55,186 nucleotides of DNA from Natrialba asiatica DSM 12278. GTDB lineage: Archaea > Halobacteriota > Halobacteria > Halobacteriales > Natrialbaceae. The notes below the pieces were generated by a model. That model made no database searches, was not told where the DNA came from, and saw only the letters and a program-made list of their open reading frames with translations. Position 1 is the stretch's first letter, and every line of letters starts with the position of its first letter. The translations under genes and the position numbers were made by a program. Below are positions 1-55,186 of this stretch, one piece after another. Location of the stretch: contig NZ_AOIO01000003.1 in assembly GCF_000337555.1 (NCBI RefSeq), positions 59,636-114,821 on the forward strand, written 5' to 3'.

Positions 1-1
1 G

Positions 2-1093
2 ATCGTCCTCGCGTTCGGGTCGCCGGAGTACTTCCTCCTCGCCGTCCTCGGCATCTCCCTAATCACGATCGTCACGCAGGGATCGATCGTCAAGGGGCTC
101 GTCGCCGGTGCGCTCGGCTTTATGATCTCGACGATCGGCACCGCGATCCTCAGTCCGCGTCCACGCTACACGTTCGGGCAGTTCGGACTCTACAACGGGA
201 TCGACTTCGTCGCGGCGCTGATCGGGATGTTCGCGTTCGCCGAGATGATGAAGCTCGCAGCACAGAAGCAGATTTCTCAGGACGATCTCGATATCGCGGG
301 CAGCGTTCGCGAGGGAGCGAAGACGGTGTTCAAGTACCCGGTGACGACGATCAAGTCCGGACTGATCGGGATGGGAATCGGGATGATCCCCGGCTCGGGC
401 GCGACGACGTCGACGTTCGTCGCGTACGCGGAGGAGGCCCGCTCGTCGGCCAAAGACGGATCGTTCGGCGACGGGGACCCCCGCGGCGTCATCGCGCCCG
501 AGGGAGCGAACAATCCGACCGTCAGCGGCTCGCTCATTCCAACCCTGTCGTTCGGCATTCCGGGCAGCGGCTCGACGGCCGTCCTGCTCGGTGGTATCTT
601 GATGCACGGACTCCAACCGGGGCCCGTCCTCTTCGGCGAACAGCTCCACATTACGTACGCGCTGTTCATCTCGCTGTTCCTCAGCAACATCCTTATCGTC
701 GTCGTCGGCCTGACGGTGATTCCGTACGCGAGCAAGATCACGGAAATCGATACGAACCTCATCATTCCGATGGTCATCGTACTCTCGTTCGCGGGGGCGT
801 ACACGCTCAATCAGAACTGGTGGGACGTCGGCGCCGTCGTCGTGCTCGGCATCCTCGGGTTCTACATGGTCCGGTACAACTACTCGGTCATCGCGTTCGT
901 CCTCGGTATCGTTCTCGGTCCCATCGCCGAGCAAAACTTCTTCCGGTCGCTGCAGATCTCCGGCGGCGAGTACACGATCTTCGTCGATCCGGTGAACCAG
1001 CCGCTCTCGTTTCTACTCACCGTGGCAATTCTCGTCGTGCTGTTCGGTCCGTTCGTTAAGGGACGCGTCGAACGAGCCGTCAGCCGGACCTGA
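2..1093 (+). CDS. tctA: Tripartite tricarboxylate transporter permease TctA, 5' end outside window
   Basis: Large membrane subunit of a tripartite tricarboxylate transporter (TTT family), importing organic acids with a TctB partner and a periplasmic-type binding protein. The reading frame is open from base 2, so the N-terminus lies upstream and the visible 363 residues are the C-terminal part. Seen directly: many hydrophobic segments and the two glycine-rich motifs of the family, GMIPGSGATTSTFVAYAEE near base 380 and LSFGIPGSGSTAVLLGG near base 550. The substrate is not readable from sequence. The neighbouring tartrate-type dehydrogenase and glycerate kinase make a hydroxylated dicarboxylate such as tartrate plausible (inference). 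No tctB or tctC is visible downstream, so they would lie upstream of the window. Confidence 0.93.
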   Translation: MVLAFGSPEYFLLAVLGISLITIVTQGSIVKGLVAGALGFMISTIGTAILSPRPRYTFGQFGLYNGIDFVAALIGMFAFAEMMKLAAQKQISQDDLDIAGSVREGAKTVFKYPVTTIKSGLIGMGIGMIPGSGATTSTFVAYAEEARSSAKDGSFGDGDPRGVIAPEGANNPTVSGSLIPTLSFGIPGSGSTAVLLGGILMHGLQPGPVLFGEQLHITYALFISLFLSNILIVVVGLTVIPYASKITEIDTNLIIPMVIVLSFAGAYTLNQNWWDVGAVVVLGILGFYMVRYNYSVIAFVLGIVLGPIAEQNFFRSLQISGGEYTIFVDPVNQPLSFLLTVAILVVLFGPFVKGRVERAVSRT

Positions 1094-1230
1094 ACTCTTT
1101 CCGTCGCCTTCCCGTCCCCCATCGTCCGTCGTCTCGCAAGCGTTCGTGACCCGATCGGTATCGTTTCCCAACGAGCTGTCTATCGTGACCGATCCACCTC
1201 TCCGCCGCGTGGCGGACCGGCGTCGGGAGG

Positions 1231-2211
1231 TCAGGAGGATCGCAGCTGCGGCACCGGGCGACGGCTCCCGGCGAAATCCGCGATCACCGCCCCGGTCAAC
1301 TGCTCGATGACGTAGTAGGTGATGATCGCGAGGACGGCAGTCCCCGGCGCGTACTCGGCGGCGATGAGCAGGGCGATGCCGAGGTTCTTGAAACTGCCGG
1401 CGAAGAATATCGGGAGGATTCGCCGCCGGCCGAGGTCGCAGTAGCGCCCCGCGGCGTACGCCACCGCCGATCCGAGCCCAAGAATCGCGATAGAGACGGC
1501 GACTAGGTTGAGGAGGGTGCGAGCGGGAACGGCCGCAGAATCGGTGCCGGCGACGCCCGTGTAGATGATGAGCGCGATCGCAACGCCGGACCCGTACTCC
1601 GCCGTTCGATCCGAGAGCGCAGTGTCCGGAACCAGCCTTGTGAGCACCACGGCGACGCCGACGATGAGCAGGACATCGGTGAGAATCGACCGAACCGGGA
1701 CGGTCCCGTTCTGATCGGCGAGGACCAGAAGTAACAGCGGCGTCGCGATCGGTGCGAGGAGGATCGACGCGATTGAAACGATCGCAGCGAGTTGTGCGTC
1801 GCCGCGGGAGAACCGCGTCCAGACGATCGCGCTCCCCGCCGTCGTAGGGACCGCGAGCGTGATCGCGATCCCCGTGAGCGCCGCGTTCGAGAGCGCGAAG
1901 CTCGCGAGCGGAACACCGGCGAACGGAAGTAAGACGTATCCGAGACCGAGCGAGAGGGCGGCCGGCACCCCGATCGCGCTCGAGTTCACCTCGCCGAGGG
2001 AGAGTCCGCGAATGGAACCGTACACGAGGAAGATCACCAGCGGCGTCAGGAGCACGCTCGTGTACCGCTGGGGACCGGGAACCAGCAGTCCGGCGGTCGC
2101 CGAGGAGAGGACGACTAGGATGTTCTTTTGGTCAGCCAGGCGGCCGAAATCGGGGAGTACCATCTGTGTAGCCACGTCTCGACCCTCGGAACGCCGTCGG
2201 CGTCCGAGCAT
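1231..2211 (-). CDS. Bile acid:sodium symporter family membrane protein
   Basis: Polytopic membrane protein of 326 residues with about nine or ten hydrophobic segments, resembling the bile acid:sodium symporter/arsenite-carrier fold (BASS superfamily). The segment FFAGSFKNLGIALLIAAEY near residue 275 is like the conserved second core motif of that group, and GIAITLAVPTTAGSAIVW near residue 118 is like the first. The likely role is sodium-coupled uptake of an organic anion; substrate unknown. Two starts are possible. The ATG at 2211 adds a basic 16-residue leader and lies about 28 bp after a TATA-like AAATAA, so it could be leaderless. The ATG at 2163 begins closer to the usual family N-terminus. 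It faces tctA tail-to-tail and is divergent from the FAD/Fe-S gene at 2638. Confidence 0.75.
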   Translation of the reverse strand: MLGRRRRSEGRDVATQMVLPDFGRLADQKNILVVLSSATAGLLVPGPQRYTSVLLTPLVIFLVYGSIRGLSLGEVNSSAIGVPAALSLGLGYVLLPFAGVPLASFALSNAALTGIAITLAVPTTAGSAIVWTRFSRGDAQLAAIVSIASILLAPIATPLLLLVLADQNGTVPVRSILTDVLLIVGVAVVLTRLVPDTALSDRTAEYGSGVAIALIIYTGVAGTDSAAVPARTLLNLVAVSIAILGLGSAVAYAAGRYCDLGRRRILPIFFAGSFKNLGIALLIAAEYAPGTAVLAIITYYVIEQLTGAVIADFAGSRRPVPQLRSS

Positions 2212-2213
2212 CG

Positions 2214-2273
2214 CGTAGTTCGGGACACGGTGCCGGGTTATTTCGTAGTTCGGGACACGGTGCCGGGTTATTT
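2214..2273 (-). repeat. Exact 2 x 30 bp tandem duplication carrying the promoter of the 1231-2211 gene
   Basis: Two identical 30-bp units lie head to tail, 2214-2243 and 2244-2273. On the minus strand each unit begins with AAATAACCCGG. The AAATAA of the first copy (2243-2238) is 28 bp before the ATG at 2211, the usual spacing for a haloarchaeal leaderless promoter. The second copy puts the same box 30 bp further upstream, so a promoter or an operator has been duplicated. The rest of the gap to 2637 (2274-2637) shows only short GGTCGG/GGTTC-like repeats near 2282-2323 and no gene or clear promoter for the 2638 gene. Confidence 0.7.
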
Positions 2274-2637
2274 ATTCGTTGGGTCGGTCCCGAGGTCGGC
2301 CCAGTTCGGTCCGGTTCAGTCCGATCTTCCGTCGAATCGCGACGCGAAGCGGCACAACAGTTATGTGTATTCCCTGTACTAACGTGTACCACACACAGAA
2401 CGTGCAAGCAAGTAGCAAACGACCGGTAGCTACGGCAGGATCCACAAACGGCCGCGAGGTCGCATCCCCCGGTATTCAGTTCGACATCGGGTGGAAGAGC
2501 GACCGGTGGCTATCGGTTGCCGACCGACGGCGTGGATTCGCGTCTTGTGTCAGCCCCATGCGGGAGACGAATGCCGTTCTCGCTTGCACCACCGAGATGC
2601 GGGCATCCGAGACGACACCAGCATACACTGAACACAC

Positions 2638-5604
2638 ATGGCTACGAACGACCGACCGACCGACGGAGACCCAGCGATCGACAGTCGTGCGGAGTACAAC
2701 TATCGAACCGAGACAGCGGACCGCCCGGCCCTCACGGCGGCCCTCGAAGCGCGCGTCGACGGCGAAGTCCGCTTCGATGAGTACTCGCGGGAGATGTACG
2801 CGACCGACGCCAGCGCGTACGAGGTCCTGCCGATCGGCGTCGTCTATCCGACCGGGACCGACGACGTGACGACGGTGATGAGCTACTGCAGCGAGCGCGG
2901 GATTCCGGTCCTCCCGCGAGGCGGCGGGACGAGCCTGGCCGGGCAGACGGTCAACGAGGCGGTCGTCCTCGATTTCACGCGCTACATGGACGACGTGACG
3001 CGGGTGGACCCCGGTTCAGGGCGGGCCCGCGCGCAGCCGGGAGTCACGATCGGGGAACTCAACCGGACGCTCGAGCCCCACGGGCTGAAGTTCGCGCCCG
3101 ATCCGTCGACCGCCGACCGCAGCGCGCTCGGCGGGGCGATCGGGAACAACACGACCGGTGCACACTCTCTGAAGTACGGCAAGACGGACGCCTACGTCGA
3201 GGAGGCGGAAGTCGTGCTATCCGACGGAACGGTGACGACTTTCGGCGAGATTGCCGTCGACGATCTCCGCGCGAGCGCGGACCCGGACGGCGAGTTGCTC
3301 GAGCGGATCTACGGCGCGGTCGTCCGGATCATCGACGACGAAAGCGAGGCGATCGAGGCCGCCTACCCGACGCTGAAGCGAAACGTTTCGGGCTACAACC
3401 TCGACGTTTTGGTCGACGAAGCGGCGACCGGGACCGTCAACCTCGCGAGGCTACTGGTCGGGAGCGAGGGCACGCTCGGCATCGTCACCGAGGCCGAGGT
3501 ATCGCTCGAGCCGATCCCCAACACGAAGTCCGTCGCGGTGCTCTGTTACCGCAGTCTGCTCGACGCGATGGACGACGTGGACGCGATCCTGGACCACGAT
3601 CCGGCGGCCGTCGAGGTGATGGACGACGTGTTGCTCGACCTGGCTCGCGACACGGAGGAGTTCGCCGATGTCGTCGGCATCCTCCCGGAGGGGACGAGTT
3701 CGTTCTTGCTCGTCGAGTTCTACGCCGCGGACGACGCCGACCGCAGGGAGACGGTCGAGCGGCTTATCGACGACCGAGAGGGAGAACTCGCGTTCGACGC
3801 GCTGACGGCCTACGACGAGCAGCGACAGCAGCGCCTCTGGAAGATGCGGAAGGCGTCGACGCCAATTTTGCTCTCCCGGACCGGCGACGAGAAACACATC
3901 GCGTTCATCGAGGACATCGCGATTCCGCCCGAGCACCTCTCCGATTACATCGCCGACTTCCAGGCGGCTATGGAGGATCACGACACGTTCGGTAGCTTCT
4001 ATGCCCACGCCGGTCCGGGCTGTATTCACATCCGTCCCCTGGTCAACACGAAGACCACGGAGGGCGTCGAGACGATGGAGTCGATCTCGGACGACGCGAC
4101 CGATCTCGCGGTGAAATACGGCGGGAGCGTCTCCGGCGAGCACGGCGACGGCCGCGCGCGCACCCAGTGGAACCGGAAACTCTACGGCGAGCACGTCTGG
4201 CAGCTCTTTCGAGATTTAAAGACCGCGTTCGACCCGAACTGGCTGCTCAATCCGGGCACGGTCTGCGGCGACCACGACATGACCGAGCACCTCCGGTTCG
4301 GCCCGGACAGCCGGTTCGAGGCCGGGTTCGATCCGGTGCTTAACTGGGACAACGAGAACGGGTTCCAGGGCATGGTCGAACTCTGTCACGGCTGCGGCGG
4401 CTGTCGGGGTAGCCAGGCGGGCACTGGCGGCGTCATGTGTCCCACCTACCGGGCGACCCAGGAAGAGATTACGAGCACGCGGGGTCGAGCGAACATGCTC
4501 CGGCAGGCGATGACCGGGGACCTCCCGCCGGAAGAGGCGTTCAGCGACGAGTTCGTCACCGAGGTGATGGACCTTTGTGTCGGCTGTAAGGGCTGTTCGA
4601 AGGACTGTCCGAGCGAGGTCGATATGGCGAAGTTGAAAGCGGAGGTCGAACACGAGTATCACGAGCGCCACGGCGCGTCGGTGCGGGACGGGCTGTTCGC
4701 AAACATCGGCACCCTCTCGAAGCTCGGCAGCGCCACCGCGCCGCTGTCGAACTACGCGAGCAAGGTGCCCGGCGCGCGGACGGTACTGGAGAAAACGATC
4801 GGGATCGCCCGCGAGCGGTCGCTGCCAACGTTCCACCGCGAGACGTTCGTCGACTGGTTCGAATCCCGCGAGTCGCGGGTCGACCCCGACGCCGCCGAGC
4901 GCAACGTCCTGCTGTTCCCGGATGTGTACACGACCTACAACGCCCCCGAAATCGGGAAAGCAGCCGTTCGCGTGCTCGAAGCCGCCGGCGTCCACGTCGA
5001 ACTTCCAGACGGCGTGACCTCGAGCGGCCGGCCGGCCTTCTCGAAGGGATTTTTGGTCGACGCGCGCGAGCGGGCCGACCGAAACGTGAACGCGCTTGTT
5101 CCCAGGGTGCGGGACGGCTGGGACGTCGTCGTGTGCGAGCCGAGCGACGCCGTCATGTTCCAGTCGGAGTATCGGGACCTCTTGACCGGGAACGACGTCG
5201 ACGAGGTCGCCGAGAGCACCTACGGTGTCTGTGAGTACGTCGACGTTCATCGGCTCGACGAAGCCCTCGAGTTCCGGGCTGTCGGCGAGCAACTCACCTA
5301 TCACGGCCACTGCCATCAGAAGGCGACCGGCAAGGACCACCACGCTGTCGGCGTGTTACGGCGGGCGGGATACGGCGTCGATCCGCTCGACAGTAGCTGT
5401 TGCGGGATGGCCGGCTCGTTCGGCTACGAAGCCGAACACTACTCGATGAGTCGCGCCATCGGCCGGCTGCTCTTCGATCAGATCGAGGCAGGCGACGGCG
5501 ACAGCATCGTCGCGCCGGGTGCCTCCTGTCGAACACAGATCGGCGACGAGTACGACGACAACCCCCCGCACCCGGTGACGAAACTCGCCGACGCGCTCGC
5601 CTGA
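2638..5604 (+). CDS. FAD-linked oxidase fused to Fe-S and CCG domains (lactate/glycolate dehydrogenase type)
   Basis: A 988-residue fusion of a GlcD/Dld-like flavoprotein with a GlcF-like iron-sulphur part. Domain order: FAD-binding type 4 domain (about 60-210, with PRGGGTSLAGQ at 93-103), FAD-oxidase C-terminal domain (about 270-540, with HAGPGCIHIRPL and SGEHGDGRART), two 4Fe-4S motifs (CHGCGGC...CP at about 583-602 and CVGCKGCSKDCP at about 646-657), and cysteine-rich CCG domains ending in HCHQK near 890 and SCCGMAGSFGY near 919. Such proteins oxidise D-lactate, glycolate or a related 2-hydroxyacid and pass electrons to the quinone pool at the inner face of the membrane. The exact substrate cannot be read. 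A closely related paralogue lies at 10756-13752, and lactate permease LctP is near that copy. The ATG at 2638 starts immediately before the conserved region. Confidence 0.9.
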   Translation: MATNDRPTDGDPAIDSRAEYNYRTETADRPALTAALEARVDGEVRFDEYSREMYATDASAYEVLPIGVVYPTGTDDVTTVMSYCSERGIPVLPRGGGTSLAGQTVNEAVVLDFTRYMDDVTRVDPGSGRARAQPGVTIGELNRTLEPHGLKFAPDPSTADRSALGGAIGNNTTGAHSLKYGKTDAYVEEAEVVLSDGTVTTFGEIAVDDLRASADPDGELLERIYGAVVRIIDDESEAIEAAYPTLKRNVSGYNLDVLVDEAATGTVNLARLLVGSEGTLGIVTEAEVSLEPIPNTKSVAVLCYRSLLDAMDDVDAILDHDPAAVEVMDDVLLDLARDTEEFADVVGILPEGTSSFLLVEFYAADDADRRETVERLIDDREGELAFDALTAYDEQRQQRLWKMRKASTPILLSRTGDEKHIAFIEDIAIPPEHLSDYIADFQAAMEDHDTFGSFYAHAGPGCIHIRPLVNTKTTEGVETMESISDDATDLAVKYGGSVSGEHGDGRARTQWNRKLYGEHVWQLFRDLKTAFDPNWLLNPGTVCGDHDMTEHLRFGPDSRFEAGFDPVLNWDNENGFQGMVELCHGCGGCRGSQAGTGGVMCPTYRATQEEITSTRGRANMLRQAMTGDLPPEEAFSDEFVTEVMDLCVGCKGCSKDCPSEVDMAKLKAEVEHEYHERHGASVRDGLFANIGTLSKLGSATAPLSNYASKVPGARTVLEKTIGIARERSLPTFHRETFVDWFESRESRVDPDAAERNVLLFPDVYTTYNAPEIGKAAVRVLEAAGVHVELPDGVTSSGRPAFSKGFLVDARERADRNVNALVPRVRDGWDVVVCEPSDAVMFQSEYRDLLTGNDVDEVAESTYGVCEYVDVHRLDEALEFRAVGEQLTYHGHCHQKATGKDHHAVGVLRRAGYGVDPLDSSCCGMAGSFGYEAEHYSMSRAIGRLLFDQIEAGDGDSIVAPGASCRTQIGDEYDDNPPHPVTKLADALA

Positions 5605-6432
5605 TCCGGTTCTGGTGATTTCGGTCCTCTCGTCGGTCTATCCGTCGTCGACCCCGTGTCCCGACCCGCGTGCACTCGAACCCGGCGACAAACTCGTTCT
5701 CCGGAACACGATCGTCGGTGGTATCACTCCGGTCAGGACTGAGTAGCCGATGCGCTCCTCGACGGCCGAACGGACCAACTCTTCTGAGTTCCGGAGAACA
5801 CGTCGATTCGAGTTCAGCGGCTCCAGGGATACCCGTTCTGTTCCGTTCTGTGTCCCGGTTTCATCGCCCGCCGGTGTCGAGATCTGGACGGCCGACCCGA
5901 GACGTTTCATCATCCGTATCGCACCCGGTGATTGCGTCCGCTCGTCGCTCGAGGAGCCGATTTCTGCATACGAGAACATCCGAATATCCGGGATCGGATC
6001 GATTCGCAACTGTACCGTCGAACGACCGCTCGATCGACCGATTTCCGGCGACCCCGCTGTCCGCTGCGAACTGAGTCGACGATGCCCGAACGCCTCGCAA
6101 TTTCCCCGTGAATCACAGCCGGTCCCTCGCTGCGTGAACGGGAGTTCGGTCTCCGAACATTCTGAGGCAGAGAACGTCCGATTCGTGGGCAGTTTATATG
6201 GTTCGCGGAATAGAACGATCATTCGTCCGACCGGTCGAACGGGATTTACATCTGTATGGCCGTAAACGGACGCTACACGTGCATCCTCGTGATTCAGCGG
6301 TCTCGTGCGGCGTGTTCCTAAGGGATTCTGCTATGGAGAACAGGTGAGCGGCGGAGTTCTATCATCGTCGGTTACCAGCCCCCTCCCACGCTGTTTCAAT
6401 CGTCTCCATCGTTTCGACCGATCGAATCCGTT

Positions 6433-6690
6433 CATGAGAACGAACATGCCAACACCGCATCGGTGTCGTTGACGCCGATGACGGGACGGTCCCGCGCTTC
6501 CCCGATCGAACGATTCGGCCCTGTCCGCGCCCGAGAGCAACGGTTCGATCCCGTTCTCGTCCGCGACGTGTCGGTTCGTCGTCTCGCCGTCCCCCGTCTC
6601 GAACGCCCAACTCTCCTCGAAGTCGAACTTCTCGTAGCACGCGATCGTTCCGTCGGCGTCGGCGATGGTGCTGTTGGTACGGATGCATCC
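6433..6690 (-). pseudogene. Degraded glyoxalase/VOC family protein fragment
   Basis: On the minus strand, from about 6690 to 6526, one frame reads CIRTNSTIADADG then CYEKFDFEESWAFETGDGE and HVADENGIE. This is the N-terminal half of a VOC (glyoxalase/bleomycin resistance) repeat: the strand with HTCIRV-like start, the YEKFGFEE helix-strand, and the DENGIEL metal-ligand strand. A second frame from about 6485 to 6436 then reads PVIGVNDTDAVLA, which resembles the start of the second half of the domain (VGVDDVDA). The shift of frame and loss of the rest indicate a dead gene. Recognition is by motif pattern only; a protein search of both frames would settle it. Confidence 0.5.
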
Positions 6691-6813
6691 CGTGCGCGCC
6701 TTCGCACGACGATCCACGATCAAGATTGGCCGGGTCCTGGTCCGTTCGACGAACTCGGACGGCCTGTCTGCGAATCGACGCCTCTGCCCGGTACGATATT
6801 CCGTCCCATAAAC

Positions 6814-6820
6814 TTATTAT
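6814..6820 (+). promoter_or_regulatory. TATA-like box for the 6843 gene
   Basis: TTATTAT in an AT-rich patch (AAACTTATTATTTG), centred about 26 bp before the ATG at 6843. It supports a leaderless transcript beginning at or just before that ATG rather than at the upstream TTG in the same frame. Confidence 0.55.
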
Positions 6821-6842
6821 TTGTCGGACGATACCACGGTTC

Positions 6843-7898
6843 ATGGTACACGAAGTGGCGAGTATCCCGGGAGACGGTATCGGACCGGAAGTCATCGATG
6901 CGGTACAACCGGTCTTCGACGACGTCTCGGAACGGTTCGGGTTCCACCTCGAACTGGTCCGGTACGATTGGGGTTCTGAACGATATCTCGAGAGCGGTTC
7001 GATGATGCCCGACGACGGACTCGACGAACTTGCGGGCTACGACGCAATTCTGCTCGGCGCGGTCGGCCACCCCGACGTCCCCGACCACGTGACGCTGAAC
7101 AATCTTCTCCTCCCGATTCGAAAGGGTTTCGACCAGGCTATCTGTAAGCGGCCGGCGATCCTCTTCGACGGCGTCGAGAGCCCGCTCGAGGGGTATAACG
7201 GCGGCGACATCGATTTCGTCGTGTACCGCGAGAACACCGAAGGGGAGTACGCCGATATGGGCGGTCAGGAACACCCCGGCCACGGCCACGAGGTCGCGGT
7301 CCAGAGCGCGGTGTTCACGCGAACCGGGACCGAGCGGATCGTACGAGCCGCGTTCGAGGCCGCGACCGAGCGCGAGGGACGGGTGACCAGTATCACGAAA
7401 TCAAACGCGCAGGCCCACAGCATGGTATTCTGGGATCAGATCGTCGAGGACGTCTCGGCCGAGTACCCGGACGTGACGGTCGAGCGGCTGCTCGTCGACG
7501 CCGCGAGCATGGACTTTATCCGTCGACCGGAGGAGTTCGACATCGTCGTCGCGTCGAATCTCTTCGGCGACATCCTGACCGATATCGGGGCGATTATCAC
7601 CGGGAGCATGGGGCTCGCCCCGTCGGCCAACATCAACGTCTCAGGAGAGTATCCGTCCATGTTCGAGCCGGTTCACGGAAGCGCGCCCGATATCGTCGGC
7701 GACGGCGTCGCGAACCCGCTCGCAACGATTCTCTCCGCCGCGATGTTATTTGACCACCTCGGCGAAACCGAGGCCGGAGATGCGGTCTGGAGCGCCGTCA
7801 CCGATCAGCTAGCGGATTCGGACGCGCCCCGGACACCGGATCTGGGCGGGTCCGCAGCGACGGCGCAGGTGGTCGCGGATCTTCGCACCCGACTCTAA
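6843..7898 (+). CDS. Isocitrate/isopropylmalate dehydrogenase family enzyme, tartrate/D-malate dehydrogenase type
   Basis: A 351-residue NAD-dependent beta-decarboxylating dehydrogenase. Seen: the N-terminal SIPGDGIGPEVIDA, the nucleotide and substrate region with YRENTEGEY, the Lys-containing ITKSNAQAHSMVFW, VDAASMDF, SNLFGDILTDIGA with its metal-binding Asp residues, and the cofactor loop VHGSAPDIVGDGVANP. The family includes 3-isopropylmalate, homoisocitrate, D-malate and tartrate dehydrogenases. No leucine-biosynthesis genes are near, while an organic-acid transporter, a hydroxyacid dehydrogenase and glycerate kinase are, so a D-malate/tartrate dehydrogenase is the best guess (inference from context). 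Start chosen at 6843 because the protein begins right at the conserved strand and a TATA-like box lies about 26 bp upstream; an upstream TTG at 6726 would add 39 unrelated residues. Confidence 0.88.
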   Translation: MVHEVASIPGDGIGPEVIDAVQPVFDDVSERFGFHLELVRYDWGSERYLESGSMMPDDGLDELAGYDAILLGAVGHPDVPDHVTLNNLLLPIRKGFDQAICKRPAILFDGVESPLEGYNGGDIDFVVYRENTEGEYADMGGQEHPGHGHEVAVQSAVFTRTGTERIVRAAFEAATEREGRVTSITKSNAQAHSMVFWDQIVEDVSAEYPDVTVERLLVDAASMDFIRRPEEFDIVVASNLFGDILTDIGAIITGSMGLAPSANINVSGEYPSMFEPVHGSAPDIVGDGVANPLATILSAAMLFDHLGETEAGDAVWSAVTDQLADSDAPRTPDLGGSAATAQVVADLRTRL

Positions 7899-7985
7899 CG
7901 TTGATTCCGAAACGGATACTGACGAACGGCGACTCACTTCTCATACATCCGTAACATTCAATTCGATCCCTGAAGAGCAATAGGT

Positions 7986-8924
7986 ATGACCGAGCGCACG
8001 GAGCTCGACCAACTATACGTCCACGAATCGGTCGAAAACGTCATTCCCCGAGACGCGTTCGTCGATGCGTTCGACGAGGTATCGATCCCCGCCGAACTCG
8101 TCGGCGACGGTCGCGAGTACGACGCGTCCGACGCGGTAGCGACGTACGCACCGCGACCGGAGTTCCTGGACGCGGGGTGGGTCCACTGCATTCGCGCCGG
8201 CTACGACGAGTTCGATACCGACGCGTACGACGCGGCCGGCGTGGCACTCACGAACAGTTCCGGCATTCACGGCTCGACGGTCGGCGAACTCGCGCTCACC
8301 TTCATGCTCTCGCTTGCCCGTTTAGGTCACCGCTACCGCGATCACCAGAACGAGCGAAACTGGTGGGAGCCGCCGTACGATCGCCCGTTCACGATCGAGA
8401 ACGAACGCGTCTGCGTCGTCGGCCTCGGGACCATCGGCGAAGCGATCGCGACTCGCTGTGACGCCCTCGGCATGGACGTCGTCGGAGTTCGACGCTCCGA
8501 CGAACCGGTACCGGGCGTCTCCGAACTCTTCGACCCCGATCGCCTCCACGATGCGATCGAGAACGCTCGCTTCGTCGTTCTCACGGTCCCGCACACGCCG
8601 GAGACCGAGGGACTGCTGAGTGACGAGGAGTTCGCGGCGATGCGAGACGACGCCTCGGTCATCAACGTCGCTCGCGGTCCCGTCGTCGACGAGGAGGCGC
8701 TCGTCGCGGCGATCAGGAACGACCGGATCGCGGGTGCGGGACTCGACGTGTTCGAGACGGAACCGCTCCCGGACGACTCGCCCCTCTGGGACCTCGATGA
8801 AGTCATCATCTCTCCCCACAAGGGATCCGCGACGAATCGGTACCACCTCGATATCGCCGATCTAGTCGTGGAGAACGTACGGCGGTACCAATCGGGTGAT
8901 ATCCTGAAGAACCGCGTCGCCTGA
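7986..8924 (+). CDS. D-2-hydroxyacid dehydrogenase (glyoxylate/hydroxypyruvate reductase-like)
   Basis: A 312-residue member of the NAD(P)-dependent D-isomer specific 2-hydroxyacid dehydrogenases. Seen: substrate-binding half with NSSGIHGSTVGELAL near 90-104, Rossmann motif GLGTIG at 146-151, and the catalytic triad region with Arg230 in INVARGPVVDEEAL, Glu near 257-259 in LDVFETEPLP, and His278 in ISPHKGS. Such enzymes reduce hydroxypyruvate or glyoxylate to D-glycerate or glycolate. Placed 87 bp after the tartrate-type dehydrogenase and ahead of glycerate 2-kinase, it could make D-glycerate for that kinase (inference). Substrate and direction in vivo are not shown by the sequence. Confidence 0.9.
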   Translation: MTERTELDQLYVHESVENVIPRDAFVDAFDEVSIPAELVGDGREYDASDAVATYAPRPEFLDAGWVHCIRAGYDEFDTDAYDAAGVALTNSSGIHGSTVGELALTFMLSLARLGHRYRDHQNERNWWEPPYDRPFTIENERVCVVGLGTIGEAIATRCDALGMDVVGVRRSDEPVPGVSELFDPDRLHDAIENARFVVLTVPHTPETEGLLSDEEFAAMRDDASVINVARGPVVDEEALVAAIRNDRIAGAGLDVFETEPLPDDSPLWDLDEVIISPHKGSATNRYHLDIADLVVENVRRYQSGDILKNRVA

Positions 8925-9305
8925 CGGCGACGAGACCGAGTACGACCGACCTGCTCGAGATGGTGACGACGAGGTTTCCTTCCTCGTGCAGGAGTAGGCG
9001 TCTCCAGTCCATCGATGGCTCGACACGAACGCGGGACGCCGGGGGAGTACGTCAGCGAGCGGTCCCGTTTCGCGTTCGTCGATTTTATCGTCAATTCAGA
9101 TATTTTCCCACACCAACACGGATCGTAATAATATGGGAGTCACCCTCTAGTGACATGCGTTCCTATTTACCAACTTCAGGAATAAAGATACTACCGAGTG
9201 TGCCGGTACGGACCGTGTATCGACAGGTATCGGCGGCGGATCCGAAGTGTGCTCGCGATCGAACTCGTCCCGATAACCTATAAGGGAGCCGATTCATACC
9301 AACGT
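8925..9305 (+). promoter_or_regulatory. Intergenic region with TATA-like box for glycerate kinase
   Basis: No gene is seen in these 381 bases. A TATAA lies at 9279-9283, about 25 bp before the ATG at 9306, fitting a leaderless start. An AT-rich stretch near 9110-9200 precedes it. Confidence 0.5.
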
Positions 9306-10667
9306 ATGGTCACGATTGCGAATCGGACCGCACTCGAACGGACGCCGGCGCACGCACTCGCCCTCGACTGCCTCGTCGTCGGAATGGAGGCCGCACATCC
9401 GGAAGCGATCGTCGAGGAGACGGTGTCGGTACGCGATGGGCTGCTCCGCATCGACTGCGAGTTCGACGACGAGTCGGCCGAGTACGATCTGAGGCGGTAC
9501 GAGCGGGTTTTCGTCGTCGGCGGTGGTAACGCGGCCGGTCACTTCGCGCGGACGTTGGAGGAGGTCAGTGGATCGTGGATAACCGAAGGGGTGGTCGTCA
9601 CCGACGACCCGGCCGGCGCGTCGGTCGTCGAAGAGTTGGACGGCGATCACCCGATTCCGAGCAAGCGCGGCGTCCGCGGCGCCAAGCGCGTCCTCGACGT
9701 CGCCGAACGCGCCGGTGACGACGATCTCGTCCTCGCCTGCGTTACCGGCGGCGGGAGCGCGCTGCTTCCGGCTCCGGTCGAGCCGCTTTCGCTCGCGGAC
9801 CTGCAGGCGGTGACGGAGTCGCTGCTCCGCTGTGGTGCCTCGATCGACGAGATCAACGCCGTTCGGAAACACTGCTCGGCGATCAAGGGCGGCAAGCTCG
9901 CCCGCGCCGCGTCACCGGCGACGGTCGTGACCCTCGTCATGAGCGACGTCATCGGCGACGATCTCGGCGTGATCGCGAGCGGCCCGACCGCACCCGATCC
10001 GACGACGTACGCGGACGCACTCGACGTGCTGGCTCGGTACGAACTGTCCGCCTCCGAGTCGGTGACGTCGTACCTAGAGGAGGGCGACCGCGGAGTGCAT
10101 CCAGAAACCGTCAAACCGACCGATCCGCTGTTGGAGACGGTCAGCTTCCACATCCTCGGGAGTGGACGGACCGCGATCGACGCGGCTCGCGCGGTCGCCT
10201 CGGAGCGCGGGTACACACCCCTCGTGCTCTCCGCTCGCGTGCGCGGAGAGGCGAGCGACGCGGCGATCACGCACGTCGCGATCGCCGAGGAGTGTCACGT
10301 CAGTGGGGAACCGGTGTCCCCGCCCGCAGTGCTTATCTCCGGCGGCGAAACGACGGTTACACTCGCGGACGATCACGGAAGCGGTGGCCCGAACCAAGAG
10401 TTCGTTCTAGGCGGGGCGGTGGAACTCGACGTGGACGATATCGTGGTCGCGAGCGTGGACACCGACGGGATCGACGGTGCGACCGAGGTCGCCGGCGCGA
10501 TCGCGGCCCCGCCGGAGATTCCGAGCGAGGAGGGACGTACTGCGCTGGCGCGCAACGACGCGCGTCCACTCTTGGAGGACGCCGAGTCGATCGTCCGCAC
10601 CGGACCGACCGGCACGAACGTCAACGATCTCCGCGTTCTCGTCGTCAGTGACGACTCGAACGCGTGA
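9306..10667 (+). CDS. Glycerate 2-kinase (MOFRL/DUF4147 family)
   Basis: A 453-residue protein of the glycerate kinase class II group: DUF4147 domain over about 10-240, then the MOFRL domain at the C-terminus. Seen: the glycine-rich FVVGGGNAAGHFA near 75, DGDHPIPSKRGVRGAK, CVTGGGSALLPAPV, NAVRKHCSAIKGGKLA with the conserved KH...KGG pattern, VMSDVIGDD with ASGPTAPDPTT, and in MOFRL the ISGGETTVTL and GGPNQEFVLG motifs and DTDGIDG. It phosphorylates D-glycerate with ATP to 2-phosphoglycerate, feeding lower glycolysis. The frame is open upstream to 9198, but the TATA box at 9279 and alignment to the family favour 9306. A hairpin at 10686-10706 follows the gene. Confidence 0.93.
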   Translation: MVTIANRTALERTPAHALALDCLVVGMEAAHPEAIVEETVSVRDGLLRIDCEFDDESAEYDLRRYERVFVVGGGNAAGHFARTLEEVSGSWITEGVVVTDDPAGASVVEELDGDHPIPSKRGVRGAKRVLDVAERAGDDDLVLACVTGGGSALLPAPVEPLSLADLQAVTESLLRCGASIDEINAVRKHCSAIKGGKLARAASPATVVTLVMSDVIGDDLGVIASGPTAPDPTTYADALDVLARYELSASESVTSYLEEGDRGVHPETVKPTDPLLETVSFHILGSGRTAIDAARAVASERGYTPLVLSARVRGEASDAAITHVAIAEECHVSGEPVSPPAVLISGGETTVTLADDHGSGGPNQEFVLGGAVELDVDDIVVASVDTDGIDGATEVAGAIAAPPEIPSEEGRTALARNDARPLLEDAESIVRTGPTGTNVNDLRVLVVSDDSNA

Positions 10668-10685
10668 TCGCACCCGCCACCGTCC

Positions 10686-10711
10686 CACCCACCCTTCTCG
10701 TGGGTGTGTTT
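10686..10711 (+). terminator. Hairpin after glycerate kinase
   Basis: CACCCAC (10686-10692) and GTGGGTG (10700-10706) form a perfect 7-bp stem with a 7-nt loop, followed by a short T-containing tail (TGTTTG). It sits 18 bp after the glycerate kinase stop and just before the promoter of the next gene, so a transcription end here is plausible. Confidence 0.4.
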
Positions 10712-10724
10712 GACAGACACAGAG

Positions 10725-10730
10725 TTTATC
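10725..10730 (+). promoter_or_regulatory. TATA-like box deciding the 10756 start
   Basis: TTTATC within GAGTTTATCATTATTG, centred about 28 bp before the ATG at 10756. In-frame starts at 10735 (TTG) and 10738 (ATG) are too close to the box to be on the transcript, so 10756 is preferred. Confidence 0.55.
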
Positions 10731-10755
10731 ATTATTGATGTCGCAGTTACTCGTA

Positions 10756-13752
10756 ATGGCTGTTGAGAAGCCCACCGGTGGCCTCCGAAACTACGAGGAG
10801 TTCCGCGATGAACTCGAGCACGATCACGACGACGTCCGCGAGTACGCGTCTCTCGCGGACGATCTCCGCTCGGTTGTCGAGGGCGAGGTCCGCTTCGACG
10901 AATACGCGCAGGTATTGTATGCGACCGACGGCAGTATCTATCAGGCACGACCCGCGGGTGCCGTTCTCCCCCGCGATGTCGAAGACGTGCGCAACGCCGT
11001 GCGCGTTGCGGCCGACCACGACGTTCCGGTTATCGCGCGCGGGGCGGGGTCGTCGCTGGGCGGGCAGACGGTGGGGCCGGGGTGCGTCGTGCTCGACATG
11101 ACGACCTACATGGACGACATCCTCGAGGTCGACGTCGACCGGCAGCGGGCGCGCGTCCAACCGGGCGTCGTTCAGGATCACTTCGACGAACACCTCGAGC
11201 AGTACGGACTCAAGTTCGCACCCGACCCCGCCTCGTCGAACCGGGCGACGATCGGTGGCGGCATCGGGAACAACTCGACCGGTGCGCACTCGGTCCGGTA
11301 CGGCATCACCGACGCCTACACCGAGGCACTGACGGTCGTCCTCGCCGACGGCTCGCTCATCCGCACCCGCGATGTCGTCCTCGATTCCGAGGAGTGGGAC
11401 GAGATCACGTCGAAAGACGACCGCGAGGCGGCGATCTACCGAACCGTGCGCGCTCTCGTCGAGGAGAACGCCGACGAGATCGAACGGCGCTATCCGGAGC
11501 TCAAGCGCAACGTCTCCGGTTACAACCTCAACAAGGTGACCTACGAGAACGAGGCCGGCGAGGACGTCCTCAACCTCACGAAGCTGCTCGTCGGCGCCGA
11601 ATCGACCCTCGGCGTGGTCGTCGAAGCCGAACTCAGCCTCGTGACCCTGCCCGAGGAGACGGCGCTCGTCCTCTACTGCTTCGAGGACCTGATCGACGCG
11701 CTCGAAGCGGTCCCCGAGGCCCTCGAGTTCGAGCCCGGTGCCGTGGAACTGATGGACGACGAACTGTTCCGGCTCGCCCGCGAGTCCGAACAGTTCTCCC
11801 GCTACGAGGAACCGATCCCCGACGAGACGGCGGCGGCGCTGATGCTGGAGTACGACTCCGAGCTCCACGACGACTTCGAGGCGGCGATCGGGCGGACGAA
11901 CGCCCACTTCGTCGACGAGGGGGACGCCTTCGAGGCGATGGAAGCGTACAGCGATGAGGACCAGGCGAAGCTCTGGAAGCTCCGCAAGGCAGCTATTCCG
12001 CTGTTAATGAGTCTCGAGGGCGACCCGAAGCCGTACCCGTTCATCGAGGACGCGACGGTGCCGCCCGCTGAACTCGCCGACTACGTCGAGAAGTTCATGG
12101 ACGTCCTCGAAGACCACGACACCTCCGCAGCCTATTTCGCGCACGCTGGGAGCGGAACGCTGCACATTCGCCCAATCCTTACTCTGAAGGACGAAGTGGG
12201 GATCGAGACGATGCAGTCGATCACCGAGGACGTGACCGATCTCGTCCTCGACCACGACGGGTCGTTCTCCGGGGAGCACGGCGACGGGCTCGCGCGGACG
12301 GCGTTCAACCCGAAGATGTACGGCAAGGACCTCTGGGCGGCCTTTCAGGAGGTCAAGTCCGCCTTTGATCCCGACTGGCGAATGAACCCGGGAAAGGTCG
12401 TCTATACCGACAAGGCGCCGACCGACATGCGCGAGAACCTGCGGTACGGGAATACCTACACCTCGATCGAGCCCCGGACGAAGCTGGACTTCTCCGACGA
12501 GGGCGGGTTCGCGCACCTGGTGGAGCTGTGTAACGGCTGCGGGACTTGCCGGCAGACCGACGACGTGATGTGTCCGACCTACCGCGGGATGAAAGACGAA
12601 ATCGCGACGACCCGCGGCCGGGCGAATATGCTCCGGGCGGCCATTTCCGGTGAACTCCCCGAGGAAGAGATGTACACCGAGCGGTTCCAGAAGGAAGTGC
12701 TCGACCTCTGTGTCGGCTGTAAGGGCTGCAAGAGCGACTGCCCGACCGGTGTCGACATGGCGAAGCTCAAGGCCGAGACCAAGTACCACTACTACGAGCG
12801 CGAGGGCGTTGGACTGCGAGAGCGCCTGTTTGGAAACATCGACACGCTTTCGCGACTCGGAAGCGCGCTCGCGCCGCTCTCGAACGTCGGGCAGAAGCTC
12901 CCCGGGAGCGGTCTCATAATGGAGCACGTCGCCGGCATCGCGCCCGAACGGGAGCTCCCGACGTTCCGGCGGGAGTCCCTGCAGGACTGGTTTGCGAAAC
13001 GCGGACCGCGGGTGAGCCCGGAGGAAGCCGACCGAAAGGTCGTACTGTTTCCCGATACGTACACGAACTACAGCTACCCCCGACCCGGGAAGGCCGCCGT
13101 GCGCGTGCTCGAGTCGGCCGGCGTCCACGTCGAAATCCCCGAGGTCGTCGCCCCTAGCGGCCGAGCGGCGTACTCGGTCGGCATGCTCGACGCCGCCGAA
13201 GAGCGCGCCCGGAGGAACGTCGACCTATTCACCGGGTACATCGAAGACGGCTACGAGATCATCGCCGTCGAACCGTCCGACGCGGTGGCGTTTCAAGACG
13301 AGTACCTCGATCTGATGCCGACGGCAGACGCGGAGCGGGTCGGTGCGCATGCATATGGAATCAGCGAGTTCATAGATACATACCGCCTCGTCGAGCAGCT
13401 CCCGCTCGACGAGACGGACGAAACCCTCGCGTACCACGGCCACTGCCATCAGAAGGCGACCGGCAAGGACCACCACGCCGTCGGCGTGCTTCGGCGGGCG
13501 GGATACGCGGTCGATCCGATCGAGTCCAGCTGCTGTGGCATGGCCGGCTCGTTCGGGTACGAGGCCGAACACTACGACCTCTCGAAGGCGATCGGCGAGC
13601 GGCTCCACGAGAAGTTAGACGACAGCGACGGCACGCCGGTCGCGCCGGGGGCGTCTTGCCGGAGCCAGATCGGCGACCGAGAGACTCGAGACGAGCGGCC
13701 GCCTCACCCGATCGAGAAGGTGAACGAACTGCTCACGGCGCGAGGCTCGTAG
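10756..13752 (+). CDS. FAD-linked oxidase fused to Fe-S and CCG domains, second copy
   Basis: A 998-residue paralogue of the protein at 2638-5604 with the same domain order. Seen: FAD-binding loop ARGAGSSLGGQT at about 94-105, FAD-oxidase C-terminal domain with AHAGSGTLHIRPIL and SGEHGDGLART near 505, two Fe-S motifs CNGCGTC...CP (about 592-607) and CVGCKGCKSDCP (about 653-664), and CCG domains with GHCHQKATGKDHH near 895 and SCCGMAGSFGYEAEH near 924. A D-lactate, L-lactate or glycolate dehydrogenase role is likely: oxidation of a 2-hydroxyacid with electrons to menaquinone. The convergent lctP permease next door supports lactate as substrate (inference). The two copies differ in the FAD-loop residues and in the spacing of the first Fe-S motif, so they may have different substrates. 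Confidence 0.9.
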   Translation: MAVEKPTGGLRNYEEFRDELEHDHDDVREYASLADDLRSVVEGEVRFDEYAQVLYATDGSIYQARPAGAVLPRDVEDVRNAVRVAADHDVPVIARGAGSSLGGQTVGPGCVVLDMTTYMDDILEVDVDRQRARVQPGVVQDHFDEHLEQYGLKFAPDPASSNRATIGGGIGNNSTGAHSVRYGITDAYTEALTVVLADGSLIRTRDVVLDSEEWDEITSKDDREAAIYRTVRALVEENADEIERRYPELKRNVSGYNLNKVTYENEAGEDVLNLTKLLVGAESTLGVVVEAELSLVTLPEETALVLYCFEDLIDALEAVPEALEFEPGAVELMDDELFRLARESEQFSRYEEPIPDETAAALMLEYDSELHDDFEAAIGRTNAHFVDEGDAFEAMEAYSDEDQAKLWKLRKAAIPLLMSLEGDPKPYPFIEDATVPPAELADYVEKFMDVLEDHDTSAAYFAHAGSGTLHIRPILTLKDEVGIETMQSITEDVTDLVLDHDGSFSGEHGDGLARTAFNPKMYGKDLWAAFQEVKSAFDPDWRMNPGKVVYTDKAPTDMRENLRYGNTYTSIEPRTKLDFSDEGGFAHLVELCNGCGTCRQTDDVMCPTYRGMKDEIATTRGRANMLRAAISGELPEEEMYTERFQKEVLDLCVGCKGCKSDCPTGVDMAKLKAETKYHYYEREGVGLRERLFGNIDTLSRLGSALAPLSNVGQKLPGSGLIMEHVAGIAPERELPTFRRESLQDWFAKRGPRVSPEEADRKVVLFPDTYTNYSYPRPGKAAVRVLESAGVHVEIPEVVAPSGRAAYSVGMLDAAEERARRNVDLFTGYIEDGYEIIAVEPSDAVAFQDEYLDLMPTADAERVGAHAYGISEFIDTYRLVEQLPLDETDETLAYHGHCHQKATGKDHHAVGVLRRAGYAVDPIESSCCGMAGSFGYEAEHYDLSKAIGERLHEKLDDSDGTPVAPGASCRSQIGDRETRDERPPHPIEKVNELLTARGS

Positions 13753-13940
13753 CTCGTCCGCATCGATTCCGTGTGAACGTTTCTGCGAGACGGGCGCAAT
13801 AGTAACCGGCGGCGGTTGCTTTCGCATCCAGGCGACCGATGTCCGGATCATGCGGCGCTCGGGTCGCTAGTCTCCGGCGACATGGACGAGAGGGGTACGG
13901 GCCAGCGAAAACGGGGAAACAGAACGGCGGTCCTCGATGG

Positions 13941-15686
13941 CTAGAAGACCTCGAAGATCGACGGTAGCACGTCGGGCATGACGTACACGAAGACCATCGT
14001 CCAGAAGCCGACGAAGGCCGCGTAGTAGACCAGCGGAATCAGGTTCAGTCGCATGACCCGTCCCTCCTGGCCGACCAGGCCGACGGTCGCGAGCGCGGCG
14101 ACGATGTTGTGGATCGCGATGAGGTTTCCGATCGCGCCGCCGACGGCTTGCCCGCCGACGATCAGCTGCGTCGGGAGGCCGAGTTCCGACGCCGCTTCGA
14201 ACTGGAACGCGCCGAAGGTGATGTTGGAAGTGGTGTTCGATCCCGTCATGGCCGCAGCGAGGGCACCGATCAACGCCGCAATGGCGGGATAGACCGGTCC
14301 GAACGCGTTCGCCGTCGCGACCGCGAGCACCTCGATCATGCTCCCGACCGCGGGCGCGCCTGGAGCTTCACCGGACAGGAGCATCACTTGCACCATCGCG
14401 ATGACGAATACGAGCGCGATAAACGGCGCCACGATCTTCTCGCCGGCCTCGCGCCAGGCGTTGCTGATCTGTCCGCCGCTCATGCCGAACAACGGGATGG
14501 CGACGAGCGCGCTGACGACCAGCCACATCCCGGGTGCGTGTCCCCACGCGATCGCCGCACTGTGAGGGGTTCCCAAGATGCTCGACCACTCGATGACGAA
14601 CAGCGAACTATTGAAGAACTCCGTGATGGGATCGAACACACGCGTGACGACCAGCAACACGACGAGGAAGAGGTACGGCGACCAGGCCTTCAACAGCGTC
14701 ATCGATTGCCCGCCGTCAGCCGCGGCCGCGGTTCCGGAAGCGGCCCCGGTGCCGGCGCCGTTCTCGCCCGGTTCGATCGTGCCGACCCAGGAACTGGGCC
14801 ACTCCTCGCGGGGCGGGAAGTCCCACTCCTCCTCTGGGAGGAAGTAACCGGCCCTGAGCGTCGGGACGACGATCGCGGCGCCGACCATGGATCCGATCAG
14901 CGACGGGAACTCGGCGGTGAGAAACCAGGCCGACAGCCAATAAGGGATCGCGAACGAGATCCCCGCGAACAGACACAGCGGCCAGACGTCAACGGCCGGC
15001 TGGATCGAGCGTTCCTCACCGAAGAAGTACACGACCATTCCGACCGCGAACAGCGGCATGACGAAGCCGACCAGCGCGTGGTAGGTCGCCGCCCACGCGG
15101 CCACCTGGACCGAGTACTCCGCGACCGTCATCCCCTGGGACGAGATGGCTTCCTGCGTGAACGAGACGCTCGACAGCGGTTCCTGAATACCGACGATGAT
15201 CGGCGTGCCGACCGCGCCGTAGGTCACGGCGATGATGTGTCCGATAATGGCCGCGATCACGGCCGCGAGCGCCGGGAAACCGAGCGCGAGCAACAACGGG
15301 GCGACGACCGCCGCGGGCGTCCCGAACCCGGCGGCCCCTTCGATGAACGTCGCAAGCAGGAACCCGAGGAGGACGACCTGCACGCGGCGATCATCCGAGA
15401 TCGTTGCGAAACCCTGATTGATCCGCTCGAACGCGCCGGCCTGCATCAGCGTATAGAGCAGGGCGAGCGCGCCGAAGACGATCCAGAGGATCTCGAGGGC
15501 CGTCATCACCCCGACGATCGACGCGGCCGCGAGATAGTCTGGCGGGTTGTTCCACACGACGTAGCCGACGCCGAGCGCGACCAGCCAGGCGATCGGCATC
15601 GCACGCGTCGCCGGCCATAACAACCCGACGATCAACACGGCGACGATAAGCAGCGGCAACGCCGCGGCAACGATCTCGACTACCAT
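13941..15686 (-). CDS. lctP: L-lactate permease LctP family
   Basis: A 581-residue polytopic membrane protein of the LctP family, importing lactate (and in some members glycolate) with protons or sodium. Seen: an N-terminal hydrophobic run with LVALGVGYVVWNNPPDYL, a conserved VVLLGFLLATFIEGAAGFGTPAAV-like region read here as ATFIEGAAGFGTPAAVVAP near 120, and TGSNTTSNITFGAFQ near the end, all characteristic of the family. A hydrophilic Gly/Ala-rich loop lies near residue 320. Convergent with the FAD/Fe-S dehydrogenase at 10756, forming a likely lactate uptake/oxidation pair. Start chosen at 15686: a GGAGG lies 10 nt upstream. An in-frame ATG at 15800 would add 38 residues unlike the family. 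Confidence 0.92.
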   Translation of the reverse strand: MVVEIVAAALPLLIVAVLIVGLLWPATRAMPIAWLVALGVGYVVWNNPPDYLAAASIVGVMTALEILWIVFGALALLYTLMQAGAFERINQGFATISDDRRVQVVLLGFLLATFIEGAAGFGTPAAVVAPLLLALGFPALAAVIAAIIGHIIAVTYGAVGTPIIVGIQEPLSSVSFTQEAISSQGMTVAEYSVQVAAWAATYHALVGFVMPLFAVGMVVYFFGEERSIQPAVDVWPLCLFAGISFAIPYWLSAWFLTAEFPSLIGSMVGAAIVVPTLRAGYFLPEEEWDFPPREEWPSSWVGTIEPGENGAGTGAASGTAAAADGGQSMTLLKAWSPYLFLVVLLVVTRVFDPITEFFNSSLFVIEWSSILGTPHSAAIAWGHAPGMWLVVSALVAIPLFGMSGGQISNAWREAGEKIVAPFIALVFVIAMVQVMLLSGEAPGAPAVGSMIEVLAVATANAFGPVYPAIAALIGALAAAMTGSNTTSNITFGAFQFEAASELGLPTQLIVGGQAVGGAIGNLIAIHNIVAALATVGLVGQEGRVMRLNLIPLVYYAAFVGFWTMVFVYVMPDVLPSIFEVF

Positions 15687-15696
15687 CGCCCGCCCG

Positions 15697-15701
15697 CCTC
15701 C
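15697..15701 (-). promoter_or_regulatory. Shine-Dalgarno site of lctP
   Basis: GGAGG on the minus strand, 10 nt before the ATG at 15686. The nearest TATA-like run (TTTTTATTAATA, about 15812-15823 read on the minus strand) is over 120 bp upstream, so lctP probably has a leader of roughly 100 nt and is translated with an SD, unlike many genes here. Confidence 0.5.
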
Positions 15702-16152
15702 GCAGAACGGGTCGAAGCCGTTGTTGTCCGCCCGATACCCGGATTTACGTCTAGTGATACCACAGGTGGCTTGGACATTGGAAGCACCCCACACTCTCAT
15801 ATCATAATGGTATTAATAAAAATGAGGGTTATCAACTCGATCAACGATCGAATGTGTGAACCATCGATCCTGGTTAAATATAATTCTGAGTTGGCACCAG
15901 TGGCAAAACGGAGAATGGGATTTCGTCTAGTTTAGGGCCTGATATAATATGTCTGTGTGATGGCTATTCTCCCGCTGTATGTCACAGTAGTGTGCGAGTA
16001 ATTCAAGTAATTCACTGCCGCCCACCTGACTGCTCACCCCCGGAGTGTAGAAGCGGTCACCCGTATTTGAGGGTGTGAACCCACCATCGATTAGGATCTA
16101 TCGACAGAGTTGAACTGATCGCATAGCCCTGTTCGGGCAATCGAAGCCACCT

Positions 16153-16225
16153 AGCCGTAGCCATCGCTGAGAAATACAGTTTCGATGGGATCGTAGTTCT
16201 CAATCATCTCTGGAGAACTACGGCT
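16153..16225. repeat. Nested, mutually exclusive inverted repeats
   Basis: AGCCGTAG (16153-16160) pairs with CTACGGCT (16218-16225). CGTAGTTCTC (16192-16201) pairs with GAGAACTACG (16213-16222). CCATCG (16161-16166) pairs with CGATGG (16183-16188). The first two pairings share the same 3' arm and cannot form together. This may be a structured RNA, an element end or an operator; orientation is not known. Confidence 0.4.
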
Positions 16226-16377
16226 GTGGGACCGTTGTCTCGCCGTCTAAAGACTGCCACAGTACCGGTCAGTAGTGCTTCGATTTGTATTGTAGAGTCA
16301 TCTCACGACCATCCATCGCTGATCCAGGCAATTTGTTTATAGAAACAGCAAGACGGCGGTATTTGCCTTGCAGTTCT

Positions 16378-16677
16378 GTGAACTACCCCACCCTACTCGC
16401 GCGCTTACGCTCGCTCCGTGAGTGGAGCGCGAGACCTTCGGTCTCACGGACCGTGCGAACGGGTGCTTCGCGCCCGTGAGAGATGGGGGTTCTGATTTCA
16501 CGACAGCGTCAGACGCAGTCTGATAGCGCGCCAGGCGTCGTCTGGCGAAGTGCTTTGCAGGAACTGACGTGGTTCCCGCAGGGAGCACAGTCTCTACAGG
16601 CGTTCGAAAATCTTCGATTTCTGGGGACGCTGTATCCCCTCCCAGCTCGCGCCTCTGGCGCTCGCTGAGGAAGGGTT
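16378..16677 (-). mobile_element. Palindrome-rich non-autonomous element, IS200/IS605 (tnpB)-type remnant or MITE
   Basis: About 300 bp packed with hairpins having UUC or UUCG loops: GAGACC/GGTCTC (16431-16445), ACGGGTGC/GCGCCCGT with one G-T pair (16459-16477), TCAGAC/GTCTGA (16509-16523), CGCCAG/CTGGCG (16529-16547) and AAATC/GATTT (16608-16620). On the minus strand it begins near a GGGATACAGCGTCCCC-like sequence and ends with GGGTGGGGTAGTTCAC, which from memory resemble ends of haloarchaeal tnpB-only elements of the IS200/IS605 group. No transposase frame is present. It lies directly beside the broken transporter gene at 16771-17001. The family assignment is from recollection of end sequences and is tentative. 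Confidence 0.45.
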
Positions 16678-16770
16678 CCTAGCGCCTCAATCCAGATTCG
16701 TAGTCACGGGTTGCTGACGAGTTCACGTGCGATCGAGAACCGTCGTCGGCTGTTCCCACGGACGATGCAG

Positions 16771-17001
16771 TCAGTGGAACGGACGACCGGCAAGTCCGCT
16801 GAAGAACAGTTCTCAATTGCCGGCGGTAATCCTTTCGTCGGCAGCAGCGATAATCCGTTGGAAGACCTCGTCTGACGAGAACCGACATGGACGACTGAGC
16901 CGGGCTGCAGGAGCGTCGCTTCTTGAGTGCTCGACGGCATCCCGCATTACTTCTCGCGGTTCTTTCGTCCCGACGGTTGATCGATCGTCATCTCTCCTCA
17001 C
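16771..17001 (-). pseudogene. Formate/nitrite transporter family (YfdC-like) N-terminal fragment, with stop codon
   Basis: Read on the minus strand from the ATG at 17001, the translation contains RFSSDEVFQRIIAAADERI, then TAGN, a TGA (16815-16813), then in the same frame ELFFSGLAG before losing similarity and stopping at 16773-16771. The block FSSDEVFQR...GRELFFSGLAAG is how haloarchaeal YfdC-like formate/nitrite transporters enter their first membrane helix. The stop is one C-to-T change from CGA (Arg). The six-helix core is missing and a palindrome-rich element lies next to the break. The gene is therefore a dead remnant. Recognition is by motif; a protein search would confirm. Confidence 0.5.
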
Positions 17002-17480
17002 TCGCCTTTGTCGTCTCGAGGGTGCAGCCTGTGTCTACGCTCAGTCAGAATGGGCTGTTACAGAGGAGTTCATTCGGGTTCCCTATCTAGAGAGCGATTC
17101 GTGTCGTTGGATCGATGTCTTTCGATCCTATCCGGGGTTGATTAACTGTTCAGTGGGTATATAATCGGACCGGTTGAGAACGCAGCCAGTCCTACAGACT
17201 AGGGTAAATCGAGACAGACGCAGCGACTCGCCATACTTCACAGACCTGTAGCGTGAGTCGTCTCGTTTTTGTCTAAGCAGGGTTCTCGGTGTGAAATCGG
17301 AAGCCGTTGCCTCAGCGGATAGTTCCAGAGAGACAGTGTCGATACGGCGGGCGTGTTGGCTAGTTCAACACACATCCAGTTACGGGCTCGAGTCGCGGAT
17401 GACGTATTATATCACGTATGTTCTCACTAGTGATTTGTTCTAGTTATTTTAATCAGTAATAGAACCAAAAGGACTATGAT

Positions 17481-17494
17481 TGACTGAACAGTCA
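17481..17494 (+). promoter_or_regulatory. Palindrome before P450, probable operator
   Basis: TGACTG-AA-CAGTCA, perfect 6-bp arms, ending 8 bp before the P450 ATG. It lies about 32-45 bp downstream of a TATA-like TATTTTAAT near 17446, so it would fall around the transcription start, a good place for a repressor. No regulator gene adjoins the P450. Confidence 0.45.
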
Positions 17495-17502
17495 GTTAGC
17501 AC

Positions 17503-18732
17503 ATGCAGTCCTCCGATTTACCCGTCGGAGTGGAACAGCCTCCCGAAGCCATCCGAAGTCAAGAAGGGCAACTCTCTCCGTTTGACTGGTACGCTGAGAT
17601 GCGTTCTGAGACCCCGGTTCGGTTCGATGAACAACGGGAAATGTGGGACATATTCCGGTACGAGGATGTCGATCGCGTGCTCAAAGATCATGACGCGTTT
17701 ACGGCTCGCCGAACTCGAGAAGACAACGAGTTCTCGAGTGACGCCGAAAACGATACGGGAATGTTTCAGACAATGATCACGGCTGATCCGCCGGAACACA
17801 ACCGGCTTCGAGGATTTGTCGACGAGCGATTCCAACCGGGGTCGATCCGGGAGTATCAACCGCGAGTGGAGGCGGTGACCGAAGACGTACTGGACACGCT
17901 TGTGGGCGAGGAACAGTTCGACTTCGTCGACGAGTTTGCGATTCCGTTTCCCGTTACAGTCATCGCCGAATTATTAGACATCCCTGCCGAACGCCGTGAT
18001 CAGTTCAAAGCGTGGTCGGACGCGCTCATTGCGCGGCCTAAAAACGGCACTCGGATGGAGATACAGCAGATTCAGCAGGAGCGCCAGCAGGCCCAACAGG
18101 AGATGAGAGACTACTTCGGGAAATTAGTGGCAGAGCGGCGTGGAGGCGACGGTGACGACTTTATTACGCTCGCAGCGAACGCAGAGGAACTATCCAGGGA
18201 AGAGAAAGTCGGGTTCTGTATACTCTTGCTTCTCGCGGGCAACATCACCACGACGAATCTCCTCACCAACGCGATCTGGTCCCTCGAAGAACAGGGACTG
18301 ACGGATACGGTTCGTACGGGAGAGATCGGCCGTAAACAGGCCATCGAAGAGGTCCTTCGATACCGGTCTCCGGTTCAATCACTAACCCGTATTGCCATAG
18401 CGGACATCGAGCTAAACGGTAAACAGATTCAGGCCGGAGATGTCGTCACACTCTGGCTGGGAGCCGCAAACCGCGATCCGGAAGTCTTCGATGCACCCGA
18501 AGAATTTCGGCCTGAGCGGCGGCCGAACCGGCACATGGCGTTCGGAATGGGAGTTCACTTCTGTTTGGGCGCACATCTCGCACGGATGGAAGCAGACGTC
18601 GCCATGCAGCACCTGCTCGAACGCTTCGACCGGCTGGATGCGAATCTCTCGAATCTCGATCCGCTATACAGTCTATACGGTCTCAAATCGCTCCCGTGTG
18701 AAGTAAATAGAACCGCTCCGCCTGCAGAATAA
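17503..18732 (+). CDS. Cytochrome P450
   Basis: A 409-residue soluble P450 of the bacterial/archaeal CYP type. Seen: DPPEHNRLRGFVDERF near 96-110 (helix C region), the oxygen-binding I-helix AGNITT at 245-250, the K-helix EEVLRYR at 282-288 (ExxR), the PERR segment (ERR at 338-340) and the haem-binding loop FGMGVHFCLGAHLAR with the cysteine ligand at 354. The position usually held by an acidic residue before the I-helix threonine pair is Asn247-Ile248 here. It would hydroxylate or otherwise oxidise a small molecule using electrons from a ferredoxin; no ferredoxin or reductase gene is adjacent, so partners are elsewhere. Substrate unknown. Flanked by gene-poor DNA, so it may be an island gene. 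Confidence 0.95.
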   Translation: MQSSDLPVGVEQPPEAIRSQEGQLSPFDWYAEMRSETPVRFDEQREMWDIFRYEDVDRVLKDHDAFTARRTREDNEFSSDAENDTGMFQTMITADPPEHNRLRGFVDERFQPGSIREYQPRVEAVTEDVLDTLVGEEQFDFVDEFAIPFPVTVIAELLDIPAERRDQFKAWSDALIARPKNGTRMEIQQIQQERQQAQQEMRDYFGKLVAERRGGDGDDFITLAANAEELSREEKVGFCILLLLAGNITTTNLLTNAIWSLEEQGLTDTVRTGEIGRKQAIEEVLRYRSPVQSLTRIAIADIELNGKQIQAGDVVTLWLGAANRDPEVFDAPEEFRPERRPNRHMAFGMGVHFCLGAHLARMEADVAMQHLLERFDRLDANLSNLDPLYSLYGLKSLPCEVNRTAPPAE

Positions 18733-19036
18733 CTCCCTCGACGGCTTCTCGTGCTCTAGCCCACTACCACGCCGTTTCCGAGTGATCGTCGCACTAACCG
18801 GCTCCGTCTCACGCATCGTCTCATACCAAACGAACGGATCTAACTGTTGATCAGCCGGTTCAAGTCCACTGGGGAGTTCATATCGAGTTCAGAAATCTGG
18901 TTTCCCAGACGCGTTACTTCCATCTCTTTTGAGTATTCTAGCTCTTGGTCTGTTCTATGTAGACTCGCATGTCTCGTCCCCTTTTGTATTTAATACATTA
19001 TATGTGAATAATGCGTTTCAACGGGGTCAGCGGTTT
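18733..19036. other. Intergenic region, nothing recognised
   Basis: 304 bases between the convergent P450 and CopD-like genes. An AT-rich patch lies at about 18980-19010. No open frame, hairpin with T-run or repeat stands out. Confidence 0.5.
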
Positions 19037-19483
19037 CTACAGCAAACCGCCGACTACTAGAAGACCAAGAGAGACGAACCCGGCCAGTGCGAAAGACAGC
19101 CACCCGTTCCGCGCAGCCTCTTCAACGCCGATCGCCTCAATCCTATCTATCAGTCGTCGGCTCGGTACGTTGGTCAAGATCGACAGGGCGATCCAGAGGC
19201 CGATCATCGTCAGGACGAGCTGGCCTCGCGCGCTGGTCAGTAAGGTGTCGCTCGCGTACCCCTCTCCGATCATGTACATTCCAGTAAAGAACATGATGAG
19301 GGGTGCTACCTTCGAGAACAGCGAGAATCTCCCCGTTAGCCGGGTGAGACCGTCCGGATCAAAGCAGCCGTCGCGTGCCGTCGGGACGACGACCGCGGCC
19401 ATGAACACGGTCCAGCCAGCCCACACACCGGCGGTCATCAGGTGCACGATACGCATCGCATCGTAGAGCGTTACAGTCGCCAT
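19037..19483 (-). CDS. Small CopD-like/DUF membrane protein
   Basis: A 148-residue membrane protein with four hydrophobic segments (about 8-32, 58-75, 85-105, 125-148). The start MRIVHLMTAGVWAGWTVFMAA, with His near the outer end of helix 1, resembles the copper-resistance D (CopD) domain and related four-helix proteins in haloarchaea. The function of these small homologues is not established; transport or redox-related roles are guesses. A GAACATGTTT site lies about 38-50 bp upstream just after a TATA-like GATAAAC, so it may be controlled by the HTH_10 regulator encoded at 20106. Confidence 0.65.
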   Translation of the reverse strand: MATVTLYDAMRIVHLMTAGVWAGWTVFMAAVVVPTARDGCFDPDGLTRLTGRFSLFSKVAPLIMFFTGMYMIGEGYASDTLLTSARGQLVLTMIGLWIALSILTNVPSRRLIDRIEAIGVEEAARNGWLSFALAGFVSLGLLVVGGLL

Positions 19484-19520
19484 AGAGTCAACGATGGAGC
19501 GACCGGCCGTAGCCGTTCAC

Positions 19521-19533
19521 TCGAACATGTTTA
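19521..19533 (-). promoter_or_regulatory. GAACATGTT-type site upstream of the CopD-like gene
   Basis: TCGAACATGTTTA, one half of it overlapping a TATA-like GGGATAAAC read on the minus strand. It shares the GAACATGTT core with sites at 20053-20066, 20791-20806 and 23798-23813. Confidence 0.4.
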
Positions 19534-19556
19534 TCCCCAGGTCGACCGACGGTGCC

Positions 19557-20015
19557 CTAGAAAGCGTTGGTACCACGGTTCCGCCACGCTGTGCGAATCC
19601 CCACAGCCAGCACAATTACGATGACGACGTGATAGACCACGTCCGGGACGGTACGAGGGCCGACCCCGACGATGATCGTCCAGAGTCCGACGAGCGTACC
19701 CAGAAGCGCGAACGTCTGGACACCAGCAGCGACAGTGAACGTTGAGCGCGGGCGGAGCCAGGTCGCCGCCAGCCCGGCGACTAAGACGGTCCCGATTACG
19801 CTCTCAGCGATCATCGCTTCAGAGTGCTCGTACCCTCCGACGAGTACGCCGGCGTGAATCGTGGCCGCAAGAAGAAACGATGCGGCTTCGATCCCGAGCA
19901 GTACGCGTATCGCTTCTCTCGCGGTGATTCTGTCGACCGCCTGGGTTCGGCGGTCCGGTCGATCCCCATCTCGCTTTTTGGAGGTCTCCGACGCTCCAGC
20001 ATCAGACGTTTCCAT
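19557..20015 (-). CDS. Hypothetical four-helix membrane protein
   Basis: A 152-residue protein: a charged N-terminal 35 residues (SETSKKRDGDRPDRRTQ) then four hydrophobic segments, beginning VLLGIEAASFLLAATIHAGV and ending VVYHVVIVIVLAVGIRTAW. I do not recognise a named family; His residues in helix 1 (ATIHAG) and near helix 4 (VYHVV) are noticeable. Start at 20015 gives METSDAG; the frame is open further upstream but runs under the divergent regulator gene, so the longer form is not real. An upstream ATG near 20060 lies inside the palindrome at 20053-20066. It lies 73 bp from the CopD-like gene start and transcribes the same way. Confidence 0.6.
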   Translation of the reverse strand: METSDAGASETSKKRDGDRPDRRTQAVDRITAREAIRVLLGIEAASFLLAATIHAGVLVGGYEHSEAMIAESVIGTVLVAGLAATWLRPRSTFTVAAGVQTFALLGTLVGLWTIIVGVGPRTVPDVVYHVVIVIVLAVGIRTAWRNRGTNAF

Positions 20016-20052
20016 GGCGAGTCGTTCGAGGTGAGACCACGTGACTGTTCGC

Positions 20053-20066
20053 TCGAACATGTTCGA
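20053..20066. promoter_or_regulatory. Perfect 14-bp palindrome between divergent genes, candidate HTH_10 operator
   Basis: TCGAACATGTTCGA is identical on both strands. It lies between the membrane-protein start (20015) and the HTH_10 regulator start (20106), 40 bp before the latter, placed to act on both. Confidence 0.5.
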
Positions 20067-20105
20067 AGCCACGTGAATAAGGTGGCGCCCCGATAACACC
20101 ACTAT

Positions 20106-20753
20106 ATGCCTAGTGCTCGAGTGAAGTTCAAACCGCCTGGAGGAGAACTCGGGGGCCCCTTCCGGTTGTCGACCGAGTATCCGAACGACGAGTTTCGAAT
20201 CCTGAGCGCCTCTCCCACCGAAGAGGGGTTGCTCGTCCTGCTGGAGGCGCGGATGGCTGATCCGTCGGCCGTTCTCGATCTCTTCGAGGGCGCACCGAAA
20301 TCGAGGGTCCCCTCCTCCGAAGTCCTCCACGCCGACGAGGGGACGGTCCTGGTTCAGTTCCAGTTGCCGTTCGTTCCGCCGCCGTATCGCGCGCTCTTCG
20401 CCTCGGGCAACCTGCCGCAGTTTCCCTATACGATCGAAGACGGCTGGATCGTCTGTGACCTCTCCACCTCGCACGAACGCCTGTCTCGTTTCAGGGACGA
20501 GTTAGAGGAGACGGGCTTTTCGCTGGAGGTCGTCAGGATCAATCAGTCGATCGATCCGGCCGATCTCCTAACCGACCGACAGCGACGATTCGCGACTGAG
20601 GCCATCGAGCGTGGATACTACGACACCCCGCGGCAGTGTTCACTCACGGAGCTCGCAGATGAACTCGGCGTCAGCAAGTCGACGGCGAGCGTCGTACTTC
20701 ACAATGCGGAAGAGACCATCGTCAAAGAGTTCTTCGCCGAGTCGATCGAGTGA
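20106..20753 (+). CDS. HTH_10 (bacterio-opsin-activator-like) transcriptional regulator
   Basis: A 215-residue haloarchaeal regulator. The N-terminal about 145 residues form the Bat-associated/GAF-like effector region found in this group. The C-terminus from DLLTDRQRRFATEAIERGYY (about 155) through CSLTELADELGVSKSTASVVLHNAEETIV is the HTH_10 DNA-binding domain, with the recognition helix around SKSTASVVL. Members regulate neighbouring genes in response to ligands or redox; the signal here is unknown. Divergent from the membrane-protein gene 19557-20015 with a perfect palindrome between them. A paralogue with the same layout is at 23944-24603. Confidence 0.9.
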   Translation: MPSARVKFKPPGGELGGPFRLSTEYPNDEFRILSASPTEEGLLVLLEARMADPSAVLDLFEGAPKSRVPSSEVLHADEGTVLVQFQLPFVPPPYRALFASGNLPQFPYTIEDGWIVCDLSTSHERLSRFRDELEETGFSLEVVRINQSIDPADLLTDRQRRFATEAIERGYYDTPRQCSLTELADELGVSKSTASVVLHNAEETIVKEFFAESIE

Positions 20754-21406
20754 ACGGCAAGCACACGTCGCTACTTCCACTAGGTGAGGTTCGGAAACAT
20801 GTTCGACCGAATTTTGAGGGGGAGAGCGCCCATCTGGTTCGTTGATGACTCCGAAGTCATGCCCCATCAGATCGAAATTCGGTGGTAAAGATTGCGCTGG
20901 AACGGAACCGGACGAGAATCACGGCCGTCCCGATCAGCAAGGCCCGCCTCGGTTCGTCGTCTTCGGGTTCGGAATCGCACTTGGGCTAGTCGCGGCCCGT
21001 ACGTTCCAGTCCGATTCCGGGGACCGTTGATCGCCTTCGAAGATCGACGGTATCGGCTTATTGAATCGGCCTACAGATATTTTCTATAGCTGATAGAACA
21101 ATCGGTGATCCGTCTGCAGGTTCTTTTCCAATGGATTAGACTCGGCGGCATAAAATAAAATCTCCCATCATAATGCAAACATTTTCTATATTCATCCCGA
21201 GATTTGTGTCAATAACTAATAGTTTCGACAGCGCCAAGTACACCTACAACCAGAACGAATACCGCAATAACGTAGATAGGTTATTCTCATGAGTCCCACC
21301 CCTGAGTTCCGTCTCAGTGATGATGACTATGGACCCAACGCAAAGCAGCATCCACAGTCGATTACCAGTGCCCCTGTTAGTGATCTCGTCTTTCTGAGTC
21401 GCCGAG
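20754..21406. other. Intergenic region with one GAACATG-like site and an AT-rich island
   Basis: A near-palindrome TCGGAAACATGTTCGA lies at 20791-20806, about 40 bp after the regulator stop, related to the motif at 20053. The stretch 21055-21300 is strongly AT-rich, unusual for this DNA. A small plus-strand frame at 20842-21030 ends in a hydrophobic run but has no promoter or recognisable match, and I do not call it a gene. Confidence 0.45.
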
Positions 21407-22666
21407 TTAGTCAACTGTATTTTCTTTTGCCAAACGTGATTGCTCGGCAGATTCGTGTTCCGACTCGGTCGGTGGCGTGACGGACACGGCTGTGAGAGCA
21501 AACACAACCGCTCCGCCCGCCAGTACAACACCGACACTGAGAAACGTCCCACCCAAACCAACGATATCGCTTACCGGACGGACCACGAGCGGTGAGAGGA
21601 ACTGCCCGAGGAAGAATGCACTCGTCAGTCCGCTGAGCGCGCGGCCGCGGACGGATTCCGGAGTGACTGCCGCAATCCACGCATTGAGATTCGTCAGGAG
21701 GAACCCACTGCCAGCGCCCGCAAACACCAGTCCGGCGACGATGCCAAAGAACGTCCCGCTAACCCCGATGATGAGGTATCCCATGCTCATGAACGCAAAC
21801 GTGAGTGCGACGATTCCGATCACGCTTACAGAGCGGCGGATGCGCCCGTAAAGCAGCGACGCAACCCCACCAGCACCCGTCGACACTGCTAACGCAGTGC
21901 CGATCAGCGATCCGCGTACTCCCGTCTGTGCTTCGAGATAGAACGGCATCTGAACCGGGATCATGTAGAAGATGATCTGTCCGATCAGTCCGAGCGTGAT
22001 GATGAGTGCAAGCGTCCGCAGCGGAAATCGAGCGAGTGTATGACGGAGTTCGTTGATGCTCGTCGGACGATCGCCGGTTGGGTCGCGCCGAGTGGGCTCC
22101 GGCAATGCGAACGCCATTGCCGGCAGGAGCACCAGTGCCACCGTATAAACGAGAAACGGAGCTCGCCAGCTGATATCCGCGAGTACGCCCGCGAGTGGCA
22201 ACAGTACGACACCACCGAGAGACATGCAGGCACCTTGGCGTCCGAGAATCGTTTCTCGGCGGTTCGTCTCGTAATAGTCGGTGATCAGCGCGGTTACTGT
22301 CACCATTATGCCGCCGACGGCCAGTCCCAGCACCGCTCGACCGACGAGAATCGCCACCAGCGAATCCAGCACGAATCCCGAGCCGCCCGCGAGCGCGTAA
22401 ATCACCGTCGAGACCAGTAGCAACCATCGGCGGCCGTGCCGGTCAGCGAGCGCGCCGATGGCGGGCGAGCCAACCGCAATGAACAGCCCGTGCATGGTGA
22501 GCACGAGCCCGACGAGCACCGGCGCGTTCGGCGCAGTTGAGAATTCCCGCTGGATAGCGGGCAACGCCGGTGAAATCGTCGCCCCCGCCATGATAGTGAG
22601 CATACTGGCGAGTAGCAGCGTTCCCTGTGCGAGCCGCGGGCGTGGGAGTGCCGTCTCACCGTTCAT
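21407..22666 (-). CDS. MFS transporter
   Basis: A 419-residue major facilitator with twelve hydrophobic segments. Seen: the loop 2-3 motif GALADRHGRRWLLL near 77-90, and a central cytoplasmic loop around 190-215 rich in Arg/Asp. It resembles drug/proton antiporters of the DHA1/DHA2 style, so export of a small molecule is likely, but the substrate is unknown. The ATG overlaps the stop of the DUF5519 gene (ATGA) and an SD-like GAGGTGA lies about 10 nt upstream, so it is the third gene of an operon with the FMN reductase and the DUF5519 protein. Confidence 0.9.
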   Translation of the reverse strand: MNGETALPRPRLAQGTLLLASMLTIMAGATISPALPAIQREFSTAPNAPVLVGLVLTMHGLFIAVGSPAIGALADRHGRRWLLLVSTVIYALAGGSGFVLDSLVAILVGRAVLGLAVGGIMVTVTALITDYYETNRRETILGRQGACMSLGGVVLLPLAGVLADISWRAPFLVYTVALVLLPAMAFALPEPTRRDPTGDRPTSINELRHTLARFPLRTLALIITLGLIGQIIFYMIPVQMPFYLEAQTGVRGSLIGTALAVSTGAGGVASLLYGRIRRSVSVIGIVALTFAFMSMGYLIIGVSGTFFGIVAGLVFAGAGSGFLLTNLNAWIAAVTPESVRGRALSGLTSAFFLGQFLSPLVVRPVSDIVGLGGTFLSVGVVLAGGAVVFALTAVSVTPPTESEHESAEQSRLAKENTVD

Positions 22667-23082
22667 ACGACTCTCACCTCGTTGAACGCGTCTTCCAACG
22701 CGTCGCTCACGTTCAACTCATCGAGGGCCGCATCGATATCGACCGCGTCTCCGCCAACCTGTGTCTCCTCGCGTTTTCGCAGCGTGACTACGCGGTAGAG
22801 ATACGCGACGCGGAGGAGCCAGAGTGCTCCCTCGATATCTTCGTCCGACCGGACCCGATAGGACACCCACCCGGAGTCGGGCATGACGTGATGCTTCTCG
22901 GCCCGCTCTTCCTCGATGAGAATGTCACGGACCCGTTTAGCGAACGGGATATCGACGAGTTGGCCGCGGTGGACGTGGCCGATTTCCCGCCCATCGAGGG
23001 TGAATTCGCGCCCGCCGCCACGGTCGTGCGAACCGACCTCCACGCCGGGCCATTCACTGACGGTAGATTCAATTTGATTCAT
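22663..23082 (-). CDS. DUF5519 (luciferase-family domain) protein
   Basis: A 139-residue protein. It has the DUF5519 pattern: an N-terminal strand with GREFTLDGREIGHVHRG, a middle IPFAKRVRDILIEE, and the conserved HHVMPDSGWVSYRVRSDEDI followed by ALWLLRVAYLYR. Databases call the family luciferase-related, but its biochemical role in prokaryotes is not established. It sits between an FMN reductase and an MFS exporter with ATGA overlaps on both sides, and an SD-like GGAGG precedes the ATG. The three are surely co-translated, suggesting it acts on, or senses, a flavin- or quinone-like compound (inference). Confidence 0.8.
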   Translation of the reverse strand: MNQIESTVSEWPGVEVGSHDRGGGREFTLDGREIGHVHRGQLVDIPFAKRVRDILIEEERAEKHHVMPDSGWVSYRVRSDEDIEGALWLLRVAYLYRVVTLRKREETQVGGDAVDIDAALDELNVSDALEDAFNEVRVV

Positions 23083-23666
23083 ACGCCGGCCTCCGGGGAA
23101 GTACCGACGGGCAATGGAGCGAACTGCTCGGCGTGTTCAACGACCGCTTCGATGAACTCCTCGAACCTGTCCTCGTACGTCTCGTCGATAAGGGTGCCGT
23201 CTTCATCAAACGCATCCCTCACATTCGAAACGGGCAGGTCAGGTCCGGGATAGGCGTTGAACTCCAGCGTGATATCGTGGAGATGGCTGAGAGCTCGGAC
23301 GCCGCCGAATCCACCTGCTGAGACGGTGACGTACGAAAAGGCCGTCTCCTCGTACTCCGGATACAGGTGGTCGAGAAGGTTCTTCAGCGTACCGGGAATC
23401 GAGTGATTGTACTCCGGCGCGACGATGACGAGTGCATCCGCAGCCTCGACTCGCTGACCGAATGCATCCACGTCGGGATGGGGGTCGCTGACCGCGTCTC
23501 GTCGGTTCGTGAACAGCGGAATGTCGTAGTGCTTCATATCGAACAGATCGGCGGCGTGTCCTCTCTCGCGGAATCGGTCGGTGACATACCGGGCGGGATG
23601 GATCGAATACCGGCCCTCCCGGATCGTCCCCTGCACGACGAGAATGTTGAGCGAAGAAACCGACAT
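23079..23666 (-). CDS. NADPH-dependent FMN reductase family protein
   Basis: A 195-residue flavodoxin-like reductase. Seen: the phosphate-binding loop VVQGTIREGRYS at 10-21, the FMN loop APEYNHSIPGTLKNLLDHLY near 83-102, and SAGGFGGVRALSHLH near 116-130. It would reduce FMN or a quinone/azo/nitro compound with NAD(P)H in the cytoplasm. It is the first gene of the operon with DUF5519 and the MFS transporter; its stop overlaps the next ATG. The divergent HTH_10 gene at 23944 and the palindrome at 23798-23813 in the shared upstream region suggest control by that regulator. Confidence 0.9.
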   Translation of the reverse strand: MSVSSLNILVVQGTIREGRYSIHPARYVTDRFRERGHAADLFDMKHYDIPLFTNRRDAVSDPHPDVDAFGQRVEAADALVIVAPEYNHSIPGTLKNLLDHLYPEYEETAFSYVTVSAGGFGGVRALSHLHDITLEFNAYPGPDLPVSNVRDAFDEDGTLIDETYEDRFEEFIEAVVEHAEQFAPLPVGTSPEAGV

Positions 23667-23797
23667 TATCGTCGATCCCTCCTTTGGATCAACACTCTAC
23701 ACCAGCGGCTCTCGGTCTGTTCCTTGGGACTGCTAGTTCGATGGTGGCTTGATGGCACCATGAGTAACAGAAGGAGAGAACGCACCGTTGAAATTCG

Positions 23798-23813
23798 TGT
23801 GAACATATTCACA
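23798..23813. promoter_or_regulatory. Palindrome in the divergent FMN reductase/HTH_10 region
   Basis: TGTGAA-CATA-TTCACA, perfect 6-bp arms around a 4-bp centre, sharing the GAACATRTTC core with the palindrome at 20053. It lies 132 bp upstream of the FMN reductase start and 131 bp upstream of the HTH_10 start, almost exactly midway. Confidence 0.5.
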
Positions 23814-23943
23814 TCCAGTCCCTGGCCTGCACTCTAGGATCACGCTTTGCGTGTTCTCACGACTGTCCAGCGAGCAGCGTCGTGGCTCCGAACGTGAATC
23901 ATCTCCCGGGTTTTTGAACCGCGTCTCAGTACTAGTGGGCACG

Positions 23944-24603
23944 ATGCCTCGCGTACAACTCACCTTCGATGCTGCAGCACGCGAAGATCCGCTGGCGGCA
24001 ATATCGACCGAACTCTCCGACGAAGAGTTCAGTATCCTCTCGAGCCATCCCACTGACGATGGAATACTCGGACTTGTAGAACTCGATACAACGAAACCTG
24101 AAACTGTTATCCAGCATTTTGCCGACGCTTCGGAAATGTCGTACGAGGTGCTGCACAACGACGAACAGACGGTGGTGATCCAGTACTTGATTCCGGAAAC
24201 GGAATCGAACCGGGCTCTTCGTTCGTCGGGGATCCTACCGCGATTTCCGGCTCGCTTGCAGGATGGGTGGTTGACGGCAGAGCATACTGCTTCGCACGAG
24301 CGGGTATCACAGTTGCCGGAGGAGATGGACGCTGCTGGGATCCCGTATCAGCTCCAGTCGATAACACAAGCGTACGACCCGACTGAACTGCTTACGCCTC
24401 GACAACACGAGTTCATCACCGAAGCGGTCGAACGCGGCTACTACGATAGTCCACGTGAGTGTACCCTCACAGAGCTAGCGGAGGGCTTTGGTGTGAATCC
24501 ATCCGCCGCAAGCGGTGTCCTCCATCGAGCGGAAGAAACGATCATCAAGGAAGCTATCAGCAAGTCGGCAGTCGAAGCGGAAGGGAATCAGGAGACGGAG
24601 TAG
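23944..24603 (+). CDS. HTH_10 (bacterio-opsin-activator-like) transcriptional regulator, second copy
   Basis: A 219-residue paralogue of the 20106 regulator: N-terminal effector region, then TELLTPRQHEFITEAVERGY and CTLTELAEGFGVNPSAASGVLHRAEETII as the HTH_10 domain. The start at 23944 (MPRVQLTFDAAARED) matches the first copy in layout (MPSARVKFKPPGG); the frame is open upstream to 23851 but that part has no counterpart. Its divergent target is probably the FMN reductase/DUF5519/MFS operon, so it may respond to a redox-active or toxic small molecule (inference). Confidence 0.9.
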   Translation: MPRVQLTFDAAAREDPLAAISTELSDEEFSILSSHPTDDGILGLVELDTTKPETVIQHFADASEMSYEVLHNDEQTVVIQYLIPETESNRALRSSGILPRFPARLQDGWLTAEHTASHERVSQLPEEMDAAGIPYQLQSITQAYDPTELLTPRQHEFITEAVERGYYDSPRECTLTELAEGFGVNPSAASGVLHRAEETIIKEAISKSAVEAEGNQETE

Positions 24604-25116
24604 CATCGATGCCGCTGTTTGCGACTCCTCGGTTCGGCATTCGCTGGCGTCTCGGATTGGGATATCGTTCGTGGCGCTCTGTGTCGGACTGGATTCGGGA
24701 TGGGTGGCTGGCTCCGTTGAACCCTCTAGATAGCGTTTCACCGTCTCATTCCACCTCAGTTGCTATAGCTGGGTCGTGCTTAGAGGCGAAGCAACAGCCG
24801 ACTCTTCTCGTTACCGCCGCTACGAACCAGTCGAGTAGTTAGGCACTGTCGTTGAGCGACTGCTGCCAACCGACGAAACGATCTGTCTTCGATAAATGGG
24901 GGCAGTTGGTAGAGGGTATCCCCCATCTAGGGTAACACCGTACTCAATCTGATATTGTGGGCGATCGAATACAAATCAAGACCTTCTCCGCCCTGATGTA
25001 TGATGTCGTTGAAGAAACACCGTCTTGCGATTTTCGACCGACACTTCGAATTGAGCTACCGGTCACACTTCGGTTTCCTATAAGGTTATCTCGTTGGACG
25101 TCGACGGAGAGTCGTG
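24604..25116. other. Intergenic region with promoter of the DUF3267 gene
   Basis: No gene is called. On the minus strand near 24745 a frame reads QLRWNETVKRYLEGSTEP, which looks protein-like but has an upstream stop and no identifiable family; it may be a fragment. A TATAAG at about 25080 lies about 36 bp before the ATG at 25117, giving a leader of some 10 nt. Confidence 0.4.
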
Positions 25117-25989
25117 ATGCACGAACGCGACACCTCTCACTTACTGGCGGAGTTTACACCGACTCGGCGTGTTGTCGTCGAGTGGACCGTCCTCGGACTG
25201 GGACTGACGCTCGTCGCCGGCCTCGTGGGTGGGACGGTGTACGCCGCTGGAACGGGGCAGACAGACATCGGATTCCAGATCAGCGACTACGAATCGGCGC
25301 TTAACGGATTCGTCTGGGCGGCCCTCCTTACCGTCGCGGTGATCGGACTACACGAGGCCATTCACGCTGCCGTGATCAGGCGGTACGGCGGGGACGCGTC
25401 GTTCGGCCTCGGTATCGCTCAGTTCGCGCTTCCGTACGCCTATGTGACCACGACGCAGCGGCTCAACCGAAATCAGTTCATCGTCGTTTCGCTCGCCCCG
25501 ATCGTCGTCATTACGGCGCTCGGAGTGCCGCTCATGCTCGCGCTGGACGCCCCAGTCCTAATCGTGCCGCTCGCGCTGAACGCCGGGGGCGCAATCGGAG
25601 ACCTCTGGATGGCCGGAGTGCTTCTTCGTTTCCCGTCTCACGTCGTCGTCGAGGATTTCGGTACTGGAATGCGAATCTATGGCAGAACCCGCGATGAGCC
25701 AGTACGGCTGACCAGGGAACGAACCCTGTTGAAACGGACCGTACTCGGAACTACTCTCTGCTTCGGTCTGCTGTTACTCGTCGGAGCAGTCACGCCCGTC
25801 TTGCTCGGGCTACTCGGCGTGCAGTCGTTCACACTCGGGGTGCCGGACTCGCCCTGGAACGTGTTCTCCTTTACGGGTGGATCAACCGGCTTCGAAGCAC
25901 GCATCAATCCACTCGGCGGTGTTGCCGTAAGTGTGGTTCTCGGAGTCGTCTATGCGCTTGGTACTGCGTCTAGAACCCAAACTACCTGA
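25117..25989 (+). CDS. DUF3267-type membrane metalloprotease-like protein
   Basis: A 290-residue membrane protein with about six hydrophobic segments. The second helix carries GLHEAIHAAVIRRYGG near 83-98, the HExxH zinc motif of DUF3267/site-2-protease-like proteins, followed by ALPYAYVTTTQRLNRNQF and VSLAPIVVI as in that family. A possible third ligand is the Asp in GAIGDLWMAG near 163. Proteolytic activity is not proven for DUF3267 members. The first ATG at 25117 is preceded directly by an in-frame GTG at 25114. A fragment of a flavin oxidoreductase follows immediately. Confidence 0.85.
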   Translation: MHERDTSHLLAEFTPTRRVVVEWTVLGLGLTLVAGLVGGTVYAAGTGQTDIGFQISDYESALNGFVWAALLTVAVIGLHEAIHAAVIRRYGGDASFGLGIAQFALPYAYVTTTQRLNRNQFIVVSLAPIVVITALGVPLMLALDAPVLIVPLALNAGGAIGDLWMAGVLLRFPSHVVVEDFGTGMRIYGRTRDEPVRLTRERTLLKRTVLGTTLCFGLLLLVGAVTPVLLGLLGVQSFTLGVPDSPWNVFSFTGGSTGFEARINPLGGVAVSVVLGVVYALGTASRTQTT

Positions 25990-25991
25990 CT

Positions 25992-26197
25992 CGGTTGTTA
26001 GTGAGACGAAGCCCGTAGAAGGGACGATTCACAATAGCCGACACTACCGAACTCGTCCAATCGACGGGCTATTCGTCGCTGGCGACGTCTCAAGCGGCTC
26101 GGCTCCGTCGATTCCGTCCGCCGTTGCCAACGGGTACGAAATAGGTGCGACCGTTAATATGGAACTCTCTGGTGAGGCATTCGAAAGGGAGCAGTAA
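25992..26197 (+). pseudogene. C-terminal fragment of a thioredoxin-reductase-like FAD oxidoreductase
   Basis: An open frame that ends at 26197 reads TRPIDGLFVAGDVSSGSAP then SIPSAVANGYEIGATVNMEL. This is the second FAD-binding motif (GLFVAGD) and the last helix of a thioredoxin-reductase-like pyridine nucleotide-disulphide oxidoreductase. The upstream two thirds (first Rossmann fold, CxxC, NADPH domain) are absent; the frame instead runs back into the end of the DUF3267 gene in a different frame. It is a truncated remnant, presumably left by a deletion whose left edge is close to the DUF3267 stop. Confidence 0.7.
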
Positions 26198-26340
26198 GTG
26201 GGAGTGACGGTTCCGATAACCGCTTTCTCAACCTTATGACCGCATGAGCAACGCTGAAAGAAGGCAGTCTCGGAGGAAGCCAGTCTTCGCTCAGTGGGGC
26301 GAGGAGGAACAACGGAGTTCGTTCAGTACGGGAGAATCAC

Positions 26341-26934
26341 TTATCGTTTGGTCGCCTCGAGATACTCTTCACGTGAAACCGTATATCTGTGAACATCAGC
26401 AACGGTATCCGACAGTGGGAGCCAATTACGGAGAAGGCCTTCGTATTGACCGCCATACCGTTCGACGTACTTGTTGATCGCGCGTCGAGACTTCGCGTTC
26501 CCGTCAATATGAGCGGCGACGACGAGTTCGAGATTCAGTCGATCGAACGCCACGGAGAGGAGAGCATCGGCTCGCTCACCGGAATATCCACGCCCCCAAA
26601 ATTGCTTGTCAAGAAGGATACCTAGGTTGACGGACCGTTTTTCCCAGTGGGGATACAGTCCTGTCGTTCCGGCGATGACGCCTGCCCCGTTTTCTCTTTC
26701 GTTTGGTCGGATCACGTATTTCGCTCCCTGAACATCGTTCCACAATTCTTCAGCCTCGTCTACGTAGTCATACGTCTCTTTTACCGTCTCGTGGGGCTCC
26801 GAATCCCAATACTCGAACGTTTCCTCCGTGTCATCTCCATCGGAGTAGAGTTCGTGGAGAGCGAATACATCAACAGAGTCGTGCGAAATTCGTTCGAGAC
26901 TGAGTCGGTCCGTCTCGATGTGTTCCGGGAACAT
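26341..26934 (-). CDS. GNAT family N-acetyltransferase (RimJ/RimL-like)
   Basis: A 197-residue acetyltransferase of the Acetyltransf_3 type. Seen: N-terminal ETDRLSLERISHDSVDVF (TxRLxLR-like), AGTTGLYPHWEKRSVNLGILL, the acetyl-CoA loop QFWGRGYSGERADALL (QxxGxG/A pattern) near 112-125, and the later HIDGNAKSRRAINKY (NxxSxR pattern). Members acetylate ribosomal protein N-termini, antibiotics or small amines; the substrate is unknown. It stands alone between the oxidoreductase remnant and the ABC importer operon. Confidence 0.92.
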   Translation of the reverse strand: MFPEHIETDRLSLERISHDSVDVFALHELYSDGDDTEETFEYWDSEPHETVKETYDYVDEAEELWNDVQGAKYVIRPNERENGAGVIAGTTGLYPHWEKRSVNLGILLDKQFWGRGYSGERADALLSVAFDRLNLELVVAAHIDGNAKSRRAINKYVERYGGQYEGLLRNWLPLSDTVADVHRYTVSREEYLEATKR

Positions 26935-27091
26935 AATACATTACTCGCTGTTGGAAGCAATAGTTGTGGTAGGTAGTTGTGCTGGTATTATTCCAGGGAA
27001 TCCCGGTCGACTACTCTGATCAGTAAGCACGCCTCCTGAACGGCTATTTCACCCCCCATCTACGCTGTGATCAGGCAACGCATCAAAATCA

Positions 27092-27895
27092 TCAACTGAA
27101 ATCGTGGTAGCGACTAGCGTCTGCTGGGCTTCCGAGTTCAGCTCTGATCTTCGCGGCGTGGTCGACGAAGTCATGTGCCGTCCGTTCGCGGGGGCGCTCT
27201 AAGCCGATGGAGATGGTCGACTGCACGGTTCCTGGGTCAGCGTCCATGACGACGACGCGGTCAGCCAGCGTCACCGCTTCGTCGATGTCGTGCGTGACGA
27301 ACACGATGGTCTGTCCGGTCTGGGCCCAGATATCGAGCAATTCGGCGTGCAGGCGGTCGCGCGTTCGCGCGTCGACACTGCCGAACGGTTCGTCCATCAA
27401 CAGGATCTCCGGATCGACGGCGAGGGCGCGAGCGATCCCGACGCGCTGTTTCATCCCGCCGGACAGCTCCTTCGGGTAGGCGTCCTCGAAGCCGTCGAGT
27501 CCGACGAGATCGATCAACTCCCGGACCCGTGCCTCGCAGTCCGCGCACTCACACGCGGGCCGGTCGAGGCCGAATCGGACGTTCCCGCGGACGGTCCGCC
27601 AGGGGAACAGCGCGTACTCCTGAAAGACCATTCCCCGGTCCAGACCCGGGTCAGTTACCGGGTCACCGCCAACCAGAACCGAGCCACTGTCCGGGTCGTC
27701 GAGGCCGGCGATCGTCCGCAACAGCGTGGTCTTTCCACACCCGGACGGTCCGACGACACAGCAGAACTCGCCCTCCGAAACCGAGAACGAGACATCTTCG
27801 AGCGCTTGCGTCGACTCGTAGGCCTTGCTAACGTTCCGGATGGTAATCTTCTCGCTGGACTCCTGATCGGTGGCTGATATCTCACTCATCGCCAT
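27092..27895 (-). CDS. ABC transporter ATP-binding protein, nitrate/sulfonate/taurine type
   Basis: A 267-residue ATPase of the SsuB/TauB/NrtD group. Seen: Walker A GPSGCGKT at 49-56, Q-loop MVFQEYALFPWR near 89-100, signature LSGGMKQRVGIARAL, Walker B ILLMDEPFGSVD and switch VTHDIDEAV. Unusually, CECADC lies at 115-120 in the helical domain. It energises import through the permease at 27886-28728. The listed ATG (27895) overlaps the permease end by 10 bp; a second ATG at 27889 forms an ATGA with the permease stop and is an equally good start. Last gene of a three-gene operon. Confidence 0.93.
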   Translation of the reverse strand: MAMSEISATDQESSEKITIRNVSKAYESTQALEDVSFSVSEGEFCCVVGPSGCGKTTLLRTIAGLDDPDSGSVLVGGDPVTDPGLDRGMVFQEYALFPWRTVRGNVRFGLDRPACECADCEARVRELIDLVGLDGFEDAYPKELSGGMKQRVGIARALAVDPEILLMDEPFGSVDARTRDRLHAELLDIWAQTGQTIVFVTHDIDEAVTLADRVVVMDADPGTVQSTISIGLERPRERTAHDFVDHAAKIRAELGSPADASRYHDFS

Positions 27896-28728
27896 GCAAG
27901 TACACTCCGTTCGACGAGTCGAAACCCGACGTCCATACAGAGGAACGCCAGGCTGATTAGGAACATGTAGGCGACGCTGGTCGCCATCGCGAGGTTATTC
28001 GAGGCGTTGATGATCTCGTAGCCGACGCCGGGTGCGCCGAACAATTCAGCGCCGACGACGATCATCCAGCAGCGACCGATGCTCGTTCGGAATCCCGTCA
28101 ATACGTGGGGAGCCGCGCTCGGGAGCGCGACGAGCTTCAGCATCGAGAGATCACGTTCTACGCCGAGCGTCGACGCGGCATCGGTCAGTTCGCTCGAAAC
28201 GCCTTCGACGCCACCGTAGGCCCCGTAGAAGTTAATCCAGAACGCGCCGACGAAGACGATAAACGCCGCGCCGGTGTGATGGATGCCGAACCAGACGATC
28301 GCGAAGACGACCCACGCCAGCGGCGGGATCGGACGAAGCGCTCGGACGAGCGGCCGTAACCAGTCGTCGAGTACACCGTTCCACCCCATCGCCAGTCCGA
28401 GACCGATACCACAGCTAGCACCGAGGAGGAGGCCAGGAACGTAGTGGAACAACGTCTCTGCGAGGCGCGCAACCCCCGTTGGAAGCACCAGCTCCGACCC
28501 GAAGATGGGGACCACAATCGCAGTTGAAGTTGCAAAAAGATCGAAAAACGCGTGCGCCGAATCAACCGGTCCCGGCACCAAATACGACGGCTGGGTCACC
28601 ATTGCTCCGGCCCACCAAACGAGGAGGAACGCGAGGAGACCGCCTAAACCGCGAAGATACCTCTTCACGTCTCCCTCGAACCCGGCCGTGACCATCGTGT
28701 TGGAATCGGTGTCGGTTTGGTGGCTCAT
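27886..28728 (-). CDS. ABC transporter permease, nitrate/sulfonate/taurine type
   Basis: A 280-residue inner-membrane permease of the SsuC/TauC group with about six hydrophobic segments. The EAA-like loop facing the ATPase reads DAASTLGVERDLSMLKLVALPSA, near 182-204, with the usual following LTGFRTSIGRCWMIVVGAELFGAPGVGYEI. Its ATG overlaps the stop of the binding protein gene (ATGA), so it is translationally coupled. It works with the binding protein at 28725-29753 and the ATPase at 27092-27895. Confidence 0.93.
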   Translation of the reverse strand: MSHQTDTDSNTMVTAGFEGDVKRYLRGLGGLLAFLLVWWAGAMVTQPSYLVPGPVDSAHAFFDLFATSTAIVVPIFGSELVLPTGVARLAETLFHYVPGLLLGASCGIGLGLAMGWNGVLDDWLRPLVRALRPIPPLAWVVFAIVWFGIHHTGAAFIVFVGAFWINFYGAYGGVEGVSSELTDAASTLGVERDLSMLKLVALPSAAPHVLTGFRTSIGRCWMIVVGAELFGAPGVGYEIINASNNLAMATSVAYMFLISLAFLCMDVGFRLVERSVLAWR

Positions 28729-29753
28729 TCTTGGATAGCGTCGTAGGGATCGAACGCGAACAGGTTCTCGGTCGCGATCGGTTCCTCGACGTTGCCGACG
28801 TTCGCGACGAACTCACCCATCGTTGTGGCCTGGTCGGTAATCGCGTGGGGATCCGAGATGAAATCCGACGCCTGCGAGTCCATGGCAGCCGTAGCGAGAT
28901 CCTCGCTCACTCCGGACCCGATCACCGACGCAGCGTCGCCAGCGGCTGCATCCGGTGAGTCTGCCGCGAACTCGGTTGCTGCCATATGCTGTTCGACCAG
29001 CGACTGCGAGACGTCGCTGTCGTCGATCACCTGCTGGTTCGCGAACAGCACCGTTACCGGGTGATCTTCTAGGATATTCCCGGACCAGGCGAGTTCGCCG
29101 AAGCCGTCATCCTGTCCGATGACCGTCGCGAACGGTTCCTGAATAATCGTCGCGTCAATGTCGCCCGATTGGATCGTTTGGACCGCCTTTGCCGGTGGGA
29201 CTTTCGACTGGTCGATGACGGAGTCCATCTCACCGACGTCGAGGTCCTCCTGAATCCAGTACCGAAGCACGATATCAGGAACGCTCCCGTCCGGAGGGGC
29301 ACCGAATCGTATCTTCCTGCCGTGCTCCCGCTCGAATCGCTCGAATGTGGCCGCCCCTTCCTGTTCGTACAGATCGACGAGTTCGGTTGTCGCCACGATT
29401 TTGAAGCCGTTTTTCGAGTTTGCCGCAAGGATACCGGCGTCGGTTCCCTTGTCGGCGAGAACCATCGCAGGGGTGATTCCGAAGAGCGCAGCGTCGACAT
29501 CCCCGCTGGCGAACGCCTTGACCACGTTCGGTCCAGAGCTAAATCGCTCGATAGAAACATCCACTGGGATGCTCTCATAGTACCCCTCCTGTTCCATCAC
29601 GTAGTGTTGTATGTTCGGATAGATCGGGACGTACGCGACAGTCACCGAGTCGAGCGACTCGCCGCTTCGACCGAGACAGCCAGCCATTCCCGTTGCTGCA
29701 GCCGCGCTTGCGCCTGCCCCCTGGAGCAGTTTTCGTCGCGTGGTTTGGACCAT
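28725..29753 (-). CDS. ABC transporter substrate-binding lipoprotein, nitrate/sulfonate/taurine type
   Basis: A 342-residue TAT-exported lipoprotein: TRRKLLQGAGASAAAATG with the twin arginine, then lipobox MAGC (Cys near 26). The body matches the SsuA/TauA/THI5-like fold: VTVAYVPIYPNIQHYVMEQEG, SSGPNVVKAFASGDVDAALFG, and IQSGDIDATIIQEPFATV. The ligand might be an alkanesulfonate, taurine, nitrate or another small compound; no desulfonating enzyme or nitrate reductase is near, so this stays open. First gene of the operon; a TATA-like TATTATATTA lies 28 bp upstream of its ATG. Confidence 0.92.
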   Translation of the reverse strand: MVQTTRRKLLQGAGASAAAATGMAGCLGRSGESLDSVTVAYVPIYPNIQHYVMEQEGYYESIPVDVSIERFSSGPNVVKAFASGDVDAALFGITPAMVLADKGTDAGILAANSKNGFKIVATTELVDLYEQEGAATFERFEREHGRKIRFGAPPDGSVPDIVLRYWIQEDLDVGEMDSVIDQSKVPPAKAVQTIQSGDIDATIIQEPFATVIGQDDGFGELAWSGNILEDHPVTVLFANQQVIDDSDVSQSLVEQHMAATEFAADSPDAAAGDAASVIGSGVSEDLATAAMDSQASDFISDPHAITDQATTMGEFVANVGNVEEPIATENLFAFDPYDAIQE

Positions 29754-29775
29754 CGATGTTGCTAAACAATATCTC

Positions 29776-29785
29776 TAATATAATA
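29776..29785 (-). promoter_or_regulatory. TATA box of the nitrate/taurine-type ABC operon
   Basis: TATTATATTA on the minus strand, centred 28 bp before the ATG at 29753, fitting a leaderless transcript. Confidence 0.55.
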
Positions 29786-30466
29786 ACTACTGTGATCTCA
29801 GGACACATTATTAATATAAATCAGCACCATCGAACTAGTGCTAATTTGATCGTTCGTCATTGGAAAAACAATTGGAACCGGGGTGCCTTCTCACATCGAG
29901 GGAGCGATGGAAGAGAGGGCTAGAGATGGGCGACCTCCAAATTCAAGACACGACAATGGCCGTCGCCGAGGAACTCAAAGCAGTTCCCTCAAGGACCCAT
30001 CAGTAAGTCGAACTATTGAAACGGCCTACAGAGCAGAGTCAGCGTCGGAGAGAGAAGTCACTGACTGGAGCCAACAGCGCGGGAAACAGGGGTAAGATCC
30101 GATGGGCGGTCTTTCGCTCACGATCGATCAGTCGAAAATCCTCGTGGGATCGTTCACAGCCGCCGCTGATCGTCCTCGTCATACGTTCGAAGATCCTGTT
30201 CGACGAGTTCAGCCGCCCGATCGAGCCGCCTTTGCTCGTCCGGTTTCGCTTCCTCGACCGACGCGCCATAACTGATCCTGGATCGGTCCGGGTCCGCCTT
30301 GGAGTCCTTGACGGCCGATGTCCGGAACCGCAGCGACTACGCGAGACACCTCGATCACGGACTACGGAAAACGGGAGCCGAAGACCTCGCAAACGACGTA
30401 TTCGACGGCGAGGGAGGTGGCGGCCCCGATGGCGAGCCGAGGTACTAGGTGTGGTAGTGCTGTTGC
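29786..30466. other. Gene-poor gap with two unidentified coding-like traces
   Basis: No intact gene is called. On the plus strand a frame from about 30272 to 30448 ends with DYARHLDHGLRKTGAEDLA and VFDGEGGGG before its stop, with haloarchaeal-like acidic composition but no start. On the minus strand a frame around 30260-30160 reads VEEAKPDEQRRLDRAAELV and then stops near 30163. Both look like ends of lost genes. A 26-codon plus-strand frame at 29926-30006 starts MGDLQIQDTTMAVAEELKA; I do not recognise it. Confidence 0.35.
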
Positions 30467-30913
30467 TCAGGACGGCGTACTGAACTCGTCGAACAGTGCA
30501 ATGACTCGCTGTTCGATTTCATCACGGATCTCACGTACTCGGTCGAAATCCGATCCATCGGGATCCTCAAGCGCCCAATCACGGATGTCGACGTCTTCGC
30601 CAACCTCACCGACGTCCAGCGTGGAACAACCCATCGTGGCGACGTAGTCGCAGGACTGCAGTTCCTCGATCGTGATTTCACGGGGCGTTCGATCGGAGAG
30701 GTCGAACCCCGCTTCGTCCATTACCTCGATTACTTCCTCATGGACGTGGTCGGCTGGATGCGTCCCGCCAGTCAAGATTTCGACGCGGTCGGCAAGATCA
30801 CGGCGGTCGCGTTCGCGTTCCGCGAACGCCGTGGACATCTGGGAGCGGCCAGCGTTCTGGACGCACATGAAGGCGATACGGATCGGATCGTCTAAAGTAC
30901 TGTTAGTGGACAT
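30467..30913 (-). CDS. arsC: Arsenate reductase / low-molecular-weight phosphatase family
   Basis: A 148-residue protein of the LMW-PTP-type arsenate reductases. Seen: the P-loop-like CVQNAGRSQMS at 17-27 (first catalytic Cys17), a later CDYVATMGCS near 87-96 offering the redox cysteines, and a DWALEDPDG segment near 112-120. It reduces arsenate to arsenite for export, using thioredoxin-type electrons. It follows the ACR3 transporter by 14 bp in an arsR-acr3-arsC operon on the minus strand, which makes the arsenate role secure relative to a generic phosphatase. Confidence 0.93.
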   Translation of the reverse strand: MSTNSTLDDPIRIAFMCVQNAGRSQMSTAFAERERDRRDLADRVEILTGGTHPADHVHEEVIEVMDEAGFDLSDRTPREITIEELQSCDYVATMGCSTLDVGEVGEDVDIRDWALEDPDGSDFDRVREIRDEIEQRVIALFDEFSTPS

Positions 30914-30927
30914 GATTGTTGTAGTGG

Positions 30928-32088
30928 TTAATCGTTAGCTGCTGGGTCGGACGTCGATGCATCGAGACTTCCAGTATTGGAGGCGCTCCAGTCGAATTTC
31001 CGCTGGAAGTAGAGGGCGACGTTGACCAACCCCAGCAGGACCGGGACCTCGATGAGTGGCCCGATGACGGTCGCGAACGCGACGCCAGAACCGACACCGA
31101 ACACGGCGACTGCGACCGCGATTGCTAACTCGAAGTTGTTCGAAGCAGCCGTGAATCCAATCGCGGTCGTTGTCGAGTAGTCCGCGCCGATGCCACGGCC
31201 CATACCGAAGCTCACGAGGAACATCACGACGAAGTAGATCGTCAGCGGAACGGCGATCAACAAGACGTCGCCCGGCGAGGCGACGATGTTCTCGCCCTGT
31301 GTAGCGAACATGACGATCACGGTAAACAGCAATGCGACGAGGGTGAGGGGATCGATTTTTGGGATGAACTCCTCATCGTACCACTCCTCACCCTTTTGTC
31401 GAGTGCTGACGTAGCGGGTAAGGAAGCCGCCGGCAAACGGAATCCCGAGGAAGATGACGATCGCCTCGAACACCTGTATCGGCGTGATCTCGAATGTCGT
31501 GATCCCAGCAACCAGCGACTCCATGCCGAGCAGCGGCGGCAAGAACAGCGCGAAGAACCAGACGTATACCCCGTACGTGATGATCTGGAAGAGGCTGTTA
31601 AATGCGACCAGGCCGGTCACGTATTCGGTCGAACCCTCGGCGAGTTCGTTCCAGACGAGCACCATCGCGATACACCGGGCCATCCCGATGAACACGAGTC
31701 CGAGGAAGAACTCGGGACGGGGCGGGAGACCTGGAACAAGCCCACTGAAGAAGATTACCGCAAGCCCGAACATGAGGGTCGGGCCGATGAGCCAGTTCTG
31801 GACGAGACTGAGCCCGAGTACTCGCCAGTTACTGAACACCGCCCGGAGCTGCGAGTAATCGGCTTTCGCCAGCGGCGGATACATCATCAGCACGAGCCCG
31901 AGTTCCACAAAGTGAAGGTCCTGAATGGGATCGGTTACCGACGGGGCGACATAGCCCACTCCCACACCGATTGCCATCGCGGCGAAGATCCAGACGGTGA
32001 GGTACTTGTCGAGGAAATCCATCGACCGCGGGTCCCCACAATCTGGACAGTCACAGTGCGGGCCGTGTTCGTGTTCGACGTTACTCAT
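30928..32088 (-). CDS. acr3: ACR3-family arsenite efflux permease with Cys/His-rich N-terminus
   Basis: A 386-residue membrane protein with about ten hydrophobic segments matching the ACR3/BASS arsenite exporters. Seen: LDKYLTVWIFAAMAIGVGVG at the first helix, GLVFIGMARCIAMVLVWNEL near 131-150 containing the cysteine essential in ACR3 proteins, and ATAIGFTAASNNFELAIAVA near 315. Before helix 1 it carries a distinctive HEHGPHCDCPDCGDP segment, a possible metal-binding tail. The ATG at 32088 is preferred over the GTG just before it. It overlaps the arsR stop by 8 bp and is followed by arsC. Confidence 0.93.
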   Translation of the reverse strand: MSNVEHEHGPHCDCPDCGDPRSMDFLDKYLTVWIFAAMAIGVGVGYVAPSVTDPIQDLHFVELGLVLMMYPPLAKADYSQLRAVFSNWRVLGLSLVQNWLIGPTLMFGLAVIFFSGLVPGLPPRPEFFLGLVFIGMARCIAMVLVWNELAEGSTEYVTGLVAFNSLFQIITYGVYVWFFALFLPPLLGMESLVAGITTFEITPIQVFEAIVIFLGIPFAGGFLTRYVSTRQKGEEWYDEEFIPKIDPLTLVALLFTVIVMFATQGENIVASPGDVLLIAVPLTIYFVVMFLVSFGMGRGIGADYSTTTAIGFTAASNNFELAIAVAVAVFGVGSGVAFATVIGPLIEVPVLLGLVNVALYFQRKFDWSASNTGSLDASTSDPAAND

Positions 32089-32482
32089 CACCGTTCACGC
32101 TCCCTTCGAGGACCGTGACGAGTGCTATCGCACGGTTGGTTGCCCGGTACTTCTTCCAGCGCCCGTCCTTCCGGCCGTCGACGAGACCCGCATCGACGAG
32201 TTTCGAGAGGGCGTGGCTGAGACCGCTCTCGGTCACGTCAACGACTGCGTTCAACTCGCAAACGCAGAGTTCCTCCTGTGCCGCAACCAGTACGCGCACG
32301 AGTGTGTAGCGTGTCTCGTTCCCGAGTGCCGAGAGGACATCGAGTTCAGCGTCGGCCTGTGCCGTTCCGAGCCCCGCCTCGAGTGTCCCTAGCTCGTCGA
32401 GCCGACGCTCGATATCCTCGCTTCGACACTCCTCGAGTTCGTCATCGAGGTAGCGTCGAAGCCGTTCCGTTGGTTGTGCCAT
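32081..32482 (-). CDS. arsR: ArsR-family arsenic-responsive repressor
   Basis: A 133-residue winged-helix regulator. Seen: LDVLSALGNETRYTLVRVLV at the first helix pair, the metalloid-sensing ELCVCEL at the start of the third helix, the recognition helix VTESGLSHALSKLVDAGLV, and the wing DGRKDGRWKKYRAT. It should repress the arsR-acr3-arsC operon until arsenite or antimonite binds the cysteine pair. Start at 32482 (MAQPTERL) is chosen over the upstream ATG at 32500 because the TATA-like TTTAAT is about 29 bp from 32482 but only about 10 bp from 32500. A palindrome overlaps the promoter. Confidence 0.94.
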   Translation of the reverse strand: MAQPTERLRRYLDDELEECRSEDIERRLDELGTLEAGLGTAQADAELDVLSALGNETRYTLVRVLVAAQEELCVCELNAVVDVTESGLSHALSKLVDAGLVDGRKDGRWKKYRATNRAIALVTVLEGSVNGDE

Positions 32483-32490
32483 CGAGATCG

Positions 32491-32510
32491 AATTGACCAT
32501 ATTCTCAATT
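32491..32510 (-). promoter_or_regulatory. ArsR operator overlapping the ars promoter
   Basis: AATTGA (32491-32496) and TCAATT (32505-32510) form a perfect 6-bp inverted repeat with 8 bp between. It abuts the TATA-like TTTAAT (read on the minus strand at about 32513-32508) and covers the space between it and the leaderless start of arsR at 32482, where a bound repressor would block transcription. Confidence 0.6.
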
Positions 32511-32697
32511 AAACCTTCCGGAGAACCCGCGGGAGAATGCGTCGAGAAGACTCGGTCTGTCCCCCGAATGGATATAAAACCAGCTTAGGGGCAGACAACA
32601 CCGTACTCGTCTTGGAACCCGACCAAAGGGGTTATGGATATGCCTGAGTAGGAATTCGATTGAATTTTGGCTCAAATAAATTGGACGCGATCATCGT

Positions 32698-32907
32698 GTG
32701 ACGGCTGACTCGCTGGTAACGACCGATCCTGCGCCAAACCCCTCTGACACCTTCGACCAGGAAATCGGCCCCGATGTGACCGAAATCGACGATATCGAAC
32801 GTCCGTCGGCCGTCGAAATCGACCCTGACACGGCGGCCGAGAAGTACCGACGGGAGCCGGTCGAGCACTCGTCGTGCTCTCCGTGGCTCGAACGAGGCCG
32901 GAACTGA
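32698..32907 (+). CDS. Small acidic hypothetical protein
   Basis: A 69-residue frame starting with GTG, rich in Asp/Glu (DQEIGPDVTEIDDIE, AVEIDPDTAAEKYRRE) and ending near a lone Cys. The composition is typical of haloarchaeal small proteins. An AAATAAA lies about 21 bp upstream of the GTG, roughly where a TATA box for a leaderless gene should be. No family is recognised and the longer frames on the other strand are less plausible. Divergent from arsR. Confidence 0.4.
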   Translation: MTADSLVTTDPAPNPSDTFDQEIGPDVTEIDDIERPSAVEIDPDTAAEKYRREPVEHSSCSPWLERGRN

Positions 32908-33015
32908 TCAAAAGACAGCACCAACTAGTTGTTGTGTTTCCTATATTCGGTCAAACGGATAGTATGGGGTGAGTTTTGGCGATACACTGATCGTTCCGAC
33001 TCCGGTAGTGTACGT

Positions 33016-33438
33016 ATGCCGACCGAAGAAACGGACGAACTCCGACGAATCCTTGAGTACGACCGCGTTGCAGTCGTCGGAGCGTCGACGTCGTACGAGA
33101 AGGCAGCACACATCGTACCAGCGTATCTTCAGCGCCACGGCTACGATATCACTCCCATCAATCCAAATGCGGACGAGGTCTTCGGCGAACGGGCGTACGA
33201 TTCGCTGGCCGACGTTACGGAGCCTATCGATATTGTCGAGATCTTTCGGCCAAGTGAGGAAGTTCCGGAACTAGTAGAACAGGCGCTCGCTCGGAGCGAC
33301 GTGAAGGCGATCTGGATGCAGCTTGGAATACGGCACGATGAGGCTGCACAAACGGCAGAAGCGGCCGGGTTAGCGGTGGTTCAAGATCACTGTATGAAGG
33401 TCGAACATGGCCGGCTTATTCGCCATCCGATGGACTGA
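33016..33438 (+). CDS. CoA-binding domain protein
   Basis: A 140-residue Rossmann protein of the CoA_binding_2 (YccU-like) group. Seen: VAVVGASTSYEKAAHIVPAY at 18-37 with the nucleotide-binding turn, GYDITPINPNADEVFGE, VDIVEIF-like strand read here as IDIVEIFRPSEEVPELV, and KAIWMQLGIRHDEAA with VVQDHCMKVEHGRL, containing the conserved Cys near 128. Such proteins bind CoA or an acyl-CoA; their role is not established. The frame is open upstream to 32929, but the family begins at this ATG. Confidence 0.9.
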   Translation: MPTEETDELRRILEYDRVAVVGASTSYEKAAHIVPAYLQRHGYDITPINPNADEVFGERAYDSLADVTEPIDIVEIFRPSEEVPELVEQALARSDVKAIWMQLGIRHDEAAQTAEAAGLAVVQDHCMKVEHGRLIRHPMD

Positions 33439-33461
33439 CCGAAGATACTCACTACGCCTCA

Positions 33462-33662
33462 CTCCCTTCGAGTACTCTGATCTACGGTGGCGGATTCGCT
33501 GTTAGTGGCAGTGGCGGATCTATCTCTCTTCATCGATTCCGCTGGCACTGACTGAACAATCTCCGCAGGTATTCGTTCGGTAAGTGCGTGATTCGGGCGT
33601 CGTTGGTTGGAATAGTTGCTGAACTGCTGGAACCACCGTCTCACAGCCGGTCGACTGCCCAC
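33462..33662 (-). pseudogene. Possible C-terminal remnant of a DDE transposase
   Basis: The minus-strand frame reads RRWFQQFSNYSNQRRPNHAL followed by TERIPAEIV. The pattern YN.xRPNxAL..RTPAE is the usual end of IS3/IS481-type DDE transposases. Nothing upstream in any frame gives the catalytic core, so only the tail is left. The call is on this one motif. Confidence 0.35.
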
Positions 33663-35180
33663 TGAACTCGTATGAAAACGGCGGTCCGTCCGTTGAGGTT
33701 GCGAAATTACGTCTCGATGCGGTTTCAGAGCGATCCGTCGAATCGATGCGGGAACGCGACAACTGAATCAGTGCTTCGCCGTTCGAAGAGTAGATGTCAA
33801 GAATGCGCGTTGACTCGGCGAATATTGCACCAGGCACTCAATTCTAGTTGCCGCTTCTCTTGGCAGAGATTTCATCAATACCGATCCGCGGTAGCGTCGC
33901 TACCCGCAGAACGCTCCGCGTTCCGCTATCGAGGCGAATCCGAGTTCGCCGACCATTGGAGAGCGAAATCCCTCGAGCGGCCACACGAGAGCACTGCTCC
34001 CGTGGGCGTCGGCGGATCTGGAACACTAGCAGTGAACCGATGTACAGAGTCCATATTAGTGAGTGAGAGCGGTTTATGCCGACCAAGCGGAGAAGAGCGT
34101 GTATCGTCGGAGCGGACAACCGGTCGCGTGTAACCGGACGGCGGAGATTACTCTTCGCTCACGTACCCCCAGATCAACGGATTCCGCCGCGTCGAACTCA
34201 CTGAGAAGGTCTGCGAGCAGCATAGCCAAACTACCGCCCCCACCTGCTCGCTTCTCAAACTGGCCGACATAGACGGTGCCGTACCCACTAGTAGGAATTC
34301 ATCTCGGGGCGATTGTATTGTGTATATCGAGCAAGAGTGGTCGCTAGATAAGCTGTCGGTACCCAATCACTACGCGTACAACCCGCGATTCGTGCCGAGA
34401 GATATCGATCCCGGTGAATTCGATACGCGGGGCCGTCTCGCGTGGTTTGCTCCCGTCGACATGGGAATATCCACGCCAAACCTCCACCACTTCTCCATCA
34501 CCGAAGACTGCACCTCAACTGCCTACCGAGTCACGTGGGACGCAGGTACTGGAGTTCACATTCCTCTCACCCTGATTCCGGTATTGCCGGAACGATTTTT
34601 CCGCTCTTGAACGCTGGTTCTGGGCTGTCTTCCGAAATAGCACTGCTGAGTGCGTTGTACCACCTCTTTAGGGAGAGCAAACTGTCCGCCCAGTGGATTA
34701 CAAATGTACCTCTGTAAATACAGCCGTGCCATACTGAAGAGAAACGTTTGTCGTGGTAGAGTGCGCGGTCAGGTCCCCGGCTACCGTTCGATAGTGGCGA
34801 TAGTGGTTGTCCCGAGAGTTCCCCGGATCGGAACGGGTCGTGATCGATTCTGAACTGCCTTTAGAGCAGATTCGGATCGCGAAATCACGGCCGTCGCGGG
34901 CCGGCCATTCGATCACGGGTGGCGTGGCCTCTCTCTTTCAGTACAGTCGATTCGATTAATTCGGGACGAGGGCCCTCAGTGGATACCGAGCTGCTCTTTC
35001 GCTGATCTTTCCGGTATTATCGGATGAATTGGTGCAAGTCGCTTCTCCGGCAGGAATTTTTGCCGGTTGCGTGTCCAAATGTGGCTCACGGTAGTTCTCT
35101 ATCGTCGTAATTATCAGCTCATTGAATTAAAAGGTGCATGGCAGAACCGTTGCGTTGAACTCCGAGTGGTCTTCTGGCTA

Positions 35181-35203
35181 CGTTTCCGCCATTGCCGGAA
35201 ACG
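35181..35203 (-). terminator. Hairpin downstream of rhaM
   Basis: CGTTTCCG (35181-35188) and CGGAAACG (35196-35203) form a perfect 8-bp stem with a 7-nt loop, starting 16 bp beyond the rhaM stop. There is no T-run after it, so a terminator role is uncertain. Confidence 0.3.
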
Positions 35204-35219
35204 GATTGCTTCGCAGGGG

Positions 35220-35522
35220 TTAGATCATTCGGTACACTTCGTCCAGCCACGATTCGTCATCGTCGGCAAGAATCGGTTCCATAACCGCATCCCAGTCGGC
35301 TTGGGCGTCGCTTTCGGCCATAATATCGCGGATCGCCTCGGTATTTTCGACTTCCATGTATCCGAAGACGTGGCCATCCTTTTCGAAGACACTGTAGGTC
35401 TCCACTCCGGCATCAGATTCGAGGTACGCCGATTCGAGCGCATCAGGAACGGCCGCGTGTTCGTCTCGATACGCCCCTCGTTTTCCGTCCTCGATTCGGA
35501 GGTGAAACGCAATTCGCTCCAT
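35220..35522 (-). CDS. rhaM: L-rhamnose mutarotase
   Basis: A 100-residue protein matching the RhaM family in length and layout: MERIAFHLRIEDGKRGAYRD at the start, EHAAVPDAL with His22 at the position of the catalytic histidine, SVFEKDGHVFGYMEVE in the middle, and DWDAVMEPIL near the end. It interconverts alpha- and beta-L-rhamnose in the cytoplasm and so supplies the anomer needed by the next enzyme. It is divergent from the lactonase gene at 35579, from one AT-rich promoter region. It marks the start of the rhamnose locus. Confidence 0.9.
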   Translation of the reverse strand: MERIAFHLRIEDGKRGAYRDEHAAVPDALESAYLESDAGVETYSVFEKDGHVFGYMEVENTEAIRDIMAESDAQADWDAVMEPILADDDESWLDEVYRMI

Positions 35523-35543
35523 CGAGTCCCGTTTCGACAGGGG

Positions 35544-35552
35544 CTAATTTAG
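35544..35552. promoter_or_regulatory. Palindromic TATA-like box shared by rhaM and the lactonase
   Basis: CTAATTTAG reads nearly the same on both strands. It is about 26 bp from the rhaM ATG (35522) and about 31 bp from the lactonase ATG (35579), so it could serve both divergent leaderless genes. Confidence 0.45.
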
Positions 35553-35578
35553 TTCTTCTGTCGGGAACGTTTACTACG

Positions 35579-36469
35579 ATGACCGCACAATGGGGGCGTA
35601 TGATTGATACACACACTCATGCATGGGGGAAAGCGAGCGAGGAACATCCCTGGGTGAACGCAGCGGTACTGGACCTCGTCGACGAGTTCACCGTCCACAC
35701 GGTCTACACGGCTGACCGGCTGTTGGCAGACATGGATCGGAACGGGATCGACGAAGCCGTTCTCGTCGGCTATCCGATCTGCGAGTGGACCGACAACTGG
35801 TACACCCTGCAAGTCGCCGAGGCGTACGACAGGTTGTACGGGATCGTCATGCTCGATCCGTTCGCCGAGGGTGCTGCCGATCAGCTTCGACGGTGCATGG
35901 AGACGGACGGCATCCTCGGCTTCCGCCTCGGGGCGGCCTGCCCCGCCGATCAGATGTGGGAGACGTTCGACCCCGGCGTCACCTGGCTCCGGGACGCCAT
36001 CGCGGAGACCGAGTTCTGGCAGGCTGCCGTCGAGACGGATGCCACCGTTCAACTCCTCTGCGATCACGGGCAGTTAGATCAGGCGCTCGAACTCGTCGAT
36101 CGGTATCCCGGACTCGCGTATCTGTTCGATCACTTCGCGCACGCGGGGCCGGAGACGCCGACCGACGAGGGAACGTTCGCACAGTTCGCTGAACTCGCGG
36201 CGTACGACACCGTCGCCGTGAAAGTCTCGGAGATTCCCCACATGTCGGAGACGACGTTCCCGTACGCGGATATGCACGATCACGTCCGGTGGTTCCTCGA
36301 GACGTTCGGCCGCGAGCGCGTCATCTGGGGATCGGATTATCCGAACGTGAGCGACGTTGCGAGCTATCCCGAGGCCCGTCACTGGCTCCGACAGGTTGAC
36401 TCGCTCTCGGAGGGGGATCGCGCCTGGCTAACCGGGAGGGCATTTCGGCGTCACGTCGGGCTTGACTGA
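35579..36469 (+). CDS. Amidohydrolase-family lactonase, probable L-rhamnono-lactonase
   Basis: A 296-residue TIM-barrel hydrolase of the amidohydrolase 2 group (COG3618). Seen: the HxH pair in MIDTHTHAWG at 12 and 14, LVGYPICEWTDNWYTLQVAE, the strand LAYLFDHFAHAGPETP near 182-196, KVSEIPHMSETTFPY and the late metal ligand Asp in VIWGSDYPNVSD. COG3618 contains sugar-acid lactonases such as L-rhamnono- and L-fucono-lactonase, which open the lactone made by the sugar dehydrogenase. The divergent rhaM makes rhamnonolactone the best substrate. A later ATG at 35600 (MIDTHTHAW) with a TTTAC box 28 bp upstream is an alternative start. Confidence 0.85.
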   Translation: MTAQWGRMIDTHTHAWGKASEEHPWVNAAVLDLVDEFTVHTVYTADRLLADMDRNGIDEAVLVGYPICEWTDNWYTLQVAEAYDRLYGIVMLDPFAEGAADQLRRCMETDGILGFRLGAACPADQMWETFDPGVTWLRDAIAETEFWQAAVETDATVQLLCDHGQLDQALELVDRYPGLAYLFDHFAHAGPETPTDEGTFAQFAELAAYDTVAVKVSEIPHMSETTFPYADMHDHVRWFLETFGRERVIWGSDYPNVSDVASYPEARHWLRQVDSLSEGDRAWLTGRAFRRHVGLD

Positions 36470-36588
36470 CGTCCGTGGACTGTTTGAGCCGATTATCTAC
36501 CGGTCGCCAAAACGAACACCCGGTCCGACCGGTGATACTCGCTCGGACTCCCCGATCGACTGTTCTGGGTGACACTCTCTTCCAAACC

Positions 36589-36597
36589 TTTATTAAT
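36589..36597 (+). promoter_or_regulatory. TATA box deciding the GntP start
   Basis: TTTATTAAT, centred about 30 bp before the ATG at 36623. In-frame upstream starts at 36569 and 36599 lie before or inside this box and would not be on a transcript from it. Confidence 0.55.
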
Positions 36598-36622
36598 GAT
36601 GTACTTGAATCTCCGCGCTACC

Positions 36623-37948
36623 ATGGTCGGCGCAACCGTACTAGCCGCGAATATCGGTATCGCAGTCGCAATCGTCCTCTCGCTAATCATCGCCCTCGAT
36701 ATCAATCCCGCCGTCTCGCTGATCGTGGGTGCGTTGTACATGGGTATCGCATCCGGACTGGGGCTCAACGAAACGGTTGCGAGCATCGGCGAAGGATTCG
36801 GGGAACTCATGCAAGGGATCGGCATTCCGATTATCTTCGGCATCATGATCGGCATGTTACTCGCGCGGTGCGGTGGTGCCACGCAAATAGCGACCACGCT
36901 TACCGACGCGGTGCCGTCGCGATACGTTCCGTACGCGCTCGGACTGTCCGGTGCGATCGTCGCGGTCCCGGTGTTCTTTGACGTCGCGTTTCTGGTATTG
37001 ATACCGATGGTCATCGCGCTCTGGCAGGAGACCGAACACTCCTATCCGGTCGTCGTCGGCTCGCTCGTCATCGGTGCGGCCGGAGCGCACACGTTCGTTC
37101 CGCCGACGCCGAACCCGCTCGCCGCGCCGGAACTGCTCGAGTTCGGAATCGGCGAGATGATGGTCGCCGGACTGGTGGTCGGGTTCCCTGCGGTCGCGCT
37201 CTCGATAGCCGTCTACGGTCGCGTCGTCTCCCGTCTCTGGGACAGCGAGGAAGATATCGCGGATATCCCGTTCGACGAGGCGGACGAGGAGTGGACCGAC
37301 CGGCCCTCGTTCATCGCGTCGGTGCTGCCGATAGCAGCGCCCATCTTCCTCATCCTCCTGCAAACGACGACGGAGGCCGTGACCGGCGAGCCGAACGTCT
37401 ACCTCGACTTCCTGGGAAGCCGTATCATCGCCTTGCTCGTCGGACTACTCGTCGCGATCGTCGTGTACGTTCGATCCGTCGGGCGCGACGAACTGTCCGA
37501 CGCGTTCTCCGAGGCGACCCGGCCGGCCGGACTCGTGCTGACGATCACCGGTGCCGGCGGGGCGTTCGGATTCGTCATTCAAGAGACCGAAGCGGCCGAC
37601 GCGCTCGTGGACCTGATCGGCGTCAGCGGAGACGGCATCGTCATCGTGTTGCTGGCCTTCCTGATCGGGCTCGTTATGCGCGTCTCGCAGGGTTCCGGAA
37701 CCGTGGCGGGCATCACCGCGATGACGATCATGGCCGGCGTCGAGACGAGCGTCGCGGGATCGGCGATCGCGCTCGCGGCGCTCTCGGGCGGCATGAGCAT
37801 CGGGCACATCAACGACAGCGGGTTCTGGGTCGTGACCGAACTCGCGGGGTTCGAAGTGACCGGTGGACTGAAAACCTACACCCTCGGCGAGGCGATCCTC
37901 TCCGTCTTCGGTCTCGTCGGGGCGATCGGGATAGCCGTTCTCGTGTAG
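36623..37948 (+). CDS. GntP family permease (gluconate/organic-acid)
   Basis: A 441-residue membrane protein with about twelve hydrophobic segments. Seen: GLNETVASIGEGFGELMQGIGIPIIFGIMIG near the start (given here only as its core, GFGELMQGIGIPIIFG), PVFFDVAFLVLIPMV, GAAGAHTFVPPTPNPLAAPE near 157-176, and later MRVSQGSGTVAGITA and MSIGHINDSGFWVVTEL, all GntP-family signatures. Members carry gluconate, glycerate or related hydroxyacids with protons. Between a rhamnose lactonase and lactate-oxidising LutC/LutBA it could move L-lactate or an aldonate (inference). It faces the LutBA gene tail-to-tail 43 bp away. Confidence 0.93.
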   Translation: MVGATVLAANIGIAVAIVLSLIIALDINPAVSLIVGALYMGIASGLGLNETVASIGEGFGELMQGIGIPIIFGIMIGMLLARCGGATQIATTLTDAVPSRYVPYALGLSGAIVAVPVFFDVAFLVLIPMVIALWQETEHSYPVVVGSLVIGAAGAHTFVPPTPNPLAAPELLEFGIGEMMVAGLVVGFPAVALSIAVYGRVVSRLWDSEEDIADIPFDEADEEWTDRPSFIASVLPIAAPIFLILLQTTTEAVTGEPNVYLDFLGSRIIALLVGLLVAIVVYVRSVGRDELSDAFSEATRPAGLVLTITGAGGAFGFVIQETEAADALVDLIGVSGDGIVIVLLAFLIGLVMRVSQGSGTVAGITAMTIMAGVETSVAGSAIALAALSGGMSIGHINDSGFWVVTELAGFEVTGGLKTYTLGEAILSVFGLVGAIGIAVLV

Positions 37949-37991
37949 CCGCGGAATCGGACTCGGACAAGTGGACCGAGCGGCGGCGTGC

Positions 37992-40169
37992 TCACTCGAC
38001 CAGTAGTTCGACCGGATGGCGGGGCTGGCGCTCCAGCAACGCGTCGATCTGTTCGAGACAGGAGGTCCCGCTGGCGACGACCGGCCGACCGCGGACGCCG
38101 TCGTCCTGCAGTTGTTCCCGTAACCGCTCGCCGACGTCCATGCTCAGTTCGTAGTAGTCGGATTTGTAACCGAAGCTGCCGGCCATTCCACAACACTCTA
38201 CGTCGGACGTGCTGACATCGTAGCCGCGGTCTTCGAGGACGGCGACAGTGTAGGGTTCCAGCCCGAGGGTGCGCTGCTGACAGTGGCTGTGGTAGGCGAC
38301 TTCGGCGTCGACGTCCGGAAGCGCCGACGTATCGGCACCGTTCTCGAGGAGTCCGTAGACGTACTCGAGCACTTCGTAGCTTCCGTCGGCGAGTTCGGTG
38401 AACGTCGCCTCGTCGAGGAACTTCTCGTACTCCCGCTGGAACATCGCGTAATCGCTCGGTTCGATGACGACGATATCCCGCCCCGCTTCGATGTGGGGAT
38501 TGAGCGTCTCCGCAACGCGGGTTGCGTGGTCCGTCGCCGTCGACACCATTCCCTGGGAGAGCGGCGCGCGGCCGCTAGAGGGAACCGGTGGGACGACGAC
38601 GTCGACGCCGAGCGCCTCGAGAACCTCGACGGCGGCCTTTCCGCGGTCGACTTGGACGTGATTCGTGTAGAGGTCCGGATACAGGACGGCTCGGCGCTCG
38701 GGGTCGGAGACCGTCGACTCGCGGTCGGCGAACCACTCCACGAGCGTCTCCCGTTCGAACGTCGGCAGCTCGCGGCGGGGATCGATGTCCAGCAGTCGGG
38801 CCATGAGCCGTCGAGACAGATCCGCGTCGGCGAACCAATTCGAGAGCGGGGCCGTCGCGCTACCGAGTTTCGCCACCGTCTCGAAGTTTCCGAAGAACCG
38901 CTTTTGCAGCGGTGCCCCCTCGTCCTCCTCGTCGGGCGTCAGCCCGTCGACGAGCCACTCGGCGGGTTCTTCGCGCTCGCGGTTGCGCCGATCCCTGACG
39001 ACGGTATTGATCCACGGGATGTCGATTCCGACCGGACAGGCGTTCACGCAGCGCGTACAGCCGGTACAGAGATCGTTGAACTCGCCGGCTACGTCCAACC
39101 CCTCGATGCCGGCCTCCCAGCCGGTGGCGATGCCGCCCGAGTACGTCTCGCCGCCGAAGGCGTGACCGCCGACGGACTGGAAGTTCGCACACGAGTTCGA
39201 ACAGGCCGAACACCGGATGCAGTAAAGCGTCTCCCGGAGCTGATCGTCCTCGCGCATCGCCAGGCGACCGTTGTCGACGAGCACCAGGTGGAACTCGCGA
39301 TCGGCGTCGAACGCTGAGATCGGCGTCGTATCGTCCGAGAAATCGACGACCGGCGTCTCCAGGGGCGGTGTCAGAAGCGAGACGTAGGACGTGATGTCCT
39401 GGCCGGTGCCGGAGCGGCCGATGAGTTCGATAAACGGGTGGAAGTCGGCGACGGTCGGGACGATTTTCTCGACGCCCGCAACCGCGATGTGTGTGTCCGT
39501 CGCCGCGACGGTCTTTCGCGCGTTGCCCTCGCTCGTGACCAACGCCATCGTTCCCGTCTCGGCCGCGATGAAGTTCGCGCCGGTCAGCCCGACCTCTGCG
39601 TCGAGAATCCGCTCGCCGAGCGTCTCGCGGGCGAAGTGGGTCAGCTCCTGTGCCGTTTCCAACGGCGTTTCGGGATCGAAGCGCTCGTTGAACAGGTCGG
39701 CGATCGCATCGCGAGATTTGTGGATGGCCGGTGCGACGATGTGGGAGGGCGCTTCGTCGGCGATCTGGAGCACCCACTCGCCGAGGTCCGTTTCGACGAC
39801 GTCGACGCCGTCCGCCGCCAGGGCCTCGTTGACGTCGAGTTCTTCGCTGGTCATCGACTTGCTCTTGACGACCCGCTCGGCGTCTCGCTCGTCGGCAACG
39901 GATCGGATGTAGGCGTTTGCGTCGGCCGCGTCGTCAGCGAGGTACACAGTGCCGCCGTTTTCTTCGACGGTTTCAGTTAACTGATCGAGTAACTCGGGAA
40001 GGCGCTCGATGGCATCTTCCTTGGTAGCTCGCGCCTCGCGCTTCAGTTCCTCGTACTCCTCGAGATCGGACACCGATTCGTATCGTCCCTCGTTGAACGC
40101 CTGCGTATTTGTCTCGACGGCCGCTCCTTCGGTCCGCATCAGTTCGCGGAGTTCGTTTGCCGTCGCCAT
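37992..40169 (-). CDS. Fused LutB-LutA L-lactate dehydrogenase subunit (LUD + Fe-S + CCG)
   Basis: A 725-residue fusion. Residues about 70-300 are the LUD domain (LTGANFIAAETGTMALVTSE near 194-213), followed by 4Fe-4S motifs CIRCSACSNSC at 317-327 and CTGCTRCVNACP at 368-379, as in LutB. From about 480 to the end come CCG domains as in LutA, with AYHSHCQQR near 640 and ECCGMAGSFGY near 672. LutABC oxidises L-lactate to pyruvate with electrons entering the respiratory chain; here B and A are one polypeptide in the order B-A. It follows lutC by 2 bp on the minus strand. Its presence in the rhamnose locus makes sense because the diketo-hydrolase route yields L-lactate. Confidence 0.88.
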   Translation of the reverse strand: MATANELRELMRTEGAAVETNTQAFNEGRYESVSDLEEYEELKREARATKEDAIERLPELLDQLTETVEENGGTVYLADDAADANAYIRSVADERDAERVVKSKSMTSEELDVNEALAADGVDVVETDLGEWVLQIADEAPSHIVAPAIHKSRDAIADLFNERFDPETPLETAQELTHFARETLGERILDAEVGLTGANFIAAETGTMALVTSEGNARKTVAATDTHIAVAGVEKIVPTVADFHPFIELIGRSGTGQDITSYVSLLTPPLETPVVDFSDDTTPISAFDADREFHLVLVDNGRLAMREDDQLRETLYCIRCSACSNSCANFQSVGGHAFGGETYSGGIATGWEAGIEGLDVAGEFNDLCTGCTRCVNACPVGIDIPWINTVVRDRRNREREEPAEWLVDGLTPDEEDEGAPLQKRFFGNFETVAKLGSATAPLSNWFADADLSRRLMARLLDIDPRRELPTFERETLVEWFADRESTVSDPERRAVLYPDLYTNHVQVDRGKAAVEVLEALGVDVVVPPVPSSGRAPLSQGMVSTATDHATRVAETLNPHIEAGRDIVVIEPSDYAMFQREYEKFLDEATFTELADGSYEVLEYVYGLLENGADTSALPDVDAEVAYHSHCQQRTLGLEPYTVAVLEDRGYDVSTSDVECCGMAGSFGYKSDYYELSMDVGERLREQLQDDGVRGRPVVASGTSCLEQIDALLERQPRHPVELLVE

Positions 40170-40171
40170 CG

Positions 40172-40690
40172 TTACTCACCGTCCACGATGAGTACGTGGA
40201 CGTCCCGCGGTCCGTGCGCGCCCGTCACGAGCGCACCCATGTCCGCCGTCGCGCTCGGACCGGTCGCGAGGATCACGCTGTGTCCGGTACGGTCGATTTC
40301 GTCGTGAACCGTCTCGATAGCGGTGTCCATATCCGGGACGATATCGGATTCGCGGAGCACGGCGACGTGGCGATCGACGAACAGGCTCACCAGCTCGCTC
40401 GCACGATCCGTCGGTGTCAGCGCCAGCGATCCGTAATCGCCGATACCCAGTTGCGCACCCGTCACGCCGGTCGTCGCTTCGCGCAACGTTGCGGGCGTCG
40501 GGTCGCCGGTCACGCTCGTGTCGGCGAGCGAGAGCGACGGCTCGTCGAACGCCTCTTCGAGCGGAACGCCGACTGCGGGAGGCGTCACCGTCTCGTCGAG
40601 TTGCTCCCGAAACGACGCGGTCTCTACGGACGTTACCGAGACGCCGACGTCCTCCAGCGATGATTCGAACGATGAACGCGCAGTTGCCAT
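40172..40690 (-). CDS. lutC: LutC-like LUD domain protein
   Basis: A 172-residue LUD-domain protein matching LutC/YkgG. Seen: GVTGAQLGIGDYGSLALTP near 94-112, the strand LFVDRHVAVLRESDIV, and the C-terminal SVILATGPSATADMGALV and GAHGPRDVHVLIVDG typical of the fold. It is the small subunit of the L-lactate utilisation complex. First gene of a two-gene operon with LutBA. An AACTAAG box about 28 bp upstream of the ATG may be its promoter. No separate regulator gene adjoins. Confidence 0.9.
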   Translation of the reverse strand: MATARSSFESSLEDVGVSVTSVETASFREQLDETVTPPAVGVPLEEAFDEPSLSLADTSVTGDPTPATLREATTGVTGAQLGIGDYGSLALTPTDRASELVSLFVDRHVAVLRESDIVPDMDTAIETVHDEIDRTGHSVILATGPSATADMGALVTGAHGPRDVHVLIVDGE

Positions 40691-40853
40691 CAGTATGCAT
40701 AGGCTGGGGTGACCTCGTACTTAGTTTTGGTCACCGACGCCGTCGAACAGTGGTGGCCCGTTTCCGGCGAACCGAGCCGTTCGACCATCGGAGCCCGTTT
40801 CAGGCACCGGTACATTTATCACACGGGACGATACATCCTTGTAACAGCGGACC

Positions 40854-42248
40854 ATGATGGATGACAGTATTACACAAGGGCTCGGGAGGCGCCAGTATCT
40901 AACCGGCCTCGGTGCCGCAGCGGCAGCCGGCCTCGCCGGCTGCATGGGAGGGGGCGGTTCGAGCGGATTGGATTTCTGGCTGTTCGGCGGGACGCCGGCC
41001 GAACGGGAGTACATCAGCAGCCACTACAACAACTACGACGGCGATGTCACCTACCAGCACCAGGAGTGGGGACAGAAGTACCAGATCATCGCCTCGTCGG
41101 CGGCGAACAACAACCTTCCCGACGTGATGGCCGGCCAGGCCCAGCAGGTCCCGGACTACGTCGGTGCCGGTGCCATCGAACCGCTCGACGGCGACGCGTT
41201 CGCCGATCAACTGGACGGAATCAACGACATCTTCGTGGAGGCGAACCTCGAGACGCTCCGCTACGCCGACCTGGGCGACTACGACGGTGAACACCAATAC
41301 GCGCTTCCCGGCGGCTACGCCGACATGGGACCGTTCGTCGATATCCGAACTGACTACCTGGAACAGACCAGCTTTGACGAACCACCTCGAACGTGGTCCG
41401 AACTCGTCCAGTTGGCCGAGGAGATGCAAGACATAGACGAGGTCGATTCGGCCGTAACCACCTCCGGAAACGATCAGGGATTGACGGCCGGCTACTTCAT
41501 CGGCTTCGTCTACGCCAACGGCGGCCGGTACTACGACCCCGACTCGCTCGAGGCGACCATCGATCAGCCGGGCTTCGTCGAAGCCGTCGAACTCTACGAA
41601 GAACTCGCGAGCAACGGACTCTTCCCCAGCGCGATTGCCGAGAACGATCACATCGAGGCCGGTCGACGGCTCATCGAGGGCAATTCCGGGATCTTCATCA
41701 CGTACTCGCACGCGAACGCGGTGATGGAGACGATCGACGCCCCGGACGAGTGGTACGACGGTGAAGGCCACACCGTGACGCGCGCGCCGCTGCCGGAGAG
41801 CCCCTCCGGAAACTTCGAACCGCGAGACCTCCTCTTGCAGAACGCCCAAGCGTTCATGCTGGCCAACGGGACCGAGGATTCGGACGAGCGCGAATCCGCC
41901 TTCGAGTTCATCGAGTGGTGGAACAACGAGGACCAGCTCGCGCCGTGGACCGGCGATACCGAGACCGACGTCGGGATCCGCGGGCGGGTTCCCACGCTCC
42001 AGAGCGCGTTCGACGATCCGCCGGAACTCATGCAGACGGAGTTCGGGGACCTGATCACCCTCTACGAGGAGGATGACCTATTCAACAACACCGCGCGATT
42101 CCCGTCGTTCTCCGGGCTCGCCTCGGTCCAGAGCATCGTCAACCGCAACGTGTTGCAGCCGGTGATGCTCGGCGAAGCGACCGCACAGGAGGCTTGTAGC
42201 GACGCGAACGAGCAGGTCCAGGGTGTTATCGACGATGAACTCGCCTGA
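40854..42248 (+). CDS. ABC sugar-binding lipoprotein (family 1), probable rhamnose/oligosaccharide uptake
   Basis: A 464-residue TAT lipoprotein: GRRQYLTGLGAAAAAGLAGC, twin Arg at 12-13 and lipobox cysteine near 30, then a Gly/Ser linker. The body has the extracellular solute-binding family 1 fold: FWLFGGTPAEREYISSHYNN at the start, SSAANNNLPDVMAGQAQQVP, and RTWSELVQLAEEMQD near 178. It captures a sugar outside the cell for the permeases at 42315 and 43241. A TTTATC box lies about 36 bp upstream of the first ATG. The context, with rhamnose enzymes on both sides, indicates L-rhamnose or rhamnose oligosaccharides (inference). A 9-nt repeat series begins at its stop codon. Confidence 0.93.
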   Translation: MMDDSITQGLGRRQYLTGLGAAAAAGLAGCMGGGGSSGLDFWLFGGTPAEREYISSHYNNYDGDVTYQHQEWGQKYQIIASSAANNNLPDVMAGQAQQVPDYVGAGAIEPLDGDAFADQLDGINDIFVEANLETLRYADLGDYDGEHQYALPGGYADMGPFVDIRTDYLEQTSFDEPPRTWSELVQLAEEMQDIDEVDSAVTTSGNDQGLTAGYFIGFVYANGGRYYDPDSLEATIDQPGFVEAVELYEELASNGLFPSAIAENDHIEAGRRLIEGNSGIFITYSHANAVMETIDAPDEWYDGEGHTVTRAPLPESPSGNFEPRDLLLQNAQAFMLANGTEDSDERESAFEFIEWWNNEDQLAPWTGDTETDVGIRGRVPTLQSAFDDPPELMQTEFGDLITLYEEDDLFNNTARFPSFSGLASVQSIVNRNVLQPVMLGEATAQEACSDANEQVQGVIDDELA

Positions 42249-42300
42249 GAGTGCCGAGAGTGCGAAGAGTGCTGAGAGTACGGAGAGCACTGAGAAAGGA
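42247..42300 (+). repeat. Six degenerate 9-nt tandem repeats between ABC genes
   Basis: Starting within the stop codon of the binding-protein gene the sequence is GAGAGTGCC, GAGAGTGCG, AAGAGTGCT, GAGAGTACG, GAGAGCACT, GAGAAAGGA: six 9-nt units, four to eight bases matching the consensus GAGAGTGCN in each. The last units supply the purine-rich AAGGAG ahead of the permease ATG at 42315. It looks like a slippage-expanded stretch, perhaps tuning expression between the abundant binding protein and the permeases. Confidence 0.6.
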
Positions 42301-42314
42301 GTGTGAGAAGTCAC

Positions 42315-43241
42315 ATGAGTTACGCAGACCAGACCCGATCGGCGTACGGGAACGTAATCGATCGCATTCCGGAGTCGATCAGGGTGTACCTCCCGATCGT
42401 CCCGGTGATGGTACTCGTCGGAGTGTTCATCCTGTATCCGATCGCGCAAGCGGTTTACTCCAGTTTCTTCAGCAAGAGCCTTCTCTCGCCGGACGAGGGG
42501 GAGTTCGTCGGTCTCGCCAATTACCAGGAGATCTGGACGAATCCGGACTTACACCAGGTGCTCTGGAACACGTTCGTCTGGGTTTCGGTCGGCAGCATTG
42601 CGGCGATCGGTTTCGGGTTCGTCCTCGGCTGGCTCCTGTACGAGAAGTTTCCGTATACCAGCGTCGCCAGTGCGATCGTCCTAATTCCGTGGGTACTGCC
42701 CCGCGTCGTCGGGGCGTCGATCTGGCAGTTCATGTTCGGCGGCGACCAGGGGATCATCAACGAACTCCTCGTACAACTGGGCATCGTGGACGACTATATC
42801 GTGATGCTCGGTTCGGGAGAGTTATCGCTGTGGCCACCGATCATCGGGATGATCTGGCGGCTCGCACCGCTGTTTGCGCTGCTGACGCTGACGTCGCTGC
42901 AGGGGATCGATGAACACCTGTACGAGGCCGCGCGGATGGACGGGGCGACGCCCTGGGAACGGTTTCGCTACATCACCCTCCCGATGATGCGGTACAACCT
43001 CGCCATCGGATTCCTGCTGATGTTGATCTACAACATCCGGAACTTCTCGATGGTGTGGGTGATGACGGAGGGTGGACCGGGCGTTTCGAGCAGTACGCTC
43101 CCGGTGATGATCTATAGGACGGCGTTCGTCGACTTTAACGTCGGGCTCGCCTCGGCGCTGTCGGTGCTGCTGTTCGTCGTCCTGCTGGTGTTCTCGTACT
43201 ACTACATCAAGGTCTACGACAAACTTCAGGGTGAGTTCTGA
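42315..43241 (+). CDS. ABC sugar transporter permease (MalF/UgpA type)
   Basis: A 308-residue permease with six hydrophobic segments, CUT1 family. Seen: IVPVMVLVGVFILYPIAQAV at the first helix and the EAA loop YEAARMDGATPWERFRYITL near 206-225 that contacts the ATPase, then LPMMRYNLAIGF. The ATG at 42315 is used; a GTG at 42303 in frame lies within the purine-rich leader. Its stop shares bases with the next gene's start (TGATG), so the two permeases are translationally coupled. Confidence 0.95.
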   Translation: MSYADQTRSAYGNVIDRIPESIRVYLPIVPVMVLVGVFILYPIAQAVYSSFFSKSLLSPDEGEFVGLANYQEIWTNPDLHQVLWNTFVWVSVGSIAAIGFGFVLGWLLYEKFPYTSVASAIVLIPWVLPRVVGASIWQFMFGGDQGIINELLVQLGIVDDYIVMLGSGELSLWPPIIGMIWRLAPLFALLTLTSLQGIDEHLYEAARMDGATPWERFRYITLPMMRYNLAIGFLLMLIYNIRNFSMVWVMTEGGPGVSSSTLPVMIYRTAFVDFNVGLASALSVLLFVVLLVFSYYYIKVYDKLQGEF

Positions 43242-44248
43242 TGGCAACGACTACCGACCCCGATACCGGACCGAGTACCGACGCCGACGCGAATGCGGGC
43301 GATCCGACGGCGGAGTTCCGGAAGAACCAGTCGTGGCTCTTCGACACCACCGCGGGGACGTACCTCCGCAAAATCGTCGTCGGCTTCGTTTCGACCGTCT
43401 CCCTCCTGTACCTCCTCTTTCCGCTGTACTGGATGGTTGTCACGGCGCTGAAATCGACCCAGGAGATCCAACAAATCCCGCCGACGGTGTTCCCCGAGAA
43501 TCCATCACTAGAGGGGTTTCGCCTGGTCATCGAATCGTCGCTCGAGACGGGTGGCTATGCCGGCGTCGTCGAGAACGTCTTCGGTGTGACCATCTCCTCG
43601 GCGATCAACGTCGACGTCATCGGGATCATCCTCAACAGCCTGAAGGTCTCTATCGGCGCTGGTGTTATCGCCGTCGTGTTGGGGACGATTGCGTCGTACG
43701 TCCTCTCACGTCGGGAGTTCCGCGGGAAGAACGCGCTAATGAGCGTCTTGCTCGCGTCGCTGATGTTCCCCGGGACCGCGATCATGGTCCCCGAATGGGA
43801 ACTCATCAATACCCTGGACCTCTACGATACGCATCTCTCGCTGATACTCATCTACGGGGCGATGACGTCGCCGTTCGTCGTCTGGCTCATGAAGGGGTTC
43901 TTCGACGAGTTCCCGGATTCGATCATCGAGGCCTCTCGCATCGACCAGTGTTCGTCCGTCGAGACGTTCTGGTACGTCATCGTCCCGATGGCGCGCAATT
44001 CCCTCATCGCGTCGTTCATCTTCGCCTTCCTGCTGGCGTGGAACGAACTCGTGTTCGCGCTGACGCTGCTAGACAATCAGAACTATACCGTTCCGCCGGG
44101 CCTGCTTACCTTCGTCCAAGGATTCAACACCCAGTGGAACGTCGTCGCCGCGGCGTCGATTATCGTCTCCCTTCCGGTGTTGCTCGGCCTGGCCTACATC
44201 CAGCGGTACTTCGTGCAGGGACTGACCGGCGGCGCGATCAAGGGCTAA
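43241..44248 (+). CDS. ABC sugar transporter permease (MalG/UgpE type)
   Basis: A 335-residue CUT1 permease with six hydrophobic segments and a hydrophilic Asp-rich N-terminal tail of about 30 residues (TTDPDTGPSTDADANAGDP). Seen: LLYLLFPLYWMVVTALKST, LMKGFFDEFPDSIIEASRID (EAA loop near 215-235) with the following CSSVETFWYVIVPMARN. There is an insertion of about 30 residues between the first helix and the core, with VVENVFGVTISSAINVDVI. Pairs with the 42315 permease and uses the ATPase at 44310. Confidence 0.95.
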   Translation: MATTTDPDTGPSTDADANAGDPTAEFRKNQSWLFDTTAGTYLRKIVVGFVSTVSLLYLLFPLYWMVVTALKSTQEIQQIPPTVFPENPSLEGFRLVIESSLETGGYAGVVENVFGVTISSAINVDVIGIILNSLKVSIGAGVIAVVLGTIASYVLSRREFRGKNALMSVLLASLMFPGTAIMVPEWELINTLDLYDTHLSLILIYGAMTSPFVVWLMKGFFDEFPDSIIEASRIDQCSSVETFWYVIVPMARNSLIASFIFAFLLAWNELVFALTLLDNQNYTVPPGLLTFVQGFNTQWNVVAAASIIVSLPVLLGLAYIQRYFVQGLTGGAIKG

Positions 44249-44277
44249 TCCCGCTCAGTCTCTCGAACAGACGCTAC

Positions 44278-44285
44278 TTTTAATA
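44278..44285 (+). promoter_or_regulatory. TATA box of the ABC ATPase gene
   Basis: TTTTAATA, centred 28 bp before the ATG at 44310. The ATPase therefore probably has its own leaderless transcript, separate from the binding protein/permease unit. Confidence 0.55.
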
Positions 44286-44309
44286 TGCGGTAGACGGTAC
44301 CAATTTGCA

Positions 44310-45482
44310 ATGACGCACCTCGAGTTAGACGGTGTTACGAAAGTATTCGGCGATCCCGAGAAGGACGGTGTCGTCGCCGTCGACGATTTACACATCGACG
44401 TTCCCGACGGCGATTTTCTCGTCTTGCTCGGCCCAAGTGGCTGCGGGAAGACGACCACGCTTCGCATGATCGGTGGGCTCGAGGAGCCGACCGCGGGCGA
44501 GGTTCAGTTTGACGGAACCGTCGTTAACGACGTCAAAGCGCGCAACCGGGACGTCGCGATGGTGTTTCAGGACTTCGCGCTGTACCCCCACATGACCGTC
44601 CGAGAGAACCTCGGATTCGGGCTCAAGCGGGAAAATAACGACATGACCGACGGCGAGATCGAAGACCGCGTGACCGAGGTCGCCGAGATGCTGGAGATCG
44701 AGGAGCTACTGAACAACAAGCCGGGCCAGCTCTCGGGCGGCCAGCAACAGCGCGTCGCACTCGGCCGAGCGATCATTCGGGAACCGCGGCTGTTCCTGTT
44801 CGACGAGCCGCTGGCGAACCTCGACGCTCAACTGCGAAAGACGATGCGAACCGAGATCGACGAACTCCAGTCGGACGTGGGAATCACGTCAGCCTACGTC
44901 ACGCACAATCAGGAGGAGGCGATGACCATCGCCGACAAGATCGCCATCCTCAACCACGGGCAGCTTCAGCAGCTCGGGACGCCCGATGCGGTGTTCAACG
45001 AACCGGCGAACCTCTTCGTCGCGCAGTTCGTCGGCAGCCCGAACATGAACCTCTTCGACGGAACGGTCGGCGAGCGAGGCGACGCATACCGCGTCGAGAT
45101 GGACGCCGCGTCGTTCGATATCCCCAAACGACTCGTCGATACTGAATTCGCGACGACGGACGTGCTCGTTGGATTCCGCCCGCAAGACATCTTTCAGGGT
45201 CGCGGCAAGAAGCGGGGCGCGTCCGGCCCGTCGTTCGACGCCGAAGTGCGGGTTATCGAACCGGTCGGTACCGAGGCCGTCGTCCACGGCGATTCGAACT
45301 TCGGCGACATTACCGCGAAGATCGGCGGGTTCCACGGTCTCACCGCCGGCGATGAACTCTCGCTCGCCATCGCGCCCGAACACGTCTACCTGTTCGATGC
45401 CCGGACCGAGGCGTTGCTCAAAGGACGCCTTATCGCCGAGCGTGCCGACACCCAGCCGCCGGCTGACGGCGTCGAGGTTTGA
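44310..45482 (+). CDS. ABC sugar transporter ATPase (UgpC/MalK/MsmX type)
   Basis: A 390-residue CUT1 ATPase. Seen: Walker [10 protein letters not shown] near 43-51, Q-loop [14 protein letters not shown], signature [15 protein letters not shown], Walker [17 protein letters not shown], switch VTHNQEEAM, then a C-terminal TOBE/regulatory domain of about 150 residues ([33 protein letters not shown]). It powers the two permeases upstream and by the family may serve more than one importer. The gap of 61 bp and its own TATA box suggest separate transcription. Confidence 0.95.
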
Positions 45483-45608
45483 ACAATTGAACCGGCGAGT
45501 TCCGAACCGACGCCCACGCTCCTCCAAGCCGCGCGTTCGGTTCAAGTAGTAGGATATGAATATTATCAAGTATACATTTCAATCAATAGTGGTATATAAT
45601 ACCCAAAA

Positions 45609-45616
45609 TTATTAAG
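45609..45616 (+). promoter_or_regulatory. TATA box of the zinc dehydrogenase gene
   Basis: TTATTAAG centred 26 bp before the ATG at 45638, in an AT-rich patch from 45545 to 45620. It favours the upstream start over the ATG at 45671. Confidence 0.5.
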
Positions 45617-45637
45617 TCGAGTACCGACATGTTCTGA

Positions 45638-46702
45638 ATGAGTTACGCAAGCTCAGCTGCACCAGTAATTATGAAAGCAATCGTTCAGACGGGACCTCGG
45701 TCCGTCGAGACACAGGATCGAGAACGGCCCGAACCGAATGCCGATGAAGTGCTCGTAAAGGTCCATACAGCAGGGTTGTGTGGAAGTGATGCACACGCAT
45801 ACAAATACGACGGCGGCTACGAGTGGGTCCCGATTCCGCGGATCATGGGCCACGAGTACGCCGGCGAGGTCGTCGCCGTCGGTGCTGCCGTCGAAACGTT
45901 CGCCGAAGGCGATAAAATCGTCGAGGAACCGATCCACGACTGCGGCCACTGTCTCCAGTGTAAGAACGGCCAACCGAACGTCTGCCAAAACTTCTCGATC
46001 ACCGGCATGCACCGCGACGGTGCCTACGCGGAGTACGTCACCGTCGATCCGGGACACCTCCACGTCGTTCCCGAAGACGTTCCGCTCCGCCACGCGGCGA
46101 TCACGGAACCGACCAGCATCGCTACACGCGCCGTCCTTTCACGATCCGTAACGACACCCGGCGATGACGTTCTCATCGAAGGGCCGGGTCCGATCGGCGT
46201 TCTCGTCGCGGCCGTCGCAGACTCCCTGGGAGCGAACGTTATCGTCTCCGGACTCGATCAGGACGCCCAGTATCGACTGCCGCTACTCGAAGAACTCGGT
46301 ATCGAGACGGTCAACGTTCAGTCCGAAGACCTCGACGAACGCGCCGACGAGTTCACCGACGGAAGCGGGTTCGATGTCGTCTTCGACTCGACCGGCCATC
46401 ACACTGGTATTGGAACCGCCGTCGATTCCGCTCGCAAGGGCGGTCAGGTCGTCGTCGTCGGCATTCCGAACGAGAGCAGCGAGGTCACGCTCACCTCGGT
46501 CGTTCGCGGTGAGATCGAGGTCAATACCTCCTACGGGTCGACGTGGACGAACTTCGAACAGGCGCTTCGACTCATGGAACGCGGAGAGATAGCCATCGAT
46601 CAGATCCTCGATCCATCCTATAGCGCGGACGATCCCGCAGGTGCGTTCGAGGCGTTCCTCGATTCCGAAACCTGCAAGCCGGTGTTCCAGTTCGACGAGT
46701 GA
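45638..46702 (+). CDS. Zinc-binding medium-chain dehydrogenase in the rhamnose locus
   Basis: A 354-residue zinc alcohol dehydrogenase (MDR, sorbitol/threonine dehydrogenase group). Seen: catalytic-zinc ligands in GLCGSDAHA (Cys48) and MGHEYAGEV (His/Glu near 70-71), the structural zinc cluster CGHCLQCKNGQPNVC at 101-115, and the nucleotide fold EGPGPIGVLVAAVADSLGA. It oxidises a secondary alcohol with NAD(P)+. In this locus it may perform one of the two oxidations of rhamnose degradation, either of L-rhamnose or of 2-keto-3-deoxy-L-rhamnonate (inference). The family usually starts at MKAIVQ (45671), but the TATA box points to 45638, adding 11 residues. Confidence 0.9.
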   Translation: MSYASSAAPVIMKAIVQTGPRSVETQDRERPEPNADEVLVKVHTAGLCGSDAHAYKYDGGYEWVPIPRIMGHEYAGEVVAVGAAVETFAEGDKIVEEPIHDCGHCLQCKNGQPNVCQNFSITGMHRDGAYAEYVTVDPGHLHVVPEDVPLRHAAITEPTSIATRAVLSRSVTTPGDDVLIEGPGPIGVLVAAVADSLGANVIVSGLDQDAQYRLPLLEELGIETVNVQSEDLDERADEFTDGSGFDVVFDSTGHHTGIGTAVDSARKGGQVVVVGIPNESSEVTLTSVVRGEIEVNTSYGSTWTNFEQALRLMERGEIAIDQILDPSYSADDPAGAFEAFLDSETCKPVFQFDE

Positions 46703-46819
46703 GCGGAGAGTCACCGTGAGACGCAATAGAAAGCGTTGTTATTCGCAGAATCACCGTTGGGTCCCGTTCGAGGCGCGTGAATCGACGCCTCGGGGACCCC
46801 ACGACCGACCGGGGCGTGC

Positions 46820-47218
46820 TCAAATATCGTTCCGGACGCCCAATTCGAACGTTACCGCGGTGACGCGGGCATTGGACGCTTGCACCGTCGCCGTCCCACC
46901 GTTGAACGCCGGGCGGACGCGCTGCCAGCCGGTCGTTCGAACCCCGGTCCCCGATTCGATCGCCGCAGGGTCCGTGACCGCGGTTCGTCGACCCGGCGAG
47001 TCCAACAGCGCGATTCGGACGGCACCGCCGGCGTCGTCATCGACCGGACTGAGGCGCGCGGTCACTCTCGCATAGAGAGGCGTCGCCGGCGTCGCCCGTC
47101 GGATATCGAGGGTCGTCGGCGTGTCGCCGAACTCGTCTCCCTCGCGGACGACCGGTGCCTCGTCCTGCAGCCCTGTCGTAGAGATCGTAGTCAGATGGCT
47201 GCGTGGCTTTTTCGTCAT
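46820..47218 (-). CDS. Hypothetical protein homologous to the C-terminal domain of the BNR protein
   Basis: A 132-residue protein with no signal peptide. From about residue 30 it parallels the last 100 residues of the neighbour at 47215: TPATPLYARVTARLS against TVPATPAYARGTVALK, WQRVRPAFNGGTATVQ against WAKIPQAFRAGFVTVQ, and FELGVRND against LEIGYHD. It is thus a free copy of that beta-rich C-terminal domain. Its ATG overlaps the stop of the BNR gene (ATGA), so the two are co-translated. Function unknown; a carbohydrate-binding or assembly domain is possible. Without a signal it may stay in the cytoplasm or leave with a partner. Confidence 0.75.
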   Translation of the reverse strand: MTKKPRSHLTTISTTGLQDEAPVVREGDEFGDTPTTLDIRRATPATPLYARVTARLSPVDDDAGGAVRIALLDSPGRRTAVTDPAAIESGTGVRTTGWQRVRPAFNGGTATVQASNARVTAVTFELGVRNDI

Positions 47219-49110
47219 TGGGATGCACCTCCATGGGGAGCGTCCGTGTTGCCACCAGTCGGGTCGTGATAGCCGATCTCGAGGACCGCATCGGAGACGA
47301 CGGCGTCTCTCCCGTCCGACCCGGCCCGCAACTGGACGGTGACGAATCCGGCTCGGAACGCCTGTGGAATCTTCGCCCAGGCCGTGGTCCCGTCGTCCTC
47401 GATCTCGACGGGATCGCCGTAGGTCGTTCCGTGCTCGCCCTGGGCCTTCACTCTAGCTTCGACGGTCATATCGGGATTCGATTTCAGTGCGACGGTCCCC
47501 CGCGCGTACGCCGGCGTCGCCGGCACGGTCGTCTCCGTGATAGCAAGCGCCGCGCTCGTATCCTCGAACGTCGAACTCGCAACCGAGAGCGGCGGGTCGA
47601 CGGCGGTCGTAGACGCATACACGTCTAGGTCGTCCGGCTCGTCCGGCTTGCCGGAGAGGTCGATCTCCCGATTCGATCGGTTCAACCGGTCGAGGTCGAT
47701 ATCGGTGACGCCCAGCAGCGAGTGGGCGCTCCAGGGAACGTCACCGACGGTCTGCTGGTGGTCGATGTAACTGAGGACGCGATCCTCCCGCCACCGGGCG
47801 GGGTCGATGTGGACGTCGCTCCAGGTTACGTTCCGCTTGTAGAGAACCGACGTCTGCCACGCCCCGTCTTGCTTCTCGACGAGAAGCGGCCAGCTTCCGT
47901 GCACGAAGTCTCGCGTGAGAATGTGAACGTCTCCGTCATCGTCGACGACGATCCCCATTCGACCGATCGGAGACGCGACCACGCCGGGGCCGCCGAGGTC
48001 GATATCGGTGGTGCGGTTCGTCGCGGGTTCGGTCACCCACTTGCCGCCGTCGCTGCCGTCGCCGTCGTCACCGCCGTCTCCCTCGTCGAGGAAGGCGTGG
48101 AACACCTGCGTGTGGCCGTTCTCGTCGTCGCGGTAGTACGCGACGTGCGGAGCGCCGGTCCGCGGATCGTAGCCCGCCCAACCCTGGTTGATGAAGTTAC
48201 TGCCCGGTTCTATCGGATCGACGACCTCCGCGTCTTCGGCCGTGATCGGCAGGGAGTAGGGCGTCCCGTCGCTTCGCTCCCAGGTCTCGCCGCCGTCGGT
48301 GCTTCGCGCGTACGAGAGGTCGACGTTGGTCTGTACGTTCCAGGAGCCCCGCCAGTTGAAGAAGTAGTGAAGCACCCCGTCTTCCGACTGTACGAGGTTC
48401 CACATGTACGAGTTCTGTTCGCCCTCGCCGTCGATGAGCGGGTGCTGGAGCACCTCCCAGGTCGCTCGGTCGGGGTGCCATCTGTTCAGCATCCAGTTGC
48501 CGGCACCGGACATCCCCTCGCGGTAGCCGGCCAGGAGCGTCCCGTCGAGCAACCGCGCAAACTCGAGATACGTGACGCTCGACTCGTCCCGGCCGGTCAT
48601 TCCGACGCGCTCGTCCCCGAACGATCCGATGTCCTCCGAGTTCGCGCTCCGTCGCCACCGTATCTCGGAGTCGCGCGTGTTGTAGTTCAGAAAGACGTGT
48701 CCGTCTGGTCCGATGCCGACGCCCGGCGTCCAGTGACCATCCCGCTCGTCGATCTGGATATCGAGCCGGTTCCGCTCCCACTCGCCGGCCGGGAGTTCGC
48801 GCGCGGCAACGACGAGTTCACCGTCGTGGGTCCAGTAGGCGTAGTACTGGCGATCATTGTACGTCGTCAATCGCGGCTGGAACGGCGGCGTATCGGTCTG
48901 AGCGTTTCCCAGCCCGTTCTGCGTGAGAACGTGCCGTTCGAGCGCCTCGGCGCGTTCCCGACCGCCCGGCCGTCGCCCCGCCGCGACGCGACCGGCGGCC
49001 AGGGTTGACGCGCCGACCAGTCCGCTCGCGGCCAGGAACGTGCGCCGCTGAATTGAACTCGATACACCCGTCTCCGCCTTCCGCGTTTGCTGGTTTGTGT
49101 CCGGTGTCAT
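47215..49110 (-). CDS. TAT-exported BNR-repeat protein, possible polysaccharide lyase/glycosidase
   Basis: A 631-residue exported protein. The N-terminus has a twin-arginine signal, SIQRRTFLAASGLVGASTLA. The central part (about 60-420) has the BNR_4 type beta-propeller pattern: YNDRQYYAYWTHDGELVVAA, DGHVFLNYNTRDSEIRWRRS, SYMWNLVQSEDGVLHYFFNW, LSYARSTDGGETWER and GWAGYDPRTGAPHVAYYRDD. BNR_4 proteins include ulvan and related lyases acting on rhamnose-containing polysaccharide; the rhamnose genes beside it fit such a substrate, but activity is inference. An Asp/Gly-rich linker (DEGDGGDDGDGSDGG) and a beta-rich C-terminal domain follow. Start at 49110 gives MTPDTNQQ; an ATG at 49164 is possible. 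Confidence 0.8.
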   Translation of the reverse strand: MTPDTNQQTRKAETGVSSSIQRRTFLAASGLVGASTLAAGRVAAGRRPGGRERAEALERHVLTQNGLGNAQTDTPPFQPRLTTYNDRQYYAYWTHDGELVVAARELPAGEWERNRLDIQIDERDGHWTPGVGIGPDGHVFLNYNTRDSEIRWRRSANSEDIGSFGDERVGMTGRDESSVTYLEFARLLDGTLLAGYREGMSGAGNWMLNRWHPDRATWEVLQHPLIDGEGEQNSYMWNLVQSEDGVLHYFFNWRGSWNVQTNVDLSYARSTDGGETWERSDGTPYSLPITAEDAEVVDPIEPGSNFINQGWAGYDPRTGAPHVAYYRDDENGHTQVFHAFLDEGDGGDDGDGSDGGKWVTEPATNRTTDIDLGGPGVVASPIGRMGIVVDDDGDVHILTRDFVHGSWPLLVEKQDGAWQTSVLYKRNVTWSDVHIDPARWREDRVLSYIDHQQTVGDVPWSAHSLLGVTDIDLDRLNRSNREIDLSGKPDEPDDLDVYASTTAVDPPLSVASSTFEDTSAALAITETTVPATPAYARGTVALKSNPDMTVEARVKAQGEHGTTYGDPVEIEDDGTTAWAKIPQAFRAGFVTVQLRAGSDGRDAVVSDAVLEIGYHDPTGGNTDAPHGGASQ

Positions 49111-49414
49111 TGCTGGTGTCCGTCGCTGTCTCGGGGATCGGCCGACCGTCGGTGGTCCGTCCACATCGACGCGGTCGACTCGACGGCGAGCCTGCGGTCG
49201 CCGCCGTGTTCTTTGGTAACTTCACACACCAATCCCCGAACTGAACTCTCAGCGAGCGGTGTGATAATTCTTTGGCTGTCATTCGTCCGCTCTAGAACAC
49301 GCTTTTGCGTACTCGTTCCCGAACGGTTTCACCGAACTCGGTATCGAAGGTTCGAACAGTGCAAAAGATTTTATCGTTGCCGAATGGAGTCAGCGTGTAC
49401 ACGAGCTAGATACT
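49111..49414 (+). promoter_or_regulatory. Divergent promoter region, with operator-like site near 49394
   Basis: The 304 bases between the BNR gene and the rhamnonate dehydratase hold no gene. TTTTATCG at about 49368-49375 is a TATA-like box for the dehydratase. CGTGTACACG (49394-49403), a perfect 10-bp palindrome, lies just where transcription would start and 11 bp before the ATG at 49415, a fitting operator position. Confidence 0.45.
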
Positions 49415-50626
49415 ATGGAAATCACAGCGATATCCGCGACCAACGTCAGCACCGAATCCTGGGGTGAGTTCGTCGAATTCCCGCTGGTCACCGTGATGAG
49501 CAAGTACGACGAGTACAACAACGCCGAGGGTGACAATCCCCAGGCCCGTCGGAAGTGGATGGGGCCGGTCGGCGACGTCGTCGTCGAAATCGAGACCGAC
49601 GCTGGAATCACCGGCGTCGGCCACGGCAACTGGGCGACGGGTGCCATCGCGACGATCGTCGACGAGACACTCTCGAAACTCGTCGTCGGCGAAGACCCCC
49701 GCGAGCGTGAGAAGCTCTGGGACATGATGTACCGCGCAACGATCCCCTTCGGCCGCAAGGGCGCGGCAATCGAGGCCATCAGCGCGGTCGACCTCGCACT
49801 GTGGGACATCGCCGGCAAAGAGGCCGACAAACCGGTCTACGAACTGCTCGGCGGTCCCGTAAACGACGAGATCCCCTGCTACGCCAGCAACCTCCACCCG
49901 GTCGATCACGAGACGCTCGCCGAGGAGGCGATCGACTACGCCGAGCAGGGCTTCGACGCGATGAAACTGCGCTTCCGGTACGGGCCCGAAGCGGGTCGGA
50001 AGGGAATGGAGGAAAACGAGAGGATCGTCGAGACCGTCCGCGACGCCGTCGGCGACGAACTCGAGATCGCCGGCGACGCCTACATGGGCTGGAGCGTCAA
50101 GTACGCCACAAAGATGGTCCAACGTCTCGAACCCTACGACATGGCGTGGGTCGAGGAACCGGTCATCCCGGACGACATCGACGGCTACGCCGAGGTGCGC
50201 GAAGCCGCGCCGATGCCGATCTCCGGCGGCGAACACGAGTTCACCCGCTGGGGGCACAAGCAACTGCTCGAACGCGAGGCGGTCGATATCTTGCAGCCGG
50301 ATATCCACCGCTGTGGGGGCCTGACGGAGCTGCAGAAAATCGATGCGATGGCCAGCGCTCACGACGTGCCGGTGATTCCCCACACGGGGACGAATCCGCA
50401 CCTGCACTTCATCGCCGCCTCGACCAACGCGCCGATGGCCGAGTACTTCCCGATCCCCGAGTGGTACACGGAACGCCAGGCCGAGCAGGACAAGGATTCG
50501 ACCTACGCGGACGCCATCTACGCGAATCCACCGCAGGCCGAGGACGGGACCCTCTCGCTGCCCGACGGCGTCGGCCTGAGCGCCGAACTCAACCGCGAAG
50601 CGCTCGATCACTTCGCCGTGGAGTGA
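49415..50626 (+). CDS. Enolase-superfamily dehydratase, probable L-rhamnonate dehydratase
   Basis: A 403-residue protein of the mandelate racemase/muconate lactonising group. Seen: VTVMSKYDEYN near 26-36, AISAVDLALWDIAGKEADKP, MKLRFRYGPEAG, a first metal ligand Asp in EIAGDAYMGWSVKYATK, second in AWVEEPVIPDD, third in ISGGEHEF, then VDILQPDIHRCGGLTEL and the catalytic His region IPHTGTNPHLHF. The YATK, SGEH and QPDxxxCGGLT blocks closely resemble bacterial L-rhamnonate dehydratase RhmD. It would convert L-rhamnonate to 2-keto-3-deoxy-L-rhamnonate. Followed by the luciferase-like gene after 2 bp, so in one operon with it. Confidence 0.88.
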   Translation: MEITAISATNVSTESWGEFVEFPLVTVMSKYDEYNNAEGDNPQARRKWMGPVGDVVVEIETDAGITGVGHGNWATGAIATIVDETLSKLVVGEDPREREKLWDMMYRATIPFGRKGAAIEAISAVDLALWDIAGKEADKPVYELLGGPVNDEIPCYASNLHPVDHETLAEEAIDYAEQGFDAMKLRFRYGPEAGRKGMEENERIVETVRDAVGDELEIAGDAYMGWSVKYATKMVQRLEPYDMAWVEEPVIPDDIDGYAEVREAAPMPISGGEHEFTRWGHKQLLEREAVDILQPDIHRCGGLTELQKIDAMASAHDVPVIPHTGTNPHLHFIAASTNAPMAEYFPIPEWYTERQAEQDKDSTYADAIYANPPQAEDGTLSLPDGVGLSAELNREALDHFAVE

Positions 50627-50628
50627 CC

Positions 50629-51663
50629 ATGACGGACGTCACCTTCGAGTACAACGTTCCCGTCTTCGCCGGCGCACCGGACGAGGGAGACGACGAACCC
50701 GTTCACCGAGACACGCCGCGGTACGAATCGCTGAATTGGGAGACGACCAAGGCGGGCGTCGAGAAAGCCGAAGAACTCGGGTTCGACGCAGCGTGGGCAC
50801 CGGACCACCTGCTCCTCGGCCGCGACCACGCCGAGTACGAGTGTTGGACGCTCCTGTCGGCGATGGCCGGTTTTACCGACGATATCAATCTCGGGTCGCT
50901 CGTCCTCTGTAACGACTACCGAAATCCCGCGCTCGTCGCGAAGATGGCCGCTACCCTGGACGTGATCTCCGACGGTCGACTCGAACTCGGGCTCGGGGCC
51001 GGCTGGCACGAGTCCGAGTACGATGCCTACGGGTGGGAGTACCGCGACGGATTCGAGCGGCTGATGCGTCTCGACGAATCGATCCGGCTGCTGAAGGAGA
51101 TGTGGGCGACCGATGTCGGCGAAGGCGCGACCTTCGACGGCGACCGTTACGAGATCGAGGACGCCTACTGCGATCCCGGTCCCGTGCAGGACCCGCATCC
51201 ACCGATTCTCGTCGGCGGCCAGGGCGAAGACGTGACGCTCAAACTCGTCGCGAAACACGCGGACGTGTGGAACACGGACGTCTTCAACGGCGATATCGAG
51301 ACGTTGAACCACAAGATCGAGGTCATCGAAGACCACTGCGAGACGGTCGGACGCGATCCCGACGAGATCGAGTACTCCTGGGACGGTCACGTAATCTGTA
51401 CGCGCGACGAGGAGAAGTTCGATCGGCTGCTCGACCTGATGACGCCGATTCAGTTCGAGGCGGAGTACACGGACCAGACCCCGATAGAGACCGAGGCGGA
51501 CGCCCGCGAGTACTTCATTATGGGCTCGCCCGAGGAGTGTGCCGGTGCGATCGAACGGCGGATCGAGGCCGGCGTCACGAAGTTCCAGTGCTGGTTCATC
51601 GACTTCCCGGAGACAGACGGGATGGAACTGTTCGCGGACGAAGTGATGTCCGAGTTCCGGTGA
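50629..51663 (+). CDS. Luciferase-like (LLM class) flavin/F420-dependent oxidoreductase
   Basis: A 344-residue TIM-barrel protein of the bacterial luciferase-like group. Seen: KAEELGFDAAWAPDHLLL near 42-58, INLGSLVLCNDYRNPALVAK, DVISDGRLELGLGAGWHESEYDAYG near 104-128 (core GRLELGLGAGW), PPILVGGQGEDVTLKLVAKHAD and AGVTKFQCWFIDFPE at the end. Families of this fold use FMN or coenzyme F420. Archaeal and actinobacterial F420 members include sugar-phosphate dehydrogenases. It starts 2 bp after the rhamnonate dehydratase, so it is almost surely in the same transcript, suggesting a role in rhamnose catabolism rather than a monooxygenase of alkanes (inference). Cofactor and reaction are not established. 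Confidence 0.85.
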   Translation: MTDVTFEYNVPVFAGAPDEGDDEPVHRDTPRYESLNWETTKAGVEKAEELGFDAAWAPDHLLLGRDHAEYECWTLLSAMAGFTDDINLGSLVLCNDYRNPALVAKMAATLDVISDGRLELGLGAGWHESEYDAYGWEYRDGFERLMRLDESIRLLKEMWATDVGEGATFDGDRYEIEDAYCDPGPVQDPHPPILVGGQGEDVTLKLVAKHADVWNTDVFNGDIETLNHKIEVIEDHCETVGRDPDEIEYSWDGHVICTRDEEKFDRLLDLMTPIQFEAEYTDQTPIETEADAREYFIMGSPEECAGAIERRIEAGVTKFQCWFIDFPETDGMELFADEVMSEFR

Positions 51664-51814
51664 GACCCCTCCCATCGCTAATCTGAGGGCTGCTCGTCGT
51701 CTCGTCTCTTTTCACTCGGCCGGTCCGATCGAGATGATCGGAAGTGACCGATCGGCGATAGGGTGGAGGCTGGTTCTGCGTCTTCGAGACGAGCGGTTGT
51801 CTACGATAGTGATG

Positions 51815-51831
51815 CTCACACATATTGTGAG
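51815..51831. promoter_or_regulatory. Palindrome upstream of the rhamnosidase pseudogene
   Basis: CTCACA-CATAT-TGTGAG, perfect 6-bp arms. It lies just before a TTATTTAC TATA-like box (about 51840), 115 bp upstream of the pseudogene ATG. It has the same TGTG/CACA elements, in opposite order, as the site before the IclR gene. The remainder of 51664-51945 holds nothing recognised. Confidence 0.4.
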
Positions 51832-51945
51832 TGGGCGCTCGTTATTTACCCCGGCTCGGAATGGGTTTGCGGTGACGAGAACGCAACCGATCGAAACCGG
51901 CATCCAGTACCGTCAGCAGACCGATTAGCGGCGAAACACGGACCT

Positions 51946-52710
51946 ATGACTGAAAAGGATTCGCACGAACTGACCGACGAACGGGATACGACCATACCGA
52001 CACCAACATCACTTGTGGACAGGCGCGAGTACCTGAAGTACGGCGGTGTGATCGGAACCCTTCCGTTCCTTTCCAAGCGGCATCGGGCGCGTCCCGACGA
52101 GCGCAACGACCATGGTCGAGAACCGGATTCCGAACCGATCGTTCCGATAGATCTCCGCGTCGAATACGCGGAGACTTCCAACACCGTCTCGCCCACGACG
52201 GGCGACTCCGCGGATCGGGGTTTCGAGGTACCACGGTTCAGTTGGACGATAGCCGGCCCGCGCGGAACCGAACAGTCGGCCTATCGCGTTCGAGTAGCCG
52301 AACGCTGGGACGCACTCGACGATACGGAGGGTGGCGTTTGGGACAGCGGTGTCGTCCAGTCGTCCCGATCGGTATACGTTCCCTACGACGGGAGCCCGCT
52401 CGAGCCGGACACGACCTATCACTGGAAAGTCCGACTGTGGGATGGTGAGGGAGACGAATGAAACTGGAGCGAATCGGCCCAGTTCACCACGGCGATCCCC
52501 GATACCGACGACCACTGGGAAGGCGAGTGGAGCGCGGACGACGCGATAGACGACGACTACCTGGCCGAAGGCGACTACGGCGATCGTCCGGAACCGCTTC
52601 TCAGGACGGAGTTCGAACTCGAAAAGGACGTTGAGGCGGCGCGGATTCACGTTAGCGGTGTCGGCTGTTACGAACTGTTCGTCAACGGCGAGCGGGCGGG
52701 TGAGGATTGA
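51946..52710 (+). pseudogene. Truncated GH78 alpha-L-rhamnosidase, N-terminal part with internal stop
   Basis: From the ATG at 51946 comes a twin-arginine-like RREYLKYGGVIGTLPFL signal, then the N-terminal beta-domain of GH78 rhamnosidases: RVEYAETSN, PRFSWTI, QSAYRVRVAERWD, VWDSGVVQSSRSVYVPYDG, PDTTYHWKVRLWDGEGDE. A TGA at 52459-52461 breaks the frame, after which the same frame continues NWSESAQFTTAIPDTDDHW, PLLRTEFELEKDVEAARIHV and YELFVNGERAGED and stops at 52708. A complete GH78 enzyme has 800-1000 residues; the catalytic barrel is absent, and the IclR gene follows within 83 bp. The gene is therefore dead, both by a point nonsense change and by a large deletion. It once would have released L-rhamnose from glycans outside the cell. 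Confidence 0.85.
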
Positions 52711-52774
52711 CCCCCGCCGGACGGCCGTTGCCGGTGAGAGGCCGTCCGATAATACCGGAACCTTTTTGTCGGCC

Positions 52775-52793
52775 TATGTGAACATCCCACATA
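52775..52793. promoter_or_regulatory. Inverted repeat over the IclR start, probable autoregulatory site
   Basis: TATGTG (52775-52780) and CACATA (52788-52793) form a perfect 6-bp inverted repeat with 7 bp between. It overlaps the first base of the IclR ATG, downstream of a weak TTTTT-containing box near 52765, where a bound protein would influence its own transcription. Confidence 0.45.
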
Positions 52794-53551
52794 TGTCGAG
52801 CACGGTTCCGGTCAAGGCGACGAAGATCTCGTTAGAGATCGTGGAGGTGCTCCGAGAACGCAACGGAGCGGGGGTTTCCGAAGTGGCTGCTCACGTCGAT
52901 AAGCCCACGAGTACCGTTCACGACCATCTCCGGACGCTCACTCAGGAGGGCTATCTGGTGAAAGAGGACGGCGAGTACTACATCAGCACTCGCTTTCTGC
53001 AACTCGGCGACCAGGCCCGTTCTCGAAAGAAGGTGTTCGAGATTGCTCGCCCGGAAATCGTCGAGTTGGCCGAAGAAACGGGCGAACACGCGAACCTCAT
53101 GATTGAAGAACACGGGCTCGGCGTCTTCCTGTACAAGGCCCGCGGGATTGATGCCGTCCAGCTCGATACGCACGCCGGCATGCGCGTCCCCCTCCAGACG
53201 ACGGCCCTCGGGAAAACGATCATGGCGTTTCGGCCGCGCGACGAGGTCGAGGCCATCCTCGATCGCCACGGGCTTCCGAAGGTAACTGAGAGCACGATCG
53301 CGGATCGGGACGAACTCTTCGACGTTCTCGATCGGGTGGCAGAGCGCGGCTACGCGTACGACGACGAAGAGCGCGTCAAGGGGATGCGATGCGTTGCTGC
53401 CCCGATCACGGACGAGACCGATCGGGCCATCGCGGCCGTGAGCGTTTCCGGACCGAAGAGTCGGATGCAGTCGGACCGTTTTACCGACGAAATTCCCGAA
53501 CGCATCCGCCGGTGTGCAAACGTCGTCGAGGTGAACCTCACCTACTCGTAG
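52793..53551 (+). CDS. IclR family transcriptional regulator of the rhamnose locus
   Basis: A 252-residue regulator. Seen: N-terminal winged helix ATKISLEIVEVLRERNGAGV with SEVAAHVDKPTSTVHDHLRTL (recognition helix) and EYYISTRFLQLGDQ, then the effector domain with RPEIVELAEETGEHANLMI, LQTTALGKTIMAF near 138-150, RGYAYDDEERVKGMRCVAAPI and ISVSGP-like AAVSVSGPKSRM. IclR-type regulators in haloarchaea control sugar catabolism, including the rhamnose activator of Haloferax volcanii. Here it likely controls the genes around it, with a rhamnose-pathway intermediate as signal (inference). Start at 52793; the frame is open upstream but belongs to the pseudogene region. Confidence 0.93.
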   Translation: MSSTVPVKATKISLEIVEVLRERNGAGVSEVAAHVDKPTSTVHDHLRTLTQEGYLVKEDGEYYISTRFLQLGDQARSRKKVFEIARPEIVELAEETGEHANLMIEEHGLGVFLYKARGIDAVQLDTHAGMRVPLQTTALGKTIMAFRPRDEVEAILDRHGLPKVTESTIADRDELFDVLDRVAERGYAYDDEERVKGMRCVAAPITDETDRAIAAVSVSGPKSRMQSDRFTDEIPERIRRCANVVEVNLTYS

Positions 53552-53597
53552 CCCGTGAACGCAATAGTTAGGTAGGTGGAACTGACATGGAGTAGTG

Positions 53598-54446
53598 ATG
53601 CAGTTTGTCCGATACACAACCGGCGGAGCCCCGCAGTGGGGCGTCCGTCGCAACGACGAGATCGTTCCGTTAGCGGGCCTTCGAGAAACGGTATCGTACC
53701 AACAGCTAACCGACGCCGGCTTTCTCCGAGTCGTCGACGATGCCGTCGACGCCGCCGACGAGTTGGCGCTTCCGGCGACCGAGGCGAACCTGCTCGCTCC
53801 CGTCCCACGGCCGGGAAAAATCGTGTGCGTCGGATTGAACTATCACGATCACGCTGAAGAACAGAACGAGCCGGTCCCCGACCGCCCGCTCCTGTTCGGG
53901 AAAGCCGGAACGGCCGTGACGAATCCGGGAGATCCGATCGTCCATCCGTCGGCACTCGACGAGGTCGACTACGAGGTCGAACTCGGCGTCGTCATCGGGC
54001 GGACCGCCAAGGACGTTTCCGCGGACGACGCCTCGGACTACATCGCCGGCTACACGGCGATAAACGACGTTAGCGGTCGCGATGCCCAGTTCGCGGACGA
54101 GCAGTTCTTCCGCGGAAAGAGCTACGATACGTTCGCCCCGATGGGTCCGACGCTCGTCCCCGATACTCGACTCGATCCGTCGCAGTTAGACGTCGCCTGT
54201 CGCGTCAACGGGGAGACGATGCAGTCTTCGAACACGCAGGAGTTCATCTTCAACATTGCTGAACTCGTCGAGTACATTAGCGGTATCACGACGCTTCGCC
54301 CGGGAGACGTTATCTCGACCGGGACGCCCGGCGGTGTCGGCATTTTCCGGGACCCACCTGAACTGCTCAAGCCCGGTGATACCGTCGAAGTCGAGGTCGA
54401 CGGAATCGGAACGCTAACGAATCACGTTGTCGCCGAACGCGAGTAG
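53598..54446 (+). CDS. Fumarylacetoacetate hydrolase family protein, probable 2,4-diketo-3-deoxy-L-rhamnonate hydrolase
   Basis: A 282-residue FAH-family enzyme. Seen: the N-terminal MQFVRYTTGGAPQWGVR, then KIVCVGLNYHDHAEE, RPLLFGKAGTAVTNPGDPI, metal ligands in YEVELGVVIG (two Glu) and the later Asp in TAINDVSGRDAQF, KSYDTFAPMGP and TLRPGDVISTGTPGGVG. FAH members cleave C-C bonds of diketoacids with a divalent metal. In the diketo-hydrolase path of L-rhamnose degradation this step gives pyruvate and L-lactate, and the surrounding genes match. Other FAH substrates (fumarylpyruvate-like acids) are possible. An ATG at 53598 directly follows an in-frame GTG at 53595; it follows the IclR gene by 46 bp. 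Confidence 0.88.
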   Translation: MQFVRYTTGGAPQWGVRRNDEIVPLAGLRETVSYQQLTDAGFLRVVDDAVDAADELALPATEANLLAPVPRPGKIVCVGLNYHDHAEEQNEPVPDRPLLFGKAGTAVTNPGDPIVHPSALDEVDYEVELGVVIGRTAKDVSADDASDYIAGYTAINDVSGRDAQFADEQFFRGKSYDTFAPMGPTLVPDTRLDPSQLDVACRVNGETMQSSNTQEFIFNIAELVEYISGITTLRPGDVISTGTPGGVGIFRDPPELLKPGDTVEVEVDGIGTLTNHVVAERE

Positions 54447-55059
54447 CGTGCGCTCTCTCGTCGATCCCTGCTGTCATCGAAACCGAGAACGGGGTTCAGC
54501 GGCCGGGTGGCCGGTTTCGATCACGGCTCGATAGCGAGCACAGGCGACCGGTGACGCCACCCGGAATCCCCCGTTCGAGTTCGACGCTCCGAGTTCGCTA
54601 ATATCGGACGCCGTTCCGATTACGCTGAACGAGTACTGTCGGGCGGCGCGATCTCCGCGGCCCGAAACCGATAGCATACGCGCTTGAGTTTCCATTGTGA
54701 CGGGATGTGCGACGAGTTACACGCCGGTGGTCGTCCGACCGACGAACGATTCTATTTTCGATATTACCGGAACACGGGGCACTTTCGTTGCTGTGATAGC
54801 GTATCGGTGCAACCACGTCCCGTTCTTGGTAAACGACCTCTAGGCTGGTTCTTTCACGAGGTTGACCCGGAGTGTCGGTTGCGAGCGTGACGGCTGCCTC
54901 GGATCGCAGCGAGTCCGACAGCGTCGTTCGGGGAAGCGATGAGCGACACGATAGACGAGGTTCGAGATCGCGGTTCCCGATCGGCGAACCACCACGGAAT
55001 GGAAACAGTCGTTCGAATACGAATGTTTATGGTGGTGATTGCTGTTACCCATTACCAGT
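54447..55059. other. Gene-poor gap of 0.6 kb
   Basis: No open frame here looks coding. The sequence is GC-rich with no clear hairpin terminator. A TTTATGG at about 55026-55032 is a possible TATA-like box for the gene starting at 55060. Confidence 0.5.
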
Positions 55060-55186
55060 ATGGGACGCCAACGATCCGATACACAGCGGAGCACAGCGAC
55101 GATGTCGCGCCGAAACGTACTGCTGGCGATGGGTGGCGTTACGCTCTTTCCGGGGCTCGGGGCCGGCGACCGAACGATCGAGTCGG
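55060..55186 (+). CDS. Start of an exported protein with twin-arginine signal, 3' end outside window
   Basis: The first 42 residues of a protein running off the right edge. Translation shows a charged start (MGRQRSDTQRSTATM) then SRRNVLLAMGGVTLFPGLGA, a twin-arginine signal with hydrophobic core. No lipobox is visible. The mature part is not in the window. Given the locus it may be another exported carbohydrate-active protein, but this is a guess. Confidence 0.6.
   Translation, partial: MGRQRSDTQRSTATMSRRNVLLAMGGVTLFPGLGAGDRTIES

Follow-up and report, generated by a model that had tools for sequence, protein, structure and literature searches.

Haloferax volcanii reportedly degrades L-rhamnose through the rhc pathway, a diketo-hydrolase route attributed to Reinhardt et al. 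in 2019. Orthologs of the Haloferax genes rhcC, rhcD, rhcE and rhcF, of the IclR regulator and of the ABC transporter are also present in Natrialba asiatica. N. asiatica differs in lacking the short-chain dehydrogenase (SDR) gene that most Haloferax clusters have after rhcF and in carrying a rhamnosidase-like gene between rhcE and rhcD; its gene order is otherwise Haloarcula-like. Haloferax was represented by seven species or strains other than H. volcanii, and all seven carry after rhcD the same gene for a luciferase-like (LLM) oxidoreductase that is the subject of this work.

Dehydrogenases for the 2-keto-3-deoxy-L-rhamnonate (KDR) step have been described as SDR-type (Sphingomonas LRA5) and MDR-type (Sulfobacillus) enzymes (PMC5674754). 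The F420-dependent glucose-6-phosphate and sugar-6-phosphate dehydrogenases FGD and FSD (PMC6279831) share the luciferase-like fold with the LLM (Z ~33 to 5lxe and 3b4y) and also its Asp-His pair, and we propose for the LLM an analogous oxidation of an aldose at C1. The LLM belongs to another subfamily, however; it is missing the active-site Glu and Trp of FGD and FSD, and its proposed substrate is a free deoxy-sugar. Halophilic archaea make F420, the role of which is stated to be undetermined in these organisms (PMC8498797, PMC8305020).

Gene content of the rhc cluster

The window, the whole stretch of DNA that was analyzed, comprises 55,186 nt of N. asiatica DSM 12278 (NZ_AOIO01000003.1:59,636-114,821, forward strand; genome 99.8% complete) and holds what, judged from its sequence, is a haloarchaeal rhc cluster predicted to break down L-rhamnose via the diketo-hydrolase route. 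The L-rhamnose mutarotase gene rhaM (35223..35522, minus strand; PF05336; 66% identity to the Haloarcula gene) is followed by rhcC for an L-rhamnono-lactonase of the amidohydrolase family (35600..36469, plus strand; PF04909; 79% identity to annotated rhcC) and by an adjoining GntP-family permease gene (36569..37948, plus strand; PF02447). Next comes a LUD-domain pair of the LUD/LutB type, for which we propose L-lactate oxidation (37992..40690, minus strand; both proteins with PF02589, the larger also with Fe-S domains); its members are 83% and 57% identical to the Haloarcula pair and match the NCBIfam models quin_L_LdhH and TIGR00273, both below cut-off. A CUT1-type ABC sugar transporter (binding protein with PF01547, two permeases and an ATPase; 40854..45482, plus strand) has the same gene order as in Haloarcula rhc clusters, with 64 to 86% identity. 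The remaining rhc genes all lie on the plus strand: rhcE for a zinc MDR enzyme (45671..46702; PF08240/PF00107), rhcD for the L-rhamnonate dehydratase of the enolase superfamily (49415..50626; PF13378/PF02746; 74 to 78% identity to annotated rhcD), the gene for the LLM, a 344-aa oxidoreductase and candidate L-rhamnose 1-dehydrogenase (50629..51663; PF00296, E 6e-51), a gene for an IclR-type, RhcR-like regulator (52793..53551; PF01614/PF09339; 81% identity to the Haloarcula rhc cluster regulator) and rhcF for an FAH hydrolase (53598..54446; PF01557; 82% identity to annotated rhcF), whose best NCBIfam match, NF053535, is below cut-off.

In Haloarcula rhcE and rhcD are neighbors; the gene that intervenes here encodes a secreted-looking BNR_4 protein that resembles the alpha-L-rhamnosidase BT3686 (47215..49164, minus strand; PF15892) and scores 228 bits with NF052497, below the cut-off of 700. 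Between the LLM and IclR genes, positions 51763-52710 hold an apparent remnant of a secreted GH78-type rhamnosidase, truncated and interrupted by a stop; in relatives, glycoside hydrolase family 78 genes are found close to rhc loci (L017, L128). Further upstream, what is probably a cluster for hydroxyacid use (2638-15800) encodes two large FAD/Fe-S oxidases and a D-2-hydroxyacid dehydrogenase, along with a DUF4147/MOFRL protein and an L-lactate permease.

The initial annotation of this DNA had placed a zinc MDR gene at 45638 and a luciferase-like gene 2 bp past the dehydratase gene. Both are there: the MDR reading frame spans 45638-46702 with PF08240 and PF00107, its orthologs beginning at the internal ATG at 45671, and the ATG of the LLM gene at 50629 follows the rhcD stop at 50626. 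The accompanying count of exactly two oxidoreductases holds for the interval 45638-51663 but not for the whole window, where there are several more, namely the L-lactate dehydrogenase pair of the LUD/LutB type (37992-40690), the two FAD/Fe-S oxidases (2638-5601 and 10735-13749), the D-2-hydroxyacid dehydrogenase (7986-8921) and a cytochrome P450 (17503-18729).

Treating the MDR enzyme and the LLM as two dehydrogenases of which neither is assigned fails for the former, which is RhcE: its MDR domains, its 80 to 83% identity to annotated rhcE and the matching cluster order all place it there. The premise that an SDR should be expected at the KDR step was wrong as well, since MDR enzymes of that activity have been described, one of them in 2015 (PMC5674754), and RhcE orthologs of at least 67% identity occur in 31 of 31 dehydratase-carrying genomes. 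The 2015 enzyme and RhcE are likened here by family and step, sharing the superfamily (PF08240 plus a zinc-binding dehydrogenase domain) and the assigned reaction. With orthologs in all 31 genomes and this MDR-type precedent, RhcE is the predicted MDR-type dehydrogenase of the KDR step, which thus has its enzyme and does not call for an SDR.

The window contains no SDR, as had been claimed: tblastn with three haloarchaeal SDRs gave zero matches in it, and each of the 33 SDR matches in the genome lies outside. An SDR just beyond the window would have spoken against a special role of the LLM, and none was found, the nearest ones on the contig being about 24 kb to the right (C3:138983) and about 32 kb to the left (C3:27302-28048). 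With the Haloarcula or Haloferax SDR as the query, no ortholog was detected in the N. asiatica genome at E 1e-50; its closest protein to the Haloarcula SDR has 39% identity (E 3.7e-41). At E <= 1e-50 the SDR ortholog is present in 12 of the 31 RhcD genomes (11 at >=60% identity) and in 4 of the 13 from the 195-genome sample described below, and it is missing from N. asiatica and eight other genomes that are at least 97% complete. The SDR of Haloferax and some Haloarcula, for which the best family model is glucose 1-dehydrogenase, is likely the L-rhamnose dehydrogenase there.

The rhcD-LLM pair

A scan with the dehydratase as the query, taking one genome per species, gave 31 haloarchaeal loci. 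The initial annotation had asked whether the pairing of dehydratase and LLM is conserved across haloarchaeal genomes, and it is, far beyond chance: each of the 31 loci has an LLM ortholog immediately downstream of rhcD, starting -4 to +13 bp from the rhcD stop and mostly 2 to 3 bp after it. All 19 plasmid records whose haloarchaeal RhcD is at least 73% identical show the same arrangement, as do all 13 RhcD-positive members of a 195-genome sample drawn from the order; the three sets overlap. Other genes were found within 400 bp of rhcD less often among the 31 loci (RhcE in 19, RhcC in 2, the mutarotase in 1 and the SDR in none). Outside haloarchaea, no LLM match was found at 12 dehydratase loci from more distant groups, Thermoplasmata and Planctomycetota among them.

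Such close adjacency, mostly 2 to 3 bp and always directly after the dehydratase, suggests an LLM that acts in the next step or in a complex, and hence at the KDR step or elsewhere downstream of the dehydratase in the pathway, be it as a second KDR dehydrogenase or as a companion of RhcD. We consider this quite improbable, however, because the enzyme named for the KDR step, RhcE, is itself present in 31/31 genomes and belongs to a type known to have that activity.

The LLM is also the best conserved of the rhc proteins, with a mean pairwise identity of 84%, compared with 81% for RhcD, 78% for the SDR, 76% for RhcE and 72% for RhcC. RhcD falls into two clades with full support, a split that has no counterpart in the LLM tree, and Halopiger and the window share 90% identity in the LLM and 76% in RhcD. 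The mismatch between the trees means that the pair has been reassorted and its adjacency retained; the split in RhcD may reflect gene exchange or a difference in substrate preference. Neighbors that have recombined, together with similar LLMs in other contexts, would also fit a pairing that merely descends from a shared ancestral operon, the second gene serving redox reactions broadly rather than rhamnose degradation in particular. This explanation is very improbable, given that the loci are otherwise freely shuffled and the pair alone has been kept in 31/31, and that LLM orthologs of at least 78% identity were found away from rhcD only in one 66%-complete genome. The LLM is a genuinely unexplained, universally conserved enzyme in a known pathway and an orphan relative to the steps described.

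Fold and cofactor of the LLM

Membership of the LLM superfamily is clear from the PF00296 score (174 bits; cut-off, 27.9) and from the AlphaFold model (pLDDT 88), which has the TIM-barrel LLM fold and aligns to LLM structures with Z values of 30 to 35. F420-labeled entries take the first four places among the NCBIfam models (227 to 146 bits), and the best FMN model reaches 101. The highest-scoring of them, TIGR03560 (Rv1855c), stands for an LLM subfamily of which no characterized member was found in the literature searched; the window protein, at 227.2 to 228.3 bits, stays 3 to 4 bits under the cut-off of 231.4, which its 87% identical Haloferax ortholog passes (236.6 bits). The N. asiatica genome encodes an F420:NADP reductase (246.9 bits; cut-off, 149.8) and a CofD-family protein, the latter being weak support for F420 because the CofD model also matches organisms without this cofactor.

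Structure comparison with F420 and FMN members, as the initial annotation had suggested, gave a divided answer. VIA-align put F420 enzymes first (Mer and Adf, Z 33.5 to 34.6) and FMN enzymes at 33 or below, a lead of only 1 to 2 Z, with no more than about 2 Z separating Mer, Adf, FGD and the FMN enzymes, whereas Foldseek ranked FMN-type enzymes first. The closest solved sequence according to phmmer, a Bacillus cereus LLM (3rao), is also FMN-type. When aligned to fHMAD and haloarchaeal FGD-like LLMs, the LLM keeps Asp59-His60 and has GAGWHESEY in place of GxGExxNE; the FGD/Adf active-site Trp, which follows Asp-His, and Glu are absent from it. A two-component FMN monooxygenase would be expected to have a flavin reductase partner in its cluster, and none is annotated in the PGAP-annotated clusters (L014-L017, L126-L128); one may be encoded elsewhere in the genome.

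The proposal would have lost ground if the relatives of the LLM had been FMN-dependent enzymes with no link to rhamnose. The link to rhamnose is very strong (31/31), which removes that half of the objection; on the other half, the family scores lean toward F420, and Foldseek and phmmer toward FMN. The fold comparison favors neither cofactor clearly, and our lean toward F420 as the probable cofactor of the LLM comes from the family scores.

A candidate for the first step

The lactonase RhcC has an ortholog in 31/31 RhcD genomes, and a lactone-forming dehydrogenase is therefore needed in all 31. The SDR is present in only 11 to 12 of these, and RhcC and RhcE are universal; thus, the LLM is the sole universal orphan and the L-rhamnose 1-dehydrogenase the sole universal gap. 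Haloterrigena turkmenica and Haladaptatus halobius have SDR-free clusters in which the other core steps are covered and the LLM is present, and in the latter the lactonase gene lies 76 bp downstream of the LLM gene. Filling the slot from this gene distribution, we suggest tentatively, with somewhat less than even confidence, that the LLM is the L-rhamnose 1-dehydrogenase of the first step.

What was directly established is the gene order, the universal pairing, the orthology of the other enzymes and the absence of the SDR ortholog from N. asiatica. In the pathway that we propose, the mutarotase would be followed by the dehydrogenase, the lactonase RhcC, the dehydratase RhcD, the MDR 4-dehydrogenase RhcE and the hydrolase RhcF, which would release pyruvate and L-lactate, the latter then undergoing LUD-type oxidation. 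The LLM would oxidize the anomeric carbon (C1) of L-rhamnose to yield L-rhamnonolactone, a substrate and direction that we infer from the context, most likely with F420 as the cofactor, and F420H2 would be reoxidized by the F420:NADP reductase encoded in the genome.

Several observations speak against a role of the LLM in the first step. The SDR that coexists with it in 11 to 12 of the 31 genomes is itself a plausible L-rhamnose dehydrogenase, any of the more than 30 other SDRs of N. asiatica could perform the reaction, and the LLM gene adjoins rhcD rather than rhcC in most genomes. The missing FGD/Adf Glu and Trp, the FMN-type leaders in Foldseek and phmmer and an LLM clade near peptidase genes (see below) count against it too. 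Coexistence with the SDR, the many other SDRs and the position beside rhcD, together with the first rank of FMN-type enzymes in Foldseek and phmmer, are consistent with an FMN- or F420-dependent LLM that acts on a side substrate arriving with rhamnose, such as rhamnose or rhamnonate in O-methylated, oxidized or other modified form, and passes its product to RhcD, with an SDR encoded elsewhere oxidizing L-rhamnose. We regard this as rather unlikely: a strictly universal pairing and the highest conservation suggest a core step, the family scores lean toward F420, and the clusters have no annotated flavin reductase partner. Assigning the LLM to the first step does not make it a mere replacement for the SDR, a reading that is unsupported because both occur in Haloferax and some Haloarcula, where two first-step enzymes may coexist.

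Other sugar clusters contain a second LLM clade that is 42 to 47% identical to the rhc LLMs and has the HRDxP and PDHxMLG signatures in common with them. Its neighbors are a mutarotase and an SMP-30 lactonase (L015, L016, L119), a lactonase and a mutarotase (L104), a dehydratase (L100), or an FAH hydrolase, a lactonase and a dehydratase (L101). A third related clade has peptidase genes, not sugar genes, around it; therefore, the wider LLM subfamily is not all sugar linked. A tree of the three clades gave no settled branching order. It is possible, though we hold this with some doubt, that haloarchaea use F420-dependent LLM dehydrogenases of a subfamily with no known sugar-oxidizing members to oxidize free L-rhamnose and, via the sister clade, other sugars. 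The open-access literature searched makes no mention of such an LLM or F420 enzyme for rhamnose; an earlier remark in the 2019 Haloferax paper is possible.

Additional LLM and cofactor genes were seen in the compared loci. An unassigned, complete-looking sugar-acid cluster (L101, 1293-14862) encodes an FGD-like LLM and another LLM, two ABC binding proteins, an FAH hydrolase, a lactonase, a Gfo/Idh-type protein, an IclR regulator, a dehydratase and an aldolase-like open reading frame. In Natrialbaceae, another LLM family, starting with MKFGIFP, occurs repeatedly near the rhcD-LLM pair and an oligopeptide-type ABC transporter (L048, L053, L056, L127), and N. asiatica itself has a member beside an SDR (L117, 8838-9824; G000:C7). 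On pHTUR01 of H. turkmenica, the mycofactocin set mftE, A, B2, C and F (L126, 20293-25029) lies about 7 kb past the rhcD-LLM-mutarotase block.

In summary, a pathway regarded as solved has a universally conserved component without an assigned step. With a candidate F420 enzyme at the core of a sugar pathway already under study, the role of F420 can be tested directly in H. volcanii or other haloarchaea, and neighboring clusters offer further LLM candidates for sugar oxidation. If the proposal is correct, F420 would have a defined part in the catabolism of halophilic archaea.
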